Assembly (NCBI GenBank): GCA_002840735.1
Contig: PHBY01000004.1
Span: 124,001 to 188,000, forward strand
From: Chloroflexi bacterium HGW-Chloroflexi-2
GTDB taxonomy: Bacteria; Chloroflexota; Anaerolineae; Anaerolineales; Anaerolineaceae
Direction: 5' to 3'
DNA length: 64,000 nucleotides
Within the stretch, counting starts at the first letter, position 1; every line of letters begins with the position of its first letter. The notes below the pieces were generated by a model. It saw nothing but the letters and a program-made list of their open reading frames with translations, ran no database searches and was not told the origin of the DNA. Of the stretch, positions 1 through 64,000 are shown in pieces. The position numbers and the translations under genes are program-made.

Positions 1-1
1 A

Positions 2-778
2 GAGAAAGATACAGTCTTTGCAGGAGCGGAAGATGCAGCATTGTTCAAATCCACAGATGGGGGCATGACCTGGCAGGAATTACCGGGATTACGGGAAATC
101 CACTCAAATATGTGGATGCCCGGCGCTGGAGGAATGGGGTTGCATACGATATTGATCAACCCGAAAAATCCTGATCAGATGTTTGTAGCCATTTCAGCTG
201 CCGGTGTTTTTCGCACAAATGATGGCGGACAGACCTGGAGTGGCATCAACCACGGATTAAAATCCGAATATGAATTACCCAATCCGGAAGCTGAAGTTGG
301 CCATTGTGTCCATAGTATTACCATGCACCCTTCCAATCCGAATGTTTTGTTCATGCAGAAGCATTGGGATGTAATGCGCAGTGATAATGCCGGAGATGAC
401 TGGTATGAAGTGAGTGATAATTTACCGAGCGATTTTGGTTTTCCTATAGCCGTGCATGCTCATGAACCTGAAACGATCTATGTAATCCCCATAAAAAGTG
501 ATTTGGAACACTATCCTCCGGAGGGAAAACTCAGGGTTTATCGAAGTAGAACCGGTGGTTATGGCTGGAAAGAATTAAATGAAGGTTTACCACAAAAAGA
601 TTGTTATGTGAATATTTTACGCAGCGCACTGGCGGTTGACACGCTTGATTCTTGTGGTGTTTATTTTGGCACAACCGGTGGACAGTTATACATGTCTCCC
701 GATTCTGGTGAGACCTGGCAGACTGTTGCACAGAATTTACCATCTGTGTTATCTGTTGAGGTACAAGTTCTACAATGA
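2..778 (+). CDS. BNR/Asp-box repeat beta-propeller protein, 5'-truncated by window edge
   Basis: The reading frame is open to the left edge, so the true start lies outside the window; an internal TTG at 41 is not a convincing start. The visible part has repeated Asp-box motifs of the type S-x-D-x-G-x-T-W: [24 protein letters not shown] and SPDSGETW. These are typical of sialidase/VPS10-like or photosystem-stability-factor-like beta-propellers. No catalytic sialidase residues can be assigned, so an enzymatic activity is not claimed. The stop codon overlaps the next start by 4 nt (ATGA at 775-778), which implies translational coupling with the MoaD/ThiS-like gene. The fold is well supported and the function is unknown. 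Confidence 0.8.
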
Positions 779-1071
779 TACGAGTTATTTTACCAACATA
801 TTTACAAAGGCTTGCCAATGTAGGTCGGGAAGTTCAACTTGAAGTTGATGGCGATATCACTTTCTTAGAATTATTGGATGTTATAGAAGAAAAATATCCG
901 ATGTTGAAGGGAACTATCCGGGATCATGTTACCAAAGAACGCAGGGCTTATTTGCGATTCTTCTCCTGTGGTCAGGACTTATCACACCTGGCGCCAGAAA
1001 CATTATTACCTCGCGAGGTTTTGATAGGTAAGGAGCCTTTTCGAATTGTGGGCGCTATGTCGGGCGGGTAA
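775..1071 (+). CDS. MoaD/ThiS-family ubiquitin-like sulfur-carrier protein
   Basis: A 98-residue protein ending in GAMSGG. The C-terminal Gly-Gly is the activated tail that MoaD, ThiS and related carriers use for adenylation and thiocarboxylation by E1-like enzymes. The body ([21 protein letters not shown], here cited as spanning residues about 23-43) has the beta-grasp spacing of the family. It overlaps the beta-propeller gene by 4 nt, and no molybdopterin or thiamine biosynthesis gene is visible nearby. It may therefore be a stand-alone carrier or protein modifier instead of a bona fide MoaD. A terminator-like hairpin follows, so the pair probably forms the end of an operon. Confidence 0.82.
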
Positions 1072-1105
1072 CCATAGATAATTAATATTCGCATAGGTAT
1101 AAAAT

Positions 1106-1144
1106 TTCATCCTTTTAATTCCAAAATTGAAGGATGAATTTTTT
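1106..1144 (+). terminator. Rho-independent terminator after the BNR-MoaD pair
   Basis: The arms TTCATCCTT (1106-1114) and AAGGATGAA (1130-1138) are exact inverted repeats, and the second arm is followed by six T (1139-1144). It sits 35 nt after the MoaD-like stop codon. Confidence 0.75.
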
Positions 1145-1388
1145 GTTATGTTATAATGGGCCAAAGCAATCATTGATCATATGGGGATTTGTTGATTGAG
1201 TCTTGTTTAAGCTTTCACTTAACAATCGGTTATAAATAGGATTTATCAATTATCCTCTCTCAAACAGGAATTGAATAAATCGATCATATTTATTTTGTTG
1301 TTGGCTTCAATCATTAGCAAACAAACCAAGTTTTTTACTGTGATTAATAATTTCGTTTGATTGGATTGCTTGAGATAAAGGAGAAAAA
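1145..1388 (+). other. Intergenic leader of the trehalose synthesis genes
   Basis: The whole gap between the MoaD-like gene and otsA is 317 nt. Beyond the terminator it holds AT-rich sequence with no convincing ORF. A purine-rich RBS, AAAGGAG (1377-1383), lies 5 nt before the TTG start at 1389. A promoter must lie here, but no strong -35/-10 pair stands out. Confidence 0.4.
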
Positions 1389-2903
1389 TTGGAATTGAAA
1401 AATTCTTTACAATCAGATCAATTTTCTGAGATCATCATTGTATCAAATCGTGGGCCGGTTACCATTACCAAAGATGAAAATGATGAAACCAGTTATAAAC
1501 GAGGAAGTGGGGGATTGGTGACAGCTCTGACAGGTCTGGCACGTTATAAAAAATTAACATGGGTTGCCTGCGCTATGAGCCCGGAGGATGCAGAATGGAA
1601 GGAAGGCCAGATTTGTCTGGAGGATAATGATTGTAGCCTGAGTGTGCACTTTATTAATCCAGATCCAGAAGCTTACGATGGATATTACAATCAAATATCG
1701 AATCCCTTATTATGGTTTTTGCAACATTCCATGTGGGATGTGCCTCGGTCTCCCGTAATTGATCACAAAACCTGGAAAGCCTGGGACTCTGGTTATCAGG
1801 TAGTGAATCGGCAATTTGCAAAAGAAATCGCCGATCTGGTGAGGCAAAAGAATAAACCTGTTCTCATCATGTTACAGGATTATCACTTATATTTGACGGC
1901 AAGGTATCTTAAGAAATATTTGCGAGGTCAGGCTGTCACTATTTTATTGTTTGTCCATATTCCCTGGCCCGGTCCTGAATATTGGGGAATTTTACCCAGC
2001 AGAATGCGGTATGAAATACTGGATGGTTTGGCTGCTGTAGATCTGATGGGCTTTCAGACGAGTGAGGATGGATTAAACTTCATTCGCACTTGCGAAAATT
2101 TCTTGCCGAAATCTGTAGTCAGATATCGTAATCGCAGGGTTCGGTACCGTAGCCATGACACATTCATCCGAGACTTTCCCATATCCATCGATGTTGGAGC
2201 ATTAGAAGCAATGGCTGGGTCGGCTGAAGTGGCATTGTATGAAGAAGAAATCGCCAGGCAGGTTAATGACCAAAAAGTGATTTTACGAGTAGATCGACTT
2301 GAACCCAGTAAGAATATTCTGAGGGGATTTCAGGCGTATGAATCTTTGTTGGAAATGCATCCTGAGTATCGTGGGAATGTAATCTTCATGGCTTTCTTGA
2401 TTCCTTCGAGGGTTGGTGTTGAAGAATATCAAACGTATCTGGATGAGATTATGGTGTTTGTTGGTAGGATCAATGCTCATTATGGTAGTAGTGATTGGGA
2501 ACCAGTAAGGTTGCTGGTTGGGGAGAATTACCCAAGAGCTATAGCTGCCATGAAGATGTATGATGTTTTATTGGTAAATTCGATTGCGGATGGAATGAAC
2601 CTGGTAGCAAAAGAAGGACCGATTGTGAATCAAAAAGATGGTGTCTTGATTTTGTCAGAGCGAGCTGGAGCTCGTCAGCAATTAGGAAGTGGAGCTTTGG
2701 TCATTTCGCCGGTTGATATTTTTGACACACAAAAAGCATTGCATCAAGCCCTCAGTATGAGTATTGAAAAAAGGCAAGAAAAGGTGGCATTTCTCAGAAA
2801 AATTGTACGGGAAGAAGATATCAACTACTGGCTCAAATCACAGATAGATGTGTTGAATTCCATTAAAGGAAAAGGTAAGAGAGAAGAAAGCAAAAATAAA
2901 TAA
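1389..2903 (+). CDS. otsA: Trehalose-6-phosphate synthase-like GT20 glycosyltransferase
   Basis: A 504-residue GT20 protein. It has the N-terminal SNRGPV motif (19-24), a GSGGLV loop (39-44), DYHL, HIPWPGPE, VDRLEPSKNI with the Arg and Lys that bind donor phosphate in this family, and DGMNLVAKE near the C-terminus. Known OtsA enzymes transfer glucose from UDP-glucose to glucose-6-phosphate. The HIPWPGPE and DRxxPSKNI variants differ from E. coli OtsA, so a related acceptor such as glycerol-3-phosphate (GgpS-type) cannot be excluded. The start is TTG, chosen because AAAGGAG lies 5 nt upstream. The phosphatase gene follows by 54 nt, which supports trehalose synthesis for osmoprotection or carbon storage. 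Confidence 0.85.
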   Translation: MELKNSLQSDQFSEIIIVSNRGPVTITKDENDETSYKRGSGGLVTALTGLARYKKLTWVACAMSPEDAEWKEGQICLEDNDCSLSVHFINPDPEAYDGYYNQISNPLLWFLQHSMWDVPRSPVIDHKTWKAWDSGYQVVNRQFAKEIADLVRQKNKPVLIMLQDYHLYLTARYLKKYLRGQAVTILLFVHIPWPGPEYWGILPSRMRYEILDGLAAVDLMGFQTSEDGLNFIRTCENFLPKSVVRYRNRRVRYRSHDTFIRDFPISIDVGALEAMAGSAEVALYEEEIARQVNDQKVILRVDRLEPSKNILRGFQAYESLLEMHPEYRGNVIFMAFLIPSRVGVEEYQTYLDEIMVFVGRINAHYGSSDWEPVRLLVGENYPRAIAAMKMYDVLLVNSIADGMNLVAKEGPIVNQKDGVLILSERAGARQQLGSGALVISPVDIFDTQKALHQALSMSIEKRQEKVAFLRKIVREEDINYWLKSQIDVLNSIKGKGKREESKNK

Positions 2904-2957
2904 ACTTTATGGTCACTAAAAAAGAAATTCATTTCGAAGTAAGGAAAATAAGGTAGC

Positions 2958-3731
2958 ATGATCGACAGCCCATCTTTACAACAGTTAATGAAAATATACC
3001 AAAAAGAAAGAGCTTTTCTATTTCTTGATTATGATGGGACATTGGCGCGGTTTGCGCCGAACCCAGATGTGGTTTTACCGGATTCCGAATTAATCGACAT
3101 TCTTTGTAAAATTAATAAACTAGAAAATATTAAATTGGCTATTATCAGTGGAAGAAGATTAGATCATATACGATCATTAGTGCCTATTGATGGCATCTGG
3201 CTGGCTGGTAGTTATGGATTGGAAATGATCAATTCCAGTGGAAATGAAATCCAATTATTGGAATTTGATAATTTGAGACCGGGATTGGAAATCATTAAAC
3301 CTACCTGGCAGGCTTTAATTGATGGAAGAGAGGGCTTTTACCTTGAAGATAAAGGTTGGTCTCTGGCGATTCATGCCAACGGCTCGGATATACAAGAAGT
3401 AAATCTGGTTTTAGCGAATGCCAGACGAATTGATGTTCCCAAGGGATTTCACCTTAAATCTACTTATAAATTTATAGAAATTTGTCCCCCAAAAGCCGAT
3501 AAAGGTGTAGCCGTTGAATATATTTTGAATTCTGAAAAATTTAATGATGCCTTACCGATATTCATTGGGGATGACCCACGGGATGAAGAGGCGTTTGCTG
3601 CAGTCCACTCGATTGGTGGCGTGGGAATCATAGTAACTGAAAATGATCGTGAAACAAAAGCGACTTACTCAATGAGAAGACCAGAACAGGTTAGAAATTG
3701 GCTAAGGGTAATTAACCAGATAAAACCATAA
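2958..3731 (+). CDS. otsB: Trehalose-6-phosphate phosphatase (HAD superfamily)
   Basis: A 257-residue HAD-family phosphatase. Motif I is DYDGT, with the nucleophile D24 and general acid D26. Motif II is in AIISGR, motif III is the Lys region near PPKADKG, and motif IV is GDDPRDEEAF at about 203-212. This is the OtsB pattern: dephosphorylation of trehalose-6-phosphate to free trehalose. It follows the GT20 gene on the same strand and is probably co-transcribed. Its 3' end converges on the response-regulator gene, with only 11 nt between the stop codons. Confidence 0.88.
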   Translation: MIDSPSLQQLMKIYQKERAFLFLDYDGTLARFAPNPDVVLPDSELIDILCKINKLENIKLAIISGRRLDHIRSLVPIDGIWLAGSYGLEMINSSGNEIQLLEFDNLRPGLEIIKPTWQALIDGREGFYLEDKGWSLAIHANGSDIQEVNLVLANARRIDVPKGFHLKSTYKFIEICPPKADKGVAVEYILNSEKFNDALPIFIGDDPRDEEAFAAVHSIGGVGIIVTENDRETKATYSMRRPEQVRNWLRVINQIKP

Positions 3732-3742
3732 ATTTAATTTTT

Positions 3743-4429
3743 TTATATGGACATAAATTTATTGGTAAAACAATATCCAATACCGGATATTGTTTCAATC
3801 ATTGGTTTGGTTTCTTCCACTCCCCCCATTTTTTTCCTCAATCGATGGACCAACTGTCGTAACATTTCCTTGTTGCCATTTCCTGTCCCCCAAATGCAAT
3901 TCGTCAGGATCTCACTGGTAACAACCTGTCCTGGATAGCGCATAATACAACGGATAAATCTGCATTCTGATTCTGAAAGGGAAATTGGATCCTGACCAGA
4001 AATTGTCAATGACTTCTGTTCGAGGTCAAGGAAAACGGCTCCTACCTGATAATGGTCCTCTTCAATATTTATGGAGGAACGACGCATTACAGCTTCGACC
4101 CTGGCTATTAATTGTCTGGGACTGAAGGGTTTCGAAATATAATCATCTGCCCCAACATCGAGTCCATGAATTATGTCTTCTTCGTTATCTCGTACAGTCA
4201 AGAAAATGATGGGTGTATCCCAATTTTTTCGAATGGTTTCACATACACTGAAACCATCCGGAAGTGGAATATTTACGTCCAGGAGCATCAGATCGGGATT
4301 TTCTTTTTCCCAAATTGATAATGCATCTGAGCCCGTAAACGCTTGAACAACCTCAAAACCTTCGCGGACAAACGTGAATGCCAGAATATCAGCTAATGTT
4401 TTGTCATCTTCTACAATCAGAGTTTTCAT
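3743..4429 (-). CDS. OmpR/PhoB-family response regulator (second regulator of the redox operon)
   Basis: A 228-residue two-domain regulator. The receiver has the acidic pocket EDD (7-9), phospho-acceptor D51 in LLDVN, and the conserved Lys in YISKPFSP. The C-terminal half is a winged-helix DNA-binding domain (QLVHRLRKKMGG). It is the same length as the regulator at 8095-8781 and has the same domain spacing, so the two look like paralogues. The start ATG overlaps the NrfD-like stop by 4 nt, making it the last gene of the cytochrome operon. No separate histidine kinase accompanies it, so it may be served by the kinase at 8778-10868 or act as a feedback regulator. Confidence 0.88.
   Translation of the reverse strand: MKTLIVEDDKTLADILAFTFVREGFEVVQAFTGSDALSIWEKENPDLMLLDVNIPLPDGFSVCETIRKNWDTPIIFLTVRDNEEDIIHGLDVGADDYISKPFSPRQLIARVEAVMRRSSINIEEDHYQVGAVFLDLEQKSLTISGQDPISLSESECRFIRCIMRYPGQVVTSEILTNCIWGTGNGNKEMLRQLVHRLRKKMGGVEETKPMIETISGIGYCFTNKFMSI
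3768..3795. terminator. Hairpin between converging transcripts, inside a coding end
   Basis: Perfect 11-nt arms AAACAATATCC (3768-3778) and GGATATTGTTT (3785-3795) enclose a 6-nt loop. The hairpin lies within the last codons of the minus-strand response regulator and 37 nt past otsB. On the minus strand the stem ends in TTTT. It may stop transcription from one or both sides. Confidence 0.45.
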
Positions 4430-5685
4430 TCAAGTCGCGAAATTGGTCCACTTGTCAAAGTTTTTCCTTCAATGGGTTGTTTGCTGGTGTAAATTACTGG
4501 TGAATAAGCTGGTTCCAGATCACCAATTTTCTTCTTTTCTTCAGGCAATACTTTCGTTTTCTCATCAGCTGAGTGTGGAAATACAGCTAAATAACGAGCT
4601 GCAAGTGCGAAGACAAATGCACCTATGCTGACCATACCAATGGTTATAAAGATTTCTATCCATGATGGGGCATATGCTCCAGCTGAGAAGGCAACAAGAC
4701 TTACATTAAACCGATTCAGAATTAATCCAAATACAACCAATAATGCAGTGGCGAACATCTGCATCGGTTTTCTACGAACACTGGGTAATGAGAATAATAC
4801 GACTGGGATCAGTACAAATATGAGCATCTCAACCCAGAAGAGGTAAGAATATTTATCACCAGTGAAGAGGTAAATACTGTCACCGCTAATAAATAATTCA
4901 GTAAATCTACCTATCGCATAAAGGCTTAAAATGATTGGAATAATTTTTGCGATTTTTGCTAATAATCTTGTTTCCAGCTTATGCTTGAGACCAAAAAAGC
5001 TCCATGTGGATTCAACGATTACCATTGCCAGTCCTGCTCCCATAGCGGATATAAAGAATAGAATTGGTAAAATACTTGAATACCAAAGGGGATGAACACG
5101 ATGTGGCATCAGAACAAATAGCGTGCCTAAAGATGATTGGTGCATTGTAGATAATACGATTCCCAGGATTACCAATGGTATTGTAATCGCACGAATAATT
5201 TTCATTGGTGCTTTCATATTGAAGCGTTCAAAAACAATCGGCGAAATTTCTAATGCTAATACTGTGGCATAAATCATCACACACCAACCGACTTCGAAGA
5301 GTGGTGAATGAATGTTCCAGTTATAAATCATGTAATATATACGGTGTGGGAACCCAAGGTCTACAGAAATTGCAAATGCTGCCAGAGCGTAACCTAAAAA
5401 TCCTGTTAAAACAGTGGGACGCAAGATTGGGTAAAATTCTTTGAGCCGTAAAATGTACACAATCCCTGCCACTGAAAAAGCACCAGCTGCCAGGGCGATG
5501 CCACATATCACATCAAAACTGATCCAGATACCCCAACCACGTCCATCCGTTAATCCGGTTGTTACACCTAATCCGTTAATCCAACGATACACTACCAAAA
5601 TCAACCCTAGTAGTGAAAAGAAACCAAGCACCAACGTGCCAAGGCCTAATTGCTGGGATCTATTACTATGACTGATTGCTGTCAT
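4426..5685 (-). CDS. NrfD/PsrC-like integral membrane subunit (quinone-reactive)
   Basis: A 419-residue protein with about ten hydrophobic segments, resembling NrfD/PsrC/HybB-type membrane anchors that exchange electrons with menaquinone. Recognisable elements are the charged PHRIYYMIYN-type loop and the ENxxW-like helices of the family. The start was set at the ATG at 5685 instead of further upstream because AGGAGG lies 11 nt before it. The gene therefore begins inside the 3' end of the ferredoxin gene. With the cytochrome and the ferredoxin it should form a membrane-bound quinol/periplasmic electron-transfer complex; the direction of electron flow is not determined by the sequence. Confidence 0.85.
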   Translation of the reverse strand: MTAISHSNRSQQLGLGTLVLGFFSLLGLILVVYRWINGLGVTTGLTDGRGWGIWISFDVICGIALAAGAFSVAGIVYILRLKEFYPILRPTVLTGFLGYALAAFAISVDLGFPHRIYYMIYNWNIHSPLFEVGWCVMIYATVLALEISPIVFERFNMKAPMKIIRAITIPLVILGIVLSTMHQSSLGTLFVLMPHRVHPLWYSSILPILFFISAMGAGLAMVIVESTWSFFGLKHKLETRLLAKIAKIIPIILSLYAIGRFTELFISGDSIYLFTGDKYSYLFWVEMLIFVLIPVVLFSLPSVRRKPMQMFATALLVVFGLILNRFNVSLVAFSAGAYAPSWIEIFITIGMVSIGAFVFALAARYLAVFPHSADEKTKVLPEEKKKIGDLEPAYSPVIYTSKQPIEGKTLTSGPISRLE

Positions 5686-6535
5686 TGATACTCTCCTCCT
5701 GCACTGCAACTTTAAGTTTTCGACCGGTTATCCAATATAAGAATGTCATTAAGGTGGCTACGACTACAGCAACTCCTGGAACTGCTTTCATCCAGGGCCA
5801 AGTCAAGGATGGCAATGAACTACTTGTGAGAACTGGTAAACCTAATTTATCATGGGCAACTTTGGATATGATCAGTACCGAAGTGCCACCCACTTCGTTT
5901 TCACCATACACCTTATCAACATAATTTACCGGGTCACTTTCAATTCTTTCATGTGCTTCAGCCAGCATGTCTGATCTTCTTCCAAATTTCAGCGCTCCAA
6001 TTTTGCAGGCTTCTACACAGGCTGGATGTTTTCCTTCAGCGATTCGATCTGCACACATGTCACATTTCTGTACCCGTGGAAATACTTCTTCCCATTCATA
6101 TTTCGGAATATCGAATGGGCAGGCAGCCATGCAATACCGGCATCCAATACAGATGGTCTCATCATAGATGACCGGTCCCTCTGGTGTTTTTTGCATAGCC
6201 CCCACTGGACAGGCAGACACACAGGCTGGATCAATACAATGCATACAGTTTCGTTTGATAAACGAGTAAACACTCTGGTTGTTATCTTCCTGGTAGAGTT
6301 TAATGATTGTCCAGTTATCAGCATCCAGTTCTGGTTCATTAATTGTTGGAATATCTCGTCTACCTTTACAAGCGCTTTCACATTCGCGACAACCGATACA
6401 GGCTTTTGCATCATACAAAATGCCATAAGCATCTTCACTGGCGATTTCTGAATGGTTGATTGTTTCTGGCAAAACGATCAACCCAGCCAACCCCATTCCT
6501 GTTGATTTTAAGAATTCTCTTCGGTCCATAGTCAT
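5666..6535 (-). CDS. TAT-exported four-cluster [4Fe-4S] ferredoxin subunit (HybA/NrfC-like)
   Basis: About 290 residues. The N-terminus carries a twin-arginine-type signal, MDRREFLKSTG, followed by a hydrophobic stretch. Four cysteine clusters follow: CIGCRECESAC; CMHC...C...CP; CIGCRYCMAACP; CDMC...C...C. This is the ligand set for four [4Fe-4S] centres found in HybA, NrfC and DmsB-type subunits. A single hydrophobic helix near the C-terminus (VPGVAVVVATLMTFLYW) probably anchors it on the outer face of the membrane. The start could be 6538, 6535 or 6529; 6535 and 6529 fit best the AAGGA site upstream. It should pass electrons between the NrfD-like subunit and the cytochrome. Confidence 0.87.
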   Translation of the reverse strand: MTMDRREFLKSTGMGLAGLIVLPETINHSEIASEDAYGILYDAKACIGCRECESACKGRRDIPTINEPELDADNWTIIKLYQEDNNQSVYSFIKRNCMHCIDPACVSACPVGAMQKTPEGPVIYDETICIGCRYCMAACPFDIPKYEWEEVFPRVQKCDMCADRIAEGKHPACVEACKIGALKFGRRSDMLAEAHERIESDPVNYVDKVYGENEVGGTSVLIISKVAHDKLGLPVLTSSSLPSLTWPWMKAVPGVAVVVATLMTFLYWITGRKLKVAVQEESINDSNQS

Positions 6536-6551
6536 CATATTCCTTCTCTTC

Positions 6552-7637
6552 CTATTCCTCAAACAGGTCTTGTTTATGTTCTTTGATCAATTGGTTGATT
6601 GTCAGAGCACCAATACTTCCGATTAGGATCCCTACTAAAACACCTGTCACACCCACATTCTCAATGGGTGGTCCTGCCTGTTTTACCTCAACTTCTGGAT
6701 ATAATGTCAATGCAGAAATGTTTGCCTGGATTGGGGGAGGACTTGACATCCCTACCCCATGAATACCGTGGCAATCGTAACAGGTGGGTTTGTTCGTTAG
6801 TGAGTTGGGATCATAGTCTTCTAATAAGGTGATGGTGGTGCCATGAAAGACCATATAGGTGTCCAAAACATTGGTTTCCAGACCATATTTTTCCATAGTA
6901 TCAGAATCTGTATGGCAATTTGCACATAAATCTACAGATGTCTTGCGGAATTTAGCCAGTGTCGGATCACATATTTGATGAACATTATGACAATCAACGC
7001 AATCTGGCAAATCCTGACCATCACCAGAGAGAAGTCCTTGCCCGTGAACACTGGCTTTGTATTCTTCAAGAGCATCCTGGTGACAGTCAGCGCATATTTG
7101 TGCCTGCCAGCTTATCGATCCATTATCTTGAACTACTTCCAAATGATCAATATGAGTTTGACTATGAGGTTGATGACAATCAGCGCACAAAGGAGTTTCT
7201 AAATTCCCTTTGATAAAGAGGGTATCATGAACGCTATCTGACACTTGTGCAAATTGTTCTTTGTGACATTTTTGGCAGGTATCATGATAACTGACCATAT
7301 ACTCACGTTTATTTTTAGCTGTGATTTGATTATGAGGTGCAGGAAATTTTTCATATCCCACATGGCATTCGACGCATTGCATATCTTTATGCACAGATTG
7401 CCGGAACACATTGTAATCAACTGATAAATTGAGTATATCTCCGCTTGGTAAGGTCATTTCCCAGTCGGATTGAGCATGACAACTCAGGCAATCTGCCACA
7501 ACGGGTGTTGTTTCCTGGGTTATTACAGGTAATGATTCCGCGAGAACAGTTTCTGGGGTATATACCAAGAAAACACCACAGATAAATACTGCCAGAATTA
7601 TTAGAACCGAATCAATAAATAAACGTTTAGTTTTCAT
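6552..7637 (-). CDS. Octahaem c-type cytochrome, membrane-anchored
   Basis: 361 residues with an N-terminal signal/anchor and eight CXXCH haem motifs: CLSCH, CVECH, CQKCH, CADCH, CADCH, CVDCH, CANCH and CYDCH. A C-terminal hydrophobic helix (VTGVLVGILIGSIGALTI) and a charged tail indicate anchoring, with haems outside the cytoplasm. The extra His residues spread between motifs suit bis-His ligation, as in cytochrome c3/c554-like proteins. It lies upstream of the ferredoxin and NrfD-like genes in one operon. No terminal reductase subunit is encoded here, so it may donate to or accept from soluble or extracellular partners. Confidence 0.9.
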   Translation of the reverse strand: MKTKRLFIDSVLIILAVFICGVFLVYTPETVLAESLPVITQETTPVVADCLSCHAQSDWEMTLPSGDILNLSVDYNVFRQSVHKDMQCVECHVGYEKFPAPHNQITAKNKREYMVSYHDTCQKCHKEQFAQVSDSVHDTLFIKGNLETPLCADCHQPHSQTHIDHLEVVQDNGSISWQAQICADCHQDALEEYKASVHGQGLLSGDGQDLPDCVDCHNVHQICDPTLAKFRKTSVDLCANCHTDSDTMEKYGLETNVLDTYMVFHGTTITLLEDYDPNSLTNKPTCYDCHGIHGVGMSSPPPIQANISALTLYPEVEVKQAGPPIENVGVTGVLVGILIGSIGALTINQLIKEHKQDLFEE

Positions 7638-7683
7638 AACTTCCTTTATGAATTTATGCTTGGACTAGAGGGATGCCCCCGAA

Positions 7684-7953
7684 TTATTGTTTTACAGTTC
7701 CAGCAAAAGTATTGAGGTTTTGAACACTTGATTTGCGAATAGCTAATAATGTGATTGAAAGTAAATAAATACCCAGTAAGAAGATTATCCAGGCTAATGC
7801 TTTGTGATCTGTCGTATATAAGATTACAGAGAGTGCTGTTGCCGCAACAAATGTACATGGACAGGATATCTTAAGAGGTTTAATATTTATTTTCATTAAT
7901 CCTATATAGATCAGATACCCTACAACTACCAAACCTACAACGAAATAAAACAT
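7684..7953 (-). CDS. Small membrane protein, first gene of the cytochrome operon
   Basis: An 89-residue protein I do not recognise. It has an N-terminal hydrophobic helix (about 2-18) and two more (about 35-47 and 52-70), with one CPC motif in between (SCPCTF). It is followed 46 nt later by the octahaem cytochrome gene and preceded by the promoter at 8012-8039. The position suggests an accessory or assembly role in the redox complex, and the CPC motif could be redox or metal active, but no family assignment is possible from sequence reading alone. Confidence 0.65.
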   Translation of the reverse strand: MFYFVVGLVVVGYLIYIGLMKINIKPLKISCPCTFVAATALSVILYTTDHKALAWIIFLLGIYLLSITLLAIRKSSVQNLNTFAGTVKQ

Positions 7954-8011
7954 CTCACACCTCGATTCAAGTAAATTTATTACTACTTGTTAAAAAATAT
8001 ATTTTTTCTTG

Positions 8012-8078
8012 ACTATATTTTATGATGTGGATGTAACAACTATCGTTATATGAGTGTGATAATCGTGTGACAATGTGA
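8012..8078 (-). promoter_or_regulatory. Promoter of the redox operon with upstream GTGTGA direct repeats
   Basis: Read on the minus strand: -35 TTGTTA (8034-8039), 16-nt spacer, -10 TATAGT (8012-8017). Just upstream of the -35, TGTGA occurs on the plus strand at 8055-8059, 8066-8070 and 8074-8078. The first two are parts of GTGTGA repeats spaced exactly 11 bp apart. Direct repeats of about one helical turn next to a -35 box are the usual binding mode of OmpR/PhoB-type regulators, two of which are encoded on either side. Confidence 0.55.
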
Positions 8079-8094
8079 AATTTAGCACAAACAA

Positions 8095-8781
8095 TTAATC
8101 ATTGTCTTGAATGGATTTCAATTCGTATCCCAGTCCAGGGACATTATCAATGCTGATCTGATTTGGAAATTTTCTGTCTATTTTTACACGTAAACGGTGA
8201 ATAAGTTGCCTGACCATGTCCATATCCCCCCCGTTCGGTCCCCAAACCTGATCAATAATGATTTCTGGAGTCACAATTTGACCGACATTGATCAAGAGAC
8301 AATCCATCATGCGTAATTCTAAACCTGATAATTGGATGGGTGGATAGTCACCAATCTTTAACTCATGCCGATTAAGAAATAATGAAATATTACGCCATTC
8401 TCTCACGGTGGCTGGATTTTTCTTTTTTGCCCTACGCATTACCGCCTTTACACGGGCAATTAATTGGCGCGGGCTAAAAGGTTTTGTGATGTAATCATCA
8501 GCTCCTAAGTGAAATCCGCCTAAAATGTCTTCTTCATCACTGCGAACGGTCAGTAAAATTATCGGGATATCAGATTGTTCTCTGATTCGTCTACAGACTG
8601 TAAACCCATCCTCTTTGGGTAAATTGACATCCAGAATGATCAAATCAGGGTTTTCATCTTGCCAACGACGGTAAGCGGATTCTCCATCTTCTGCCAGAAT
8701 CACTTCAAATCCTTCACGTTTAAAAGTGAATGCAATGACATCCGCAAGTGTTCGATCATCATCAACAATTAATGCTTTCAT
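8095..8781 (-). CDS. OmpR/PhoB-family response regulator paired with the histidine kinase
   Basis: 228 residues: a receiver domain with DDD (7-9), phospho-acceptor D51 (ILDVN) and Lys in YITKPFSP, then a winged-helix effector (RQLIHRLRVKID). Its ATG overlaps the kinase stop by 4 nt, so the two are translated as a pair. It lies just upstream of the redox-operon promoter and is the most likely activator or repressor of it. It closely parallels the regulator at 3743-4429. Confidence 0.9.
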   Translation of the reverse strand: MKALIVDDDRTLADVIAFTFKREGFEVILAEDGESAYRRWQDENPDLIILDVNLPKEDGFTVCRRIREQSDIPIILLTVRSDEEDILGGFHLGADDYITKPFSPRQLIARVKAVMRRAKKKNPATVREWRNISLFLNRHELKIGDYPPIQLSGLELRMMDCLLINVGQIVTPEIIIDQVWGPNGGDMDMVRQLIHRLRVKIDRKFPNQISIDNVPGLGYELKSIQDND

Positions 8782-10868
8782 GTTTCACCTGTAATCGGGA
8801 TCGTAAACCAGAATTCTGAACCTCCACCGTCACGATCTCGAACACCAACCTGTCCTCCATGAGCTCTGACAATCGTCTGAGACACGGATAGACCCAATCC
8901 AGAACCTTTTTGCATTCTGCCATAATCGTCTTTATTTAAGACAAATCCAGAAAAGATTTTATTTCTATAGGGTTCAGGGACACCTTTACCTCGATCACTA
9001 ACACTGATTTCAATAAAACCATTCGTAATAGCTGCCTTTAATTCAATATCCTCATCACTGGGACCATATTTACTTGCGTTTGATATCATATTTAATAGAA
9101 CCTGATTAATTCTTCTTTCATCAATCATTACCAAAGGCAAATCTGGCTGAATATTGATAATTAATCGTTGACCATATTTTTTTAATAAAGGATCCATGGT
9201 TTCACAAGCGGTTCTCACCACATTGGTCAAATTTCCTGGATGCGGATTGACATGAAAACGTCCTGTTTCAATACTTGAACCTTCTAAAAGATTATCAATC
9301 AGGTTCTCTAAATTTAATGTACTTAGATGAATAGAATTAAGTAATTCCTGGGTTTCGGAAGGTGTCAAATCCCCTATTTCTTCCATTAATATTTCAATTG
9401 AAGCAGACAATGCCGTAAGCGGTGTGCGAAACTCATGGGTAATATTTCCCAGGAATGAACCTAACAAATGACTTAATGCCTCTTCTTCGTTAACATCCCG
9501 CAGTACCAATACCGTTTGAAAGTTACCAGAGCCATTCACCGGTAATTGAGTATTTGTGATGGAGAGAATACGATCTTCATTATTGTTAAGGATAAATTTT
9601 GATCGCAATTTTTCACCTTTTGGTGGAAGTAGTTCCAAGAAAGTAGTGGATTGGTCTGAAGCAATGAGAATGGAATTAATTGATTTACCAAGAACTTGAT
9701 CTTCTTTCCAACCGGTGATACGTTCAGCTCCGGGACTGAAATAATCGATATGGTCATTATCAAGAATAATGATTCCTTCAACAATGGATTCAAGCAGTAA
9801 ATCACTCCACTGTTTTTCTTTTTGTAAGGAAGATATCGCTTGTTCAATTCTGTTCCGAGATTTCTCTAAAACCTGAGATAGCTCAACAACTTCATGTAAT
9901 TTTGTTTTTATTATGATAGGCTCAGAGAGATCCAGTTGCTCGTACTGATTGGTGGCTTTAACTAATTGAGATAAGGGACGTTGAATGATTTGGGCTAAAA
10001 ATGCCCCAACTAACACAGAAACAAATACAACGAAGAGGATCACAATGGTCAAGAATAATTCCTGCTGGCGTTGATCTTGTTGAATACTGGTTATATCAAG
10101 TGCAACCTCAACCTCCAGACCTTTACTATTGAGAGGAAAATATGAAATGTAATATACATGCCCACCCATCTCATAAGATTCCTGGAATTCGACATCCGAG
10201 AATCTGGAAGGCAAGGTATGCAAGTTGGTTTTCACTGTATATAGATCACCAAAACTGGTAACGATGGCTTCTCCTTTATAAATAATTGAATGGTACAGGT
10301 CACAGGTATCACACATCTCCATTAATAATTGATCATCAAGCTGGATTCCCAGGATGAGAGTGGGGGATTCTGGATTTTTATCTAAAATTTTACGCCCGCG
10401 TAGCAACCAGACCTGTCTTTCGCCGTTATTAAAAGAGATCGTGTATATTGGATTCGTTTCAAGATTACAACTATTAATGGGAATAATATCTCCAGACACT
10501 GCAACGATTTTTCCTGAAACATCACAAACAATAATGGAGTTAATTTTGGGTATTCCATTGTGAATTCCAGATATGTGCTCCTGTAATAGTTCAGGATTAT
10601 CCAATTCATCTTTGACTTCAAATGCCAGATGGGATGAAGTTAATAACACCAGGTCTGTAAGTTGTTTTTCCTGAGTCTGATAAAAAGAACTGACCATGGA
10701 TAAACTCTGTTGCCGTTTTGCCGTTTCCAGATATCTGTAATTAATCCATAATGCAGTTAATCCTACTACGGTCACACTTAGAATCGTAAGTAAAGCAATA
10801 CTGGCTATAATTTGTGTTCGCAGAGAATAAGTATTAATTTTTATCTGAATATTACGGCCAAATATCAC
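8778..10868 (-). CDS. Membrane sensor histidine kinase (extracytoplasmic sensor, HAMP, PAS)
   Basis: 696 residues. TM1 at about 18-38, an extracytoplasmic sensing region of about 230 residues containing a CDVSGK segment, a CDTCD cluster and other Cys, and TM2 at about 275-297. These are followed by HAMP, a coiled linker, a PAS domain (GIIILDNDHIDYFSPGA), HisKA with the phospho-His in THEFRTPL, and HATPase_c with the N box NMISNASKYG, DRGKG and GSGLGLS. The start is GTG, supported by AGGAG 7 nt upstream. The Cys pairs in the sensor could detect redox state or metals; that is inference. It probably controls the adjacent cytochrome operon. Confidence 0.9.
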   Translation of the reverse strand: MIFGRNIQIKINTYSLRTQIIASIALLTILSVTVVGLTALWINYRYLETAKRQQSLSMVSSFYQTQEKQLTDLVLLTSSHLAFEVKDELDNPELLQEHISGIHNGIPKINSIIVCDVSGKIVAVSGDIIPINSCNLETNPIYTISFNNGERQVWLLRGRKILDKNPESPTLILGIQLDDQLLMEMCDTCDLYHSIIYKGEAIVTSFGDLYTVKTNLHTLPSRFSDVEFQESYEMGGHVYYISYFPLNSKGLEVEVALDITSIQQDQRQQELFLTIVILFVVFVSVLVGAFLAQIIQRPLSQLVKATNQYEQLDLSEPIIIKTKLHEVVELSQVLEKSRNRIEQAISSLQKEKQWSDLLLESIVEGIIILDNDHIDYFSPGAERITGWKEDQVLGKSINSILIASDQSTTFLELLPPKGEKLRSKFILNNNEDRILSITNTQLPVNGSGNFQTVLVLRDVNEEEALSHLLGSFLGNITHEFRTPLTALSASIEILMEEIGDLTPSETQELLNSIHLSTLNLENLIDNLLEGSSIETGRFHVNPHPGNLTNVVRTACETMDPLLKKYGQRLIINIQPDLPLVMIDERRINQVLLNMISNASKYGPSDEDIELKAAITNGFIEISVSDRGKGVPEPYRNKIFSGFVLNKDDYGRMQKGSGLGLSVSQTIVRAHGGQVGVRDRDGGGSEFWFTIPITGET

Positions 10869-11244
10869 AAAAAGCTCCTGAATTTCAAGCCATGAAAATC
10901 ATTAAATTCATAAAGGTGAGGAAGATAACTGATTAATTTTACATTAAAAAATCTTTATCTAAGTTGATTGATGAGCATCAAATGATTTTAGTGAAAAAGA
11001 CCAGGTCATAATGCACGGTTTGTAATGCGTGATTATTAGACCAGATAAACTATATTATCAATTCTGTGGTAAGATTAGTTGTTTCAGTTGATTAATTTGA
11101 GTTTTCAACGGGCCAGGGTTCTACCTGGTTTTATTTTGTAAAGAACCGCTCTTGATAATTTAATGGTGTAACCGAATTTCGGAGCTATGGAGCGGGCGCA
11201 AATGAATGTTTGCGTAAATAGCGATACCATTGAAGGATATTATC
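10869..11244 (+). other. Divergent intergenic region and structured helicase leader
   Basis: 376 nt separate the kinase start from the helicase start. Near the helicase there are two hairpins: CCAGG (11113-11117) with CCTGG (11124-11128), followed by TTTTATTTT, and CGCAAA with TTTGCG around 11196-11214. The first resembles a weak attenuator. A long structured 5' leader is common for DEAD-box helicase genes that autoregulate. No gene is visible in this stretch. Confidence 0.4.
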
Positions 11245-12456
11245 GTGAGTTTTAAAATTTTTTCGTTTCCCCCGCAGATTAATGCAGGGATATCAGCGGC
11301 TGGATATAATACGCCAACCCCCATTCAATCACAAACCATTCCGGCGATCCTTAGTGGTAAGGATATCTTTGGTCTGGCACAGACAGGCACTGGAAAAACG
11401 GCTGCATTTGTTTTGCCCATTTTGGATCGATTAATGAAAGGTCCACGAGGAAAAATACGTGCTTTGATCCTCTCACCAACCCGAGAACTTGCTGAGCAAA
11501 CTCATCAAGCGATCAAGCAACTAGGCAGACAGACCGGCTTACGTAGCATGACGATTTACGGTGGTGTCAGCGCATCATCTCAGATCAGAGCTTTGCGTGC
11601 CGGTGTGGAGATTGTTGTGGCTTGCCCAGGCAGATTATTGGATCTCAAACAACAACGTGCTATTAACATGAATAATATCGAATTTCTGGTTCTGGATGAA
11701 GCTGACCAAATGTTTGATATGGGATTCTTACTATCCATACGCAAGATCATTTCTTTTATACCAACTGCTCGGCAGACATTATTATTCTCAGCAACGATGC
11801 CAGTCGAAATTCGAAAGTTGGCAACAGAAATGCTGAACAATCCTGTGACTTTTGAGATCAGCATCACAAAACCGATTGAGACTATCAGCCATGCTATATA
11901 TTCGATCGATCAATCTCAGAAGCTGGATATGTTATTACACCTTTTGACCGAAAGTGATAATGGCAAGGTTCTGGTTTTTACACGCACAAAACACCGTGCA
12001 AAAAAACTCGCCATCCAATTATCCCAGGCAGGATATAAATCTACCTCATTACAGGGCAACCTATCCCAGGCAAAACGGGATGAAGCCATGAACGCATTTA
12101 GAAAAGGTCACGTCAAGATTTTGGTAGCAACCGATATCGCTGCGCGTGGAATCGACGTGTCTCAAGTATCCCATGTAATCAACTTTGATATTCCCGATAC
12201 GGTAGATGCTTACACTCATCGCACGGGTCGTACCGGTCGCATGGAAAATCTGGGTACAGCACTGACGTTCGTAACAAGAGAAGATTTACAGATGGTTCGT
12301 TCCATTGAAAGAGTTCTCGGCGAGCGGCTTGAACGTCGTGATACCAGTATATTCAATCTATCCCGGAATTCAGAAAGTCAAAAAACTTTCAATCGAGAAG
12401 ATCGACCAGCAGCACGGAAAAACCATAATCGCCAAAACGCTTATGCTGGTTATTAA
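11245..12456 (+). CDS. DEAD-box ATP-dependent RNA helicase
   Basis: About 403 residues with the complete DEAD-box set: Q motif (TPIQSQTIP), motif I AQTGTGKT, Ia PTRELAEQ, II DEAD, III SAT, IV VFTRTK, V ATDIAARGID and VI HRTGRTGR. The short C-terminal tail is basic (RPAARKNHNRQN), as in RhlE/CshA-type enzymes. It unwinds or remodels RNA in cold adaptation, ribosome assembly or mRNA decay. The start was placed at GTG 11245, 7 nt after AAGGA, instead of the upstream in-frame TTG at 11230. It appears to be a single-gene transcript. Confidence 0.92.
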   Translation: MSFKIFSFPPQINAGISAAGYNTPTPIQSQTIPAILSGKDIFGLAQTGTGKTAAFVLPILDRLMKGPRGKIRALILSPTRELAEQTHQAIKQLGRQTGLRSMTIYGGVSASSQIRALRAGVEIVVACPGRLLDLKQQRAINMNNIEFLVLDEADQMFDMGFLLSIRKIISFIPTARQTLLFSATMPVEIRKLATEMLNNPVTFEISITKPIETISHAIYSIDQSQKLDMLLHLLTESDNGKVLVFTRTKHRAKKLAIQLSQAGYKSTSLQGNLSQAKRDEAMNAFRKGHVKILVATDIAARGIDVSQVSHVINFDIPDTVDAYTHRTGRTGRMENLGTALTFVTREDLQMVRSIERVLGERLERRDTSIFNLSRNSESQKTFNREDRPAARKNHNRQNAYAGY

Positions 12457-12469
12457 ATATAGTTAAGAA

Positions 12470-12504
12470 AATGGTCAAGGTGGAAATCTTCGATCTTGAC
12501 CATT
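12470..12504. terminator. Hairpin between converging genes
   Basis: 10-nt perfect arms AATGGTCAAG (12470-12479) and CTTGACCATT (12495-12504) lie between the helicase and the minus-strand lipoprotein. On the minus strand the stem is followed by TTTCTTAA, weakly terminator-like. Confidence 0.5.
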
Positions 12505-12528
12505 CAAACACTCTGTAATTTAAGTAAA

Positions 12529-13164
12529 TCACACCGATGTATATGTAAATGTAGCATACCCACCCGGTATGGCTAACCCCTGATTATTATATAGCTGGAA
12601 TGTGAAGGTGTGGTCACCATACCATTCCGAACCAAATGCCCAAAAATCAAATTCAACTTTTTCACCTGGGGGGACTGATGTATTAATGCTGGCTTCTAAT
12701 TGAACAGTAACTTCACCGGTGTAGCTGACTAATTTCACATTGGTGCCTGGCTCCCAAGCTGTAGTACCGGAATTGCGAAAACCGAGTGCTATACCAAATC
12801 TTTCATTTCCCACATATTCACGCTTATTCTCCGGATAAGATACTACATATAAGAGCGATGCTGAATAGGCTGGTTGCTGTGTGGCAGTTTCCGAGGGGAC
12901 AATGGTTTCCGTGGGCGTTCCAGTTGCTGGAATCGAGGTTGCTGTTGGTGGAATCTGTGTTTTGGTTGGTAATGGTGTCTTGGTTGGATTGAGCAGGGCA
13001 GCTTGTGTATTTTGGACGTTAATTGTTTCAACCACTGCAGCAACAATGGTAGAATGATCCTGCGTCGGGACTGGCATCGGGGCTTGAGTACATCCAACTA
13101 AAAGACTGAAGGATAATGCAACGAATAGAAAGAAATTGCTGTGAATCGTGTAGGAAGATTTCAT
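12529..13164 (-). CDS. Lipoprotein with NBR1-type Ig-like domain
   Basis: About 211 residues from the preferred ATG at 13164 (GGTGAG 4 nt upstream); an in-frame ATG at 13242 would add 26 residues. The signal peptide ends in the lipobox SLLVGC, so the protein should be lipid-anchored outside the membrane. A Thr/Pro-rich linker (about 70-110) follows. Residues about 120-211 resemble the NBR1 'next to BRCA1' Ig-like domain (FRNSGTTAWEPG, PPGEKVEF), frequently found in Chloroflexi surface proteins. The domain binds ligands in eukaryotic NBR1; here its ligand is unknown. Confidence 0.75.
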   Translation of the reverse strand: MKSSYTIHSNFFLFVALSFSLLVGCTQAPMPVPTQDHSTIVAAVVETINVQNTQAALLNPTKTPLPTKTQIPPTATSIPATGTPTETIVPSETATQQPAYSASLLYVVSYPENKREYVGNERFGIALGFRNSGTTAWEPGTNVKLVSYTGEVTVQLEASINTSVPPGEKVEFDFWAFGSEWYGDHTFTFQLYNNQGLAIPGGYATFTYTSV

Positions 13165-13420
13165 AATGCTCACCGTCATTAAAATTGTAAGACCGTATGA
13201 TACCATAATTCCTAAAACAGGATGACGTTCGCGAAAATTCATATTTAAAAAACAACCAATCCAGAAAAGAATATTGGATGGGTGAATATAAAAACCAGAT
13301 CACATCTTCAGTGATCTAGAAGTAATCCTAATTTATCATTTTCTTAAAATGAAATTTTGAGTTTTATGAATAAAATCTATTAGGTATTTAATTGATAAAA
13401 ACTAAAAAATATTGCTTTCT

Positions 13421-13864
13421 CTATTGGCCATATCCGTATCCAAAAATATATTTTTCCATACTTTGGATTTGGAGATCTTTATCATCAATGCTTATTCTGA
13501 CAACGTCCCCGATACTGATCAGACCAACCAATTTTTCATTTTCAATGACTGGCAGGTGACGGATTTTAGAGCTTGACATTAATGCCATGCATTCATCGAT
13601 TGTCTCATCAGGGGAAATAACAAAAACATCTTTTGTCATTAATTCGCTGACTGGAACATCTAAACTCAAATTCCTGGTCTTAGCAACTTTACGAGCAAAA
13701 TCTCGTTCAGAAAATATCCCAGCAATCTTCTCGTCTTCCATGACAAGAACAGCTCCAATCCCCTTTTCAGCCATCAATTCTAAAACATTGATAAGTGGTG
13801 TGTCTTTTTTGACAGTATAAACATCATTTCCTTTGATTTGTAAAATCGTAGATACAAAATTCAT
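13421..13864 (-). CDS. CBS-domain pair protein
   Basis: 147 residues comprising two CBS domains (about 8-60 and 73-125), with motifs GAVLVMEDEKIAGIFSERD and RHLPVIENEKLVGLISIGD. Stand-alone CBS pairs bind adenosine nucleotides and act as energy sensors, but no effector is attached. The start is supported by GGAGGG upstream. It is flanked by long non-coding stretches and looks monocistronic. Confidence 0.88.
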   Translation of the reverse strand: MNFVSTILQIKGNDVYTVKKDTPLINVLELMAEKGIGAVLVMEDEKIAGIFSERDFARKVAKTRNLSLDVPVSELMTKDVFVISPDETIDECMALMSSSKIRHLPVIENEKLVGLISIGDVVRISIDDKDLQIQSMEKYIFGYGYGQ

Positions 13865-14202
13865 TTTTCCCTCCGTTGACTGGGTAGATAAAGTGGTAAT
13901 CAGGATTGGATAAAAAACATATAGCTGATGCGAATAACCGATAATTTTTTATACGTAATTTGTGATTGTTCGTTGAATCGAGTTGGAAGAGTGTGTTGTC
14001 GAGGAAAATTTTTTCAAGTTTGGTGTGAAAAAAAATTTAATTACGTTGTAAAGGAAAATTAAATTTTGCCCAAAACACAATTACATATATTTTAGATTAA
14101 TTGATTTTCAAATGCAAATTAAATTCTTGTATTTTTTTTGGAAAAATTTTACTTGTCCATTTTTTCACAAAATTTTTGTGTCCTTTCAATAATTAATGGT
14201 CT

Positions 14203-14240
14203 GGGTGATTTTGGCAGGCGCACGCCTGCCAAAATCACCC
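14203..14240. repeat. 18-bp perfect inverted repeat in a 700-nt gene-free stretch
   Basis: Arms 14203-14220 (GGGTGATTTTGGCAGGCG) and 14223-14240 are exact reverse complements, with 2 nt between them. The repeat is markedly more GC-rich than the surrounding A/T-rich sequence. It lies in the 703-nt gap 13865-14567, which otherwise holds only A/T runs and, at its right end, the LacI promoter. No T-tract follows on either strand, so an ordinary intrinsic terminator is unlikely. Confidence 0.75.
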
Positions 14241-14477
14241 GCTTGCCCCGATTTATTGAGATGATACAATTTTTTGTATATGTTAATACATGAGATCAAT
14301 AAAAAATCCAGAAGAAATGAGCACTCTATTATTGTTAACCTCCAATGCCTAGAATGCGGATTGAGGATGAAACTCTTAACACATTATTGAAAGGCTCCTA
14401 ACCGGAATTCAAAAACCGCCAAAACCTGTAATGTATTGAAAATTATCATTGGCTGAAATATTGAACAAAATTGGTTA

Positions 14478-14533
14478 TTGACAATTACTCTTTAGTTTTG
14501 TATTATTATGTTACCGGTAACGTTACCGGTAAC
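14478..14533 (+). promoter_or_regulatory. Sigma70-type promoter with two abutting LacI-family operators
   Basis: -35 TTGACA (14478-14483), 17-nt spacer, -10 TATTAT (14501-14506). Directly downstream are two contiguous copies of the perfect palindrome GTTACCGGTAAC (14510-14521 and 14522-14533). They cover the transcription start, as expected for repression. The regulator gene starts 34 nt later, so autoregulation is likely. Confidence 0.85.
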
Positions 14534-14567
14534 ATTTCAAATTTTGATTGAATGATCTCTACAAACT

Positions 14568-15584
14568 ATGAAAGAATCTCATCCAACTATCCGTGATGTC
14601 GCGCGTCTTGCTGGTGTTTCGCATCAAACAGTATCGCGCGTTATTAATAATATTGAGAATGTAAAACCAGAAACTCGCAAAAAAGTTGAATCTGCGATTA
14701 AGAGGCTAGATTACAGACCGAGTGCGATTGCCCGTTCTATGGCACGTGGAAAAACCAGAACTTTGGCCTGTATCGCCCCAAATCTGACGGATTATACCTT
14801 TGCCAGTATTATTGAAGGAGCCGAACAAGAAGCCCGTAATAAGGGGTACTTCATTCTGTCTTCCTCTGCTGCTGATGCTGATTCATTTGCCGATTTGATT
14901 ATTGAACTGGTTGGTTATCGGAGGATTGATGGTCTCATCGTAATTAACCCCTATGTGGATAATCGATATGAGTATATTCCTGATAATTTTCCAACCATTT
15001 TTGTTGGTGATGATTCGAATAATAAAGATATCGGTTGGGTAGCATTGGATGATGAAGCTGCGGGAAAATTAGCAGTTCAACATCTGTTAGACCTGGGGCA
15101 TCGTGAGATTTTATGTATTAAAGGTATAGAAACGGATGCTTGTACACAGGACCGCACAAAAGGGTATTGCAAGGCTCTTGAAGAAGCACAGATCCAATTT
15201 GAGGAAAGACTCATCATGACTGGTGATTGGACAGCTACCTCCGGTTACCATGATATTAAAAAGGCTTTAGAGGAAAAAATTCCATTTTCAGCTGTTTTTG
15301 CCCAAAACGATCGGATGGCGATTGGAGCTATTCGTGCTATTCGTGATTCCGGATACCAGGTTCCGGATGATTATTCCGTCATCGGTTTTGATGACATGCC
15401 ATTGGCTTCCTACTTTGATCCGCCTTTAACTACAATTCACCAGGATATTAATCGGATAGGTCAGGAAGCCGCGCTCATGTTGATTACAAAGGTTGATCAA
15501 CCAGAACAAAAAATAATTTCTCATCGTGTTCCTGTTCACTTGATCAAGCGAAAATCAACAGCTCCTTTTATTGACAGGAGGTGA
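14568..15584 (+). CDS. LacI-family transcriptional regulator, sugar locus 1
   Basis: 338 residues. The N-terminal LacI helix-turn-helix (TIRDVARLAGVSHQTVSRVI) and hinge helix are followed by a periplasmic-binding-like sugar-sensing domain (VIGFDDMPLASYFDPPLTTI). Recognition-helix residues after VS are H-Q-T. The gene sits behind a promoter with twin GTTACCGGTAAC operators and heads the ABC transporter operon. Its effector is probably a sugar handled by this locus, perhaps an alpha-galactoside given the alpha-galactosidase downstream. The last codons overlap an AGGAGGTGA element. Confidence 0.9.
   Translation: MKESHPTIRDVARLAGVSHQTVSRVINNIENVKPETRKKVESAIKRLDYRPSAIARSMARGKTRTLACIAPNLTDYTFASIIEGAEQEARNKGYFILSSSAADADSFADLIIELVGYRRIDGLIVINPYVDNRYEYIPDNFPTIFVGDDSNNKDIGWVALDDEAAGKLAVQHLLDLGHREILCIKGIETDACTQDRTKGYCKALEEAQIQFEERLIMTGDWTATSGYHDIKKALEEKIPFSAVFAQNDRMAIGAIRAIRDSGYQVPDDYSVIGFDDMPLASYFDPPLTTIHQDINRIGQEAALMLITKVDQPEQKIISHRVPVHLIKRKSTAPFIDRR
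15576..15584 (+). promoter_or_regulatory. Extended Shine-Dalgarno-like element upstream of binding protein 1
   Basis: AGGAGGTGA matches the anti-Shine-Dalgarno end of 16S rRNA, overlaps the LacI stop codon and lies about 80 nt before the binding-protein ATG, which has its own RBS (AAGGAGAAG). The same element occurs at a similar distance before the other two binding-protein genes. Confidence 0.5.
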
Positions 15585-15661
15585 AAGGTAACTAAAGATA
15601 TTTGTCGTAAATCCATTTAATTAAATTACAAATCCAAAAATATTATAAGGAGAAGTAAAAG

Positions 15662-16999
15662 ATGAATCAAAAGTTTATTGCAAGTTTGATCGTTGTTTTG
15701 GTGACATTCAGTATGTTATTGGCTGCCTGTCAACCAGCCCCAGCTGCTGCACCTGAAGAACCAGTTCAGCCCGCGGCAGAAGAAATTACATTGCGTTGGC
15801 GTACTCGTCCAGATAATCAGGCTGAGATTGATGTTTATTCATCAGTGAGCGCAGAATTGGATGGAGCGATGGAAGGGGTCACTTTAGTTTATGAGCCAGG
15901 TGGTTCTGAAACTTCCAGTTATCAGGATGTTCTCAAAACTGAAATTGGCGCCGGCACGGCCCCAGATGTGTTCTGGATTCCAGGTACCGACATTGCAGAC
16001 TTTGCCACTCGTGGTTTAATTATGGATCTGAAAAGTATGGCTGATAAAACTGATGGCTTCAAAACAACAGATTTCTATTCAGGCCCTATGTATCACATGA
16101 CTTTCAACCCAACAACAGGAAAAACAGGTGAAGCTTTATGGGGATTGCCACGCGATGTATCCACCTTCGTTTTATATTTGAATCTGGATTTGATCGCAGA
16201 AGCTGGTGCTGATGACCCACGTGAATTGGCTAAAGCAGGAAAATGGGATTGGGATGCTTTCCTCGATGTTTCCAAGAAAGTAAGCGAACTTGGTTCTGAT
16301 GTGTATGGTTATGGTGCAAATGCCTGGTGGGGTCCTTATGGTGTTTGGATCAACTCAGCTGGTGGTGGATTCTTCAATGCAGACCGGACAGCATGCGCGC
16401 TGGATACTCCGGAAGCAATTGAAGGTTTAACTTTTGAACGCAAACTTTATGTGGAAGAAAAAGTTGCTGTTCCTTATGGTGAGGATAGTGAACCTCCATT
16501 CTTAGCTGGGAAAGTTGGTATGTTCCAAAATGGCCGCTGGGCAACTCCAGGCACTCGCGCCAATGCTAATTTTACCTGGGATGTCGTGGAATTACCAATG
16601 GGACCTGAAGGAATGGGAAACTGGTTATTCTGGGGTGCATATGTGGTCAATGCGAAGACACAACATCCTGAAGAAGCCTGGAAATTAGTGCAAATGTTGA
16701 CAACTGCAGAAACCCAGGGAAAGATTTCTGCTCTGGGAACGAATATTCCCAGTCGTGTAAGTCAAGCTGCTTTAGACTCTTTCCTTACCTTTACACCTCC
16801 TGACAATAACCAGGCCTTCCTCAATGGTATTGCAGAAGCAAGTAATCCAACAGCTGAAGGACCATTATGGGCTGGAAGTTGGCCGAATTATGACTCAATA
16901 ATGGGTCCGATGATCTCTAAAGTTCTCAATGGTGAGATGACCATTGATGAATATAAACAGAGCATCTGTGTAGAAGCAAACAAAGCCTTTACTCAATAA
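15662..16999 (+). CDS. ABC sugar-binding lipoprotein, locus 1
   Basis: 445 residues. A signal peptide with lipobox LLAAC places the protein on the outer face of the cytoplasmic membrane, followed by a Pro/Ala-rich linker. The rest is a type-1 extracellular solute-binding domain of the MalE/UgpB kind (GTAPDVFWIPG, GLPRDVSTFVLYLNLDL, GKVGMFQNGRW, AWKLVQML). It should deliver an oligosaccharide to the permeases that follow. A strong intercistronic hairpin lies 13 nt after the stop codon, as is common where the binding protein is made in excess. The substrate is not determined by sequence; alpha-galactosides are suggested by context. Confidence 0.9.
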   Translation: MNQKFIASLIVVLVTFSMLLAACQPAPAAAPEEPVQPAAEEITLRWRTRPDNQAEIDVYSSVSAELDGAMEGVTLVYEPGGSETSSYQDVLKTEIGAGTAPDVFWIPGTDIADFATRGLIMDLKSMADKTDGFKTTDFYSGPMYHMTFNPTTGKTGEALWGLPRDVSTFVLYLNLDLIAEAGADDPRELAKAGKWDWDAFLDVSKKVSELGSDVYGYGANAWWGPYGVWINSAGGGFFNADRTACALDTPEAIEGLTFERKLYVEEKVAVPYGEDSEPPFLAGKVGMFQNGRWATPGTRANANFTWDVVELPMGPEGMGNWLFWGAYVVNAKTQHPEEAWKLVQMLTTAETQGKISALGTNIPSRVSQAALDSFLTFTPPDNNQAFLNGIAEASNPTAEGPLWAGSWPNYDSIMGPMISKVLNGEMTIDEYKQSICVEANKAFTQ

Positions 17000-17012
17000 T
17001 TCAATAAATCGA

Positions 17013-17045
17013 ACATCTCCTCCCTTTATTTTAGGGAGGAGATGT
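17013..17045 (+). terminator. Intercistronic hairpin after binding protein 1
   Basis: Perfect 13-nt arms ACATCTCCTCCCT (17013-17025) and AGGGAGGAGATGT (17033-17045) with 7-nt loop TTATTTT. There is no long T-tract after it, so it is more likely an RNA-stabilising or partial-termination stem than a full terminator. Confidence 0.7.
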
Positions 17046-17090
17046 CTGAATTTTCATTAATTCTCAAAGATTCAATCCTTGGAGGTCACT

Positions 17091-18770
17091 ATGCATAAGG
17101 ATGCAGAATCAACTAATATTACACGAATTGAAACCTTCATCAATATCGTAACCGGGTGGCATTTTTTTCTTTCATTTGCCGGACTTATTCTACTTTTCTT
17201 TATTATATTCAAACAATTGTTCAGTAATCTGCCATCATGGTTGATGTTTATTGGAACAATTTCAATAATTTTTTTAGTAGGTACCAGTTTCTTTGCGGGC
17301 ATTCAGCTGAGAAAGAGAACACGTGTAGGACGAACAATATCATTAGTCATTAATTATCTTGGATTCATTTTCTCATTTATTGCACTTTTACAAGTTTTGG
17401 GTGTATTCCTGGGCGTTGATGCACTGGCAAAAACTTTTGGTTCAGGAATTGGTTGGTTGGCAGGTGTATTGGCTGGTTATCTGATCCACGCTGCTGGAGA
17501 TCAATTCCATTTTCGAATTCAAATCGAAGAGCTGTTTCGTAAAATCGGGAAGTATATTGCTCTGGTTTTTTTTACCATTTTTCTGTTTCGGGTTGGATTG
17601 ATAAAGGCGTTAATCTACTTAGGTAAGCAGATAATCATTCCAACCAATTTAATGATTGCATTCCTGGTAATCCTATTTGGAATAGCAATCTGGTTAATGT
17701 GGAGAGAAGAAACCGGAATTTACCTTCATAGAAATAATGCTCAGACAGAAGCATTAGAAGGGTACTTATTTCTTTCACCTAATTTGCTGGGCTTTTTGAT
17801 ATTTTTCGCTTTTCCACTGGTTTTTTCATTTTATATCAGTCTTACCGATTGGGATGCTTTTGGAAATTCAAATTTCATTGGTTTAGCAAATTATCTGACC
17901 ATCTTTAGATTGAATTTAAAACCACTCGCAAGCGCTACCCAAAATTTTATCCAAGTGATGGACGGATCGATATACAGTGAGCTTTTACGATTCAATCTAT
18001 TTGGAAAATACTTTGTTCTAGGCGCAGCTGATGCCCGATTCTGGATTTCGTTACGCAATACGCTTGTTTTTTGTATAGTTACCGTTCCATTAAGTGCTAT
18101 TCCAGCTTTGTTACTCTCAAACATCCTGAATTCCAAAATTCCAGGTATGAAAATTTTTAGAGCAATATATTTCCTGCCTAGTATTGCAGCAGTTGTAGGT
18201 ATCTCCTTGATCTGGCAATGGCTTTACAATGCTACTATCGGATATATCAATTACTTTATTACTTTAGGGCTTCAATTCATTAATTCTATCTTTGCAACCA
18301 GTTATCCAATTGCTCTAATTCGTTGGTTATCAGAAAGTCGCACAGCATTACTTGCCATCATAATTGTTTCTGCCTGGCAGACGATGGGTTTTAATACTGT
18401 ACTATTTATGGCAGGACTGCAAAATATTCCCAAAGAATTGTATGAAGCTGCTACAGTAGATGGCGCTGGCAGGTGGGCAAAGTTCTGGAAAATCACATTA
18501 CCGTTATTGGCACCCACAACATTCTTTGTAATCACAACTACCACCATTCAAGCCTTACAGGTATTTGAACAGGTTTTTATTATGACGAATCCACCAGGAA
18601 GTCCAGGAACTTCGACATTAACCATCGTTTTATACTTATATCAGAATGGCTTCCAACGGTTCCAGCAAGGTTATGGGGCTGCCATTGCCTGGGTTTTATT
18701 CATTGTTATCTTTGCAGTCACATTACTTCAATTCCGCAGTCAGCGTAGAACTGGCGCATATGATGTTTAG
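17091..18770 (+). CDS. ABC sugar permease, MalF/UgpA type with extended N-terminus
   Basis: 559 residues from the ATG at 17091, preceded by GGAGGT. The C-terminal ~300 residues are the MalF-type core with the EAA loop (LYEAATVDGAGRWAKFWKITLPLL) that contacts the ATPase. The first ~220 residues carry about five additional hydrophobic segments not found in standard UgpA. An ATPase gene is not in the operon, so a shared MsmK-like ATPase elsewhere is expected. It is followed 9 nt later by the MalG-type partner. Confidence 0.9.
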   Translation: MHKDAESTNITRIETFINIVTGWHFFLSFAGLILLFFIIFKQLFSNLPSWLMFIGTISIIFLVGTSFFAGIQLRKRTRVGRTISLVINYLGFIFSFIALLQVLGVFLGVDALAKTFGSGIGWLAGVLAGYLIHAAGDQFHFRIQIEELFRKIGKYIALVFFTIFLFRVGLIKALIYLGKQIIIPTNLMIAFLVILFGIAIWLMWREETGIYLHRNNAQTEALEGYLFLSPNLLGFLIFFAFPLVFSFYISLTDWDAFGNSNFIGLANYLTIFRLNLKPLASATQNFIQVMDGSIYSELLRFNLFGKYFVLGAADARFWISLRNTLVFCIVTVPLSAIPALLLSNILNSKIPGMKIFRAIYFLPSIAAVVGISLIWQWLYNATIGYINYFITLGLQFINSIFATSYPIALIRWLSESRTALLAIIIVSAWQTMGFNTVLFMAGLQNIPKELYEAATVDGAGRWAKFWKITLPLLAPTTFFVITTTTIQALQVFEQVFIMTNPPGSPGTSTLTIVLYLYQNGFQRFQQGYGAAIAWVLFIVIFAVTLLQFRSQRRTGAYDV

Positions 18771-18779
18771 GAGGTTAAG

Positions 18780-19988
18780 ATGAATTCATTCCGTCTTTCA
18801 AAGATTTTGGTCAATACAATTACCTACATCATTCTGACTGCTTTTGCTTTGGTGATGTTGTTTCCTTTTCTTTATATGTTCGCTACGTCATTGAAAACAC
18901 CTAATGACACATTTACCTATCCACCAAGATTCTTTCCGAGAGAACAATCAACCATTGAACTTGATGGATATGATGAACCTTTACCATTGTATTTTGTTTT
19001 AGCGAATGGAGAGAAGAAAGAGTATGCTCTCGTACAAAGTGGGATACCTGCTGGTGTGTATGCTGACCCCAACGATCTTGAAACTGCATTTGCAGTTCCT
19101 TTAGCGTTTGTAAAACCTGCTATTGGAGGGGGTGAGGTTACCCTGCCGGATGGTACCGTGCAGGAATTAATGGATGTGCCCGTAGAAGGTAAGATAATGC
19201 AATTAGTCCAGGTGAATCGAACAGCTTTAGGTCGATTTGTTGATCCTGAGGACACGACGAAGGAGATATACCAGGTCGTAAGGACCAGTGAACCAGCAAC
19301 AAGAATCACTGCTCATCCTGAAAATTATATTCATGTGTTAAAAATGGAAAATATGGAACGAAGTCTGACGAACACAATTTTGGTTACTATCTTTGTTGTA
19401 GTTGGTCAGATGGTTACTTCTGTAATGGGTGGTTATGCTTTTGCGCGTTTACGTTTCCCTGGAAGAGATAAATTATTTCTTTTTTATCTTGGCACGATCA
19501 TGATTCCATTTGTGATGCTGATTATCCCCCTCTACCAATTAATGGTTTTGTTTGGTTGGACAGATAAACTGGCTTCTCTGATCTTTCCATGGATTTTCAC
19601 TGCTTATGGAACATTTCTGATGCGCCAATTTTTTATCACAGTCCCGAAAGATATAGAAGAAGCGGCTTTGATGGATGGTGCTTCCAGATTCGAAATACTC
19701 TATCGAATTTTTCTTCCAGCTGCTGCGCCAGCGTTAGCCACGCTTGCCACCTTTACTTTTTTGTACGCCTGGAATAGCTTCTTCTGGCCACTAGTGATTA
19801 TCAACACTGGTAATTATGAAAACCATGTGCTTACCCTCACACTTAATATGCTGCGAGGTCGGGCTTCAGATTCGGCAAACCTGATTCTTGCTGGAGCGGC
19901 TATTTCCATTCTGCCACCATTTATCCTGTTTATCCTTGGTCAACGATTCTTTATCGAAAGCGCAATGAGCAGTGGGGTTAAGGGTTAA
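18780..19988 (+). CDS. ABC sugar permease, MalG/UgpE type with extracytoplasmic insert
   Basis: 402 residues. TM1 (about 10-35) is followed by a hydrophilic region of roughly 150 residues (about 40-190), rich in beta-forming residues (VTLPDGTVQELMDVPVEG). The standard MalG core with the EAA loop EEAALMDGASRFEILYRIFLP completes the protein. The insert must lie outside the membrane, where it could touch the binding protein. It forms the second channel subunit with the gene just upstream. Confidence 0.9.
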   Translation: MNSFRLSKILVNTITYIILTAFALVMLFPFLYMFATSLKTPNDTFTYPPRFFPREQSTIELDGYDEPLPLYFVLANGEKKEYALVQSGIPAGVYADPNDLETAFAVPLAFVKPAIGGGEVTLPDGTVQELMDVPVEGKIMQLVQVNRTALGRFVDPEDTTKEIYQVVRTSEPATRITAHPENYIHVLKMENMERSLTNTILVTIFVVVGQMVTSVMGGYAFARLRFPGRDKLFLFYLGTIMIPFVMLIIPLYQLMVLFGWTDKLASLIFPWIFTAYGTFLMRQFFITVPKDIEEAALMDGASRFEILYRIFLPAAAPALATLATFTFLYAWNSFFWPLVIINTGNYENHVLTLTLNMLRGRASDSANLILAGAAISILPPFILFILGQRFFIESAMSSGVKG

Positions 19989-20038
19989 TCCTATCCACCC
20001 TTTTTTACAATTATTTTTCAACACAATGGAGATCAACA

Positions 20039-21559
20039 ATGAAGAAAATTAATGGAAAATATATTTTATTTGAAAATGAGCTGTCCGAAGGAAAATCCAA
20101 AGCTACAGATCGCTGGCAACAATTTTTTGTAAAGAAATTTCAATATGACCCAAACGAAAAATATACACTCAGTGTCCAATCCAATCATTATCTCGGTGAT
20201 GCATTAGGGATAAAGGATATTGTTCGTGGAGACTCCGGGGATTCTCTTCCGTCAACAGGGACGGTAGTAATTTCCACCATTAGAATGGGGTATGGACACT
20301 ATCGCATTGCAATGGCAGGTGCATCCTGCGCCAGAGCAATGGGGTATACACCACTTTGGTTGGACTTATTGGCGATTCCTGGCATCACCACGGATGTCAT
20401 TAATTGGTGCAACACCAATTACAGTCGTTTTTCCAGGTTATCTCAACGGAATAGCTTCTTTAACAAATATATCTGGGAATCTCTAACAACAGGTGATCCA
20501 TCACTACCAATTCTCAACTCCATATTGAATGCCTGGATTGTTACCTGGCCGTGGAGGTTCCTAAAAACAAATATTAAAGATTACAAAATGTCCGAACTAT
20601 TTCGGAATCTATATCAGGCATTACCATCTGATATTCCCATGCTGACTTCGCATATGTGGAATAGTATGGGTGCCGTCGCTGGCGGAATGACGAATGTTGT
20701 TGATATGGTATTTGATAACTGGCCAATGGCTTTTCAATTAACCGAAGGTGCCAAACATGGTATACAATCCCCATCGGCATACTATGGTTTTAGGACAATG
20801 CGCGGGTTTGATGATAAAGGAAAGATCATGAAACCTGCACCAACTGACGCTGTGTATTACACAGGTGCGCATATTGATCACGAATTGGTCGAGAACATCG
20901 AGGGAGATTGCGCCGCCCGGATCCGCAGGATGAATAATAACGAACCCCGTAGGATTCTTTTAACCATGGGCGGCGCAGGTGCGCAACGCGAACTATTTAA
21001 GGCAATTATCGAATATAGCATTCCACTGGTAAAAAGTGGAAAAATGGCGTTATTTGTAAATCTCGGAGACCATAAAGATAATTGGACCTGGTTACAGGGG
21101 GAACTAAAGGATAGTTCATTAGAGATTCAAACACATTTTGACTGGGAAGATACAAAAGCATTGGCAGATCAAATCAGGGAACAATCTGCTCATGGTGTGC
21201 ATATATTCTTGCATGACAACACCTTCCATGCAGTCTATTCAACCAATTACCTGATGCGTGTAGTAGATGTGATGATTACAAAACCAAGCGAATTAGCATT
21301 TTATCCAATACCGAAGATTTTTAATGCTCGCGTGGGTGGACATGAGAAGTGGGGCGCTATTCGTGGAGCTGAATTAGGGGATAGTACTGTTGAAGCTACA
21401 ACCATACCATTGACTTTGCAAGCTATTGATATGCTGGTCAATCATAATGACTTGTTGGCATTATTCTGTGAGTCAATTGTAAAAAATAAAAGTATAGGTA
21501 TTTATGACGGTGCTTACAATTGTGTCGCCCTGGCGACTGGTAAAAAATGGGAACGATAG
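20039..21559 (+). CDS. Uncharacterised protein with GT-B glycosyltransferase-like features
   Basis: 506 residues I do not recognise with certainty. Residues about 82-100 (STIRMGYGHYRIAMAGA) resemble the N-terminal Gly/His loop of MurG/MGDG-synthase-type GT-B enzymes. The region LLTMGGAGAQRELFKAI, about 300-317, resembles the start of the second Rossmann lobe of GT28 enzymes. No signal peptide or membrane helix is apparent, so the protein should be cytoplasmic. It follows the permease pair by 50 nt and precedes a hydrolase and a symporter, and probably acts on the imported sugar or uses it as acceptor. That function is inference. Confidence 0.6.
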   Translation: MKKINGKYILFENELSEGKSKATDRWQQFFVKKFQYDPNEKYTLSVQSNHYLGDALGIKDIVRGDSGDSLPSTGTVVISTIRMGYGHYRIAMAGASCARAMGYTPLWLDLLAIPGITTDVINWCNTNYSRFSRLSQRNSFFNKYIWESLTTGDPSLPILNSILNAWIVTWPWRFLKTNIKDYKMSELFRNLYQALPSDIPMLTSHMWNSMGAVAGGMTNVVDMVFDNWPMAFQLTEGAKHGIQSPSAYYGFRTMRGFDDKGKIMKPAPTDAVYYTGAHIDHELVENIEGDCAARIRRMNNNEPRRILLTMGGAGAQRELFKAIIEYSIPLVKSGKMALFVNLGDHKDNWTWLQGELKDSSLEIQTHFDWEDTKALADQIREQSAHGVHIFLHDNTFHAVYSTNYLMRVVDVMITKPSELAFYPIPKIFNARVGGHEKWGAIRGAELGDSTVEATTIPLTLQAIDMLVNHNDLLALFCESIVKNKSIGIYDGAYNCVALATGKKWER

Positions 21560-21684
21560 ATCATAAATCCAAAATCATGCACTTTGTATTACAACCCAAA
21601 TGAAGGATTTGAAGAACTCTTATTAATAGATACATGCGATAAACATTACTGCATAATTAAAAAAATTAGGGTAATGGAGGTAAT

Positions 21685-22590
21685 TTGTTTATTTTACTTG
21701 TAATAATTTTTCTTCTCATCGTTTCAATTTTGATGGGTTATGTTTTTGCTGCCAAGGTGGTTTATCCAAAAAGATTTGGCTTTGAAGAAACTTATTGTAT
21801 TGAAATAGAAAAAGGTAGATTGGTTGAGGAAGAATATAAATCCTGGGTAAAGGAGGAGACTATTCTACAATCCCAATTTGATTATTCAATCTACGGGTTG
21901 TATTTTCCAATCGAAGGATCTGACAAAGTGATAATTTTTTCTCATGGAATTACCTACACTTTATTTGGTTCGGTTAAATATATGAAGATTTTCCGTGACC
22001 TGGGTTTTAATATTTTTATTTATGACAATCGATATCATGGAAAGAGTGGAGGAAAAAATTCCACATTTGGATATTACGAGAAATTTGACCTGAAAATGAT
22101 CGTTGATTGGATCCAACAGAAAGTTGGACCTGATGCGATAATTGGCACGCATGGCGAATCGATGGGCGCGGCAATTTCGATCCAACATGCTGCCATTGAC
22201 CCAAGAATAAAATTTATTATTGAAGATTGTAGCTTTAATGACCTCTGGGATCAGTTGAAATATCGCCTTAAGATGGAATACCATTTACCTGCTTTTCCAC
22301 TTCTTCACCTGGCTAATATGATGGGTAAAGTAATAACGGGCATGGATTTTCACGAAATTTCTCCTAAAAAGGATGTTCAAAACATTCAGGCACCGATGCT
22401 CTTTATTCATGGTGAACAGGATGATTTTATCCCTGTTTCTATGGTCCATGAGTTGTTTGAAAATAAGGTCTCTGGACCAAAGAAAAAATATATTCCCAAT
22501 AACGCTAAGCATGCTACTGCTTTCTGGGATAATCGATTTGAATATGCAAGCGTTATTCGTAAATTTTTAGTAGAGAATCATATCGTTTAA
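21685..22590 (+). CDS. Membrane-anchored alpha/beta hydrolase
   Basis: 301 residues. One N-terminal transmembrane helix (about 2-22) is followed by an alpha/beta-hydrolase fold with oxyanion strand FSHGITY, nucleophile elbow GESMG, acid in GEQDDFIP and His in NAKHATAF, i.e. a full Ser-Asp-His triad. The start is TTG, supported by GGAGG upstream. It may be an esterase or deacylase of sugars; the substrate is unknown. It lies in the locus 1 gene string, 125 nt after the GT-like gene. Confidence 0.82.
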   Translation: MFILLVIIFLLIVSILMGYVFAAKVVYPKRFGFEETYCIEIEKGRLVEEEYKSWVKEETILQSQFDYSIYGLYFPIEGSDKVIIFSHGITYTLFGSVKYMKIFRDLGFNIFIYDNRYHGKSGGKNSTFGYYEKFDLKMIVDWIQQKVGPDAIIGTHGESMGAAISIQHAAIDPRIKFIIEDCSFNDLWDQLKYRLKMEYHLPAFPLLHLANMMGKVITGMDFHEISPKKDVQNIQAPMLFIHGEQDDFIPVSMVHELFENKVSGPKKKYIPNNAKHATAFWDNRFEYASVIRKFLVENHIV

Positions 22591-22614
22591 TATAAGAGAA
22601 TCATTGAGGTGATC

Positions 22615-24024
22615 ATGATAGAAAATCAGGTTTTATACGAAGAAAAAGTGCCTTTAAAAAGTCGAATTTGGGTATCCATCGCGGATGCATCAACAGCCAT
22701 GTTAAATACTTTTATCGTCAGTATTGGCTTAACTTATTACTTTACCAGTTTCAGAGGTATGAATCCAGGGTTGGTTGCAACAGTCTGGATTTTATTTGGC
22801 ATCTGGAATGCGGTTAATGATCCTTTGTTTGGTTACATCAGTGATAGAACCAAAAGCAAGCTTGGTAGGCGTATTCCCTATATTCGCTATGGTGCACCGA
22901 TCATCGGTTTGGCATTTATCTTCAGCTGGATCAACTTTGGGGGAGTAAATGCCAGCCAGACCGTGATGTTCATACAAATGACACTGTTGCTGTTTATCTT
23001 TGATGCCTTATATACAGCGATTGCAACCAGTATCTATGTGATGCCATTTGAAATGGCTGTATCTAATAAAGCCAGAAGCAGCATTTTAATCTGGAAACTA
23101 ATTTTTGCAGTTTTTCCATTGGCTGTCCCATTAATCCTGTGGGGATTTATCAGACCTGAACCAGGTTCTGATGTATTTATATTTCAAATGATCATGGTTG
23201 CTTTTGGTATTCTGATGGCATTGTTGATTTTTATCAGTACTTTTTATTATCGAGAGAAACACTTCCAGCAGGAAGAAGAACAGATGCCGTTTCTTAAGTC
23301 TGTCAAGGAATGTTTCACGAATAAATCATTTATTGTTTTTGAAGTGCTTAGTTTTACCGTCATTTACGTACAAACTTCACTGATGCTTGGATTAAATTAT
23401 TACCTGGCTGAATTTTCTACTCCCGCAGTTCCTTTGTATGCCAGCCTGGCAATTGGCATTGTATTTGGTGTGTTTTTATTTGTTAAAAATCGGGAAAGGT
23501 GGGGTGTTAAAGGTTGTACAATGTTAATGGCAGCTCTTTTCTCTTTGGGCTGCTTTCTTGTCTTAGGATTTGGACACCAGACTGTGCCGACATTAATTGG
23601 CGTCTTCTTCTTTGGGATTGGATTTGCTGGCGGTATGTATCTAATTCCATTGATGAATGGCGATGTAATTGATATGGATGAACATCGCACCGGTTTGCGG
23701 CGTGAAGGGATGTATGCTGGTGTTAATAGCTTAATTACCAAACCGGCAATCAGCCTGGCCAATTCTGCTTTCATCTGGTTTTTAACAATATATGGCTATA
23801 ATTTTGCTGGAAAATCAGGCACCCAAACAACGGATGCTCAAACTGGGATTTTAATGGGCTGGGTTTTGATTCCGGGCATTATGCTGGCTGTTAGTTTTCT
23901 CACATTATTTTTATACCCTTTAGCTGGCGAGAAATGGGATGAGATTAAAGAAAAGCTGGCAATTATTCACGTTGAGAAAGAGAAACAGATTTTAGCTGCA
24001 AAAGGGATCAAATTCGAAGAATAA
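22615..24024 (+). CDS. GPH-family (MelB-like) sugar:cation symporter
   Basis: 469 residues with about 12 hydrophobic helices. The early motif NDPLFGYISDRTKSKLGRRIPYI is the glycoside-pentoside-hexuronide symporter signature, and DVIDMDEHRTGLRREGMYAG is the second conserved loop. It moves glycosides such as melibiose, or pentosides, with Na+ or H+. The start was placed at the ATG at 22615 after GAGGT. It gives locus 1 a second import route in addition to the ABC system, consistent with the alpha-galactosidase opposite. Confidence 0.88.
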   Translation: MIENQVLYEEKVPLKSRIWVSIADASTAMLNTFIVSIGLTYYFTSFRGMNPGLVATVWILFGIWNAVNDPLFGYISDRTKSKLGRRIPYIRYGAPIIGLAFIFSWINFGGVNASQTVMFIQMTLLLFIFDALYTAIATSIYVMPFEMAVSNKARSSILIWKLIFAVFPLAVPLILWGFIRPEPGSDVFIFQMIMVAFGILMALLIFISTFYYREKHFQQEEEQMPFLKSVKECFTNKSFIVFEVLSFTVIYVQTSLMLGLNYYLAEFSTPAVPLYASLAIGIVFGVFLFVKNRERWGVKGCTMLMAALFSLGCFLVLGFGHQTVPTLIGVFFFGIGFAGGMYLIPLMNGDVIDMDEHRTGLRREGMYAGVNSLITKPAISLANSAFIWFLTIYGYNFAGKSGTQTTDAQTGILMGWVLIPGIMLAVSFLTLFLYPLAGEKWDEIKEKLAIIHVEKEKQILAAKGIKFEE

Positions 24025-24140
24025 TTGAAATAATTATGAAAATAATTAAGAATCAAAAGTTTATTACAAGATTCCTTGCATCATCTCAAAAACACATGAA
24101 CCACTCGTGATTGAGGAGATACGCTTCCTAGATTTCTTAA

Positions 24141-26201
24141 TTATTCAATTTTTTTATGAATTTCACGAATTGTGCTCTCAAACTCTGCTAATGGAAAAAC
24201 TAAGACTTCCGACATCCAGTCCTGACCAGATTTGATTTGATTGAAACCTTCAACTTCATAAATTACGTCTGGTTGTAACCCCTGAAGTCTCACCTTGATT
24301 GAGTTTGTTTGAACTGGTTCACCAGCATTAAAAACAAAAAGTACTCCATGTTGATAGTCTTTGCTCATATATTGAGTGGAGTAGTATTCCAGGCGGTATT
24401 GTTCACCCAATTGTATTATTTCTCGCAGCCCTTTATAGCGGGAAATCCAATAGGTTGCCTCGTCTAGTTCATCCTCACACCACTGAAGAAGATTACCCCC
24501 GATACCCAGACTACCACACATACTGACATGAAAACGAAATGATAATGGCAGTTTTCCGCGATCTGCATCTGTCACCCAGGCTTCCATGGTGATGGCAGGA
24601 TAAGCCATTGAAAATCCATGTTGAATTTGCAGACGAGCCAGTGCTTGTGTGTTATCTGACACCCAGATTTGATCTGCAAAACTTAAAATACCCAAATCTG
24701 CTCGGCCACCCCCACCAGAGCAGGATTGCCAGATCACATCCGGATGACGTAGACGTAGTTCACCCCAAACCCGATATAATCCCTGCACATATCGAACCCA
24801 GATTTCTTTTGGATCACCAGGCGGATGCAACCAACCTGGCTCACTGACATTACGGTTCATGTCCCATTTGATAAATGCTATGTTGTTTTCCTTCAATAAG
24901 CGATCAATTTTTTCAATCAGATAAGTTTGCACTTCAGGTAACGCCATATTGAGAATACATTGGTTGCGAGCAAGCGTGGGTTTTCTCGTGGGAAAATGAA
25001 GAATCCAATTCGGGTGGGATCGATATAGATCACTGTCAGGATTAACCATTTCAGGTTCTATCCACAGTCCAAAATCCATTCCAAGCTGGTTTACTTTCTG
25101 GATCAGGGGCTGTAAACCGTGTGGAAATTTCACAGGATCTGGCCACCAGTCACCCAACCCGGATTGATCACTATTGCGGTTGTAAAACCAGCCATCATCC
25201 AATACGAATAATTCCACACCCATGGATGCAGCTATTTCAGCCAATCGTGTTTGCGAGATCTCATCTACATCAAACAAGGTGGCTTCCCAGGAGTTATACA
25301 GGATTTTGTGTGGCTTAGACTCATGCGGGATTAACTGTTCGCGAATGAAACTGTGCAGGGATCGGCTTGCCTGGCCAAAACCGTTTTCTGTGTATCCCGC
25401 AAACGCGGAAGGGGAGACAAAATTTTCACCTCCATTCAATCTCCAGGCAAAATCCCAATCATTTATACCCATACTGATGCGTGTCATATCAAAATTCGTG
25501 ACTTCAGCCGCAAGTTTCCAATTTCCACTCCAGGCAAGGGCACCAAACCAGACTTCACCGTGTGTTTCGGTTGCATTTCCAGCATCGACCATGAACCAGG
25601 GATTATGATGATGACTGCTGGTTAAGCGACGACTTTCAAGTACTTTTACACCGCTGGTCAAAGCTTCACGAGACAAGTGAAATTCATCACTCCATTTTCC
25701 GGATAAGTGTGACAAAAAATATTGCTGCTGCTCTGGAAAATGCCATTGTGCTGAGAAGATCCGTTCAATAGTGATTGGCTCATTGCCTTCGTTGAATACT
25801 TCCACCCAACGTTCAATCAAATCATAATCGTAGTGTGCTCGATAATGTGAAATCAACCGAATTGGATAATATGAATCACGAAGCTGAATGGCTATCTCAT
25901 TTTTGGATGACCAGTCGGTGTCATATCTTAAGACCAGATCTCTAACTCCATCCGCGAATGTAATTTTTAGGCAAGGTTCGTGGTGGAACCCGCCACCATA
26001 AACCGGGTATTCTTCCTGAAGTACATTGGCAGGAGAATCAAAAGAAGCCCAGCCTTCTTTTTGACCAGGCAGGGGATAATCTGTTTTATTGTTTTTTCTT
26101 TTCCCCCAGTATGAATTAATTAAATAACCATCATCATTAATTCCGAAACAATAGGCAGAATTACAGGTTTCCAGTACCCAATATAATTTTGATATTTCCA
26201 T
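24141..26201 (-). CDS. Alpha-galactosidase, GH36
   Basis: 686 residues. The GH36 pattern is present: LFVLDDGWF, the nucleophile Asp in KWDMNR, CSGGGGRADLG, and the acid/base Asp in SDNTQ. The N-terminal beta-supersandwich and C-terminal beta domain fit the standard length. No signal peptide, so it is intracellular. It hydrolyses terminal alpha-galactosyl residues from melibiose, raffinose or galactomannan fragments. It converges with the symporter gene and is on the opposite strand to the rest of locus 1, so it has its own promoter. Confidence 0.93.
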   Translation of the reverse strand: MEISKLYWVLETCNSAYCFGINDDGYLINSYWGKRKNNKTDYPLPGQKEGWASFDSPANVLQEEYPVYGGGFHHEPCLKITFADGVRDLVLRYDTDWSSKNEIAIQLRDSYYPIRLISHYRAHYDYDLIERWVEVFNEGNEPITIERIFSAQWHFPEQQQYFLSHLSGKWSDEFHLSREALTSGVKVLESRRLTSSHHHNPWFMVDAGNATETHGEVWFGALAWSGNWKLAAEVTNFDMTRISMGINDWDFAWRLNGGENFVSPSAFAGYTENGFGQASRSLHSFIREQLIPHESKPHKILYNSWEATLFDVDEISQTRLAEIAASMGVELFVLDDGWFYNRNSDQSGLGDWWPDPVKFPHGLQPLIQKVNQLGMDFGLWIEPEMVNPDSDLYRSHPNWILHFPTRKPTLARNQCILNMALPEVQTYLIEKIDRLLKENNIAFIKWDMNRNVSEPGWLHPPGDPKEIWVRYVQGLYRVWGELRLRHPDVIWQSCSGGGGRADLGILSFADQIWVSDNTQALARLQIQHGFSMAYPAITMEAWVTDADRGKLPLSFRFHVSMCGSLGIGGNLLQWCEDELDEATYWISRYKGLREIIQLGEQYRLEYYSTQYMSKDYQHGVLFVFNAGEPVQTNSIKVRLQGLQPDVIYEVEGFNQIKSGQDWMSEVLVFPLAEFESTIREIHKKIE

Positions 26202-26525
26202 GGTTGTGTTTTTCCGGATTAATTACTAATTTCTGATAATAATTCAAAATAATAATAGCACCTAATTTTGCAAAATTCCTCTATAACGAGGGAGAAAAAA
26301 ATTCTGTGAGCGTAGATTGTCTATTTCCCTATTAGGAATCATTCAAACTATTGAAAATCGCTTGATTATTTTAAATTACTTGATAGAGGAAAATTGATAA
26401 GTTATTTTGGCTGAATTCATCTCATTTAATTTTTGGGTATCTATACCGAAAGATAAAAAAATTTGAACAATTGAAAAATTCCAATTATTCTATCGAGAAA
26501 TAAAAGTAAAAGGAAAGAGGTGGAA
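26202..26525. other. Divergent intergenic region between alpha-galactosidase and YggT gene
   Basis: 324 nt, A/T-rich. It must carry divergent promoters, but no clear -35/-10 pair or LacI-type palindrome was found. An AAGGAAAGAGGTGG purine stretch before 26526 gives the YggT RBS. No gene visible. Confidence 0.4.
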
Positions 26526-26879
26526 ATGCTGGACAATTTACAGAATTCATTTATTGAGAAGAATGATGTTCAGCAAAGAAGAGTATTTACTTTTAAAGCA
26601 ACTCAATTAATCTGGTTATTGCTAGGTATTCTTGAAGCTCTTTTAGGATTGCGAATCTTCCTAAAATTAATTGGTGCCAATCCAGCTAGTCCATTTACTG
26701 CATTTTTGTACAAGCTAACCGAATTATTTGTATTTCCATTTGCCTGGTTAACCAGTACTCCAGCAGTAGAAAATATGGTTTTAGAGGTATCAACATTTAT
26801 AGCCATGCTGGTGTATGGATTGATTGCCTGGGCTGCTGAGCGATTGGTCTGGTTGATATTTTATAAACCGCGGGTTTGA
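26526..26879 (+). CDS. YggT-family membrane protein
   Basis: About 117 residues with two or three hydrophobic segments (about 20-45, 60-80 and 90-110). LRIFLKLIGANPASPFTAFLYKLTELFVFPF is the YggT repeat, cited here as residues about 44-74. YggT proteins are implicated in osmotic tolerance and cell-division-site membrane organisation; the molecular role is unclear. The ATG at 26526 was preferred over GTG at 26520 because of GAGGTGGAA. It stands alone between two long gaps. Confidence 0.82.
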   Translation: MLDNLQNSFIEKNDVQQRRVFTFKATQLIWLLLGILEALLGLRIFLKLIGANPASPFTAFLYKLTELFVFPFAWLTSTPAVENMVLEVSTFIAMLVYGLIAWAAERLVWLIFYKPRV

Positions 26880-27358
26880 AAGACTTTTTTCTGGTCACAA
26901 AAAATTGATCAGTGATTACCACTGATATGACTGGTCAGTAATAACTCTGAAACTGCATCTAAATCATACATTCGCTACCTGTCAGGTATCAAACTTAATT
27001 AACAAGAATCTAATATATACAATTAACACCTTTTAGGGCAATACCAGAATTATCTGTTTCCTATTATTCCTTGCAAATTGCAACAGATATGATTATTCAA
27101 TACATAAGTAAAATCGGCATTCTGAAAAAGAATCTTATTGATGATGAAGATAAATTTTTACACAAAATCTTCAAATGAGCAGAATCAGATTTGATGACTT
27201 AATGAAAAATTTGAGTTAATTTTCTTGATATATAATGAAATAAGTTTCATAATTTTGAACATTGTCCTTTATATTCCAAAAAATTAAAAAAAACCATAAC
27301 ACAAAAATATAGCACTAAAGCAGGAAAGCGAATAATAATATTTTTTGATGGGGCATAA
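26880..27358. other. Gene-free intergenic region
   Basis: 479 nt of A/T-rich sequence before the GT39-like gene. It holds one hairpin, ATCAGTG (26908-26914) with CACTGAT (26920-26926), and CTGGTCA twice (around 26891 and 26931). A 29-codon ATG frame near 27088 lacks an RBS and is not annotated. Nothing else recognised. Confidence 0.4.
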
Positions 27359-28012
27359 ATGAAAATTTTCCATTGGGAAAAGGTTATCTATATAACTGCT
27401 TCAATGATTATTGGAAGTGCCAGTATATTATTCAATAATGTTTTTGCTGCATTTCTTGCTGTTTTTTGTTCGTTTATTGCTTTCAAATCTGGTAAAAATC
27501 TGAAAAAGCTAAACGCAGAAGAAAATCTATCAAGAATAAATAATGTTTCAAATAGTCGAATTGTTTTAGCAATTTCATTTTTTATTTATTCCATCGTATT
27601 GTCTATAATTACAGTCTTTTTATCCACCTCAGATTCATTTTTTACTCTTTCATTAATTAGTTGGCTTCTATCAATCATCTTACTAGTACTTTCAGGATTA
27701 TCTTACGACCAAATAAGACTATTTGAATATGTTAATAGATTGAAAGCGATAAAAATACAGGATCATAAAGAAGCTGTAATTGAAATATCAACAATTTTCA
27801 TTATTACCTCAATCGCCTTTTATCTCAGAGTTGCATATTTAGATATCGTTCCGGTAGCGGTACATGGAGATGAAGGTGAGATGGGGATGCAAGCACTGAG
27901 AGTGTTAGGAATTGGCGAACCGCTCGCCCCTTTTCGTGTTGGGTGGGGGTCCTCTTCCAAGTTTATTTTATTATATGCAAGCAGTTACTATAAAATTATT
28001 TGGTCGAAATGA
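27359..28012 (+). pseudogene. N-terminal part of a frameshifted GT39/PMT-like membrane glycosyltransferase
   Basis: The ORF has four hydrophobic segments and then the acidic luminal motif VHGDEGEMGMQALRVLG (residues about 170-186), typical of ArnT/PMT-like GT-C enzymes. From about 27945 the frame goes out of register: the reading after GWG turns into SSSKFILLYASSYYKIIWSK and stops at 28012. The continuation (PLPSLFYYMQA) is found in the next frame. A one-base change in the G-run at 27945-27949 restores one protein of about 677 residues. Such enzymes transfer sugars from polyprenyl-phosphate donors outside the membrane. Confidence 0.7.
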
Positions 28013-29390
28013 AATTGGTTTGAGAATGTTATCACCTTTATTTGGAACTGCGTGTGTTCCATTAATTTATTATATTGGCAAAATGAATTGGGGAAAGGTT
28101 GCTGGTTTTACAGGTGCCTGGTTAATGGCTGTCAGTCATTTTCACATTCAGTATAGTCGTTTAGGTCTCAACAACATTGAATCTGCATTTTTTGTGATCC
28201 TTTTTATTTTTCTGATCTGCTTTTCTTTAACTGCACAAAAAAATAAGAGAAATAATGATGCAGCGAATTATAAAAATTCTAGTATACAAAACTTTTGTCA
28301 GAATAATCAAAACATGTCGATTTATATCTTAATTGGGATGACTGTGAGTATTGCGCAGTATATGTATCACGGTTCAAGGTTGATACCAATAATAGCAATT
28401 CCAATTTTTATTATTCTTTATATTCGAAAAAAAATCAATCTTACAAAATTATTGATTATTGGATTATCTGCATTAATTGTCATTGCACCATTAGCACTGC
28501 ATTATTTACAAAATCCAAGAGATCTTTATGGAAGAATGGATACTGTTTCCATATTTAATCCTGATAATATACGAAATAAGTATGGTGAAAATACCAATAT
28601 GACCAGTGGTTTCACAAAGATTATTCTTACACAGGTACAAAAAAATTTACAATTTTTCTTGAAAGAAGGGGATATCAGTGATTTTTATTACGCCAGTGTT
28701 CCCGGTTTTGATTTCATCACTGCTTTGTTGTTTTGGTTGGGATTAGGAGTCATACTTTCAGGATTGATGAAAATCCCAGAAATTATTATTTTTACCTGGT
28801 TCGTTTTTGGAATCATTTTCGGTGGCATCATCACAAATAATCCCCCATATGGTGCAAGACTGTTGATAACAACATCTGTTGTATACATTATTGCAGGTGT
28901 TTATTTACAAAGGATCTGGAATGATTTGAAATACGTTTACAAAAAAATTCCGAATAATAACATTTCATTGATGTCTGTTTCTGCACCATTAATACTTATA
29001 TTAGCTATTGCAACCTTTGTAATCAACTATAATGTCTACTTTCAGCTTTATCCTTCTGCAAATATTAATATTTTATCCATCAAGGTAACACAGGAAATTA
29101 TTAAAGAAGGACCTTCCAATCATATTTACCTGTTTGGTGAAGGTAATCTTTATGTCAGGCATGGAACTATTCGATTCTTAGCTGGAGTTGACAAGGCAAC
29201 TGATCTAAAACAATTAGGGGATCTTCCACAACTTCAGAACGATGGAAAAGGTATCATCGTCATTGCAACACCTGCAAAATTTGAGGAATTCAAACAAATT
29301 CAATACCTTTTCCCTGAGGGAAAAATGTTTAATGTATTTGCAGGTAGTAAATTAGTTTTTATGAAATTCGAAATTTCTCCAGAAACTTGA
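27912..29390 (+). pseudogene. C-terminal part of the frameshifted GT39/PMT-like glycosyltransferase
   Basis: The frame +1 to the upstream fragment carries the rest of the GT-C protein: PLPSLFYYMQAVTIKLFGRNEIGLRMLSPLFG, cited as residues about 13-44, then eight to ten hydrophobic helices and a soluble C-terminal domain. The first ~12 residues of the open frame (before 27945) are out of register and probably not used. There is no RBS in front of a start codon here, so the part is not an independent gene. It may be read only by frameshifting, by a G-tract phase switch, or not at all. Confidence 0.68.
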
Positions 29391-29542
29391 GCATGTTTGC
29401 ATATAATTGTTATCTAATTTGGAAGGTAGATTGATCGTAAAAATATTTTTAGAAATAAACCTGATTCTTTGACTTCAATTATTCTCATCTCTTTATATAA
29501 TTACTTCACCGATCAGAAATTTATCAATTTAGACTGGCACTC

Positions 29543-32500
29543 ATGAAAGAAATTCATCAAAAAATTAACTTAAATGAAGTAAGTCAAGAGGATTTAGTAT
29601 CAATTCTCTCCATTTCACATCGATTGGCGAAAAGGATAATCTCTCTCCGTCCATTCCACTCTCTTGAACAATTAGATCAAATTTGGGGTATGGATGATGA
29701 AACCAGACAAAAAATTAAGGAAAATTTTTATATTCAATCTGGTAAATTAGTCGAAAAACAAGCAAAAGAGAAGATGGACAATTCTTTAGAGCAAATTGTG
29801 CTCGAAGGAAAAAACGAAGACAAAGATATTTCAAAAGTAAAGCAAAAACCAACTCACTCAAGATCCTCATGGATTTCTACTGTTTTATTGCTCCTCATAT
29901 TTTTATTAGGTGCATATTTTCGCTTTACTGGAATCAATTGGGACGAAGGCAAACATCAACACCCCGATGAACGTTATCTAACCATGGTGGCTGAGAAAAT
30001 TCATAGTGTAGGAAGTTTAGAAGAATATTTTGATACTGCAAACAGCACGTTAAACCCGGTTGGTCACGGGTCATACACATATGGCATGCTTCCCTTATTT
30101 GTCACCCGATATGTGGCTGAATGGTTGGATATGACCAGCTATGATTCCATTAATTTGGTGGGAAGATTCCTGTCAGGAATATTTGATTTGGCTGCAATTT
30201 GGGCACTGTATTTATTGGGGATGCGATTGTATGGTCGCAGAGTAGCCTTAGTTGCTGCAGCGTTATCTGCTGCCGCTGTGTTACCGATACAACTTTCGCA
30301 CTTTTTTGCTGTAGATTCGTTTTCCACTTTTTTCGTAGTACTCAGTTTCTATTTTCTTTTGTTAGCAGTGCCAATCGATAAACCCGATCAAATCGTTACT
30401 GAAGCGAATTATGTCTATTTCGGGCTTTTTGGATTCCTGGTTGGTATGGCAGGAGCATGTAAGGTTAATACTTTACCTGCACTAGGGATGATAGTATTTG
30501 CAGGGATGTTGTACTTGCTGATGATTTTCAAAAAACCAAAATTTTGGAAATCTTTTTGGAATATTTTTCTTGGTTTGTTTTTAGCTGGATTATTTGCATT
30601 TCTTGCTTTCAGGGTTTTTCAGCCATATGCTTTTAATGGGCCAACGATTTCGGACATCACAATTAATGAAAAATGGCTCAAAGTAATCAAAGAAGTCACC
30701 AATCAGGTTGCTGGAAATTCTGAATGGCCTCCCAATCATCACTGGACTTCTCGTCCTATTCAATATGCCTGGGTAAACATGGTTCTGTGGGGCATGGGAA
30801 TCCCACTAGGATTGATGGCCTGGTTTGGATGGGGATGGGCAGGTTTTCGAATTTGGAAGGGTGACTGGCGAAAACACATACTTCCATTTACCTGGGTATT
30901 TGCATATTTTATTTGGCAAAATATGCAATTCTGGCGTTATATGCGCTATTTTATTCCGATTTACCCCTTCCTGATTTTATTCGCTTCCTGGGCATTAATT
31001 GAAATACTAAAAAAATCAACGTTTGAATTCTCGATAAATAAATGGAAAATTCATAAACCTTTAATTTCGAATATTCATATTCGAAATAACTGGAAGAGTG
31101 TAATCAGTTTACTTTTAGCATTCATTGTTATATTTGGAACATTCGCATATGCGTTCGCATTCACTCGGATATACACTCGCACACATACAAGGGTGGAAGC
31201 TTCTAGGTGGATGTTAGAAAATATTCCAGGACCATTAAATCTTCTTGTTGAAACTGATGGTTTGGTAAATTCAAATCCAATTAATGTTTTTAACAACCGG
31301 ATTGTTGAAAAAGATGCTCCTGTTACGATGGATTTGAAAGTCAAGTCAAGTGGCATATCATCAATGATTACCGCACCGCAAATAAAACTTGTTGGCTCAT
31401 ACGCTCATTTTTGGATATCGACAGATGAAGAAGGTAATGAAAAAATCAGTGAAGTACGCTGGGTGATCTCCGATGATGAAGACCAGGAAAGTTTAATCAT
31501 AAAAACTGGTGAAACGGAATTAAAGTCCGGGAATCCATATTTTCTACATTATAGATTTCGCATTAATACAGAGATTGCTTTTAATGGAATTAAAATTAAA
31601 AGAGCAAATCAGGATGATATTTCCTTTGATTTAAATTTAGCATTTGAGAATCAAGAACCAGGTATCTATGTTGGAAAGTCAGAATTCATCGCAGACCAGG
31701 ATCTGAAAATTAATGAAATCGTACTGCAAAATTTCCAGCAAAAATTTAACAAATCTACTGCAATTTTTAGAGTTAGCATTCTGAATGAGGATGATGAAAA
31801 TTCACCACTATCAGTCTCGGAGAAAAAATTACAATTTACAGAACCAGGAATACGTTTGAGTGAAGAGTTTCCTTTCCCTCCAATTAGCCTGGAGGAGAAT
31901 AAGGTTTATAAAGTAAAGTTAGAGTTGGTGGAAGGAGACGCAATTCAATTGTTGGCTGAGAATTTTACCCTGGAGACATCCTGGGACGATTCTTTGCCAC
32001 TAGGTGTTGATGGTTACAACATTGGCGGTATTTATTCTGCTTTTAATTTGGAGTTGTACGGAGCTGACACACCAGAAAAACGGGATAGAATGATCGAGAT
32101 TTTGGATCAAAGTGAGTATATTATCGTGCCTAGTAATCGTGGGTATGATGCAATGCCACGTCTTGTAACTCGATATCCTTTAACGCTACGTTATTACCAG
32201 CTATTGTTCGATTGTGATTGTAGCGGTGATGAAATGGAAAAGTGGGCTTATGCTTTAGAACCTCCATTTAGCAGCCCTATTGGATTTGATCTCATAGAAA
32301 CATTTGTCAGTCATCCTAATTTCGGACCGATTCAAATAAATGATCAAAATGCAGATGAATCCTTTACTGTCTATGACCACCCTAAAGTATTTATTTTTAA
32401 AAAATCCGAGTCATTTTCGATAGAACGGGTTAAGAAAGCTTTGTTTGAGGTTAATTTAGAGGAAGTGGTTTTTCAGAGGCCAATCGATGTAACCAAAGCT

Positions 32501-35092
32501 CCAAATGGTTTAAAGTTGCCACCTGATCGATTAGAAGTTCAAACAAAGGGGGGCACCTGGTCGGAGATTTTCAATAGAAGCAGCTTAATAAATCAGAACT
32601 CGATTCTTATGGTGGTCATCTGGTATCTTTTGATATTAATTATCGGTTGGATGGTATTGCCGCTAACAAATCATATATTCGCCAGTCTTCCTGACAGAGG
32701 TTATTCATTTATCCGCATGTTAGGTCTTGTAATCCTGACCTGGTTATCTTGGTTATCTGGTAGTTTGAAAATCCTACCATTCACAAATGGAACAATTCTC
32801 TTTTGGCTTATGCTGCTACTTGCAATAAATCTATTTTGGTTTATTCGACGGAAACAAACGATTCTTGATTTCATCCGTTCCAATCTAGGATATATCATCC
32901 TTGTTGAAATCATTTTCCTATTCCTTTTTATTTTTGGCCTCCATATACGATACGCCAATCCAGATTTATGGCATCCTTGGTATGGTGGTGAAAAACCGAT
33001 GGAATTTGCTTTCTTCAATGCAGTTAACAAGGCTGTTTATTTTCCTCCTCAAAACCCCTGGTTTTCAGATCATTATATTAACTACTACTATTATGGATTT
33101 ATTATTGCTGCGATTCCTACTAAACTTCTTGGAATTATTCCTGCGTTTGCTTTTAATCTAATAATCCCAACTTGGTTTGCAATGACCGGTATAGGCATGT
33201 TTGGCGTTGGTTATAATTTTTATTCAGGATTTTCTAAGAAAAAAGAAAAATATGAAATAATTGAAGGTAAAGACAATCTGCAAAATAGAAAAAAATGGCG
33301 ATCTCGAATATCCCCCATTCATAAATCTGCCATATTTGTTGGTTTTTTTGCTCTAATATTTATTTTATTTTTGGGAAACTTTTTCCAGGTGAAATTATTG
33401 TGGCAAAACCTACCAGAAGTTTCCGAAGTTATTCAGGATGCAGAATCAGATAATAAATTAGTATCTGTTTTATCCGGAGCGATTAATGTTTTATCTGGAG
33501 AAGCGAAATTACCTGGGAGTCCGGGACAATGGTATTTCTCCGCTTCAAGACCGATTTTGCCAGATGGTCCCGATACACCGATTGCAGAATTCCCTTATTT
33601 CTCTTTTCTGTATGGAGATTTGCATCCACATCTCTTGACAATGCCTTTTTATGCTTTAGGATTTGGCTGGTGTCTAACTTTATTACTAAGTTCATTACAT
33701 AAACAAAAGTGGTATCAACAAATATTACCATTGGTTCTCGCAGGTTTGATTTTTGGCATGTATCGAGTTTCTCACACCTGGGATTTTCCAATTTTTATAT
33801 GTTTGGGAACATTATCTTTAATTTGGATGATTAGTAAAGATAAAACATTATTATTGGAAGACCAGATTAGAAAGATACTCATTTACACGACAATATTTAT
33901 AGGATTGAGTATTATTTTATATTTACCATTTTCTCAATGGTTCAAAACAGCATATAACTCTATTGAAATTTGGGACGGAGCAAAAACCCCGTTGAGAGAT
34001 TATTTTATCGTGTTTGGAATGTCAATCTTCATTATGTTTGGTTTCCTGCTTGATGAAATTAAATCAGATATGATGAGGAATATTAAAAGCTGGAAAAATT
34101 TACAGCTGGGTCAAATAATGATCCCATTTGTTCTGATCATAATTTCAGTTGTTGGCTCGGTTGCTCTTTGGAAATTTGATTTTCAAGTTTTGGCTTTTGG
34201 ATGGCCATTAATTATCGGGTGGACCTGGATAATTTTTATTAAAAAAGGCGTCGGCGAACTTCGTAAACTCATTTGGATCTTATTTGCAGGTGGATATTTT
34301 ATTACATTTGTGGTTGAAGTTGTGGTGCTAAAAGGTGATGTTGGACGTTCCAACATGGTGTTTAGAATGTACAATCTCGCCTGGTTTATCCTTGGATTAG
34401 CAATGGGTCTTGGATTGGTGGAAATTCGGAAGAGTTTAAAATATTGGCCAAAAATCTATGAATATAGCTGGTTAATCATATTTGCGATTCTATTATTTCT
34501 CGGCTTGACTTATCAGATTACAGCGACTGATAAAAAAATGAATGATCGATGGCCAAATGTGGCCAATCCACCTAAAACATTAGATGGCTCTTTATTTATG
34601 ATAGGAAATCTTGGGGGCGATGGAACAAACACTCCAGCAATTTACAAAGAAAATGAAGTGGATTTAGATTTGAGTTTAGATTATGAAGGCATTAAATTCA
34701 TGCAAGATAATATCGTAGGCTCTCCGGTTATAGTCGAAGGGCATACCTCTGAATACAGATGGGGAGGGAGATATTCTGTTTACACGGGGCTACCTTCTGT
34801 GATTGGTTGGAGCTGGCACACCCGACAACATAATTCATTACTAGACCGACATTTGATTGATCAACGAATTGAACAAGTAAATGAATTTTACGACACTACT
34901 GATATTAATACTGCAAAAGAATTTCTAGATCGATATCGAGTGAATTACATTATTGTGTCTGGACTTGAACACGCTTATTATTCACAAGAAGGACTAGAAA
35001 AATTTGTTACCATGGAAAACCAGGATGATTTGACTATTGTATTTGGCGATTTGACAAAAGAATCTGCAATTATTTATAAAGTAAACAAATAG
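29543..35092 (+). CDS. Giant membrane protein: helix-hairpin-helix + GT39-like + Chlor_Arch_YYY (DUF2298)
   Basis: 1849 residues. Residues about 7-65 form a ComEA-like helix-hairpin-helix unit (INLNEVSQEDLVSI, FHSLEQLDQIWG). A long charged linker follows. Residues about 110-560 are a polytopic GT39/ArnT-like domain with acidic motif NWDEGKHQHPDERY. A soluble region of ~450 residues comes next, then a second polytopic block (about 1010-1700) with the YYYYG motif (HYINYYYYGF) of the DUF2298/Chlor_Arch_YYY family, known from Chloroflexi and archaea with unknown function. The C-terminal region contains EYRWGGRYSVYTGLP. An envelope glycosylation role is inferred. No frameshift seen over 5.5 kb. 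Confidence 0.85.
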   Translation: MKEIHQKINLNEVSQEDLVSILSISHRLAKRIISLRPFHSLEQLDQIWGMDDETRQKIKENFYIQSGKLVEKQAKEKMDNSLEQIVLEGKNEDKDISKVKQKPTHSRSSWISTVLLLLIFLLGAYFRFTGINWDEGKHQHPDERYLTMVAEKIHSVGSLEEYFDTANSTLNPVGHGSYTYGMLPLFVTRYVAEWLDMTSYDSINLVGRFLSGIFDLAAIWALYLLGMRLYGRRVALVAAALSAAAVLPIQLSHFFAVDSFSTFFVVLSFYFLLLAVPIDKPDQIVTEANYVYFGLFGFLVGMAGACKVNTLPALGMIVFAGMLYLLMIFKKPKFWKSFWNIFLGLFLAGLFAFLAFRVFQPYAFNGPTISDITINEKWLKVIKEVTNQVAGNSEWPPNHHWTSRPIQYAWVNMVLWGMGIPLGLMAWFGWGWAGFRIWKGDWRKHILPFTWVFAYFIWQNMQFWRYMRYFIPIYPFLILFASWALIEILKKSTFEFSINKWKIHKPLISNIHIRNNWKSVISLLLAFIVIFGTFAYAFAFTRIYTRTHTRVEASRWMLENIPGPLNLLVETDGLVNSNPINVFNNRIVEKDAPVTMDLKVKSSGISSMITAPQIKLVGSYAHFWISTDEEGNEKISEVRWVISDDEDQESLIIKTGETELKSGNPYFLHYRFRINTEIAFNGIKIKRANQDDISFDLNLAFENQEPGIYVGKSEFIADQDLKINEIVLQNFQQKFNKSTAIFRVSILNEDDENSPLSVSEKKLQFTEPGIRLSEEFPFPPISLEENKVYKVKLELVEGDAIQLLAENFTLETSWDDSLPLGVDGYNIGGIYSAFNLELYGADTPEKRDRMIEILDQSEYIIVPSNRGYDAMPRLVTRYPLTLRYYQLLFDCDCSGDEMEKWAYALEPPFSSPIGFDLIETFVSHPNFGPIQINDQNADESFTVYDHPKVFIFKKSESFSIERVKKALFEVNLEEVVFQRPIDVTKAPNGLKLPPDRLEVQTKGGTWSEIFNRSSLINQNSILMVVIWYLLILIIGWMVLPLTNHIFASLPDRGYSFIRMLGLVILTWLSWLSGSLKILPFTNGTILFWLMLLLAINLFWFIRRKQTILDFIRSNLGYIILVEIIFLFLFIFGLHIRYANPDLWHPWYGGEKPMEFAFFNAVNKAVYFPPQNPWFSDHYINYYYYGFIIAAIPTKLLGIIPAFAFNLIIPTWFAMTGIGMFGVGYNFYSGFSKKKEKYEIIEGKDNLQNRKKWRSRISPIHKSAIFVGFFALIFILFLGNFFQVKLLWQNLPEVSEVIQDAESDNKLVSVLSGAINVLSGEAKLPGSPGQWYFSASRPILPDGPDTPIAEFPYFSFLYGDLHPHLLTMPFYALGFGWCLTLLLSSLHKQKWYQQILPLVLAGLIFGMYRVSHTWDFPIFICLGTLSLIWMISKDKTLLLEDQIRKILIYTTIFIGLSIILYLPFSQWFKTAYNSIEIWDGAKTPLRDYFIVFGMSIFIMFGFLLDEIKSDMMRNIKSWKNLQLGQIMIPFVLIIISVVGSVALWKFDFQVLAFGWPLIIGWTWIIFIKKGVGELRKLIWILFAGGYFITFVVEVVVLKGDVGRSNMVFRMYNLAWFILGLAMGLGLVEIRKSLKYWPKIYEYSWLIIFAILLFLGLTYQITATDKKMNDRWPNVANPPKTLDGSLFMIGNLGGDGTNTPAIYKENEVDLDLSLDYEGIKFMQDNIVGSPVIVEGHTSEYRWGGRYSVYTGLPSVIGWSWHTRQHNSLLDRHLIDQRIEQVNEFYDTTDINTAKEFLDRYRVNYIIVSGLEHAYYSQEGLEKFVTMENQDDLTIVFGDLTKESAIIYKVNK

Positions 35093-35440
35093 AAAGTAAT
35101 TTCTTAAGATAACGTATCAAATAATAAAGGTAGTAATTTCAAAAGGGATTTAATAAAAACTCTCTATTTTTATATTTAGTGAATTGTCAAAATTAAACCA
35201 ATTTGTAATCAGAAAAAAATAATAATTAAATTATCGAATTCTTAAAATTTTCATAATTTCACCTATTTGTACTTGACTCTGAATTTCAAATATGCTAAAG
35301 TATTCATGTAAACGCTTCCAAAAATTTGATTGTTATTGAACGGAAATTTTTACAGATTTTACTAAAGACTTTTTTGATAATCCCACTTTTTGAAATAAAA
35401 ATACCTATGCCTATTTTTCTTAGAGATTGCAGGTAGGTGA
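35093..35440 (+). other. Intergenic region upstream of locus 2
   Basis: 348 nt, A/T-rich. The first 180 nt hold nothing recognisable. The right half contains the promoter and operator at 35274-35320 and the leader of the small upstream ORF. Confidence 0.5.
35274..35320 (+). promoter_or_regulatory. Promoter with LacI-family operator in front of locus 2
   Basis: -35 TTGACT (35274-35279) and a -10-like TAAAGT (35296-35301) are 16 nt apart. TGTAAACGCTTCCA (35307-35320) lies just downstream, at the expected start of transcription. It has the TGNAANNGCTTNCA pattern also seen at 49395-49408. Confidence 0.65.
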
Positions 35441-35485
35441 ATGTCACAAATGCATCATTATTCATGCCCACATAGTGAAACATAA
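35441..35485 (+). CDS. 14-codon upstream ORF in the leader of LacI regulator 2
   Basis: ATG at 35441 follows AGGTAGGTGA, a better RBS than that of the regulator itself. The frame encodes MSQMHHYSCPHSET and stops at 35483-35485, 4 nt before the regulator's ATG at 35490. It could couple translation to the regulator or act as a leader peptide (three His, one Cys). It may also be chance; 14 codons is too short to test for coding bias. Confidence 0.35.
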   Translation: MSQMHHYSCPHSET

Positions 35486-35489
35486 AAAT

Positions 35490-36548
35490 ATGAACAAACG
35501 GAGAGATAGAGTCACAATTGTTGATGTAGCAGCTGAAGCGGGTGTTTCATTTGGGACTGTCTCCAGAGTGATTAATAACGATGTGCATGTGAAACCGCAG
35601 ACTCGAGAACGCGTGCTTGAGACGATGCGAAGGTTGAATTTTGTGGCTAATAGACAGGCGCGTAGCCTGGCAGGGGGTAGAACAAATACAATTGGTCTAT
35701 TGGTTCCAGACCTGGGAACCGGATATATCGGTGAAATTATTCGCGGAATTGATACAGAATTAGGTGATGCCGGGTATGACCTGATGCTTTACACTACGCA
35801 CCGAGCCGCCACGAAGGAAGCAGGTTATGTATCCAACCTGGTCCAGGGGATGGTTGATGGGTTAATTCTGGTATTACCCAGAAATCCCAGTGATTATATC
35901 GGCATCATGACGCAGAGAAAATTTCCTTTTGTTTTGGTTGATCATCAAGGGACGGGTGAGGATTGCCCGGCTATTGGATCCACAAATTGGCAAGGAGCTT
36001 TCAATGCAACGAACTATCTCGTCAAATTAGGTCACAAGCGAATTGGTTTTATCACCGGATGGTTAGATTTAGGCGCAGCTGTGGATCGCTTGGAGGGTTT
36101 TAAAGCAGCTTTACGCACAAATAAAATTCCTCTACTCCCGGATTTAATTTACGAAGGTACTTTTGCTCAACTGGATGGTTACACAGGTGCATTACGTTTT
36201 CTGGATATGAAAAAGCCACCAACTGCAATATTTGCCTCCAATGATGTCATGGCGATGGCTGCCATGGATGCAGTAAGAGAAAAGGGCTTGCGCATACCTG
36301 AAGATATATCGATCATGGGATTTGATGATATTCCACAAGCATCCTTGATGCGACCATCACTCACAACTGTTCGTCAACCGCTCGAACAAATGGGAAGAAT
36401 TGCTGCCCAGGTATTGTTTGATATTCTTAAAAATCCTGATCATAAACACAACCGAATTGAACTACCGACAGAAATTATTCTCAGGGAATCCACTGCGACT
36501 TTGAGGAAGCTACAAGAAGAGGAACCAGATCTAATCAGATTCCATTGA
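35490..36548 (+). CDS. LacI-family transcriptional regulator, start of locus 2
   Basis: About 352 residues from the ATG at 35490; an in-frame TTG at 35427 would add 21 residues that do not resemble LacI N-termini. HTH: TIVDVAAEAGVSFGTVSRVI, with recognition residues F-G-T. The sugar-sensing domain carries IMGFDDIPQASLMRPSLTTV. It likely represses its own promoter through TGTAAACGCTTCCA. A separate GAGCGCTC operator lies between this gene and the binding protein, so the transport genes may also answer to a second regulator. Confidence 0.9.
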   Translation: MNKRRDRVTIVDVAAEAGVSFGTVSRVINNDVHVKPQTRERVLETMRRLNFVANRQARSLAGGRTNTIGLLVPDLGTGYIGEIIRGIDTELGDAGYDLMLYTTHRAATKEAGYVSNLVQGMVDGLILVLPRNPSDYIGIMTQRKFPFVLVDHQGTGEDCPAIGSTNWQGAFNATNYLVKLGHKRIGFITGWLDLGAAVDRLEGFKAALRTNKIPLLPDLIYEGTFAQLDGYTGALRFLDMKKPPTAIFASNDVMAMAAMDAVREKGLRIPEDISIMGFDDIPQASLMRPSLTTVRQPLEQMGRIAAQVLFDILKNPDHKHNRIELPTEIILRESTATLRKLQEEEPDLIRFH

Positions 36549-36663
36549 TTGTCGTCATAAAAGTGTTTTTACCGAATGGAAAAAATAATTTATAAAGAAC
36601 TCAGGTAATAAATGTTAAGTAAAAATTTTTTAGAAAAAACATCGATAAATGGGCAAAATAATT

Positions 36664-36678
36664 GGGAGCGCTCTCAGA
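36664..36678 (+). promoter_or_regulatory. LacI-type operator, GAGCGCTC class
   Basis: GGGAGCGCTCTCAGA is identical at 13 of 15 positions to GTGAGCGCTCTAAGA at 47967-47981 in front of the LacI regulator at 46904-47926. The shared core GAGCGCTC is palindromic. Confidence 0.65.
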
Positions 36679-36846
36679 AATTATTATTCAATTTGCCATT
36701 TTTATTAAAGAGTAATTTAATTCTCGATTTATTTTTTATTATCCATAAACACTTTTTGAATAGTGTTTCTATTGTATCTCTTCAGAGATGTTATGAAAAA
36801 ATTTTTATAGGTAGTTATGAGCTGCTACCGTAATTTGACGGTTATT

Positions 36847-36858
36847 AAAGGAGGTGAT
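36847..36858 (+). promoter_or_regulatory. Extended Shine-Dalgarno-like element upstream of binding protein 2
   Basis: AAAGGAGGTGAT, a 12-nt complement of the usual 16S rRNA 3' end, lies about 73 nt before the binding-protein ATG and has no proper start codon after it. GGAGGTGATTGG is shared word for word with the element before binding protein 3. Confidence 0.55.
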
Positions 36859-36927
36859 TGGATTAATTTTATTTGAAGTTTAGATCTGTCGTAAAAAAAT
36901 TATAAAAATTCTTGAAGGAGAAGTATC

Positions 36928-38391
36928 ATGAAAAAAGTAAGTTTATTAATCAGTATTTTGGTCCTGTTCAGCATGTTGCTGGCAGCCTGCGCTCCTGCAA
37001 CAGAAGCTCCTGCTGCCGAACAACCAGCAGCCGAACAACCAGCAGCCGAACAACCAGCTGCCGAACAACCAGCAGCCGAACAACCAGTAGCTACGGGTAA
37101 AACCGTTTTGAATGTCTGGTCATTCACCAATGAAATTATGACCATGGCTGTTGCTTTTGAAAAATCACATCCAGATGTGGATGTCGTTTACACCATGATC
37201 CCGATGACCAATGGCGAGTATCAGACCAAGTTAATGGCTACACTGGGAACAGCGGATGTTCCGGATGTTGTTGCCTTAGAAGCTGCATTTGTGAAAAGCT
37301 ACGTTGAGAGTGATTTCCTTGCTGACCTGGGTGACCTTTTGCCTTATGCGAAAGAAATGGAAGTATATCCATTCGTCACTGATGTGGGTACACATGAAGG
37401 TGTCATTAAGGCCTACGCTTATCAGGCAACTCCTGGTGCAGTATTCTATCGTCGTAGCTTAGCAAAAGAATATTTTGGCACTGATGATCCTGCTGAAATG
37501 CAAGAAATTTTAGGTGACATGGATAAATTTGTGGCAGCAGCCGAAGTCGTAAAAGAAAAATCTGATGGAAACACCTACATGGTTGCTTCCAATGGTGACT
37601 TCATGAATCTCTTCTATGCAAATCGCGAACAACCCTGGGTTGTTGATGACACCTTAACAGTAGATCCAATGGTCAATAAAATGGTGGAAACAGTTAAGAT
37701 TTTCCGCGACAATGGTTACGAAGCTCGCGCAACTCAATGGCAAGAAGGTTGGTTTGCAGGTATGAATGATACATTGACGGATGCTGCTGGCAATCCAAAG
37801 AAAATTTTCTCATACTTCCTGCCTACCTGGGGTCTTCCCTATGTTTTGGCACCCAATGCAACTTCAGCAGATGGTACCAGCACAACAGTTGGTGATTGGG
37901 CAGTCATTACCGGACCACTTCCATATCAATGGGGAGGAACCTGGTTGGGTGTTATGAAAGATTCCAAGAAAATGGATCTTGCCAAAGAATTTATCCGCTT
38001 CTGCACATTGGATGAAGAAAATCTGACCAACTGGGCAACCGGTGTTTATACCAACGAATATCTCAAGGAGATTGATCCATCAGTACCCGAAGGTCAATAT
38101 CAGGCGGCTGGTGACTTTGTTGGCAGTCAGGTTGTTGTAAGAAAAATTACATCTTCATTTGACGATTCAGAAATGAGCAAATTCCTGGGTGGACAGAATT
38201 CCTATGGTGGTTTTGCTGAAGCAGCTCCAAGTGTCTCAGCCCGACTTTTCCAGGGTTCTGATGATGCCATTCAACGTGCCCTCAATGATCCATTGAACTC
38301 CTACCTTGAAGGAACAATTGATCTGGATGAGATGTGGTCACTCTGGAAGGACGCTGTCCGTAACGAGTTCCCTGATCTGATCATTCCCTAA
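36928..38391 (+). CDS. ABC sugar-binding lipoprotein, locus 2
   Basis: 487 residues. Signal peptide with lipobox LLAAC, then a linker made of five tandem AEQPA-type units, then a type-1 solute-binding domain (DVPDVVALEAAFVKSY, GAVFYRRSLAKEYFG, WLGVMKDSKKMDLAKEFI). It should feed the two permeases downstream. Neighbouring cellobiose phosphorylase, xylose isomerase and GH3 glycosidase point to cello- or xylo-oligosaccharides as substrate. A 15-bp hairpin follows the stop codon. Confidence 0.9.
   Translation: MKKVSLLISILVLFSMLLAACAPATEAPAAEQPAAEQPAAEQPAAEQPAAEQPVATGKTVLNVWSFTNEIMTMAVAFEKSHPDVDVVYTMIPMTNGEYQTKLMATLGTADVPDVVALEAAFVKSYVESDFLADLGDLLPYAKEMEVYPFVTDVGTHEGVIKAYAYQATPGAVFYRRSLAKEYFGTDDPAEMQEILGDMDKFVAAAEVVKEKSDGNTYMVASNGDFMNLFYANREQPWVVDDTLTVDPMVNKMVETVKIFRDNGYEARATQWQEGWFAGMNDTLTDAAGNPKKIFSYFLPTWGLPYVLAPNATSADGTSTTVGDWAVITGPLPYQWGGTWLGVMKDSKKMDLAKEFIRFCTLDEENLTNWATGVYTNEYLKEIDPSVPEGQYQAAGDFVGSQVVVRKITSSFDDSEMSKFLGGQNSYGGFAEAAPSVSARLFQGSDDAIQRALNDPLNSYLEGTIDLDEMWSLWKDAVRNEFPDLIIP
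37015..37089 (+). repeat. Five in-frame 15-bp tandem repeats in the lipoprotein linker
   Basis: The unit GCCGAACAACCAGCA is repeated five times, with a single change in units 3 and 5 (GCT, GTA). It encodes A-E-Q-P-A and forms the flexible spacer between the lipid anchor and the binding domain. Copy number could change by slippage without breaking the frame. Confidence 0.9.
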
Positions 38392-38410
38392 TTAAATAAC
38401 TAGTATTCAA

Positions 38411-38447
38411 AAATGAGTCAGTGTATATTTATTACACTGACTCATTT
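38411..38447 (+). terminator. Intercistronic hairpin after binding protein 2
   Basis: Perfect 15-nt arms AAATGAGTCAGTGTA (38411-38425) and TACACTGACTCATTT (38433-38447) with a 7-nt loop TATTTAT. It lies 20 nt after the binding-protein stop and 15 nt before the first permease. Confidence 0.7.
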
Positions 38448-38461
38448 CCGAGGGTCTGACC

Positions 38462-39379
38462 ATGGTGCATAATAAAATAAGAAGAATTAATCACGGTTAC
38501 TTGTTTGTTGCTCCGTTCATCATTGGCTTTCTGTTATTCGGTCTATATCCGGTTTACAATACCTTGAGCCTGAGTTTTACAGATGCCACATTGATGAAGG
38601 TTGATTCAAATTTTATTGGCCTGAAAAATTTTGAGCGGTTATTTCAAGACAAAACCTTTTTAACAGCTGTCACGAACACCTGGGAATTGTGGATAATGAA
38701 TTTTATCCCTCAATTGGGTATAGCCATGCTCCTGGCTGTATGGTTTACGGATGTGCGTTTAAAAATTAAGGCTGGTGGTGTCTGGCGGATGTTGTTTTAT
38801 ATGCCTAATCTTTTGATGCCAGCTGCGATTGCTGCTTTATATTTCAGTCTCTTCTCATATTATGGGCCTGTTAATCAATTTCTGGTCAGGTCTAATTTAA
38901 TTCCTGAAGCAATTGACTTCCTTCGAAATAAAGAAATTACCAGGGCAATCGTTGTTTTCATCCAGTGGTGGATGTGGTATGGACAGACGACAATTCTTTT
39001 AATGGCTGCGATGACATCGATATCGATTTCACTTTATGAAGCAGCCGTTATTGACGGTGCAAATAGCTGGAAAATGTTCAGATATATCACATTGCCACTG
39101 ATTAAACCGGTCATGATCTATATTTTAGTAACTTCACTGGTTGGTGGAATGCAGATGTTTGATATTCCAATGCTTCTGACAGACGGTAGAGGCAGCCCAG
39201 CAAATGCTATCCTGACCAACAATATCATGATGTATATGAGATTCCGTAGCAGTCAGGGTCATATTGGTGCTGCTTCGACAATTGGTGTGATGATTTTCAT
39301 TATGACTACCTTCGTAGCATTATTGATTTTTTATCTCCTGCGAGAAAAACATGATGATTTCAAAGGAAAGAGTGGTTAA
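38462..39379 (+). CDS. ABC sugar permease, MalF/UgpA type, locus 2
   Basis: 305 residues with six hydrophobic helices and the EAA loop LYEAAVIDGANSWKMFRYITLPLI, cited as residues about 196-219. Standard length, without the N-terminal extension of the locus 1 and locus 3 counterparts. An RBS (GAGGG) precedes the ATG. It forms the channel with the next gene, which starts 12 nt later. Confidence 0.92.
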   Translation: MVHNKIRRINHGYLFVAPFIIGFLLFGLYPVYNTLSLSFTDATLMKVDSNFIGLKNFERLFQDKTFLTAVTNTWELWIMNFIPQLGIAMLLAVWFTDVRLKIKAGGVWRMLFYMPNLLMPAAIAALYFSLFSYYGPVNQFLVRSNLIPEAIDFLRNKEITRAIVVFIQWWMWYGQTTILLMAAMTSISISLYEAAVIDGANSWKMFRYITLPLIKPVMIYILVTSLVGGMQMFDIPMLLTDGRGSPANAILTNNIMMYMRFRSSQGHIGAASTIGVMIFIMTTFVALLIFYLLREKHDDFKGKSG

Positions 39380-39391
39380 GGAGATGATACG

Positions 39392-40237
39392 ATGATTAAA
39401 AATTACAGAATTTCAACCAATATCTTAAGATTTTTCATCTATCTTTTTCTGGCAGTCTTGCTGATTATTACTTTATTACCAGTCTGGTTATTGCTTGTGA
39501 ATGCCACCCGTTCTACCCTTGAAATTCAACAAGGAATCAGTCTTTTACCCAGCCAATATACGCTCAGTAATTACAAGATTTTATTGAGTAAAGGACTGGA
39601 TTTACCGCGGGGATTTCTAAACAGTCTCACGATTGCTGCCGCTACCACAGTCATTACAGTTTATTTTTCAATGTTGACAGCATATGGGATTGTTGGCTAT
39701 GAATTTAAAGGCAAGAAATTTCTTTACAATTCAATTCTTGTTCTGGTCATGATCCCGATGCAATTATCGATTATTGGCTTCTACCAATATATGTCGAGAT
39801 TTGGGTTGACCGATAATTATCTATCACTCATATTACCCAGTGTTGCTTCAGCGGGTGCGGTATTTTTCTTTAAACAATATCTCGAATCGATCATGATACA
39901 GGATCTAATTGATGCAGGCAGGATCGATGGCGCAAGTGAACTTGGCATTTTTCATAGAATCATGTTCCCAATTGCTGTGCCAGGTGCATTTACACTGGGT
40001 ATTTTCACCTTCGTTGCATCCTGGAACAATTTCTTTAATGCGTACATTTTGATTACATCCAGACAAAAATATACCCTGCCAATGTTGGTTCAAACATTGC
40101 GTGGTGATGTTTACCGGCATGAATATGGTGCTATTTACCTTGGGTTGGCTGCTTCCGTAATTCCGATTATTATCATTTACTTCTTGTTCTCAAGATACAT
40201 CGTAAATGGTATTTCCATGGGTGCAGTCAAAGAATAA
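39392..40237 (+). CDS. ABC sugar permease, MalG/UgpE type, locus 2
   Basis: 281 residues with six hydrophobic helices and an EAA-type loop (LIDAGRIDGASELGIFHRIMFP). Typical MalG length, and unlike its two counterparts in this window it has no long extracytoplasmic insert. AAGGAG lies upstream of the start. The operon then continues with the cellobiose phosphorylase after a 109-nt gap containing a weak stem (CTGAAAT 40275-40281 with ATTTCAG 40304-40310). Confidence 0.92.
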   Translation: MIKNYRISTNILRFFIYLFLAVLLIITLLPVWLLLVNATRSTLEIQQGISLLPSQYTLSNYKILLSKGLDLPRGFLNSLTIAAATTVITVYFSMLTAYGIVGYEFKGKKFLYNSILVLVMIPMQLSIIGFYQYMSRFGLTDNYLSLILPSVASAGAVFFFKQYLESIMIQDLIDAGRIDGASELGIFHRIMFPIAVPGAFTLGIFTFVASWNNFFNAYILITSRQKYTLPMLVQTLRGDVYRHEYGAIYLGLAASVIPIIIIYFLFSRYIVNGISMGAVKE

Positions 40238-40346
40238 ATTTATTTATCGATCTTGTTATTAAATTTGATTTAACCTGAAATACGGTTTGTGTTTTACAGG
40301 CTAATTTCAGTTTGTAAGGATGTAGCAACAAAAGAGAGGTACCGTA

Positions 40347-42800
40347 ATGCGTTTTGGATATTTTGATGATAATCAATTGGAATATGTGATCACTCAACCT
40401 GATACTCCCTTACCGTGGATAAATTTTCTGGGTTCTGAAAAATACTTCGGTATTATTTCAAACACTGCTGGTGGATATTCATTTTATAAAGATGCACGCT
40501 TAAGAAGAATTACCCGCTATCGATACAATAATGTCCCGCTTGATGAAGGCGGTAGATATATTTACATTCGAGATAACCAGCCGGATAATCCTGAGTATTG
40601 GTCACCATCCTGGCAACCAACCAGAACCGCACTTGATATGTATGAATGTAGACATGGCCTGGGTTATACGATTATTAGATCTTTAAAAAATGATATTGAA
40701 GCTCAGACGAAATATTTTGTCCCCCTCGCTGAAAACCTTGAGATTTGGGAGTTTCAAGTCACCAACAAAAGATCGACAATTGCTGAGCTTTCTATTTTTT
40801 CAATGGTTGAATTTTCCCTTTGGGATGCAGTCGATGACGCCAATAATTATCAAAGAAATTATTCAATTGGCGAGGTCGAAGTTTTGGATAACGTGATTTA
40901 TCATAAATCAGAATATCGCGAACGACGCAACCACTTTGCTTATTTTGCCTGTTCCGAACCAATTTCCGGATTTGATACCCAAAGAGAAGAATTTCTGGGA
41001 GCATACAGAGGTTGGGATTCCCCGCAAGTCGTAGAAAGTGGAAAAGCCCACCAATCCATTGCACATGGTTGGCAACCGGTTGGTTCCCATCAGGTAGATT
41101 TTACGCTACAACCAGGTGAAACCCGAACAATCATATTCATTCTGGGATATCATGAGAATCCTGTAGAAGATAAATTTGATCCTCCAGGTTCCCAAACAAT
41201 TAACAAAAAAACAGTGTTACCGCTCGTAAAAAAATATCTGAATTTGGACCAGGTAGAAAAATCTTTTTCGGATTTGGCTTTGCACTGGGATAAATTACTT
41301 AATAAGTTAAAGGTCGATACGCCGGATATTCACACCAATCGAATGGTGAATATTTGGAATGCCTATCAAATGATGATTACATTTAACTTCTCGCGTTCCG
41401 CATCCTACTTTGAATCAGGAATTGGGCGTGGGATGGGTTTTCGTGATTCTACCCAGGATCTATTGGGATTTACGAACCTGATTCCGGAAAAAGCACGAGA
41501 GCGGATTCTTGATCTGGCAGCCACTCAACTTCATACAGGCGGTGCTTATCACCAATACCAACCCCTGACCAAATTAGGAAACAATGATATTGGTGGGGAT
41601 TTTAATGATGACCCTTTGTGGCTGGTGTTGTCAGTATCTACATATATAAAGGAAACTGGTGATTGGTCTATCCTGGATGAAATGGTTCCTTATGATAATA
41701 AACCTGGTAGTGAGCAGCCCTTATTGGATCATTTACACAGATCCATGGATTATACAATTTATCGAATTGGACCCAATGAATTACCCTTAATTGGAAGAGC
41801 AGATTGGAATGATTGTCTGAACTTAAACTGTTTTTCTGATACACCCGGTCAATCATTTCAAACCACAACGAATAAAGATGGCAAAGTTGCAGAAAGTGTT
41901 TTCATTGCCGGGTTGTTTGTACTGGCTTCCAAAGAAATCGAAGCGATCATGCAAAAATTGGGAAAAAATCTGGAACACAATCGGTATACTGGCTTGAGAG
42001 AAAAGATGGAATCGGCCATCGAAAATGCAGGTTGGGATGGGTCCTGGTTCCGAAGAGCATACGATAATTTTGGTCAACCTATCGGATCTGAACAATGCGA
42101 AGAAGGAAAAATCTACATTGAACCACAAGGGATTTGTGTAATGGCAGGTGTTGGCCTTGAGAATGGGAAAGCTATACAGGCATTAGACTCTGTAAAGGAA
42201 AAACTCGCATTTGAGCATGGCATTGTATTATTGAACCCGGCTTATCAACAATACTATCTGAATTTAGGTGAAATTTCTTCCTACCCACCCGGGTATAAAG
42301 AGAATGGAAGTGTATTTTGCCATACCAACCCCTGGATAATGATTGCAGAAACCCATTTGGGGAGAGGGGATCAAGCTTTTGATTATTACCTGCGCATCAA
42401 TCCATCAAACCGTGAAGAATTGAGCGACTTGCACCGCTGTGAACCGTACGTCTACGCTCAAATGATTGCCGGGAAAGAAGCATACAAACCTGGTGAAGCG
42501 AAGAATTCATGGCTAACCGGAACTGCGTCCTGGAATTATGTGGCCATAACCCAATTTATCCTTGGAATAAGACCTACATTTGATGGATTGCAGATTAACC
42601 CTGTAATTCCTCAGAATTGGAAAGGTTTTAAGGTTCAGCGAGATTATCGCGGATGTATATATGAAGTTTCTGTTGAACGTACTGGGACTGGTAATCATGT
42701 TTCATTGGAGGTAAATGGAAATTCAATCCCGGGAAATACGGTTCCGTTGCCGTCAGATGATGTCAAGAAGGTTCATGTTAAGGTTTTGATTGGACAATAG
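40347..42800 (+). CDS. Cellobiose phosphorylase, GH94
   Basis: 817 residues, close to the ~820 of characterised cellobiose phosphorylases. N-terminal FGYFDDNQLEYVI and SNTAGGYSFYKDARLRRITRY, and LDMYECRHGLGYT, are hallmarks of the family. The catalytic Asp lies in GRADWNDCLNL, and the phosphate-binding region includes QYQPLTKLGNNDIGGDFNDDP. No signal peptide, so it acts in the cytoplasm: cellobiose + Pi gives glucose-1-phosphate + glucose, saving ATP. Other GH94 specificities (cellodextrin, chitobiose) are less likely from the N-terminal match. It fits transport of cellobiose by the upstream ABC system. Confidence 0.9.
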   Translation: MRFGYFDDNQLEYVITQPDTPLPWINFLGSEKYFGIISNTAGGYSFYKDARLRRITRYRYNNVPLDEGGRYIYIRDNQPDNPEYWSPSWQPTRTALDMYECRHGLGYTIIRSLKNDIEAQTKYFVPLAENLEIWEFQVTNKRSTIAELSIFSMVEFSLWDAVDDANNYQRNYSIGEVEVLDNVIYHKSEYRERRNHFAYFACSEPISGFDTQREEFLGAYRGWDSPQVVESGKAHQSIAHGWQPVGSHQVDFTLQPGETRTIIFILGYHENPVEDKFDPPGSQTINKKTVLPLVKKYLNLDQVEKSFSDLALHWDKLLNKLKVDTPDIHTNRMVNIWNAYQMMITFNFSRSASYFESGIGRGMGFRDSTQDLLGFTNLIPEKARERILDLAATQLHTGGAYHQYQPLTKLGNNDIGGDFNDDPLWLVLSVSTYIKETGDWSILDEMVPYDNKPGSEQPLLDHLHRSMDYTIYRIGPNELPLIGRADWNDCLNLNCFSDTPGQSFQTTTNKDGKVAESVFIAGLFVLASKEIEAIMQKLGKNLEHNRYTGLREKMESAIENAGWDGSWFRRAYDNFGQPIGSEQCEEGKIYIEPQGICVMAGVGLENGKAIQALDSVKEKLAFEHGIVLLNPAYQQYYLNLGEISSYPPGYKENGSVFCHTNPWIMIAETHLGRGDQAFDYYLRINPSNREELSDLHRCEPYVYAQMIAGKEAYKPGEAKNSWLTGTASWNYVAITQFILGIRPTFDGLQINPVIPQNWKGFKVQRDYRGCIYEVSVERTGTGNHVSLEVNGNSIPGNTVPLPSDDVKKVHVKVLIGQ

Positions 42801-42808
42801 GAGCACTT

Positions 42809-43261
42809 TTGGATAATAGATTACTGGAAATCGCAAATTATCAAGGAGAAGGCTATCAACCATTGATCTCATTTGGAGAATGGCGTGTGGCGGCATTGCG
42901 ATATCTAGAAAAATTGGAACCAGACCAACTCAGTGAAATGGAAAGACATACAGCCACAGACGAGGTGTTTATCTTAGTGGAAGGTTCAGGAATTATATTT
43001 ATTGGTGGAAATCAAAGTCATCCAAATGGTATCCAATCGATCAGCATGAAAAATGGTGAAATCTATAACGTAAAAAGAAACACATGGCACACCATCTCCC
43101 TCAGCAAGGAAGCTCATGTGATTATTGTTGAAAATGACAATACAGATACAATAAATAGTGAAGTTGCAGAATTATCTCAAAACGCCAGAGAGGAAATCAG
43201 ATCAATGACAATTGAGTACATGCTGCAAAAAGAAAAATTAGATACGATAAAACAAAAATGA
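42809..43261 (+). CDS. Cupin-domain protein
   Basis: 150 residues with a single cupin barrel: ATDEVFILVEGSG and the second motif VKRNTWHTISLS, both with His/Glu positions of the metal site. The C-terminal ~35 residues are helical. The start is TTG, supported by AGGAG 5 nt upstream. It lies between cellobiose phosphorylase (8 nt gap) and xylose isomerase (22 nt gap), so it is part of the operon. Sugar isomerisation or sugar sensing is plausible, but the function is unknown. Confidence 0.75.
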   Translation: MDNRLLEIANYQGEGYQPLISFGEWRVAALRYLEKLEPDQLSEMERHTATDEVFILVEGSGIIFIGGNQSHPNGIQSISMKNGEIYNVKRNTWHTISLSKEAHVIIVENDNTDTINSEVAELSQNAREEIRSMTIEYMLQKEKLDTIKQK

Positions 43262-43283
43262 AACAAGTTTATAAGGAGAAAAA

Positions 43284-44450
43284 ATGACTACTTTATTACC
43301 AAAACCAGAACACAAATTCACCTTCGGATTATGGACTGTCGGTTCTGTTGGACGTGATCCGTTTGGATCTCCAGTGCGTGATCCCAAAACGCCAGCAGAA
43401 TTGGTTTATCTGTTAGGTGAAGTAGGTGCCTATGGTGTTAATTTTCATGATAATGACTTGATCCCGATTGACGCTACACCAGCCGAAGAAGAAGCTATCA
43501 AGAAAGATTTCCGCAAAGCATTAGCTGATACCGGTCTGGTCGTGCCCATGGCAACGACAAATTTATTCGGTGATCCGATCTTCAAAGACGGGGCGTTTAC
43601 CAGCAATGACCCCAAGGTGCGCGCTTACGCTCTTCAAAAGACAATGCGAGCGATCGATCTTGGTGTGGAGTTTGGTGCTAAGGTGTATGTTTTCTGGGGT
43701 GGTCGGGAAGGCACTGAAACCGATTCAAGTAAAAGTGCAGTCGATGCAATCAAACGCAATCGCGAAGCAATGAACTTTTTCTGTGAATATGCTATTGATC
43801 ATCAGTATGATCTAAAATTTGCCTTAGAAGCAAAGCCCAATGAACCGCGCGGTGATATTTATAATCCAACCACCGGGCATATGCTGGCATTTATTGAAAC
43901 ACTGGATCATCCAGAAATGGTAGGTGTGAATCCCGAGGTTGCACATGAACACATGGCTGGAATCAATTTTATGCATGGTGTTGCCCAAGCCTGGGAAGCA
44001 GGAAAATTATTCCACATCGACTTAAATGATCAATATCCTGGGCGTTATGATCAGGATCTGCGTTTTGGCTCTCGTGATATTAAAGCAGCCTTCTATCTGG
44101 TCAAATTCCTGGAAGACGTGGGATACGACGCACCTCGGCATTTTGATGCCCATGCTTTTCGAACGGAAGATTACGAAGGAGTGAAAGATTTCGCCCGTGG
44201 TTGTATGCGCACCTATCTTATGTTGAAAGAAAAAGCCCAGCAGTTTAATGCTGATCCTGAAATTCAGGCGATTTTGTCAGAAATCAATGCTGAAGATCCA
44301 GCTATGGCACCATTATTCGGTAAATATTCAGCAGAAAAAGCGAATGCAATTAAAGCAATCACCTTTGATCGCTCATTGATCTCCAATCGTGGTTTGAAAT
44401 ACGAAAGATTGGATCAACTGACCATCGAATTGATTTTGGGATATAGATAA
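43284..44450 (+). CDS. xylA: Xylose isomerase (class I, Actinobacteria-type)
   Basis: 388 residues. The catalytic His is in NFHDND; the metal ligands are in [12 protein letters not shown] (Glu and Lys), PEVAHEHM (Glu, His), HIDLNDQ (Asp pair) and RHFDAHAF (Asp). The N-terminus [10 protein letters not shown] is typical of the shorter Streptomyces-type enzyme. It interconverts xylose/xylulose and also glucose/fructose, so it may act on xylose released by the next gene's GH3 enzyme or on glucose. RBS AAGGAG precedes the ATG. Confidence 0.95.
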
Positions 44451-44479
44451 TCCTTCATTAAAGGAAAAAATAGAATTGT

Positions 44480-46816
44480 ATGACAAATAAAAAAGTGTTA
44501 TCACAAATAGATCGAAAAGTAGAAGAGCTGCTTGCAAAAATGACTTTGGAGGAAAAACTTTCCCAGTTAAGATCCTACTGGATGTATGACTTACAAACAA
44601 ACGGTATTCTGGATGAGCAAAAGGTGGCAGCAAAATTAAAAAACGGGATTGGTCAGATTACCCGAATTGGTGGTGCTTCTACTTATCTACCAAAAGAAGC
44701 AGCCAAAATCGCCAACCATCTTCAACATTATTTAAAAGAACAAACACGCCTGGGGATACCAGCTATCGTCCATGAAGAGTGTTGTGTTGGGCTGATGGCT
44801 CCTGGTGGTTCCGTATTTCCTGAGATTATTGGATTGGCCAGCACATTTCGGCCAGAATTGGCTGGGAAGATGACTTCGTTTATTCGTCAACAGACCATGG
44901 CGATCGGATCCAGACAGGGTTTGGCACCGGTTCTGGATGTAGCTCGTGATCCACGCTGGGGCAGAGTGGAAGAAACATTTGGTGAAGATCCTATTCTGGT
45001 CAGTCAATTTGGTGTTGAATACATCAAAGGTTTACAAACTGATGATCTACGCCAGGGAGTGATGGCAACCGGCAAGCATTTTGTTGGTCATTCTTTTTCT
45101 CAGGGGGGATTGAATTGTGGCCCGGTGCAATTAGGTTGGCGGGATATTTGGGATGTGTATCTGGCACCTTTCCAGGCGGCTATTCGGGATGCTGGTCTGG
45201 CAACCATGATGAATGCTTACCCGGAAATTGATGGTGAAGTGGTGGCAGCATCCAAAACGATTCTCACAGATTTATTGCGGGATAAACTTGGTTTTGATGG
45301 ACTGGTCGTCTCAGATTATGAAGCTGTCATGATGATTCACAATTATCATTTTAAAGCAAAAAACCGCAAAGAAGCGGCTGTTATGGCACTTACAGCAGGG
45401 ATCGATGTCGAACTTCCATCGGTAAGTTGTTATGGTGATGATTTACTGGAAGCTGTTCAATCAGGCGAATTACCCATCGAAGTGGTTGATCTATCTGTAA
45501 AACGTCATCTGCAGAAAAAATTCGAGCTAGGATTATTTGAGAATCCATACGTGAATGAAGATTCGGTGATGGAGGTCTTTGATACATATGAACAAAGAAA
45601 TTTGGCATATGAAATTGCCTGCCAGAGTATGGTATTACTTGAAAACGACGGGACTTTACCGATTAAACCTGATGGATTAACCATTGGGGTGATTGGACCC
45701 AATGCAAATTCAAGCCGGTGTATGCTTGGTGATTATTCCTATGCTGCCGTGACAGAATTAGTAAATTTTATCCCGGAAGAAAATTCGTCATTTTTAACTT
45801 TGACAGACGATGATGCTCAAAAGCTGTTGGTACCAGTACCCACATTTCTGGAAGCTTTTACAGAGAGATTACCGGATTCAGAAATTTTATTTACAGAAGG
45901 TTGTGGCATCAATTCGGATGACGAAAGTGGTTTTGCCAAAGCTATTGAAATTGCTCATTCATCCGATGTTGTCATCCTTGTTTTGGGTGGCAGGTCTGGT
46001 CTGGCACCATTTTGTACCACAGGAGAATTCAGGGATACAACGGATTTATCCTTGTCTGGTGTTCAGGAGAAACTGGCTCATTTGATCATTGATATTGGTA
46101 AACCAGTAGTTGTCGTAATTTTGAACGGAAGACCATCAGCGATTCCTGAGCTGGCTGAAAAAGCCAATGCGATTCTTCAGGCCTGGGTGCCGGGTGAAGA
46201 AGGCGCAAGAGCTATCGCTTCCATTCTCTTGGGTAAGGTGAATCCGGGAGGAAAACTGCCAATTTCCATACCACGATCTGTTGGTCAAATTCCAGTGTTT
46301 TATAATCACAAACCTTCAGGGGGAAGATCCAATATCTATGGTGATTATGTAAATGAGAAAGTTGCTCCTTTGTATCCGTTTGGATATGGTTTGAGCTATT
46401 CAAAATTCGAATTTTCGAATCTGGTCATTTCAGCCAAAAATGCAAGTGCTGGAGAGACAGTTGAAATTACATGTAAGATTACAAATATCAGCAATATCAA
46501 AGGCGATGAAGTCGTCCAGCTTTATTGTCGGGATGTATATGCCAGCATTCCTCGCCCGGTGAAGGAATTAAAGGGCTTTTCGCGAGTAACCCTGGAACCT
46601 GGCCAAACGAAAAATATAACCTTCAAATTACCCGTAAATATGATAGCATTTTATGATATCGATTTTGATCTTGTCATTGAACCAGGGACGATAGAAGTGA
46701 TGGTTGGAAGTTCAAGTGATGATATCCGGCTTCACAGCAGTTTTGAAATTAATGGATCAGATAAATCAATCATTCAGGATCGAATTTTTGTCTGCCCGGT
46801 TGAGATAAATTCCTGA
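44480..46816 (+). CDS. GH3 beta-glycosidase (beta-glucosidase or beta-xylosidase)
   Basis: 778 residues. The N-terminal TIM barrel has KHFVGHS and the nucleophile Asp in LVVSDYEAV. The GH3_C domain carries GEFRDTTDLSLSGVQ, and a C-terminal fibronectin III-like domain (VKELKGFSRVTLEPGQTK) closes it. No signal peptide, so the substrates must be imported oligosaccharides. Neighbouring xylose isomerase argues for xylosidase, neighbouring cellobiose phosphorylase for glucosidase; the sequence alone does not decide. Last gene of the locus 2 plus-strand operon. Confidence 0.92.
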   Translation: MTNKKVLSQIDRKVEELLAKMTLEEKLSQLRSYWMYDLQTNGILDEQKVAAKLKNGIGQITRIGGASTYLPKEAAKIANHLQHYLKEQTRLGIPAIVHEECCVGLMAPGGSVFPEIIGLASTFRPELAGKMTSFIRQQTMAIGSRQGLAPVLDVARDPRWGRVEETFGEDPILVSQFGVEYIKGLQTDDLRQGVMATGKHFVGHSFSQGGLNCGPVQLGWRDIWDVYLAPFQAAIRDAGLATMMNAYPEIDGEVVAASKTILTDLLRDKLGFDGLVVSDYEAVMMIHNYHFKAKNRKEAAVMALTAGIDVELPSVSCYGDDLLEAVQSGELPIEVVDLSVKRHLQKKFELGLFENPYVNEDSVMEVFDTYEQRNLAYEIACQSMVLLENDGTLPIKPDGLTIGVIGPNANSSRCMLGDYSYAAVTELVNFIPEENSSFLTLTDDDAQKLLVPVPTFLEAFTERLPDSEILFTEGCGINSDDESGFAKAIEIAHSSDVVILVLGGRSGLAPFCTTGEFRDTTDLSLSGVQEKLAHLIIDIGKPVVVVILNGRPSAIPELAEKANAILQAWVPGEEGARAIASILLGKVNPGGKLPISIPRSVGQIPVFYNHKPSGGRSNIYGDYVNEKVAPLYPFGYGLSYSKFEFSNLVISAKNASAGETVEITCKITNISNIKGDEVVQLYCRDVYASIPRPVKELKGFSRVTLEPGQTKNITFKLPVNMIAFYDIDFDLVIEPGTIEVMVGSSSDDIRLHSSFEINGSDKSIIQDRIFVCPVEINS

Positions 46817-46833
46817 TTTTAAATAAATAGAAT

Positions 46834-46866
46834 AAAATAGACCAAAGAAAAATTGGGATCTATTTT
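46834..46866. terminator. Hairpin between converging GH3 and LacI genes
   Basis: 8-nt arms AAAATAGA (46834-46841) and TCTATTTT (46859-46866), the second ending in a T-run. Possibly extended by CC/GG with one bulge. It could terminate transcription from both sides. Confidence 0.45.
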
Positions 46867-46903
46867 GTTAATATTACGACTTTTGGGTGATATTGAAAAA
46901 AGA

Positions 46904-47926
46904 TTACCCTGATTCAAAGCCGCATGATTTTCTAATAATCAATTCAGTATCCATCAGTACTCGCTTTATGATCGGGAGGTCATTTTCGATTAATTCTATT
47001 AAGGTTTCTACAGCTTTAAATCCGAACTGAACCACGGGTTGACGGATGGTTGTTAGTTGTAGTTCGTTAACCATTGGGATCGGTAGATCATCAAAACCTA
47101 CAACAGCTATATCTTTTGGTACATTCAATCCAGCATCCCGAATAAATCGTATTGCACCAATTGCCATCATATCCGAGGCGGCAAATACGGCATCCGGTTT
47201 GCTAGAAATGAGTTTTTGCATGGCATTATATCCACCTTGTTCTGTGAAATCAGATTCAATGATGGAGTTATCGTTATATTTCAAGCTGGAACTATCCATG
47301 GCATTGCGATATCCAGACAAGCGATCAAGACCCACTGTACTGGTCAATGGTCCGGTGATAATAACAATCTTTTTACGACCACAATTGATCAGGTGTCGGA
47401 CAGCCTTTTCTGAGGCAGCAATATTATCAATGTCAATGAAACATACTTCATCATCATATAATGGTCGTCCAGCTACCAGCATAGGTAGATTTGTTTTACT
47501 GAGTTCAAGAATGATGGATTGATCTGCCTGATGGCCTGATTGTAAAATGACACCATCCAGGAAACCTTTACTGGATAATCGTGGGAGAAGTTTCTCCTGA
47601 TATTCTTTAGAACCAGCTACAAATAATGCCAAAGTAAAATCATACTGGTTACAGGCTTGTGTAATACCTTTTATCAGATGTGGGTAATACGGATCGGTGA
47701 AGAATGTGCTGACACTATGTGGGAGAACCAATCCGATGGTGTTCGAGCGTTGCGAAACAAGTGTCCGGGCGGCTGCGTTGGGGCTGAACCCTGTCAATTT
47801 TATGACTTCCAAAACTCGTTGGCGAGCCTTCTCACTGACATTGGGTTGATTGTTGATGACCCTGGAGACGGTTGAACGTGAAACGCCAGCTCTTTTTGCG
47901 ATGTCTTCCAGTCTTAATTCAGACAT
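46904..47926 (-). CDS. LacI-family transcriptional regulator, locus 2, opposite strand
   Basis: 340 residues. HTH: RLEDIAKRAGVSRSTVSRVI with recognition residues R-S-T; C-terminal sugar-binding domain with VVGFDDLPIPMVNELQLTTI. The gene faces away from the operator GTGAGCGCTCTAAGA (47967-47981) and is convergent with the locus 2 operon. The near-identical operator upstream of binding protein 2 (36664) suggests this protein, not the one at 35490, represses the ABC-GH94-xylA-GH3 operon. Confidence 0.9.
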   Translation of the reverse strand: MSELRLEDIAKRAGVSRSTVSRVINNQPNVSEKARQRVLEVIKLTGFSPNAAARTLVSQRSNTIGLVLPHSVSTFFTDPYYPHLIKGITQACNQYDFTLALFVAGSKEYQEKLLPRLSSKGFLDGVILQSGHQADQSIILELSKTNLPMLVAGRPLYDDEVCFIDIDNIAASEKAVRHLINCGRKKIVIITGPLTSTVGLDRLSGYRNAMDSSSLKYNDNSIIESDFTEQGGYNAMQKLISSKPDAVFAASDMMAIGAIRFIRDAGLNVPKDIAVVGFDDLPIPMVNELQLTTIRQPVVQFGFKAVETLIELIENDLPIIKRVLMDTELIIRKSCGFESG

Positions 47927-47966
47927 TTAGCATTACTCTTTTCATGAAAAAGTTATTACGAAATCT

Positions 47967-47981
47967 GTGAGCGCTCTAAGA
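47967..47981. promoter_or_regulatory. LacI-type operator between divergent LacI and URO-D genes
   Basis: GTGAGCGCTCTAAGA with the palindromic core GAGCGCTC (47969-47976), 41 nt from the regulator start and 106 nt from the URO-D-family start. It may regulate both divergent genes. Nearly identical to the site at 36664-36678. Confidence 0.7.
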
Positions 47982-48086
47982 TAACCAATTATACTTTGAG
48001 TCTGAGTCTATTCACACTGAAAAACCTTGATTGTGATGATTAAAGATACAATTATCTTATCAACGGAATAATGGAAAAGGACAAAA

Positions 48087-49235
48087 ATGAAATCTCGAGA
48101 ACGATTATTAGCAGCCTTACATCATAAAAATCCAGACAGAGTTCCGCTTGACATTGGATCGTCCATGATGACTGGTATCCATAGAGATGCTTATCACCGT
48201 TGGTGCTCCCTTCTGGGTTTGCCACAAGATGCATCTAATCACTATTTCGAGCCCTCCATGCAGATCGTTTATGCGGCAGAAGATTTCCTGGATATTCTTG
48301 AAATTGATACGCGACCAGCTTTGCCTGCCTGGCCAAAAGATTATCCTTTAGATATCCACGAGGATCCTGATTGTAAATATTATTATGATGAATGGGGATA
48401 TGGTTTGAAAATGCCAAAAAGTGACCCTATTTATTATAGCCTTTTCTACCATCCCTTAAGGAAAGCAGAGTATATATCTGATCTGAAAATCCATCCTTTT
48501 CCTGATCCAAATGATAAAACCCGGTTGCTGCCTATCAATGATCAAATTCAACTGGCTGAACAAAAAGAGAAAGCAATTGTTCTAAACAATGTATGCGCTG
48601 GGACGATGGAAGTTGCCAGCTGGCTGAGAGGTTTGGATCAATTTTTGATGGATCTTGCTTTGCAACCTGAAATGGCAGAATATTTATTGGATAAAGTGGT
48701 GGATTTCAAGCTAGCTTATTGGAAAATGGTATTAGAAAAATTTGGGGATCGTATTGATGTTGTGGTTGAATCGGATGATATTGGTACTCAATCCAGTATG
48801 CTGATCTCCCCGCGCATGTATCGAACATTCATCAAACCACGTCATAGACAGATTATTGACCTTATAAAAAGCCAAACTTCAGCAAAAGTCTTCTTTCATT
48901 CATGTGGTGCTATACGCCCCATCATTCCTGATTTGATCGAAATTGGTGTGGATATCCTCAACCCTGTGCAATTTAATCTTCCTGGGATGGATGCCAGATC
49001 TCTTAAGAAGGATTTTGGCAATGATGTTGTATTTTGGGGTGGGGGAGTTGAAACACAATCTATATTAAGCCGTGGATCGCCAGTTGATGTACGTGAAAAT
49101 GTTCGCCAACAAATTGAAATACTGGCTGAAAGTGGAGGGTTCGTATTTGCAACCGTTCATAATATCCAGGGAGAAGTACCACCTGAGAATCTTAACGCCA
49201 TGTGGCAGGCTGTGATGGATTTTGGTCGATACTGA
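48087..49235 (+). CDS. Uroporphyrinogen decarboxylase (URO-D) superfamily protein
   Basis: 382 residues. The start MKSRERLLAALHHKNPDRVP is the common N-terminus of the MtaA/CmuA-like branch of the URO-D family. FFHSCGAI contains the His-x-Cys zinc-binding motif of the methyltransferase branch, so methyl transfer is more likely than uroporphyrinogen decarboxylation. Neighbours are sugar regulators with no corrinoid or haem genes, so its substrate is unknown. It is divergent from the LacI regulator and shares its operator region. RBS AAAGGAC lies upstream. Confidence 0.82.
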   Translation: MKSRERLLAALHHKNPDRVPLDIGSSMMTGIHRDAYHRWCSLLGLPQDASNHYFEPSMQIVYAAEDFLDILEIDTRPALPAWPKDYPLDIHEDPDCKYYYDEWGYGLKMPKSDPIYYSLFYHPLRKAEYISDLKIHPFPDPNDKTRLLPINDQIQLAEQKEKAIVLNNVCAGTMEVASWLRGLDQFLMDLALQPEMAEYLLDKVVDFKLAYWKMVLEKFGDRIDVVVESDDIGTQSSMLISPRMYRTFIKPRHRQIIDLIKSQTSAKVFFHSCGAIRPIIPDLIEIGVDILNPVQFNLPGMDARSLKKDFGNDVVFWGGGVETQSILSRGSPVDVRENVRQQIEILAESGGFVFATVHNIQGEVPPENLNAMWQAVMDFGRY

Positions 49236-49366
49236 TTGAACATTAAAAAAATCTTTATTGATCTAACATTTTTAGAATTTTCGAAAAATAAAATGAAGAA
49301 ATTAACCAAAACCCTCTAAATAAACGTGTTTTCAACTGAAAAAAGGGAGTTGGTTGAAATTGCTAC

Positions 49367-49408
49367 TTGACTCTTGTTACTAATTTTTCTATAATGAAAG
49401 TGCTTACA
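49367..49408 (+). promoter_or_regulatory. Strong promoter with overlapping LacI operator, locus 3
   Basis: -35 TTGACT (49367-49372), 17-nt spacer, -10 TATAAT (49390-49395). TGAAAGTGCTTACA (49395-49408) begins at the last base of the -10, an ideal position for repression. The pattern resembles the operator at 35307-35320. Confidence 0.85.
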
Positions 49409-49435
49409 TAAAAGATTTTACAGCAAGGTTCTATT

Positions 49436-50425
49436 ATGGCAAATCTCTCTCCTACTATTTACGATGTTGCAAAAGAAGCCGGTGTCAGCATTGCCACCGT
49501 ATCCAGGGTTTTAAATTTTCCACATCGTGTTAATCCAACGACCAGAACAGCTGTTATCAATGCCATTGAAAATTTGGGGTATGAGCCCAAGGCTGAATCC
49601 AGAGCCAGGGCATTAATGGGAACTCGTCGAATTGGCATTTTGATTCCATTTTTCACAGAACCATCTTTCGTGCAACGATTGCGTGGGATTGCATCCGTTT
49701 TAAATAAAAAAGATTACGAAATGGTGATTTACCCGGTTGATTCAAAAGCAAGAAGCTTGAGTTATCTGGAGACTTTACCGATGCGCAGGATGCTGGATGG
49801 ATTAATTATCGTGTCACAGGTATACGAACCAGCTATTTCGAAAAGGTTATTGGATTATAAACTTGAGACGGTCCTCATAGAATTTTATGATCCAAATTTT
49901 ACATCACTGGTTATTAATGACGAATGGGGTGGCGAATTAGCAACCAAATACCTACTGGAAAAAGGATATCAACGAATTGCCTTTGTTGGTGGTCAAAAAC
50001 AGCCTGAATTTGGTGTTGATCCAATCAGCAAGCGTTTGGCTGGTTACCTTAAAGTTATCCATCAGGCTGGATTATCGTTTCCAGATGAGTATATTAATGA
50101 GTACGCTTTCTCACCAGAACAGGTCTTAAAAAAAATAATTCCATTTGGATTGCCATTATCAATATTTGCTGCCACAGACCTGCAAGCTATCGCCTTTATG
50201 AAGGAAGCAAGGATTATGGGATTGCGTATCCCGCAGGATATTGCTATTATTGGATTTGATAATATTGACATGGCTGAATATTTTGGTCTTACAACGGTTC
50301 ATCAACCTTTAGATGAATCGGGCAGAATTGCTGCCAGTTTATTAATCTCCCGACTAACGAATCCGAAACAATCTAATCAACACATCGAATTACCATTGAA
50401 GATCATTCAGAGGGAGACAGCTTAA
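49436..50425 (+). CDS. LacI-family transcriptional regulator, locus 3
   Basis: 329 residues. HTH TIYDVAKEAGVSIATVSRVL with recognition residues I-A-T; sensor domain with IIGFDNIDMAEYFGLTTV. It is the first gene after the promoter-operator at 49367-49408 and is followed by the binding protein and permeases, so it controls itself and probably the whole locus 3 operon. The effector is probably a glucoside such as sucrose, maltose or trehalose. Confidence 0.92.
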   Translation: MANLSPTIYDVAKEAGVSIATVSRVLNFPHRVNPTTRTAVINAIENLGYEPKAESRARALMGTRRIGILIPFFTEPSFVQRLRGIASVLNKKDYEMVIYPVDSKARSLSYLETLPMRRMLDGLIIVSQVYEPAISKRLLDYKLETVLIEFYDPNFTSLVINDEWGGELATKYLLEKGYQRIAFVGGQKQPEFGVDPISKRLAGYLKVIHQAGLSFPDEYINEYAFSPEQVLKKIIPFGLPLSIFAATDLQAIAFMKEARIMGLRIPQDIAIIGFDNIDMAEYFGLTTVHQPLDESGRIAASLLISRLTNPKQSNQHIELPLKIIQRETA

Positions 50426-50437
50426 ATGGTTTTTTAT

Positions 50438-50447
50438 AGGAGGTGAT
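50438..50447 (+). promoter_or_regulatory. Extended Shine-Dalgarno-like element upstream of binding protein 3
   Basis: AGGAGGTGAT lies 13 nt after the LacI stop and about 77 nt before the binding-protein ATG, which has its own RBS (CGGAGGAAGAT). It continues as GATTGG, as in the element at 36847. Confidence 0.55.
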
Positions 50448-50520
50448 TGGAAAAGAATCAGATTTTGTAAACTCACAAGTTACTTTTAAGTTAAAAAAAA
50501 TAAGATAATCGGAGGAAGAT

Positions 50521-51891
50521 ATGAAATCGTTTTGGAAGATAATTGCAGTATTCGTACTCGCAACATTGGTATTAACCGCTTGTGCCGCTCCTGCAGCTAC
50601 TGAAGAACCAGCTACCCCAGAAGAACCAGCAGCTCCCGTAGTGGTTTATGAAGCAGGTCAGGAATTAACAGATGCTTATGCAGGAAAATATAAAGGCACT
50701 GTTGTGACCATGCAAGGACCTTTTACTGATGCAGATGCAGTAAAATTTGATAATTCAATTAAACCATTTGAAGATGCCACCGGTATTGATGTTCAATATA
50801 CTGGCTCTAAAGAATTCGAAGCCAATATTTCGATTGTTGTTGAAGGTGGAAATCCCCCTGATATCGTTGACTTCCCACAACCAGGTTTGTTAAAAACCCT
50901 TGTGGCTAAAGGATATGGGGTTGATCTAACAGGTGTCATTAATCAAAATTGGCTCAAAAATAATTACAATCAATCCTGGCTGGATATGTCCATGATGGCA
51001 GGACCTGATGGTGAGATCATGGCCGGTGTTTGGGGCCGTGTGAATGGTAAATCACTGGTATGGTATCCAAAAGCTGATTTTGAAGCTGCTGGTTATCAAG
51101 TTCCAACTACATGGGATGAAATGATTGCTCTTTCTGACCGGATTGTAGAAGATGGTGATGCCCCCTGGTGTGTTGGAGTTGAATCTGGCGCAGCAACTGG
51201 ATGGGCAATGACCGACTGGGTTGAAGAATTAATGCTCAGAACCACTTCCTTAGAGAACTATGACAAATGGGTTGCTGGTGAATTAAAGTTTGATTCTCCT
51301 GAAGTCCGTCGTGCTGTCGAAGAGGTTTCCAATATTTGGTTTAAAGAAGGTTATGTCTATGGTGGTCGAGGTGCTATAGCTACCACATTCTTTGGTGATG
51401 CACCTAAACCAATGTTTGATACTCCAGTAAGATGTTGGATGCACAAACAGGGCAATTTCATCACCTCTTTCTTCCCTGAAGGAAAAGTTGCCGGTGTGGA
51501 TTATGACTTCTTCTACTTCCCCGGATTGGAAGAAGAGTATGGCAAACCAGTGCTGGTTGCGGGTGATATTTACGCAATGTTCAATGATCGCCCGGAAACA
51601 CGTGCAGTCATTCAATACTTTTCGATGGGTGATTCGGTCAAAGGCTGGGTTGAAGCTGGTGGAGCAATATCACCTCACTTAGACTCAAGTCTTGATTGGT
51701 ACACCAACCTCATCGATCGTGGTGTTGCAGAGATTATATTGAATGCATCATCTGTCCGTTTTGATGGTTCTGATTTAATGCCTGGTGAAGTGGGTGCTGG
51801 TTCATTTTGGAAATCCATGACAGATTACATCACAGAAGCAATTGACCTGGATACAGCCTTAAAACAAATCGATGCGTCCTGGCCCAAATAA
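50521..51891 (+). CDS. ABC sugar-binding lipoprotein, locus 3
   Basis: 456 residues with signal peptide, lipobox LTAC and a short acidic/Pro linker, then a type-1 solute-binding domain (EGGNPPDIVDFPQPG, LVWYPKADFEAAGYQVP, KPMFDTPVRCWMHKQGNF). In Chloroflexi and Actinobacteria this subtype accompanies alpha-glucoside transporters. It is followed by an inverted repeat and the two permeases. TreS and amylosucrase downstream suggest trehalose, maltose or sucrose as substrate. Confidence 0.9.
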   Translation: MKSFWKIIAVFVLATLVLTACAAPAATEEPATPEEPAAPVVVYEAGQELTDAYAGKYKGTVVTMQGPFTDADAVKFDNSIKPFEDATGIDVQYTGSKEFEANISIVVEGGNPPDIVDFPQPGLLKTLVAKGYGVDLTGVINQNWLKNNYNQSWLDMSMMAGPDGEIMAGVWGRVNGKSLVWYPKADFEAAGYQVPTTWDEMIALSDRIVEDGDAPWCVGVESGAATGWAMTDWVEELMLRTTSLENYDKWVAGELKFDSPEVRRAVEEVSNIWFKEGYVYGGRGAIATTFFGDAPKPMFDTPVRCWMHKQGNFITSFFPEGKVAGVDYDFFYFPGLEEEYGKPVLVAGDIYAMFNDRPETRAVIQYFSMGDSVKGWVEAGGAISPHLDSSLDWYTNLIDRGVAEIILNASSVRFDGSDLMPGEVGAGSFWKSMTDYITEAIDLDTALKQIDASWPK

Positions 51892-51932
51892 TTAATAAAT
51901 TCACTATAATTAAATAGAACGACGTATTCACT

Positions 51933-51983
51933 GAATGAAGGAGTAGCATAACTGAATAGAATCAGATTTCTGCTCCTTCATTC
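51933..51983 (+). terminator. Intercistronic hairpin after binding protein 3
   Basis: Arms GAATGAAGGAG (51933-51943) and CTCCTTCATTC (51973-51983) are exact complements, separated by 29 nt. The gap between the two genes is 118 nt, and the hairpin fills most of it. Confidence 0.6.
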
Positions 51984-52009
51984 TATATTAGAGATTGGAG
52001 GGAAAAGTT

Positions 52010-53116
52010 ATGCAAAATAATCCTTTCAAGGGAATAATCAGCTTATTTACCTCGGCGATTGGCAGGATCTTTGTCTCTATCATCGTTCCATTAATAACCT
52101 TTCTTGTTTTATGGCAGGGTTTTATCTTCCTGAGAGACACAGAGGCAAATCAATTTCTGGTAGTCCTTGTCGCGATTGTTTGGGGAGTTGGTGGGGTAAT
52201 GTTGCTCTACTATGTAACCAACTGGCTGATAGAAAAACTACCCAAAGAGTGGGTAAACCGCTTACAACCTTTTATCTTTGTGGGACCTGCTCTGGCGATA
52301 TTGGCTTGGTTTTTGGCAATTCCAACCTTCAGGACCCTGATTTTGAGTTTTCAAGATCAGACCAGTCGAGTATTTGTTGGATTCGATAATTACATTTTTG
52401 CATTGACTGACCGGATCATGCTGGAGGCATTCAGAAATAATCTGTTGTGGATGATTTTTGGGACTTTCTTTAGCGTAAGTTTAGGATTAATTATAGCCGT
52501 GATGGCAGACCGTAGCCGCTTTGAAAATGTATATAAAACCATCATTTTTATGCCGATGGCTATATCCTTTGTTGGTGCAGGTGTGATCTGGAAGTTTATT
52601 TATACCTATAGAGGGGAAGGTGCAGGCATTGCTGAAATTGGATTACTCAATGCAATCGTAATTGCTCTAGGAGGTACGTCTCAACCGTGGTTACAACAAC
52701 CACCCTGGAATAATTTTTTCCTGATTGTTATCATGGTCTGGTTGCAAACCGGCTACACGATGGTGATTTTGTCATCTGCGATCAAGGGCATTCCCGCCGA
52801 ATTATTGGAAGCTGCCCGTGTGGATGGTTCCAATGAGCTTCGAATTTTCTTCAATATCATTATCCCAACCATAAAAGGAACACTGATTACAGTATCTACA
52901 ACAATTCTCATTTTCAGCTTGAAACTGTTTGATATTGTGCGGGTGATGACAGGGGGAAACTATGGCACTAATGTTATTGCCAATGAGTTCTATTTGCAGC
53001 GTTTTACCTATGGTAATGCAGGTCGTGCTTCGGCAATTGCTATCATTCTGTTAATTGCGGTTGTTCCGGTGATGATTTATAACCTGCGCCAATTCAGAGA
53101 AAGGAAGGCATTCTGA
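52010..53116 (+). CDS. ABC sugar permease, MalF/UgpA type, locus 3
   Basis: 368 residues from the ATG at 52010 (GGAGG upstream; an in-frame TTG at 51995 would add only MEGKV). The first ~90 residues carry two additional hydrophobic segments before the MalF-type core; the EAA loop is LLEAARVDGSNELRIFFNIIIP. Its stop codon overlaps the next start by one base (TGATG at 53114-53118). Confidence 0.92.
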   Translation: MQNNPFKGIISLFTSAIGRIFVSIIVPLITFLVLWQGFIFLRDTEANQFLVVLVAIVWGVGGVMLLYYVTNWLIEKLPKEWVNRLQPFIFVGPALAILAWFLAIPTFRTLILSFQDQTSRVFVGFDNYIFALTDRIMLEAFRNNLLWMIFGTFFSVSLGLIIAVMADRSRFENVYKTIIFMPMAISFVGAGVIWKFIYTYRGEGAGIAEIGLLNAIVIALGGTSQPWLQQPPWNNFFLIVIMVWLQTGYTMVILSSAIKGIPAELLEAARVDGSNELRIFFNIIIPTIKGTLITVSTTILIFSLKLFDIVRVMTGGNYGTNVIANEFYLQRFTYGNAGRASAIAIILLIAVVPVMIYNLRQFRERKAF

Positions 53117-54225
53117 TGAGTAAAAAAACGAAAAGTTTTAAAAATCAAAAGAAGGTTTCCAGCATAATTGTCAATGGCGTTTTGACATTCATCTGCCTGA
53201 TCTGGATAATTCCTACCCTGGGTGTATTAGTCACATCGTTTCGATATAGTGAAAATATATTCCGTTCTGGATGGTGGACAGTTTTCCCACATCGAGGATA
53301 TGTCGAAACACGTGAAATCAATATAGATCCAGATACCGATGTAAATGGACCTATAACGATTGATGGAGTGACCCACACCTTTGAAGAATGGCGTGAAGGT
53401 ATTACGATGCCTGATGGAGATCGATATACCTGGTATGGTAACAAACGAACTTTGCTTGTAAAAGTTGAGGAACGGAAATGGGTTGGATTTGAAACCGATC
53501 TAACCTTGGATAATTACAAAGACACCCTGACGGGAAAAGAAATATCATTCACAGATGGCATGGGAAATACAATTGTTCGAAAAGGCAATGACCTGGGTGG
53601 CGCTTTCCTAAATTCGATTGCAGTATCAATCCCGGCAACTATTATCCCCATCATGATTGCTGCATTTGCAGCCTATGGATTTGCCTGGTTGAATTTCCCT
53701 GGAAGAAAGTTCTTTTTTACAATTGTTGTTGCATTACTGGTTGTTCCATTGCAAATTGCTCTTGTACCAATTTTGCAGGATTACACCAAATTGAATCTCA
53801 ATGGGACTTATCTAGCAATTTGGATGGCACATACCGGATTTGGTTTACCGTTAGCGATTTATCTGATGTTCAACTATATCAGTACAATCCCACGTGAATT
53901 ATTAGAATCAGCATTCATTGACGGAGCCTCCCCCTTTACTATTTTCACGAAACTGATTCTCCCATTATCCGTACCCGCTTTGGCTTCATTTGCCATCTTC
54001 CAGTTCCTGTGGGTCTGGAATGATTACCTGGTTGCTCTGGTATTCCTGAGTGATAAGACCAGGGTGGTGACCAGTGCATTGGCAGCCATCGTTGGAGAAA
54101 AAGGGCAGGACTGGCACTTATTAACCTCTGGCGCTTTCATCAGTATGATATTACCACTCATCGTTTTCCTGGCATTACAACGATATTTTGTCCGTGGTAT
54201 GATGGCTGGTTCAGTAAAAGGATAA
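53116..54225 (+). CDS. ABC sugar permease, MalG/UgpE type with extracytoplasmic insert, locus 3
   Basis: 369 residues. TM1 at about 16-38 is followed by a hydrophilic insert of about 110 residues (about 45-155: TFEEWREGITMPDGDRYTWY, FTDGMGNTIVRKGN), then the MalG core with EAA loop LLESAFIDGASPFTIFTKLILP. The insert lies outside the membrane, as in the locus 1 counterpart, whereas the locus 2 permease lacks it. Translationally coupled to the preceding permease. Confidence 0.92.
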   Translation: MSKKTKSFKNQKKVSSIIVNGVLTFICLIWIIPTLGVLVTSFRYSENIFRSGWWTVFPHRGYVETREINIDPDTDVNGPITIDGVTHTFEEWREGITMPDGDRYTWYGNKRTLLVKVEERKWVGFETDLTLDNYKDTLTGKEISFTDGMGNTIVRKGNDLGGAFLNSIAVSIPATIIPIMIAAFAAYGFAWLNFPGRKFFFTIVVALLVVPLQIALVPILQDYTKLNLNGTYLAIWMAHTGFGLPLAIYLMFNYISTIPRELLESAFIDGASPFTIFTKLILPLSVPALASFAIFQFLWVWNDYLVALVFLSDKTRVVTSALAAIVGEKGQDWHLLTSGAFISMILPLIVFLALQRYFVRGMMAGSVKG

Positions 54226-54234
54226 ATCTTTGTT

Positions 54235-55872
54235 ATGACATGTAACAAACTATGGTACAAACAGGCGGTCATTTATGAATTAAATGTCCGCGGGTTTTAT
54301 GACGCAAATTCCGATGGAGTGGGCGATCTGGCAGGTGTAACCGCAAAACTAGATTACTTGCAGAATCTGGGAGTTGATCTAATCTGGTTATTACCCATCA
54401 TGAAATCCCCGTTGCGTGATGGTGGCTATGATGTCAGTGATATGCAGGATATCAACCCCAATTATGGAACGATGGATGATTTCACAACTCTGGTTGATGA
54501 AACACATCGCAGAGGCATGAAAATCATGGTGGAGTTAATTCCCAACCATACCTCCGATCAACATCCATGGTTTCAAGCTTCTCATGATCCAAACCATCCG
54601 GAATTTCAGAAATACAAAGATTATTATTTATGGAGTGACACAGATCAAAAATTTAAAGATGCCCGGATTATATTTATCGATTATGAAAAATCGAATTGGA
54701 CATATGATCCGATACGGGGTGAATATTACTGGCATCGTTTCTTTTATCACCAACCGGACCTGAACTATGATAATCCAGAAGTTCAAAAAGCAATGATGCG
54801 AACTGTCCAATACTGGATTGATTTGGGTGTAGATGCAATCAGGGTTGATGCTCCTCCGTATTTATTTGAGCGTGAAGATAGTTCTTCTGAAAATTTACCA
54901 GAATCGCATGCATACTATAAACGTCTGCGCGCTTTTGTCGAAGCATATTCACCTGAAATCATGTTATTGGCTGAGGCTAATCAATGGCCTGAAGAGACTC
55001 GAGATTATTTTGGTGATGGTGATGAATTTCATATGAATTTTCATTTTCCTTTGATGCCAAGGTTATTCATGGCGTTAGCGAAATCAGATCGCACACCTAT
55101 TGACAATATTCTGGCTCGCACACCGGAAATACCAGAATGTTGTCAATGGGGTATTTTCTTGCGAAATCACGATGAATTAACCTTAGAGATGGTAACAGAA
55201 GATGAACGCCAATTTATGTGGGAATTTTATGCACCTGACCCGAGAATGCGTTTGAATTTAGGGATTCGCCGCAGACTGGCACCGCTTTTGGATAATGATC
55301 AACGCAAGATTCGACTCATGCATACGATCCTTCTATCATTTTTAGGTTCTCCAGTTTTATATTACGGTGACGAAATTGGAATGGGAGACAATGTGGAACT
55401 ACGCGATCGAGATGGAGTTCGCACACCTATGCAGTGGGATGATTCGATAAACGGTGGATTCTCAGATGTTGAACCTCAAAAATTACGCATACCGGTGATT
55501 GATGATGACATTTATGGATACCAAACCGTGAATGTAAAAGCATCTATGGAAGATCCAACGTCACTTCTTAGCTGGCTGAAAATTATGATCATGATCCGAA
55601 AACAGCATTCTGTTTTTGGCGAGGGAACATCTACATTATGTTCATCTAAAAATAAATCAATCATTGCGTATTTCCGTGAGAATGAACAGGAAAAAATCCT
55701 GGTTATAGCAAATTTTTCATCAGAAAGCCAACAGGTTGCCTTGGAAGAAATGGGTATTAAGGATGAAGAGCTTCAGGATGTGCTAAATCTGTATCAACCA
55801 GTTGTACTTGAAGATCGCATATTGACACTGGAAGGTTATGGTTTCCGCTGGTTAAAAGTGGGATCGGCTTAA
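54235..55872 (+). CDS. treS: Trehalose synthase (maltose alpha-D-glucosyltransferase), GH13
   Basis: 545 residues. The N-terminus WYKQAVIYELNVRGFYDAN is typical of TreS. The GH13 catalytic triad is Asp in AIRVDAPPY, Glu in LLAEANQWP and Asp in FLRNHDELTLEMVT; the last two are near-diagnostic for TreS as opposed to other GH13 enzymes. It interconverts maltose and trehalose. It follows the permease by 9 nt, so the imported sugar is probably trehalose or maltose. Slightly shorter than mycobacterial TreS (~590), and not fused to a maltokinase. Confidence 0.9.
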   Translation: MTCNKLWYKQAVIYELNVRGFYDANSDGVGDLAGVTAKLDYLQNLGVDLIWLLPIMKSPLRDGGYDVSDMQDINPNYGTMDDFTTLVDETHRRGMKIMVELIPNHTSDQHPWFQASHDPNHPEFQKYKDYYLWSDTDQKFKDARIIFIDYEKSNWTYDPIRGEYYWHRFFYHQPDLNYDNPEVQKAMMRTVQYWIDLGVDAIRVDAPPYLFEREDSSSENLPESHAYYKRLRAFVEAYSPEIMLLAEANQWPEETRDYFGDGDEFHMNFHFPLMPRLFMALAKSDRTPIDNILARTPEIPECCQWGIFLRNHDELTLEMVTEDERQFMWEFYAPDPRMRLNLGIRRRLAPLLDNDQRKIRLMHTILLSFLGSPVLYYGDEIGMGDNVELRDRDGVRTPMQWDDSINGGFSDVEPQKLRIPVIDDDIYGYQTVNVKASMEDPTSLLSWLKIMIMIRKQHSVFGEGTSTLCSSKNKSIIAYFRENEQEKILVIANFSSESQQVALEEMGIKDEELQDVLNLYQPVVLEDRILTLEGYGFRWLKVGSA

Positions 55873-55875
55873 TTA

Positions 55876-56040
55876 ATGGCAGACTTTTCGTTTCTATCGA
55901 ATTTCGTTTGGGGTGTTTCTGCATTTGCAAATCAGCTTGAAGGTAGCAGGAATGAAAAATGAAAAATGTGAGAGCATCTAGGATCAAGAAGCACATCATC
56001 ACCAACAAATTCTTGGAAGAAATCCAAAGATAGTTTTCAT
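55876..56040 (+). pseudogene. Decayed N-terminal remnant of a GH1 beta-glucosidase
   Basis: The frame from ATG 55876 encodes MADFSFLSNFVWGVSAFANQ and continues LEGSRNEK before TGA at 55960-55962. The stretch from the Phe at residue 10 to the Ser at residue 24 matches the GH1 N-terminal signature (PROSITE PS00653 pattern) at all positions but one. In another frame just downstream KCESI-stop-DQEAH mirrors the GH1 SIWDxxAH motif, with Trp changed to a stop (TAG). Both a frameshift and a nonsense change are therefore present. Only the first ~50 codons remain in the 205-nt gap between treS and amylosucrase. Confidence 0.65.
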
Positions 56041-56077
56041 TGGTAAAAATAATTAATCGAGAACGACGGTTTAATTA

Positions 56078-58012
56078 ATGGACATTCAATATCAAGCACA
56101 GTTTACATATGAGCGTCTATTACCGAGGTTGCAAAATCGTTTTAAAGAATATGCAAAATCTCATCCTGAAGACTGGAACCAATTTGTACATAGGTTAGAT
56201 TTTTACTTTCCAACATTGTTCAGGAAATTATTTCCCCTTTATGGGGAAATTTATGACGCTATATATTTCATTGAAGAACTATTTTATGCATTGGCAGAGA
56301 GTTGGATCAATCGTCCAGGAGATTTAAAAAAGCTTGATAAAAAACGAGAAGCTAATCCCCAATGGTTCCAATCAGAAAATATGTTGGGTGCCGTCTGCTA
56401 TGTGGATCTATTTTCAGATGATCTAAAAGGTTTTTATCAAAAAATACCATACCTGTGTGAATTGGGAGTAACTTATCTGCACTTAATGCCATTATTTAAG
56501 ACACCTGAAGGTGAGAACGATGGGGGATATGCTATCAGCAGTTATCGGGAAGTTAATCCCAATATTGGCACAATGGATGAGCTGATTGATCTCGGAAGAG
56601 AATTACGAAAAAATGGTATCAGTTTGGTCCTGGATTTTGTTTTCAATCACACCTCAAATGAGCATGAATGGGCACTAAAAGCCCAGTCTGGCGATCCGAT
56701 TTATGAAAATTATTATTGGATTTACCCGGACCGTCGCATGCCTGATGCATATGAAGCTCAATTACGGGAGATCTTTCCAGATGAACATCCAGGAGCTTTC
56801 ACGTACTTTGAATCAATCGATAAATGGGTTTGGACAACATTCCACTCTTACCAATGGGATCTGAATTACCAGAATCCTGCTGTTTTTGTAGAAATGGCAA
56901 GGGAAATGTTGTTCCTGGCAAATGCAGGCGTTGAAATCTTAAGACTCGATGCAGTGGCTTTTATCTGGAAGCGAATGGGAACGAATTGCGAGAACCTTCC
57001 AGAAGCACACCTATTGATTCAGGCGTTTAATTTAATTGCCCGAATTGCTGCCCCTTCACTCTTATTTAAGTCAGAAGCGATTGTTCACCCGGACGATGTG
57101 ATCAAATACATATCACCAGAAAAATGCCAGATTTCTTACAATCCACTTTTGATGGCTTTGTTATGGGAAAGCCTGGCAACACGTGAGGTGCGTTTGCTCA
57201 AACACTCAATGCAAAAACGCCTTGCATTACCCGATCAATGCGCCTGGGTAAATTATGTACGCTGTCATGATGATATTGGTTGGACATTCTCGGATGATGA
57301 TGCAGCTGAATTATGGATAAATGGCTTTGATCACCGCCAATTTTTGAATGAGTTTTATCGTGGAAGATTTCCAGGAAGTTTTGCACGCGGCCTCCCATTT
57401 CAGGAGAACCCAAAAACGGGAGATAGTCGCATTTCCGGGACCTGTGCATCATTGGCAGGTTTAGAGAAAGCAATTGCTATTGAAACAGGTAAAGAAGTTG
57501 ACCTTGCTATTAAAAGAATTGTTCTGATTCATGGAATCATCATGACAATCGGTGGAATACCTTTAATTTATTTAGGAGATGAGCTGGGGACTTTGAATGA
57601 CTATCATTATCTGGAAGACAAATCCAAAGCACATGACAGCCGTTGGGTTCATCGTCCAAAGTTTGATAGCAAAAAATCTGATAATCGGACCAAAAAGAAT
57701 ACAATTGAAGGAAAAATTTATAAAGATTTCTTAAGGTTGATTCAAATTCGAAAAAACAATTCTGTTTTCAGAAATTTAAATACAGAAATTCTAGATATTG
57801 ATAATCCCCATGTATTTGGATACATCCGAAAGAATAACTCTGATTATATTATCGCGCTGGCGAATTTCTCTGAGAAGCCTCAAGAAGTTGTTACGGAATT
57901 GATTCTTTCAAAAACAAACAAACAATTGGTGGACATTGAATCAGAACAGATCCTAAATCGAAAAATCATCCTCTTAGCGCCTTATGATCTAAGGTTCATT
58001 CGCGTGCAATGA
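56078..58012 (+). CDS. Amylosucrase-like GH13 glucosyltransferase
   Basis: 644 residues, the length of characterised amylosucrase (~636). An N-terminal helical domain (about 1-90) is followed by the GH13 barrel: GYAISSYREVNP, DFVFNHTSNEHEW, nucleophile Asp in EILRLDAVAFIWK, acid/base Glu in LLFKSEAIVHPDD and Asp in VRCHDDIGW. Amylosucrase uses sucrose to build alpha-1,4-glucan and releases fructose; sucrose hydrolase is a close alternative. No signal peptide, so it acts on imported or internal sucrose. It is separated from treS by the decayed GH1 remnant. Confidence 0.85.
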   Translation: MDIQYQAQFTYERLLPRLQNRFKEYAKSHPEDWNQFVHRLDFYFPTLFRKLFPLYGEIYDAIYFIEELFYALAESWINRPGDLKKLDKKREANPQWFQSENMLGAVCYVDLFSDDLKGFYQKIPYLCELGVTYLHLMPLFKTPEGENDGGYAISSYREVNPNIGTMDELIDLGRELRKNGISLVLDFVFNHTSNEHEWALKAQSGDPIYENYYWIYPDRRMPDAYEAQLREIFPDEHPGAFTYFESIDKWVWTTFHSYQWDLNYQNPAVFVEMAREMLFLANAGVEILRLDAVAFIWKRMGTNCENLPEAHLLIQAFNLIARIAAPSLLFKSEAIVHPDDVIKYISPEKCQISYNPLLMALLWESLATREVRLLKHSMQKRLALPDQCAWVNYVRCHDDIGWTFSDDDAAELWINGFDHRQFLNEFYRGRFPGSFARGLPFQENPKTGDSRISGTCASLAGLEKAIAIETGKEVDLAIKRIVLIHGIIMTIGGIPLIYLGDELGTLNDYHYLEDKSKAHDSRWVHRPKFDSKKSDNRTKKNTIEGKIYKDFLRLIQIRKNNSVFRNLNTEILDIDNPHVFGYIRKNNSDYIIALANFSEKPQEVVTELILSKTNKQLVDIESEQILNRKIILLAPYDLRFIRVQ

Positions 58013-58062
58013 AATACCAATTCATTTTCACAATACTCATTAGTTATTCGGAATAAATCTTT

Positions 58063-58314
58063 TTGATATCATATTATCTGGTTGTTAATGGTATTACTTT
58101 CGTTGTGTGGGGATATGATAAATTTCGCGCAAAATTACATCAGTGGCGAATTTCAGAGAATACCCTTTTTGCATTGATTATTTTGGGAGGGGGAATTGGT
58201 GCTTTGATAGGTATGACTGTTTTCAGACATAAGACCAGAAAATTAAGATTTAAGATAATCGCTGTGACCGGTGTTATTGTTCACACAATCTTATTCTTCT
58301 ATTTTCAAGGTTGA
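58063..58314 (+). CDS. DUF1294-family small membrane protein
   Basis: 83 residues. WGYDKFRAKLHQWRISENTL is typical of DUF1294 (YKFDKxxAxxxxxRIPE). Three hydrophobic segments at about 2-16, 35-50 and 65-80. The start is TTG and lacks a strong RBS, so the exact start is uncertain. Function unknown. Convergent with the rhomboid gene. Confidence 0.75.
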   Translation: MISYYLVVNGITFVVWGYDKFRAKLHQWRISENTLFALIILGGGIGALIGMTVFRHKTRKLRFKIIAVTGVIVHTILFFYFQG

Positions 58315-58347
58315 GATCCCAAAATAGATATTTCTTCCTGTACACTT

Positions 58348-59022
58348 TTACCAACGAACTATGGTATCCGCATATCGTTTTTTAGCGAATATTTTTGCCA
58401 GAATAACACCTGCAACAAAACCTCCGATGTGAGCCCAGAATGCTACCCCACCCACATCGGGTCCACCCATTGATATAACACCACTGAATAATTGAAGAAC
58501 GAACCATAACCCTAAAACGAAAGCTGCAGGAAGCATCGTCATTCGCAAGAAGAATCCAAGCGGAATAATGGTCAGCACTTTTGAGTTAGGATAAAGAACA
58601 AGATATGCTCCCAGTACTGATGCAATCGCACCACTTGCACCTACGGTTGGGATTTGCGATCCAGGATTTGTGAAAATGTGTGCCAGTGAGGCCACCAATC
58701 CTCCTGCTAAATAAAATAAAAAGAATCTTCCGTGCCCCATACTGTCTTCCACATTATCGCCAAATATCCATAAATAGAGCATGTTACCCCCCAAATGCGC
58801 CAGACCTGCATGCATGAACATGCTGGTGAAAACATCAGCTAAATCACCTAATCCGATCCCGTTTGAAAAACTTGCAGGTATGAGAGCAAACTGATAAACA
58901 ATTGCTTCCTGATTTGATCCTGCCAACCATTGAAACACAAAAACGATAATATTTGTTAATATCAATAAGTAGTTCACAAACGGAACACGGCGTGTTGGGA
59001 TCTGGTCTCGAATAGGGATCAT
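58348..59022 (-). CDS. Rhomboid-family intramembrane serine protease
   Basis: 224 residues with six or seven hydrophobic helices. The catalytic Ser lies in VGASGAIASVLG and the catalytic His in FWAHIGGFVAG, forming the rhomboid dyad. HLGGNMLYLWIFGDNVE is the conserved L1/TM2 segment. The N-terminus MIPIRDQIPTRRVP is usual for the bacterial subfamily. It cleaves membrane substrates, which are unknown here. Confidence 0.9.
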   Translation of the reverse strand: MIPIRDQIPTRRVPFVNYLLILTNIIVFVFQWLAGSNQEAIVYQFALIPASFSNGIGLGDLADVFTSMFMHAGLAHLGGNMLYLWIFGDNVEDSMGHGRFFLFYLAGGLVASLAHIFTNPGSQIPTVGASGAIASVLGAYLVLYPNSKVLTIIPLGFFLRMTMLPAAFVLGLWFVLQLFSGVISMGGPDVGGVAFWAHIGGFVAGVILAKIFAKKRYADTIVRW

Positions 59023-59273
59023 TGGTCAATTCCTTCTGAAATTATTATTTACAACAGCAAACAGCTTAGCTACCTCTTGGAGCGATGAATGACATCGATA
59101 ACCATATCGTATAAAATTTTTTCCAAGGAATAAATTAATTCACTCATTTCATTATGTTACATGAAATGTTGTCTTAAGTTAAATAAATGTATCAAATTTA
59201 TATAATGTTTTCAAAATGAAGAAATTTTTGTGATCATTATAATTATTCAAGGATATGGCACACGTAAAAAAAA

Positions 59274-59675
59274 TTAAGAGTCTGTGCCATTTGTTTCATT
59301 TATCTGACAATCTTTGCAAATACCAAATAAAACCAGGTGGTTGGTATAAACTTTGAATTGGTTATTGGTCTCAATTGAGTTAAAGAATTTTTCGATATCT
59401 TGATGTTCAATGGTCAAAACATTTCCACAACTTTGACAAACTAGATGGTGATGATACCCATCAGTTATCTTTTCATAAACGGATGCGCCGGTACCCATAT
59501 CCGAAACAGATACCTTTCTATTTTTTACTAAACGGTCCAGGGAACGGTAAACTGTGGATTGATTAACTGCAGGTAAGATTTTTCGAATTTCGTTGTAGAT
59601 TTGGAGCGAATTGAGATGAGCGTGTTCTTTTGATAACAACTCAAAAATGATTTGATCGACAGATGAATTTCGCAT
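59274..59675 (-). CDS. Fur-family metalloregulator
   Basis: About 133 residues from the ATG at 59675, with AAGGG 5 nt upstream. Winged-helix DNA-binding half, then [11 protein letters not shown] and GICKDCQIN: two CXXC pairs for structural zinc, as well as His residues for the sensory metal. It is divergent from a CbiM-CbiQ-CbiO nickel/cobalt transporter with TTGCAA boxes in between, which points to Nur-type nickel control; Zur or Fur roles cannot be excluded. A stem ATGGCACA/TGTGCCAT (59255-59262 and 59283-59290) spans its stop codon. Confidence 0.87.
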
Positions 59676-59694
59676 GAGTCCCTTTAACAATGTA

Positions 59695-59732
59695 GTGCAA
59701 AAATTTGCAATTGCAAATAATTGTATTATAAT
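59695..59732 (+). promoter_or_regulatory. Divergent metal-regulated promoter with TTGCAA boxes
   Basis: GTGCAA (59695-59700), TTGCAA (59705-59710) and TTGCAA (59711-59716), followed by a -10 TATAAT (59727-59732). The palindromic TTGCAA hexamer is the half-box of the Streptomyces Nur operator (TTGCAA-N5-TTGCAA). Here the spacings are 4 and 0. The middle box also fits as the -35 (spacer 16). Confidence 0.6.
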
Positions 59733-59811
59733 ATATACTTATCACAATAATATTTTAGCATTATTCCAGGAGTTTCCATTGTCTCATTTGCCTTTCCTGT
59801 CTTCGAAATTG

Positions 59812-60741
59812 ATGCATATACCAGATGGATTTCTATCCGTGCTAGTGTCTGTCATTTTTTGGATAATATCTATTATGGTCATTATTAAGGCGTTACGAGA
59901 AACGAACCGTTTATTGTCCGAACGTCAGTTACCTTTGATGGGTGTGTTGGCAGCTGCAATTTTCGCCGGACAAATGCTGAATTTCACCGTGATTGGTGGT
60001 ACCTCGGGGCATCTTCTCGGGGCTGCGTTGGCAACTATTTTACTTGGTCCCTGGTCTGCCATCATTGTTATCACTTCTGTCGTTTCCATCCAGGCATTGG
60101 TTTTCCAGGATGGAGGATTGATTGTTTTAGGTGCAAACATTTTTAATATGGCAATTATTGGAGTCCTGGTCTCAAATAGTATTTTTTCACTTTCAAAGAA
60201 ATTATTTGGAAGTAAAAAATGGGGGATCATAGTTTCAGGTTTTCTGGCTGCATGGGGTTCAATTTTTATAGCTTCCTTATCCTGTGCCATTCAATTGGCA
60301 ATTTCGGGTACCTCACCAGCAAATATCGTGATTCCTGCCATGGCAGGAATTCATGCTTTGATTGGGATTGGTGAAGGGCTCATAACTGCAGGAGCTATTA
60401 TCTTTATATTAGCTGCTAGAAAAGATTTGCTGGAAGTAAATTTGACTAATTCAGCCAATAGTAAAGGAATTCTCATTGGGGGATCAATAATAGCAGTTGT
60501 TTTGGCAATTCTTTCACCACTCGCGTCTAGCCATCCAGATGGACTTGAGTGGGTTGCTGAAAAATCAGGGTTTCTTGGTTTTGCTAATGACGCTTTTTAT
60601 AATATTATTCCGGATTACACTTTTCCTGGTATCGATGATCCTTCTTTAGCCACGATTGTTGCGGGTATTCTCGGTGTGGTGATTGTATTTTCAGTAGTAG
60701 TTGGATTATCTCAACGCAAAAAACAAACAACAATTAATTAA
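59812..60741 (+). CDS. cbiM: CbiM-type metal ECF transporter substrate subunit, with PDGLE domain
   Basis: About 310 residues. It begins with MHIPDGFLS, the N-terminal motif whose Met-His chelates Ni2+ or Co2+ in CbiM/NikM, followed by about seven helices. The C-terminal part has [15 protein letters not shown], the PDGLE/CbiN-like module that is fused in NikM-type proteins. The start was put at the ATG at 59812 on this chemical argument. An in-frame TTG at 59779 has a better RBS (AGGAG, 6 nt) and would add 11 residues. The following genes supply the T and A subunits. Confidence 0.88.
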
Positions 60742-60758
60742 CAAACGCAAGAAATAAT

Positions 60759-61556
60759 TTGGAAAAAACTGAAACACCAACCAACAATAGTAAATTTCAT
60801 CAACTCAATCCTTTGGTGAAATTATTGTTTACCATTGTCTTCATCGTCTTCATCAACTTAACGCCAGCAAAAGCGTGGGGAGCTTATGCTCTTTTTTTCC
60901 TTTATTTAATAACAATTATTTCTTCAGCAGGTTTAAAGTTTTCTGATTTAGCTAAACGAACTTTAATTTCGCTTCCATTTATACTAGCAGCAATTCCTTT
61001 GATTTTTGCTGGTAATTCTCCTTACGAAGTTATCCCTATTTTTGGAAACGAGATTATGATCAGCGTGGAAGGCTGGCAGAAATTCCTGAGCATCACCATT
61101 AAGTCCATCTTATCAATTCTTGCAGCTCTCTTATTGGTTTCAACCTCCCGACCTACAGAAATATTTTTCGCATTGGAACGATTGAAAATTCCCTCTTTAT
61201 TTATTTCTATTATCAATTTGGCGTATCATTACTTATTTGTGATCCAGGATGAAGTTTTGTGTATGACACGTGCCAGGTCTAGCAGAAGTTCATCTGGACT
61301 TACAAAAAAGTCCGGTGGCGGTGGTTTGATGTGGCGAGCTATGATTACGGGCGGCATGGCCGGGAGTATTCTCATCAGATCGATAGAACGGAGTGATCGA
61401 GTCTATGCTGCGATGTTATCGCGTGGCTATAATGGTAAAACTATTCCATCAATACAAGATTCGAAAAATATCAATAGAAGTGAATACCCCACGATAATAA
61501 TTGGTGTTTTTCTGGTTCTTATCATCTGGATTTATTCTTTATTAATAGTGGGATGA
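60759..61556 (+). CDS. cbiQ: ECF transporter transmembrane (T) subunit, CbiQ-like
   Basis: 265 residues with five or six hydrophobic helices. The two coupling motifs are ARSSRSSSGL (about 170-179) and AMLSRGYNGK (about 228-237), the A-R-x / S-R-G-Y helices that touch the ATPase. The start is TTG with a weak RBS. It lies 17 nt after cbiM and 7 nt before the ATPase gene, so the three genes form one operon. Confidence 0.9.
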   Translation: MEKTETPTNNSKFHQLNPLVKLLFTIVFIVFINLTPAKAWGAYALFFLYLITIISSAGLKFSDLAKRTLISLPFILAAIPLIFAGNSPYEVIPIFGNEIMISVEGWQKFLSITIKSILSILAALLLVSTSRPTEIFFALERLKIPSLFISIINLAYHYLFVIQDEVLCMTRARSSRSSSGLTKKSGGGGLMWRAMITGGMAGSILIRSIERSDRVYAAMLSRGYNGKTIPSIQDSKNINRSEYPTIIIGVFLVLIIWIYSLLIVG

Positions 61557-61563
61557 GAAAAAA

Positions 61564-62259
61564 ATGATTGAAATTCAAAATTTGAACTTTACTTACCCCG
61601 ATGGAAGAAAAGCACTTGATGGGATACATCTAAGAATACAAGCAGGTGAAAGGGTTGGCTTGATTGGCCCAAATGGAGCTGGAAAATCCACCTTCCTTTA
61701 CCATCTGAATGGTGTTCTTTCGGGTGAAGGGGAAATTATTATTAACAACCTGGTTTTAGATAAGCGCAATATTCCTGCTATTCGTGCAATGGTTGGTTTG
61801 GTTTTTCAAAATCCTGATGACCAGCTATTTTCTTCTTCTGTGTATGAAGATGTGGCTTATGGACCTCTATATAAGGGTTTAAGCAAAAATGAGGTTAATG
61901 AGCATGTTTCACACGCATTAGAGTTGGTAGGGATGAGTGAATATATTCACCGAAATTCATATCATCTCAGTGTAGGAGAGAAAAAGCGAATTGCTATTGC
62001 CACTGTCCTATCAATGAATCCAGAAATCCTCGTTCTGGATGAACCAACAGCAGGTTTGGATCCGCGAGGTAGGCGTGAGATAATAGGATTATTATTAAAT
62101 TTACCTCAAACGTTGATTGTTGCGACCCACGATCTTGATCTTGTTGAAAAATTATTGAATCGGGTACTGATAATTTCCAGCGGTCAAATCGTAGTGGATG
62201 GGGAAGCAAAAACCATTCTTAAAAATAAAGATTTACTGGAAAAACATGGATTGTTTTAG
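61564..62259 (+). CDS. cbiO: ECF transporter ATPase, CbiO-like
   Basis: 231 residues. Walker A GPNGAGKST, Q-loop VFQNPDDQ, ABC signature LSVGEKKRIAIA, Walker B ILVLDEPTAGLD and the switch His in ATHDLDL. This is a single ATPase that likely acts as a homodimer, as in Cbi/Nik systems. It powers nickel or cobalt uptake with the two preceding subunits. Confidence 0.92.
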   Translation: MIEIQNLNFTYPDGRKALDGIHLRIQAGERVGLIGPNGAGKSTFLYHLNGVLSGEGEIIINNLVLDKRNIPAIRAMVGLVFQNPDDQLFSSSVYEDVAYGPLYKGLSKNEVNEHVSHALELVGMSEYIHRNSYHLSVGEKKRIAIATVLSMNPEILVLDEPTAGLDPRGRREIIGLLLNLPQTLIVATHDLDLVEKLLNRVLIISSGQIVVDGEAKTILKNKDLLEKHGLF

Positions 62260-62291
62260 CATCAATCGTTGGTCCACTGCCTGAAAATTTT

Positions 62292-62387
62292 TTATCCTTG
62301 ACTTTGAATCAGAGCGAAAAGAATCGATACAATCACACTACTTCCACCAATGGTAATTGCTATCAAGGTTGATATTCTTTGTCGCAT
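62292..62387 (-). CDS. 31-residue small membrane protein
   Basis: The reading frame encodes MRQRISTLIAITIGGSSVIV and a further hydrophobic segment ending SQG. A good RBS (AGGAG) lies 6 nt upstream. It would be a single transmembrane helix with a positively charged N-terminus. It follows the terminator of the epimerase gene on the same strand, so it would need its own promoter; a weak TTGATC / TATGAT pair lies upstream. No family was recognised. Confidence 0.5.
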   Translation of the reverse strand: MRQRISTLIAITIGGSSVIVSILFALIQSQG

Positions 62388-62463
62388 TTTTATCTCCTAC
62401 ACTAAGTCGAAGCGTTCTGAGTGAAAATCATAATTTTTTAATTTTGAGATCAATTTGCTTAAG

Positions 62464-62487
62464 AAAAAACCTGGACTTGCCAGGTTT
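62464..62487 (-). terminator. Rho-independent terminator after the IolO-like gene
   Basis: On the minus strand: AAACCTGG, 5-nt loop, CCAGGTTT, followed by T-rich sequence (complement of the A-run at 62464-62469). It lies 30 nt past the epimerase stop codon. Confidence 0.8.
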
Positions 62488-62516
62488 GAAATTCAGGAAA
62501 GAAAAAATTGATAAGA

Positions 62517-63326
62517 CTATTGTATTACTTTTTGCAGATGTAAGATGCAGTTCTGGGCTGCTGTATCCACATCGGGATAGGGGAGAAATTCTCCTGAGAT
62601 AAATCCAGTATATCCGGTGTCGCGTAAGGATGTGATGATCGCTCCAAAATCCAGATGACCTCCGCCAGGGTACCAACGATTTGAATCAGCTACATGGAAA
62701 TGAAAGATCCGCTTGCCGCATTTTTGAATACTTTCCTCAATCTGCGGTTCCTCAATATTCATGTGAAATGTATCCAATAACAGACCGAAATTGTCTGAAT
62801 TGACTTCCGAGATTAGATCCATACCCTGTGTAACGTTGTTGATTAATGAGGTTTCATAACGGTTGATGGGTTCAAGAGCCAGGCGCACATTATAATCTTT
62901 CGCTGCAGAAGTGCATTGTTGTAATGCTTCACGAAGCCAATCCATTGCCTGTGGATGACTGATACCAGGTTTTAAGATACCTCTTACCAGACCGATGATG
63001 ACGACAGCATGCAATTTTTCTGCGATGGGAATGTGACTTTGAATGCGTTGAATGGCAGCTTTACGAATGTCAGGATGCGGATCAGTAAAGGATAAACCTT
63101 CTTCACCCCAGGCCTGTCCAGTGCCAATGGCAGGAACTATCAGGTTATATTTATGCAGAATTATTTCTAATTCCATCATATCAACCAGTTTCGGATCCCG
63201 GATAGCAAGCTCTACTCCGTTGTAGCCATATCGAGCGATTTTTGCCAGATTAGCGTCCAATTCACCCGAATAGGTGGCTGCCTGAAATTTTGTTTGTTGT
63301 GTGGTATATACGATTGATAAATTCAT
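62517..63326 (-). CDS. Sugar epimerase/isomerase, AP-endonuclease-2 TIM barrel (IolO-like)
   Basis: 269 residues. Metal ligands Glu in LALEPINRYE, Asp in LLLDTFHMNIEE, His in HFHVADSNRW and Glu in ISGEFLP. The blocks VVIIGLVRG and HVADSNRWYPGGGHLDF are very like the 5-keto-L-gluconate epimerase IolO of Thermotoga inositol catabolism, as I remember that sequence. Other family members (tagatose 3-epimerase, hydroxypyruvate isomerase) remain possible. A zinc dehydrogenase gene lies 68 nt upstream, in line with the IolM-IolO pair. Confidence 0.75.
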   Translation of the reverse strand: MNLSIVYTTQQTKFQAATYSGELDANLAKIARYGYNGVELAIRDPKLVDMMELEIILHKYNLIVPAIGTGQAWGEEGLSFTDPHPDIRKAAIQRIQSHIPIAEKLHAVVIIGLVRGILKPGISHPQAMDWLREALQQCTSAAKDYNVRLALEPINRYETSLINNVTQGMDLISEVNSDNFGLLLDTFHMNIEEPQIEESIQKCGKRIFHFHVADSNRWYPGGGHLDFGAIITSLRDTGYTGFISGEFLPYPDVDTAAQNCILHLQKVIQ

Positions 63327-63340
63327 TTTTACTTTCTAGC

Positions 63341-63375
63341 CGGGTATCAACCACTTTGATTGTGGTTGATACCCG
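63341..63375 (-). terminator. Intercistronic hairpin between dehydrogenase and epimerase
   Basis: Perfect 14-nt arms CGGGTATCAACCAC (63341-63354) and GTGGTTGATACCCG (63362-63375), 7-nt loop. No T-tract. It resembles the hairpins after the binding-protein genes. Confidence 0.65.
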
Positions 63376-63394
63376 TTATTCTTGAGGGAGGATC

Positions 63395-64000
63395 TCAGGC
63401 TACGTAAGTAATTTTTACTTCTGAACGATCCGTTTGCAAGCGAATGATGTTCTCAGGTAGTTCTTCCAGAGTGATTTTTTTGGTGCTCATGGGGGTCATG
63501 TCCATGCCGGAGGCCATACATTCGATGACACGTGGGAACGTTCCATGCCCAGAGTGTCCCTGTGCACCAATGATCTGGGCACGACGCACCTGTAATACTT
63601 CACCCATTACAGGCATTTTAGCCTCTGCGCGCGCAGTAACAACGATCTTACTGTTCAAAGTACGGCCTTCCCATACCACCCGTTCAATGCCTGGGTAAAC
63701 CACTTCCGGTAACCCAGTGGCTTCCATGAATAAGTCAGCACCCATCCCATGGGTGATTTCTAAAACACGATCAGCGAAATCTTCTTTGAGGGGGTTGATA
63801 TGAAAATCTGCACCCAGTTTCAATGCCATCTTGGCACGGACTTCTTCTGTCTCAGAGATGATAACCTGAGAAGCACCCGCACGTTTTAAGATAGCACAGG
63901 CCGCGATACCAACCGGTCCTGCTCCGAGAATGACAACCCGATCACCCGGGCGAATACCACCACCACGTTCGATGACTGCATTGTAAGCCACACAGGTTGG
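63395..64000 (-). CDS. Zinc-type medium-chain dehydrogenase, 5'-truncated by window edge
   Basis: The frame is open to the right edge; only the C-terminal ~200 residues are visible. The NAD-binding Rossmann motif is VVILGAGPVGIAACAI, preceded by the typical PTCVAYNAV segment that follows the catalytic Cys region. The catalytic zinc site lies outside. It belongs to the threonine/sorbitol dehydrogenase group. Next to an IolO-like epimerase it may be IolM-like, oxidising an inositol-derived keto sugar. Confidence 0.85.
   Translation of the reverse strand, partial: PTCVAYNAVIERGGGIRPGDRVVILGAGPVGIAACAILKRAGASQVIISETEEVRAKMALKLGADFHINPLKEDFADRVLEITHGMGADLFMEATGLPEVVYPGIERVVWEGRTLNSKIVVTARAEAKMPVMGEVLQVRRAQIIGAQGHSGHGTFPRVIECMASGMDMTPMSTKKITLEELPENIIRLQTDRSEVKITYVA

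Follow-up and report, generated by a model that had tools for sequence, protein, structure and literature searches.

MGD1, the plant enzyme that adds galactose to membrane lipids, belongs with the other MGDG synthases, with MurG and with the processive diacylglycerol beta-glucosyltransferase of PDB entry 9wde to CAZy family GT28, and we know of no phosphorylase or reverse transferase of the GT28 type. The gene for the trehalose synthase of T. litoralis lies in a sugar-transport cluster. In MGD1, His155 is described in two accounts as the catalytic base, one of which has it deprotonate the acceptor (PMC7419546) and the other of which gives the mutant as inactive (PMC12022483), and the former also describes a disordered LOOP (residues 182–230) that captures diacylglycerol (PMC7419546). 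The T. litoralis enzyme is described as reversible (PMC8615776) and an archaeal TreT as unidirectional (PMC7688234), and glycoside phosphorylases are placed in GT4 and GT35, the latter with GT-B structures (PMC8950772).

The gene considered here lies in a window of 64,000 nucleotides (the whole stretch of DNA that was analysed) from a genome of the phylum Chloroflexota. An open reading frame with an ATG start occupies 20039..21559 on the plus strand, exactly where the initial annotation had placed one, and its product of 506 residues is a full-length DUF6937+DUF6938 protein (Pfam PF22052, residues 10–253, 1e-89; PF22053, residues 268–500, 4e-96; 300.3 and 321.7 bits against a gathering score of 27). 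Apart from these two domains, Pfam returned one spurious listing (0.13), NCBIfam held no model matching the protein at E ≤ 1, and a PDB search with the single sequence gave nothing relevant, its one match having an E-value of 1.1. The gene is present as a single copy in its own genome, and relatives 40–95% identical are encoded at 23 loci among the genome contigs searched; these loci, together with the strong Pfam matches, exclude a chance reading frame. Both of the segments that had first drawn attention to the protein are present, GYGHYRIAMAG from residue 84 (with RMGYGH at 82) and LLTMGGAGAQRE from residue 307 (with GGAGAQ at 311). The accompanying description of the enzyme as unrecognised stands for its function but not for its family, because Pfam already has an entry, without an assigned function, for each half; a literature search that took in a minority of subscription journals brought up no paper in which DUF6937 or DUF6938 is named. 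What is added here to those function-less entries is a relation to MGD1 and GT28 and an association with galactose operons, and the new element is a GT-B family, related to GT28, whose donor motif is altered and whose habitat is the galactoside operon.

The fold predicted for the window protein is GT-B. AlphaFold2, given 24 homologues, produced a model with pLDDT 83.7 and pTM 0.88 in which two Rossmann-like lobes (residues 72–503) superpose on solved GT-B enzymes; the outcome is the one that had been forecast and not a fold unrelated to GT-B. Searched against the PDB with VIA-align, this model found Arabidopsis MGD1 first (Z 20.4, rmsd 3.8, 284 residues aligned, 13% identity), MurG second (Z 18.6, rmsd 3.6, 299 aligned) and UDP-GlcNAc 2-epimerases next (up to Z 16.4). 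For the spirochaetal homologue L024 (40% identical) a second model (pTM 0.83) was built from 15 sequences that were all drawn from the set used for the first; here too MGD1 came first (Z 22.4, rmsd 3.9, 288 aligned), followed by MurG (Z 18.7, rmsd 4.5, 316 aligned), and across both models the 2-epimerases lie at Z about 14–18. The likeness to MurG and MGDG synthase that had been read from the two segments is thus borne out, these being the nearest solved structures by VIA-align for both models. Foldseek against the PDB returned a best 50 matches that are, judging by their names, GT-B enzymes (best E 2e-5), among which MGD1 ranks 17th by E-value (4.5e-4), after mannosyl-, trehalose-phosphate and glycogen-synthase-type enzymes and epimerases, and has the highest target-normalised TM-score of the matches listed (0.62). 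A shared fold alone, taken here from predicted models, is not proof of function.

A profile built from 44 members of the family found one convincing family in the PDB, that of 9wde (4.4e-5 for the whole sequence, 0.0075 for the best single stretch). When the family was compared by hhalign with 17 spirochaetal MGDG-synthase-like proteins, the probability was 84.5 and the E-value 7e-6 (for this one comparison), and the match starts at residue 142, so that the GxGH region lies outside it. A distant branch of five sequences that carry DUF6938 only scored 99.6 against the main family and 85.1 against the same GT28-like set in profile-profile comparison. The window protein itself has no match at E ≤ 1 to Pfam MGDG_synth (PF06925), to Glyco_tran_28_C (PF04101) or to Epimerase_2 (PF02350). 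Given this distant profile similarity and the missing Pfam GT28 match, the DUF6937–DUF6938 proteins are a separate family distantly related to GT28, divergent relatives rather than members of the Pfam GT28 models.

The usual signature of the family is RMG[YF]GHxR, and its histidine, His87 in the RMGYGH of the window protein, is the putative catalytic histidine of an N-lobe GxGH like that of GT28. It is kept in 42 of the 44 members, the two rows without it (L121 and L122) being the most divergent. His87 of the window protein and His109 of L024 both fall on MGD1 His155 by their alignment offsets (74->142 and 96->142), a correspondence that is computed from the offsets rather than from inspected coordinates and that assumes an ungapped alignment from the start. 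The C-lobe donor loop of GT28 is another matter: the motif G-[PG]-x-[TS]-x-x-E (the GPxTxxE type) occurs in 0/44 family rows and 0/5 rows of the distant branch, and it is not universal among the GT28-like comparison proteins either, 10 of the 17 having it. TKPSEL is found in 40/44 rows (TKPSELAFYP from 414 in the window protein), and the C-lobe GG loop (GGAGAQ) and a G-[H/Q]-E loop (GGHE at 433) are kept. Since the donor motif is absent from all 44 members, the binding of a UDP-sugar, and even the identity of the donor nucleotide, is only putative; a conserved Glu418 is present and might take over, so that nucleotide binding need not be lost. Four arginines, R89, R294, R297 and R305, are invariant. 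Nine close rows, including that of the window protein, and none of the 35 others, carry an 18-residue, hydrophobic, Trp-rich insertion around WPWRF (170), which is modelled at low confidence (61–66) and lies, in rough position only, in the helical N-lobe region where MGD1 has its LOOP. Membrane contact by this insertion is suggested, no more.

The gene stands, as had been reported, between a permease gene and an alpha/beta-hydrolase gene, in the following run of features.

14478..14506, plus strand: sigma-70-like promoter TTGACA-17-TATTAT before the operon (by consensus match only, 11 of 12)
14508..14535, no strand assigned: tandem LacI-type operator, a perfect inverted repeat of 28 bp that follows the promoter-like site directly
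14568..15584, plus strand: LacI-family regulator (Pfam LacI 3e-20, Peripla_BP_3 6.5e-40)
15662..16999, plus strand: extracellular sugar-binding protein (SBP_bac_1 1.2e-31)
17079..18770, plus strand: ABC permease 1, much extended at the N terminus (BPD_transp_1 residues 361–557)
18780..19988, plus strand: ABC permease 2, its transport domain preceded by additional residues (BPD_transp_1 residues 216–389)
20039..21559, plus strand: DUF6937–DUF6938 protein, predicted GT-B (Pfam, AlphaFold2, VIA-align)
21685..22590, plus strand: alpha/beta hydrolase (Hydrolase_4 5.9e-14, Abhydrolase_1 7.5e-13)
22609..24024, plus strand: GPH-type sugar:cation symporter (MFS_2 1.8e-55)
24141..26201, minus strand: convergent GH36 alpha-galactosidase (Melibiase 3e-110; AgaB 4fnq 2e-125)

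The DUF gene follows permease 2 after 50 bp and precedes the hydrolase gene by 125 bp, and neither gap holds a terminator-like site on the plus strand; a weak one lies inside the DUF gene (20401–20421), such sites numbering 13 against 9.5 in shuffles. The best solved relative of the binding protein is the arabino-oligosaccharide-binding protein 6rjy (5e-25). No ABC ATPase was found among the eight operon-region proteins (14568–26201) scanned with Pfam, and a shared one is presumably encoded elsewhere. At 563 and 402 residues both permeases are longer than usual, their homologues at L010 and L016 having 279–337. The strongest stem-loop, with a stem of 13–14 bp, lies at 17012–17046, between the binding-protein and permease genes; a stem-loop behind a binding-protein gene is a common feature of operons that produce this protein in excess. 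Beyond the GH36 gene, two overlapping plus-strand reading frames in different frames (27359–28012 and 27912–29390) look like one frameshift-split membrane glycosyltransferase, the latter matching PMT_2 (3e-10) and the former giving no match at E ≤ 0.001.

The operator consists of two perfect 12-bp palindromes, GTTACCGGTAAC, at 14510–14521 and 14522–14533. A copy with at most one mismatch was found 0–74 bp before the listed LacI start at 12/12 loci that have upstream sequence and a close LacI, meaning one of 53% identity or more (the window, L002–L005, L007–L011, L015 and L129), and at none of the three loci with a distant LacI only (L006, L016, L126); L127 and L017, whose sequence ends in or just before LacI, were left out of the count. 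Elsewhere in the window no copy was found with up to two mismatches, which leaves none at the convergent GH36 gene, and a generic LacI pattern, with 41 matches in the window against 22.6 expected, indicated no further sites in the operon. Promoter-like sites are not in excess in the scanned region (34 against a shuffle mean of 36.1). The layout of operator and LacI gene fits an autoregulated, sugar-inducible operon, whose genes would be transcribed together and induced together.

The association with sugar import that had been noticed at this one locus is conserved, a homologue of permease 2 standing directly upstream of the DUF gene in 17/22 close loci with enough upstream sequence. At L006, L018 and L082 the upstream permease is only 30–34% identical to the window's permease 2; at L016 and L017 the permeases lie further upstream on the same strand, at L020 they are divergent, at L019 they are distant (about 9 kb, opposite strand), and at L126 none was seen. 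Genes for GH36, GH31, GH42, GH4, GalT or GalK occur within 6 kb in 18 of the 25 close loci, L013 being counted through GH4 alone, whose specificity is unassigned; the seven loci lacking them are L005, L006, L010, L019, L020, L082 and L126, of which L005 and L020 have less than 1 kb downstream. (The neighbourhood table drops the duplicates L128, L130 and L135, the fragment L136, the short loci L001, L025–L035 and L138 and the distant-branch loci L123–L125 and L131–L134; L156, added afterwards with GalK and GalT coordinates near the gene, is outside the 25.) Representatives of GH42, GalT, GH4, GalK and GH31 were confirmed by Pfam; the GH31 protein comes closest to the myogenesis-regulating glycosidase, with bacterial GH31 alpha-galactosidases next, and a spirochaetal GH36-like protein is nearest to alpha-galactosidases including 1zy9. 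Such varied hydrolases, arranged around a constant core of transporter and DUF genes, indicate galactosides as the class of substrate.

Of the 16 genomes with both the DUF gene and GalT, 8 have the two within 7.5 kb of each other (seven loci of the close set and the actinobacterial genome G895), for which the probability by chance would be far below 1e-10 if the genomes were independent; those used here are related. The G895 gene (38% identical) is transcribed away from neighbouring genes for a GPH symporter, a GH36-like alpha-galactosidase and a galactokinase, which form a run with a GalT match beyond it; of the other two actinobacterial genomes, one (L019) has none of these genes near and the other (L020) has binding-protein and permease genes running divergently. 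GalK is found in 20/21 genomes of a mostly chloroflexal and actinobacterial set, and a GalT match is absent from five of the 21: the window's own genome (G000), G332, G377 and G996, which have a galactokinase signature and no match to the GalT C-terminal domain, and G995, which has neither. The route to UDP-galactose in the window's genome, with GalK and no GalT match, is therefore uncertain. A replacement of GalT by the DUF enzyme was considered and dropped, since GalT is missing in 5/21 genomes but near the gene in 8/16 others.

DUF6938 was detected in 6/400 sampled genomes of the window's phylum, in 75/296 of a spirochaetal set (58 strong and 17 weak or distant matches) and in 2/296 of an actinobacterial set, the starting genome being included in each count, and in 0/14 control genomes. 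One plasmid record, pTS2 of Treponema saccharophilum (L137), carries the gene in the order GH36, DUF gene, TetR, GPH symporter, with galT and an aldose epimerase gene 7–10 kb upstream of the DUF gene; about 10 kb downstream, at the end of the stretch, an antiviral protein of the viperin family is annotated. A tree of 79 rows places the window sequence in a 22-row clade (support 100/100) that joins Chloroflexota to a pair of spirochaetal loci, an actinobacterial locus and an unassigned one, a mixture that suggests horizontal transfer, or perhaps mis-binned metagenome contigs. The tree drops the fragments L021, L096, L105 and L136, the duplicates L128, L130 and L135 and the distant rows L123, L124, L131, L132 and L134, and L020, L125, L126 and L133 are absent because their family reading frame was not picked up.

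Among the spirochaetes, GH36, GPH or GalK lies within 6 kb of the gene in 18/60 loci, including all 15 rows of one subclade (support 100/99). The remaining 42 have no match to these three within 6 kb (L113 has a 26% GH31 match), a figure to be read with flanks that are mostly about 6 kb and in some cases much shorter, and with a search that divergent copies would escape; galactose-unrelated neighbours include SecA and a Wzy_C-like gene at L118 and phosphotransacetylase at L102. At the level of whole genomes, 40 DUF-bearing spirochaetes, hand-picked from the 58 stronger of the 75 matches, were set against 40 roughly evenly spaced DUF-lacking ones. GalK was found in 40/40 versus 27/40 and Melibiase in 32/40 versus 13/40, and with genomes below 2 Mb excluded the figures become 39/39 versus 24/29 for GalK (p 0.011) and 31/39 versus 13/29 for Melibiase (p 0.005); genome size accounts for part of the association, which is weakened yet persists, and because the genomes are related the p-values are indicative only. 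Overall, GalK is found in 60/61 of the DUF-bearing genomes examined. That these proteins take the place of MGDG synthase in spirochaetes is unsupported, MGDG_synth being uncorrelated with the family (16/40 versus 12/40, p 0.48). The distant DUF6938-only branch adjoins a GT28/MGDG-synthase gene in three of seven loci, on the same strand at L123 (5492–7978) and L134 (5773–8387) and on opposite strands at L125 (around 5111–6800), the neighbours of the other four lying outside the Pfam scan; these neighbours are possibly two-enzyme glycolipid pairs.

We tentatively prefer, as the best explanation of the family, a GT-B inverting galactosyltransferase that is induced together with galactoside uptake and uses UDP-galactose to make a glycolipid or glycoside. 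Imported alpha- and beta-galactosides would be cut by the accompanying galactosidases, the freed galactose would be phosphorylated and activated to UDP-galactose, and the enzyme would most likely move galactose from UDP-galactose onto an acceptor in the membrane or the cytosol, His87 serving as the catalytic base of an inverting mechanism and the product being a galactolipid or a small galactoside. In this scheme the UDP-galactose donor, the inverting mechanism, the acceptor and the physiological purpose are what we infer; the support comes from the fold, the 9wde and hhalign matches, His87, the galactose context and the distribution of GalK, with hints of a lipid in the WPWRF insertion and in the distant branch beside a GT28/MGDG-synthase gene. 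Weighing against the galactosyltransferase are the missing donor motif, the two members without the histidine, the rank of MGD1 (only 17th) by Foldseek E-value, the lack of a Pfam GT28 match, an hhalign match that leaves out the GxGH region, the 5/21 genomes without a GalT match, the 42/60 spirochaetal loci without a GH36, GPH or GalK match within 6 kb and the uncorrelated MGDG_synth. The main rival is catabolic, in that the imported galactoside would be cleaved with phosphate to give galactose-1-phosphate, which feeds GalT, or with UDP to give UDP-galactose, much as GT4 trehalose phosphorylases or the reversible trehalose synthase TreT act on trehalose. That the gene belongs to an import operon, directly behind the permeases in 17/22 loci, and has GalT near it in half of the GalT-bearing genomes (8/16) speaks for such a role, as does the missing GT28 donor motif, and R89, R294, R297 and R305 could bind phosphate; the GT4 and GT35 phosphorylases and the reversible trehalose synthase provide a precedent. 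Yet the nearest structures by VIA-align and the only solved relative by sequence are synthases, 42/60 spirochaetal loci have no GH36, GPH or GalK nearby, the operons already hold hydrolases, and one archaeal TreT is, in the account cited above, unidirectional. On balance we regard a catabolic role as rather unlikely, and slightly more so in the specific form of a GT28-related GT-B enzyme that has turned catabolic through a remodelled donor site and cleaves a galactoside with phosphate (or UDP) to galactose-1-phosphate (or UDP-galactose).

Two further readings keep the fold and change the chemistry. A GT-B enzyme might use a sugar other than galactose to make an envelope glycan or glycolipid, with the galactose context reflecting a shared regulon only; the altered donor motif and the galactose-unrelated neighbours at L118 and L102 agree with this, but GH36 (of two types), GH31 and GH42 recur beside the gene and GalK is all but universal in the DUF-bearing genomes (60/61), so that we consider it improbable. 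The fold might also serve no transfer at all, the protein being either an epimerase of NDP-sugars, comparable to the non-hydrolysing UDP-GlcNAc 2-epimerases, or a sensor of sugars. The 2-epimerases do reach Z about 14–18, and some stand above MGD1 by Foldseek E-value, but the Z-score of MGD1 is higher in both models, the window protein has no Epimerase_2 match at E ≤ 1, and the GxGH histidine of the transferases is kept in 42/44 members, all of which makes this the least probable of the readings and a very unlikely one.

Overall, the analysis offers a concrete lead on what DUF6937 and DUF6938 do, two domains that Pfam lists without a function and of which the latter occurs in 75/296 sampled spirochaete genomes and in some Anaerolineae, and describes a GT28-related family in which the catalytic histidine is kept and the donor loop is different. 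If the product is a galactolipid, as the preferred galactosyltransferase would allow, sugar uptake would be coupled to membrane composition; if instead the direction is catabolic, there would be a new route of galactoside breakdown, and a catabolic GT28-related enzyme would be carried by gene clusters of Chloroflexota, Spirochaetota and Actinomycetota.

Set beside the known systems, the family is most like MGD1 and the MGDG synthases, with which it shares the predicted GT-B fold (the best VIA-align match of both models), an equivalent of His155 in 42/44 members, the GG and G-[H/Q]-E loops and a flexible acceptor-side region. It differs from them in having only 12–16% identity, in about 70 N-terminal residues that extend beyond the structural match, in lacking G-[PG]-x-[TS]-x-x-E, with TKPSEL in 40/44 rows, and any Pfam GT28 match, and in reading HxR where they have HxS after GxGH. 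MurG is likewise a GT-B enzyme (Z 18.6 and 18.7), whereas the DUF protein has no GT28 Pfam match and a context of sugar uptake rather than cell wall. The five-residue GGITL stretch of the 9wde alignment is missing from the family, while D..ITKP is common to both. TreT and the GT-family glycoside phosphorylases have no Pfam family in common with the window protein, but they are alike in being GT-family enzymes active on sugars, with small glycosides as actual or possible substrates, and it is this analogy on which the catabolic alternative draws.
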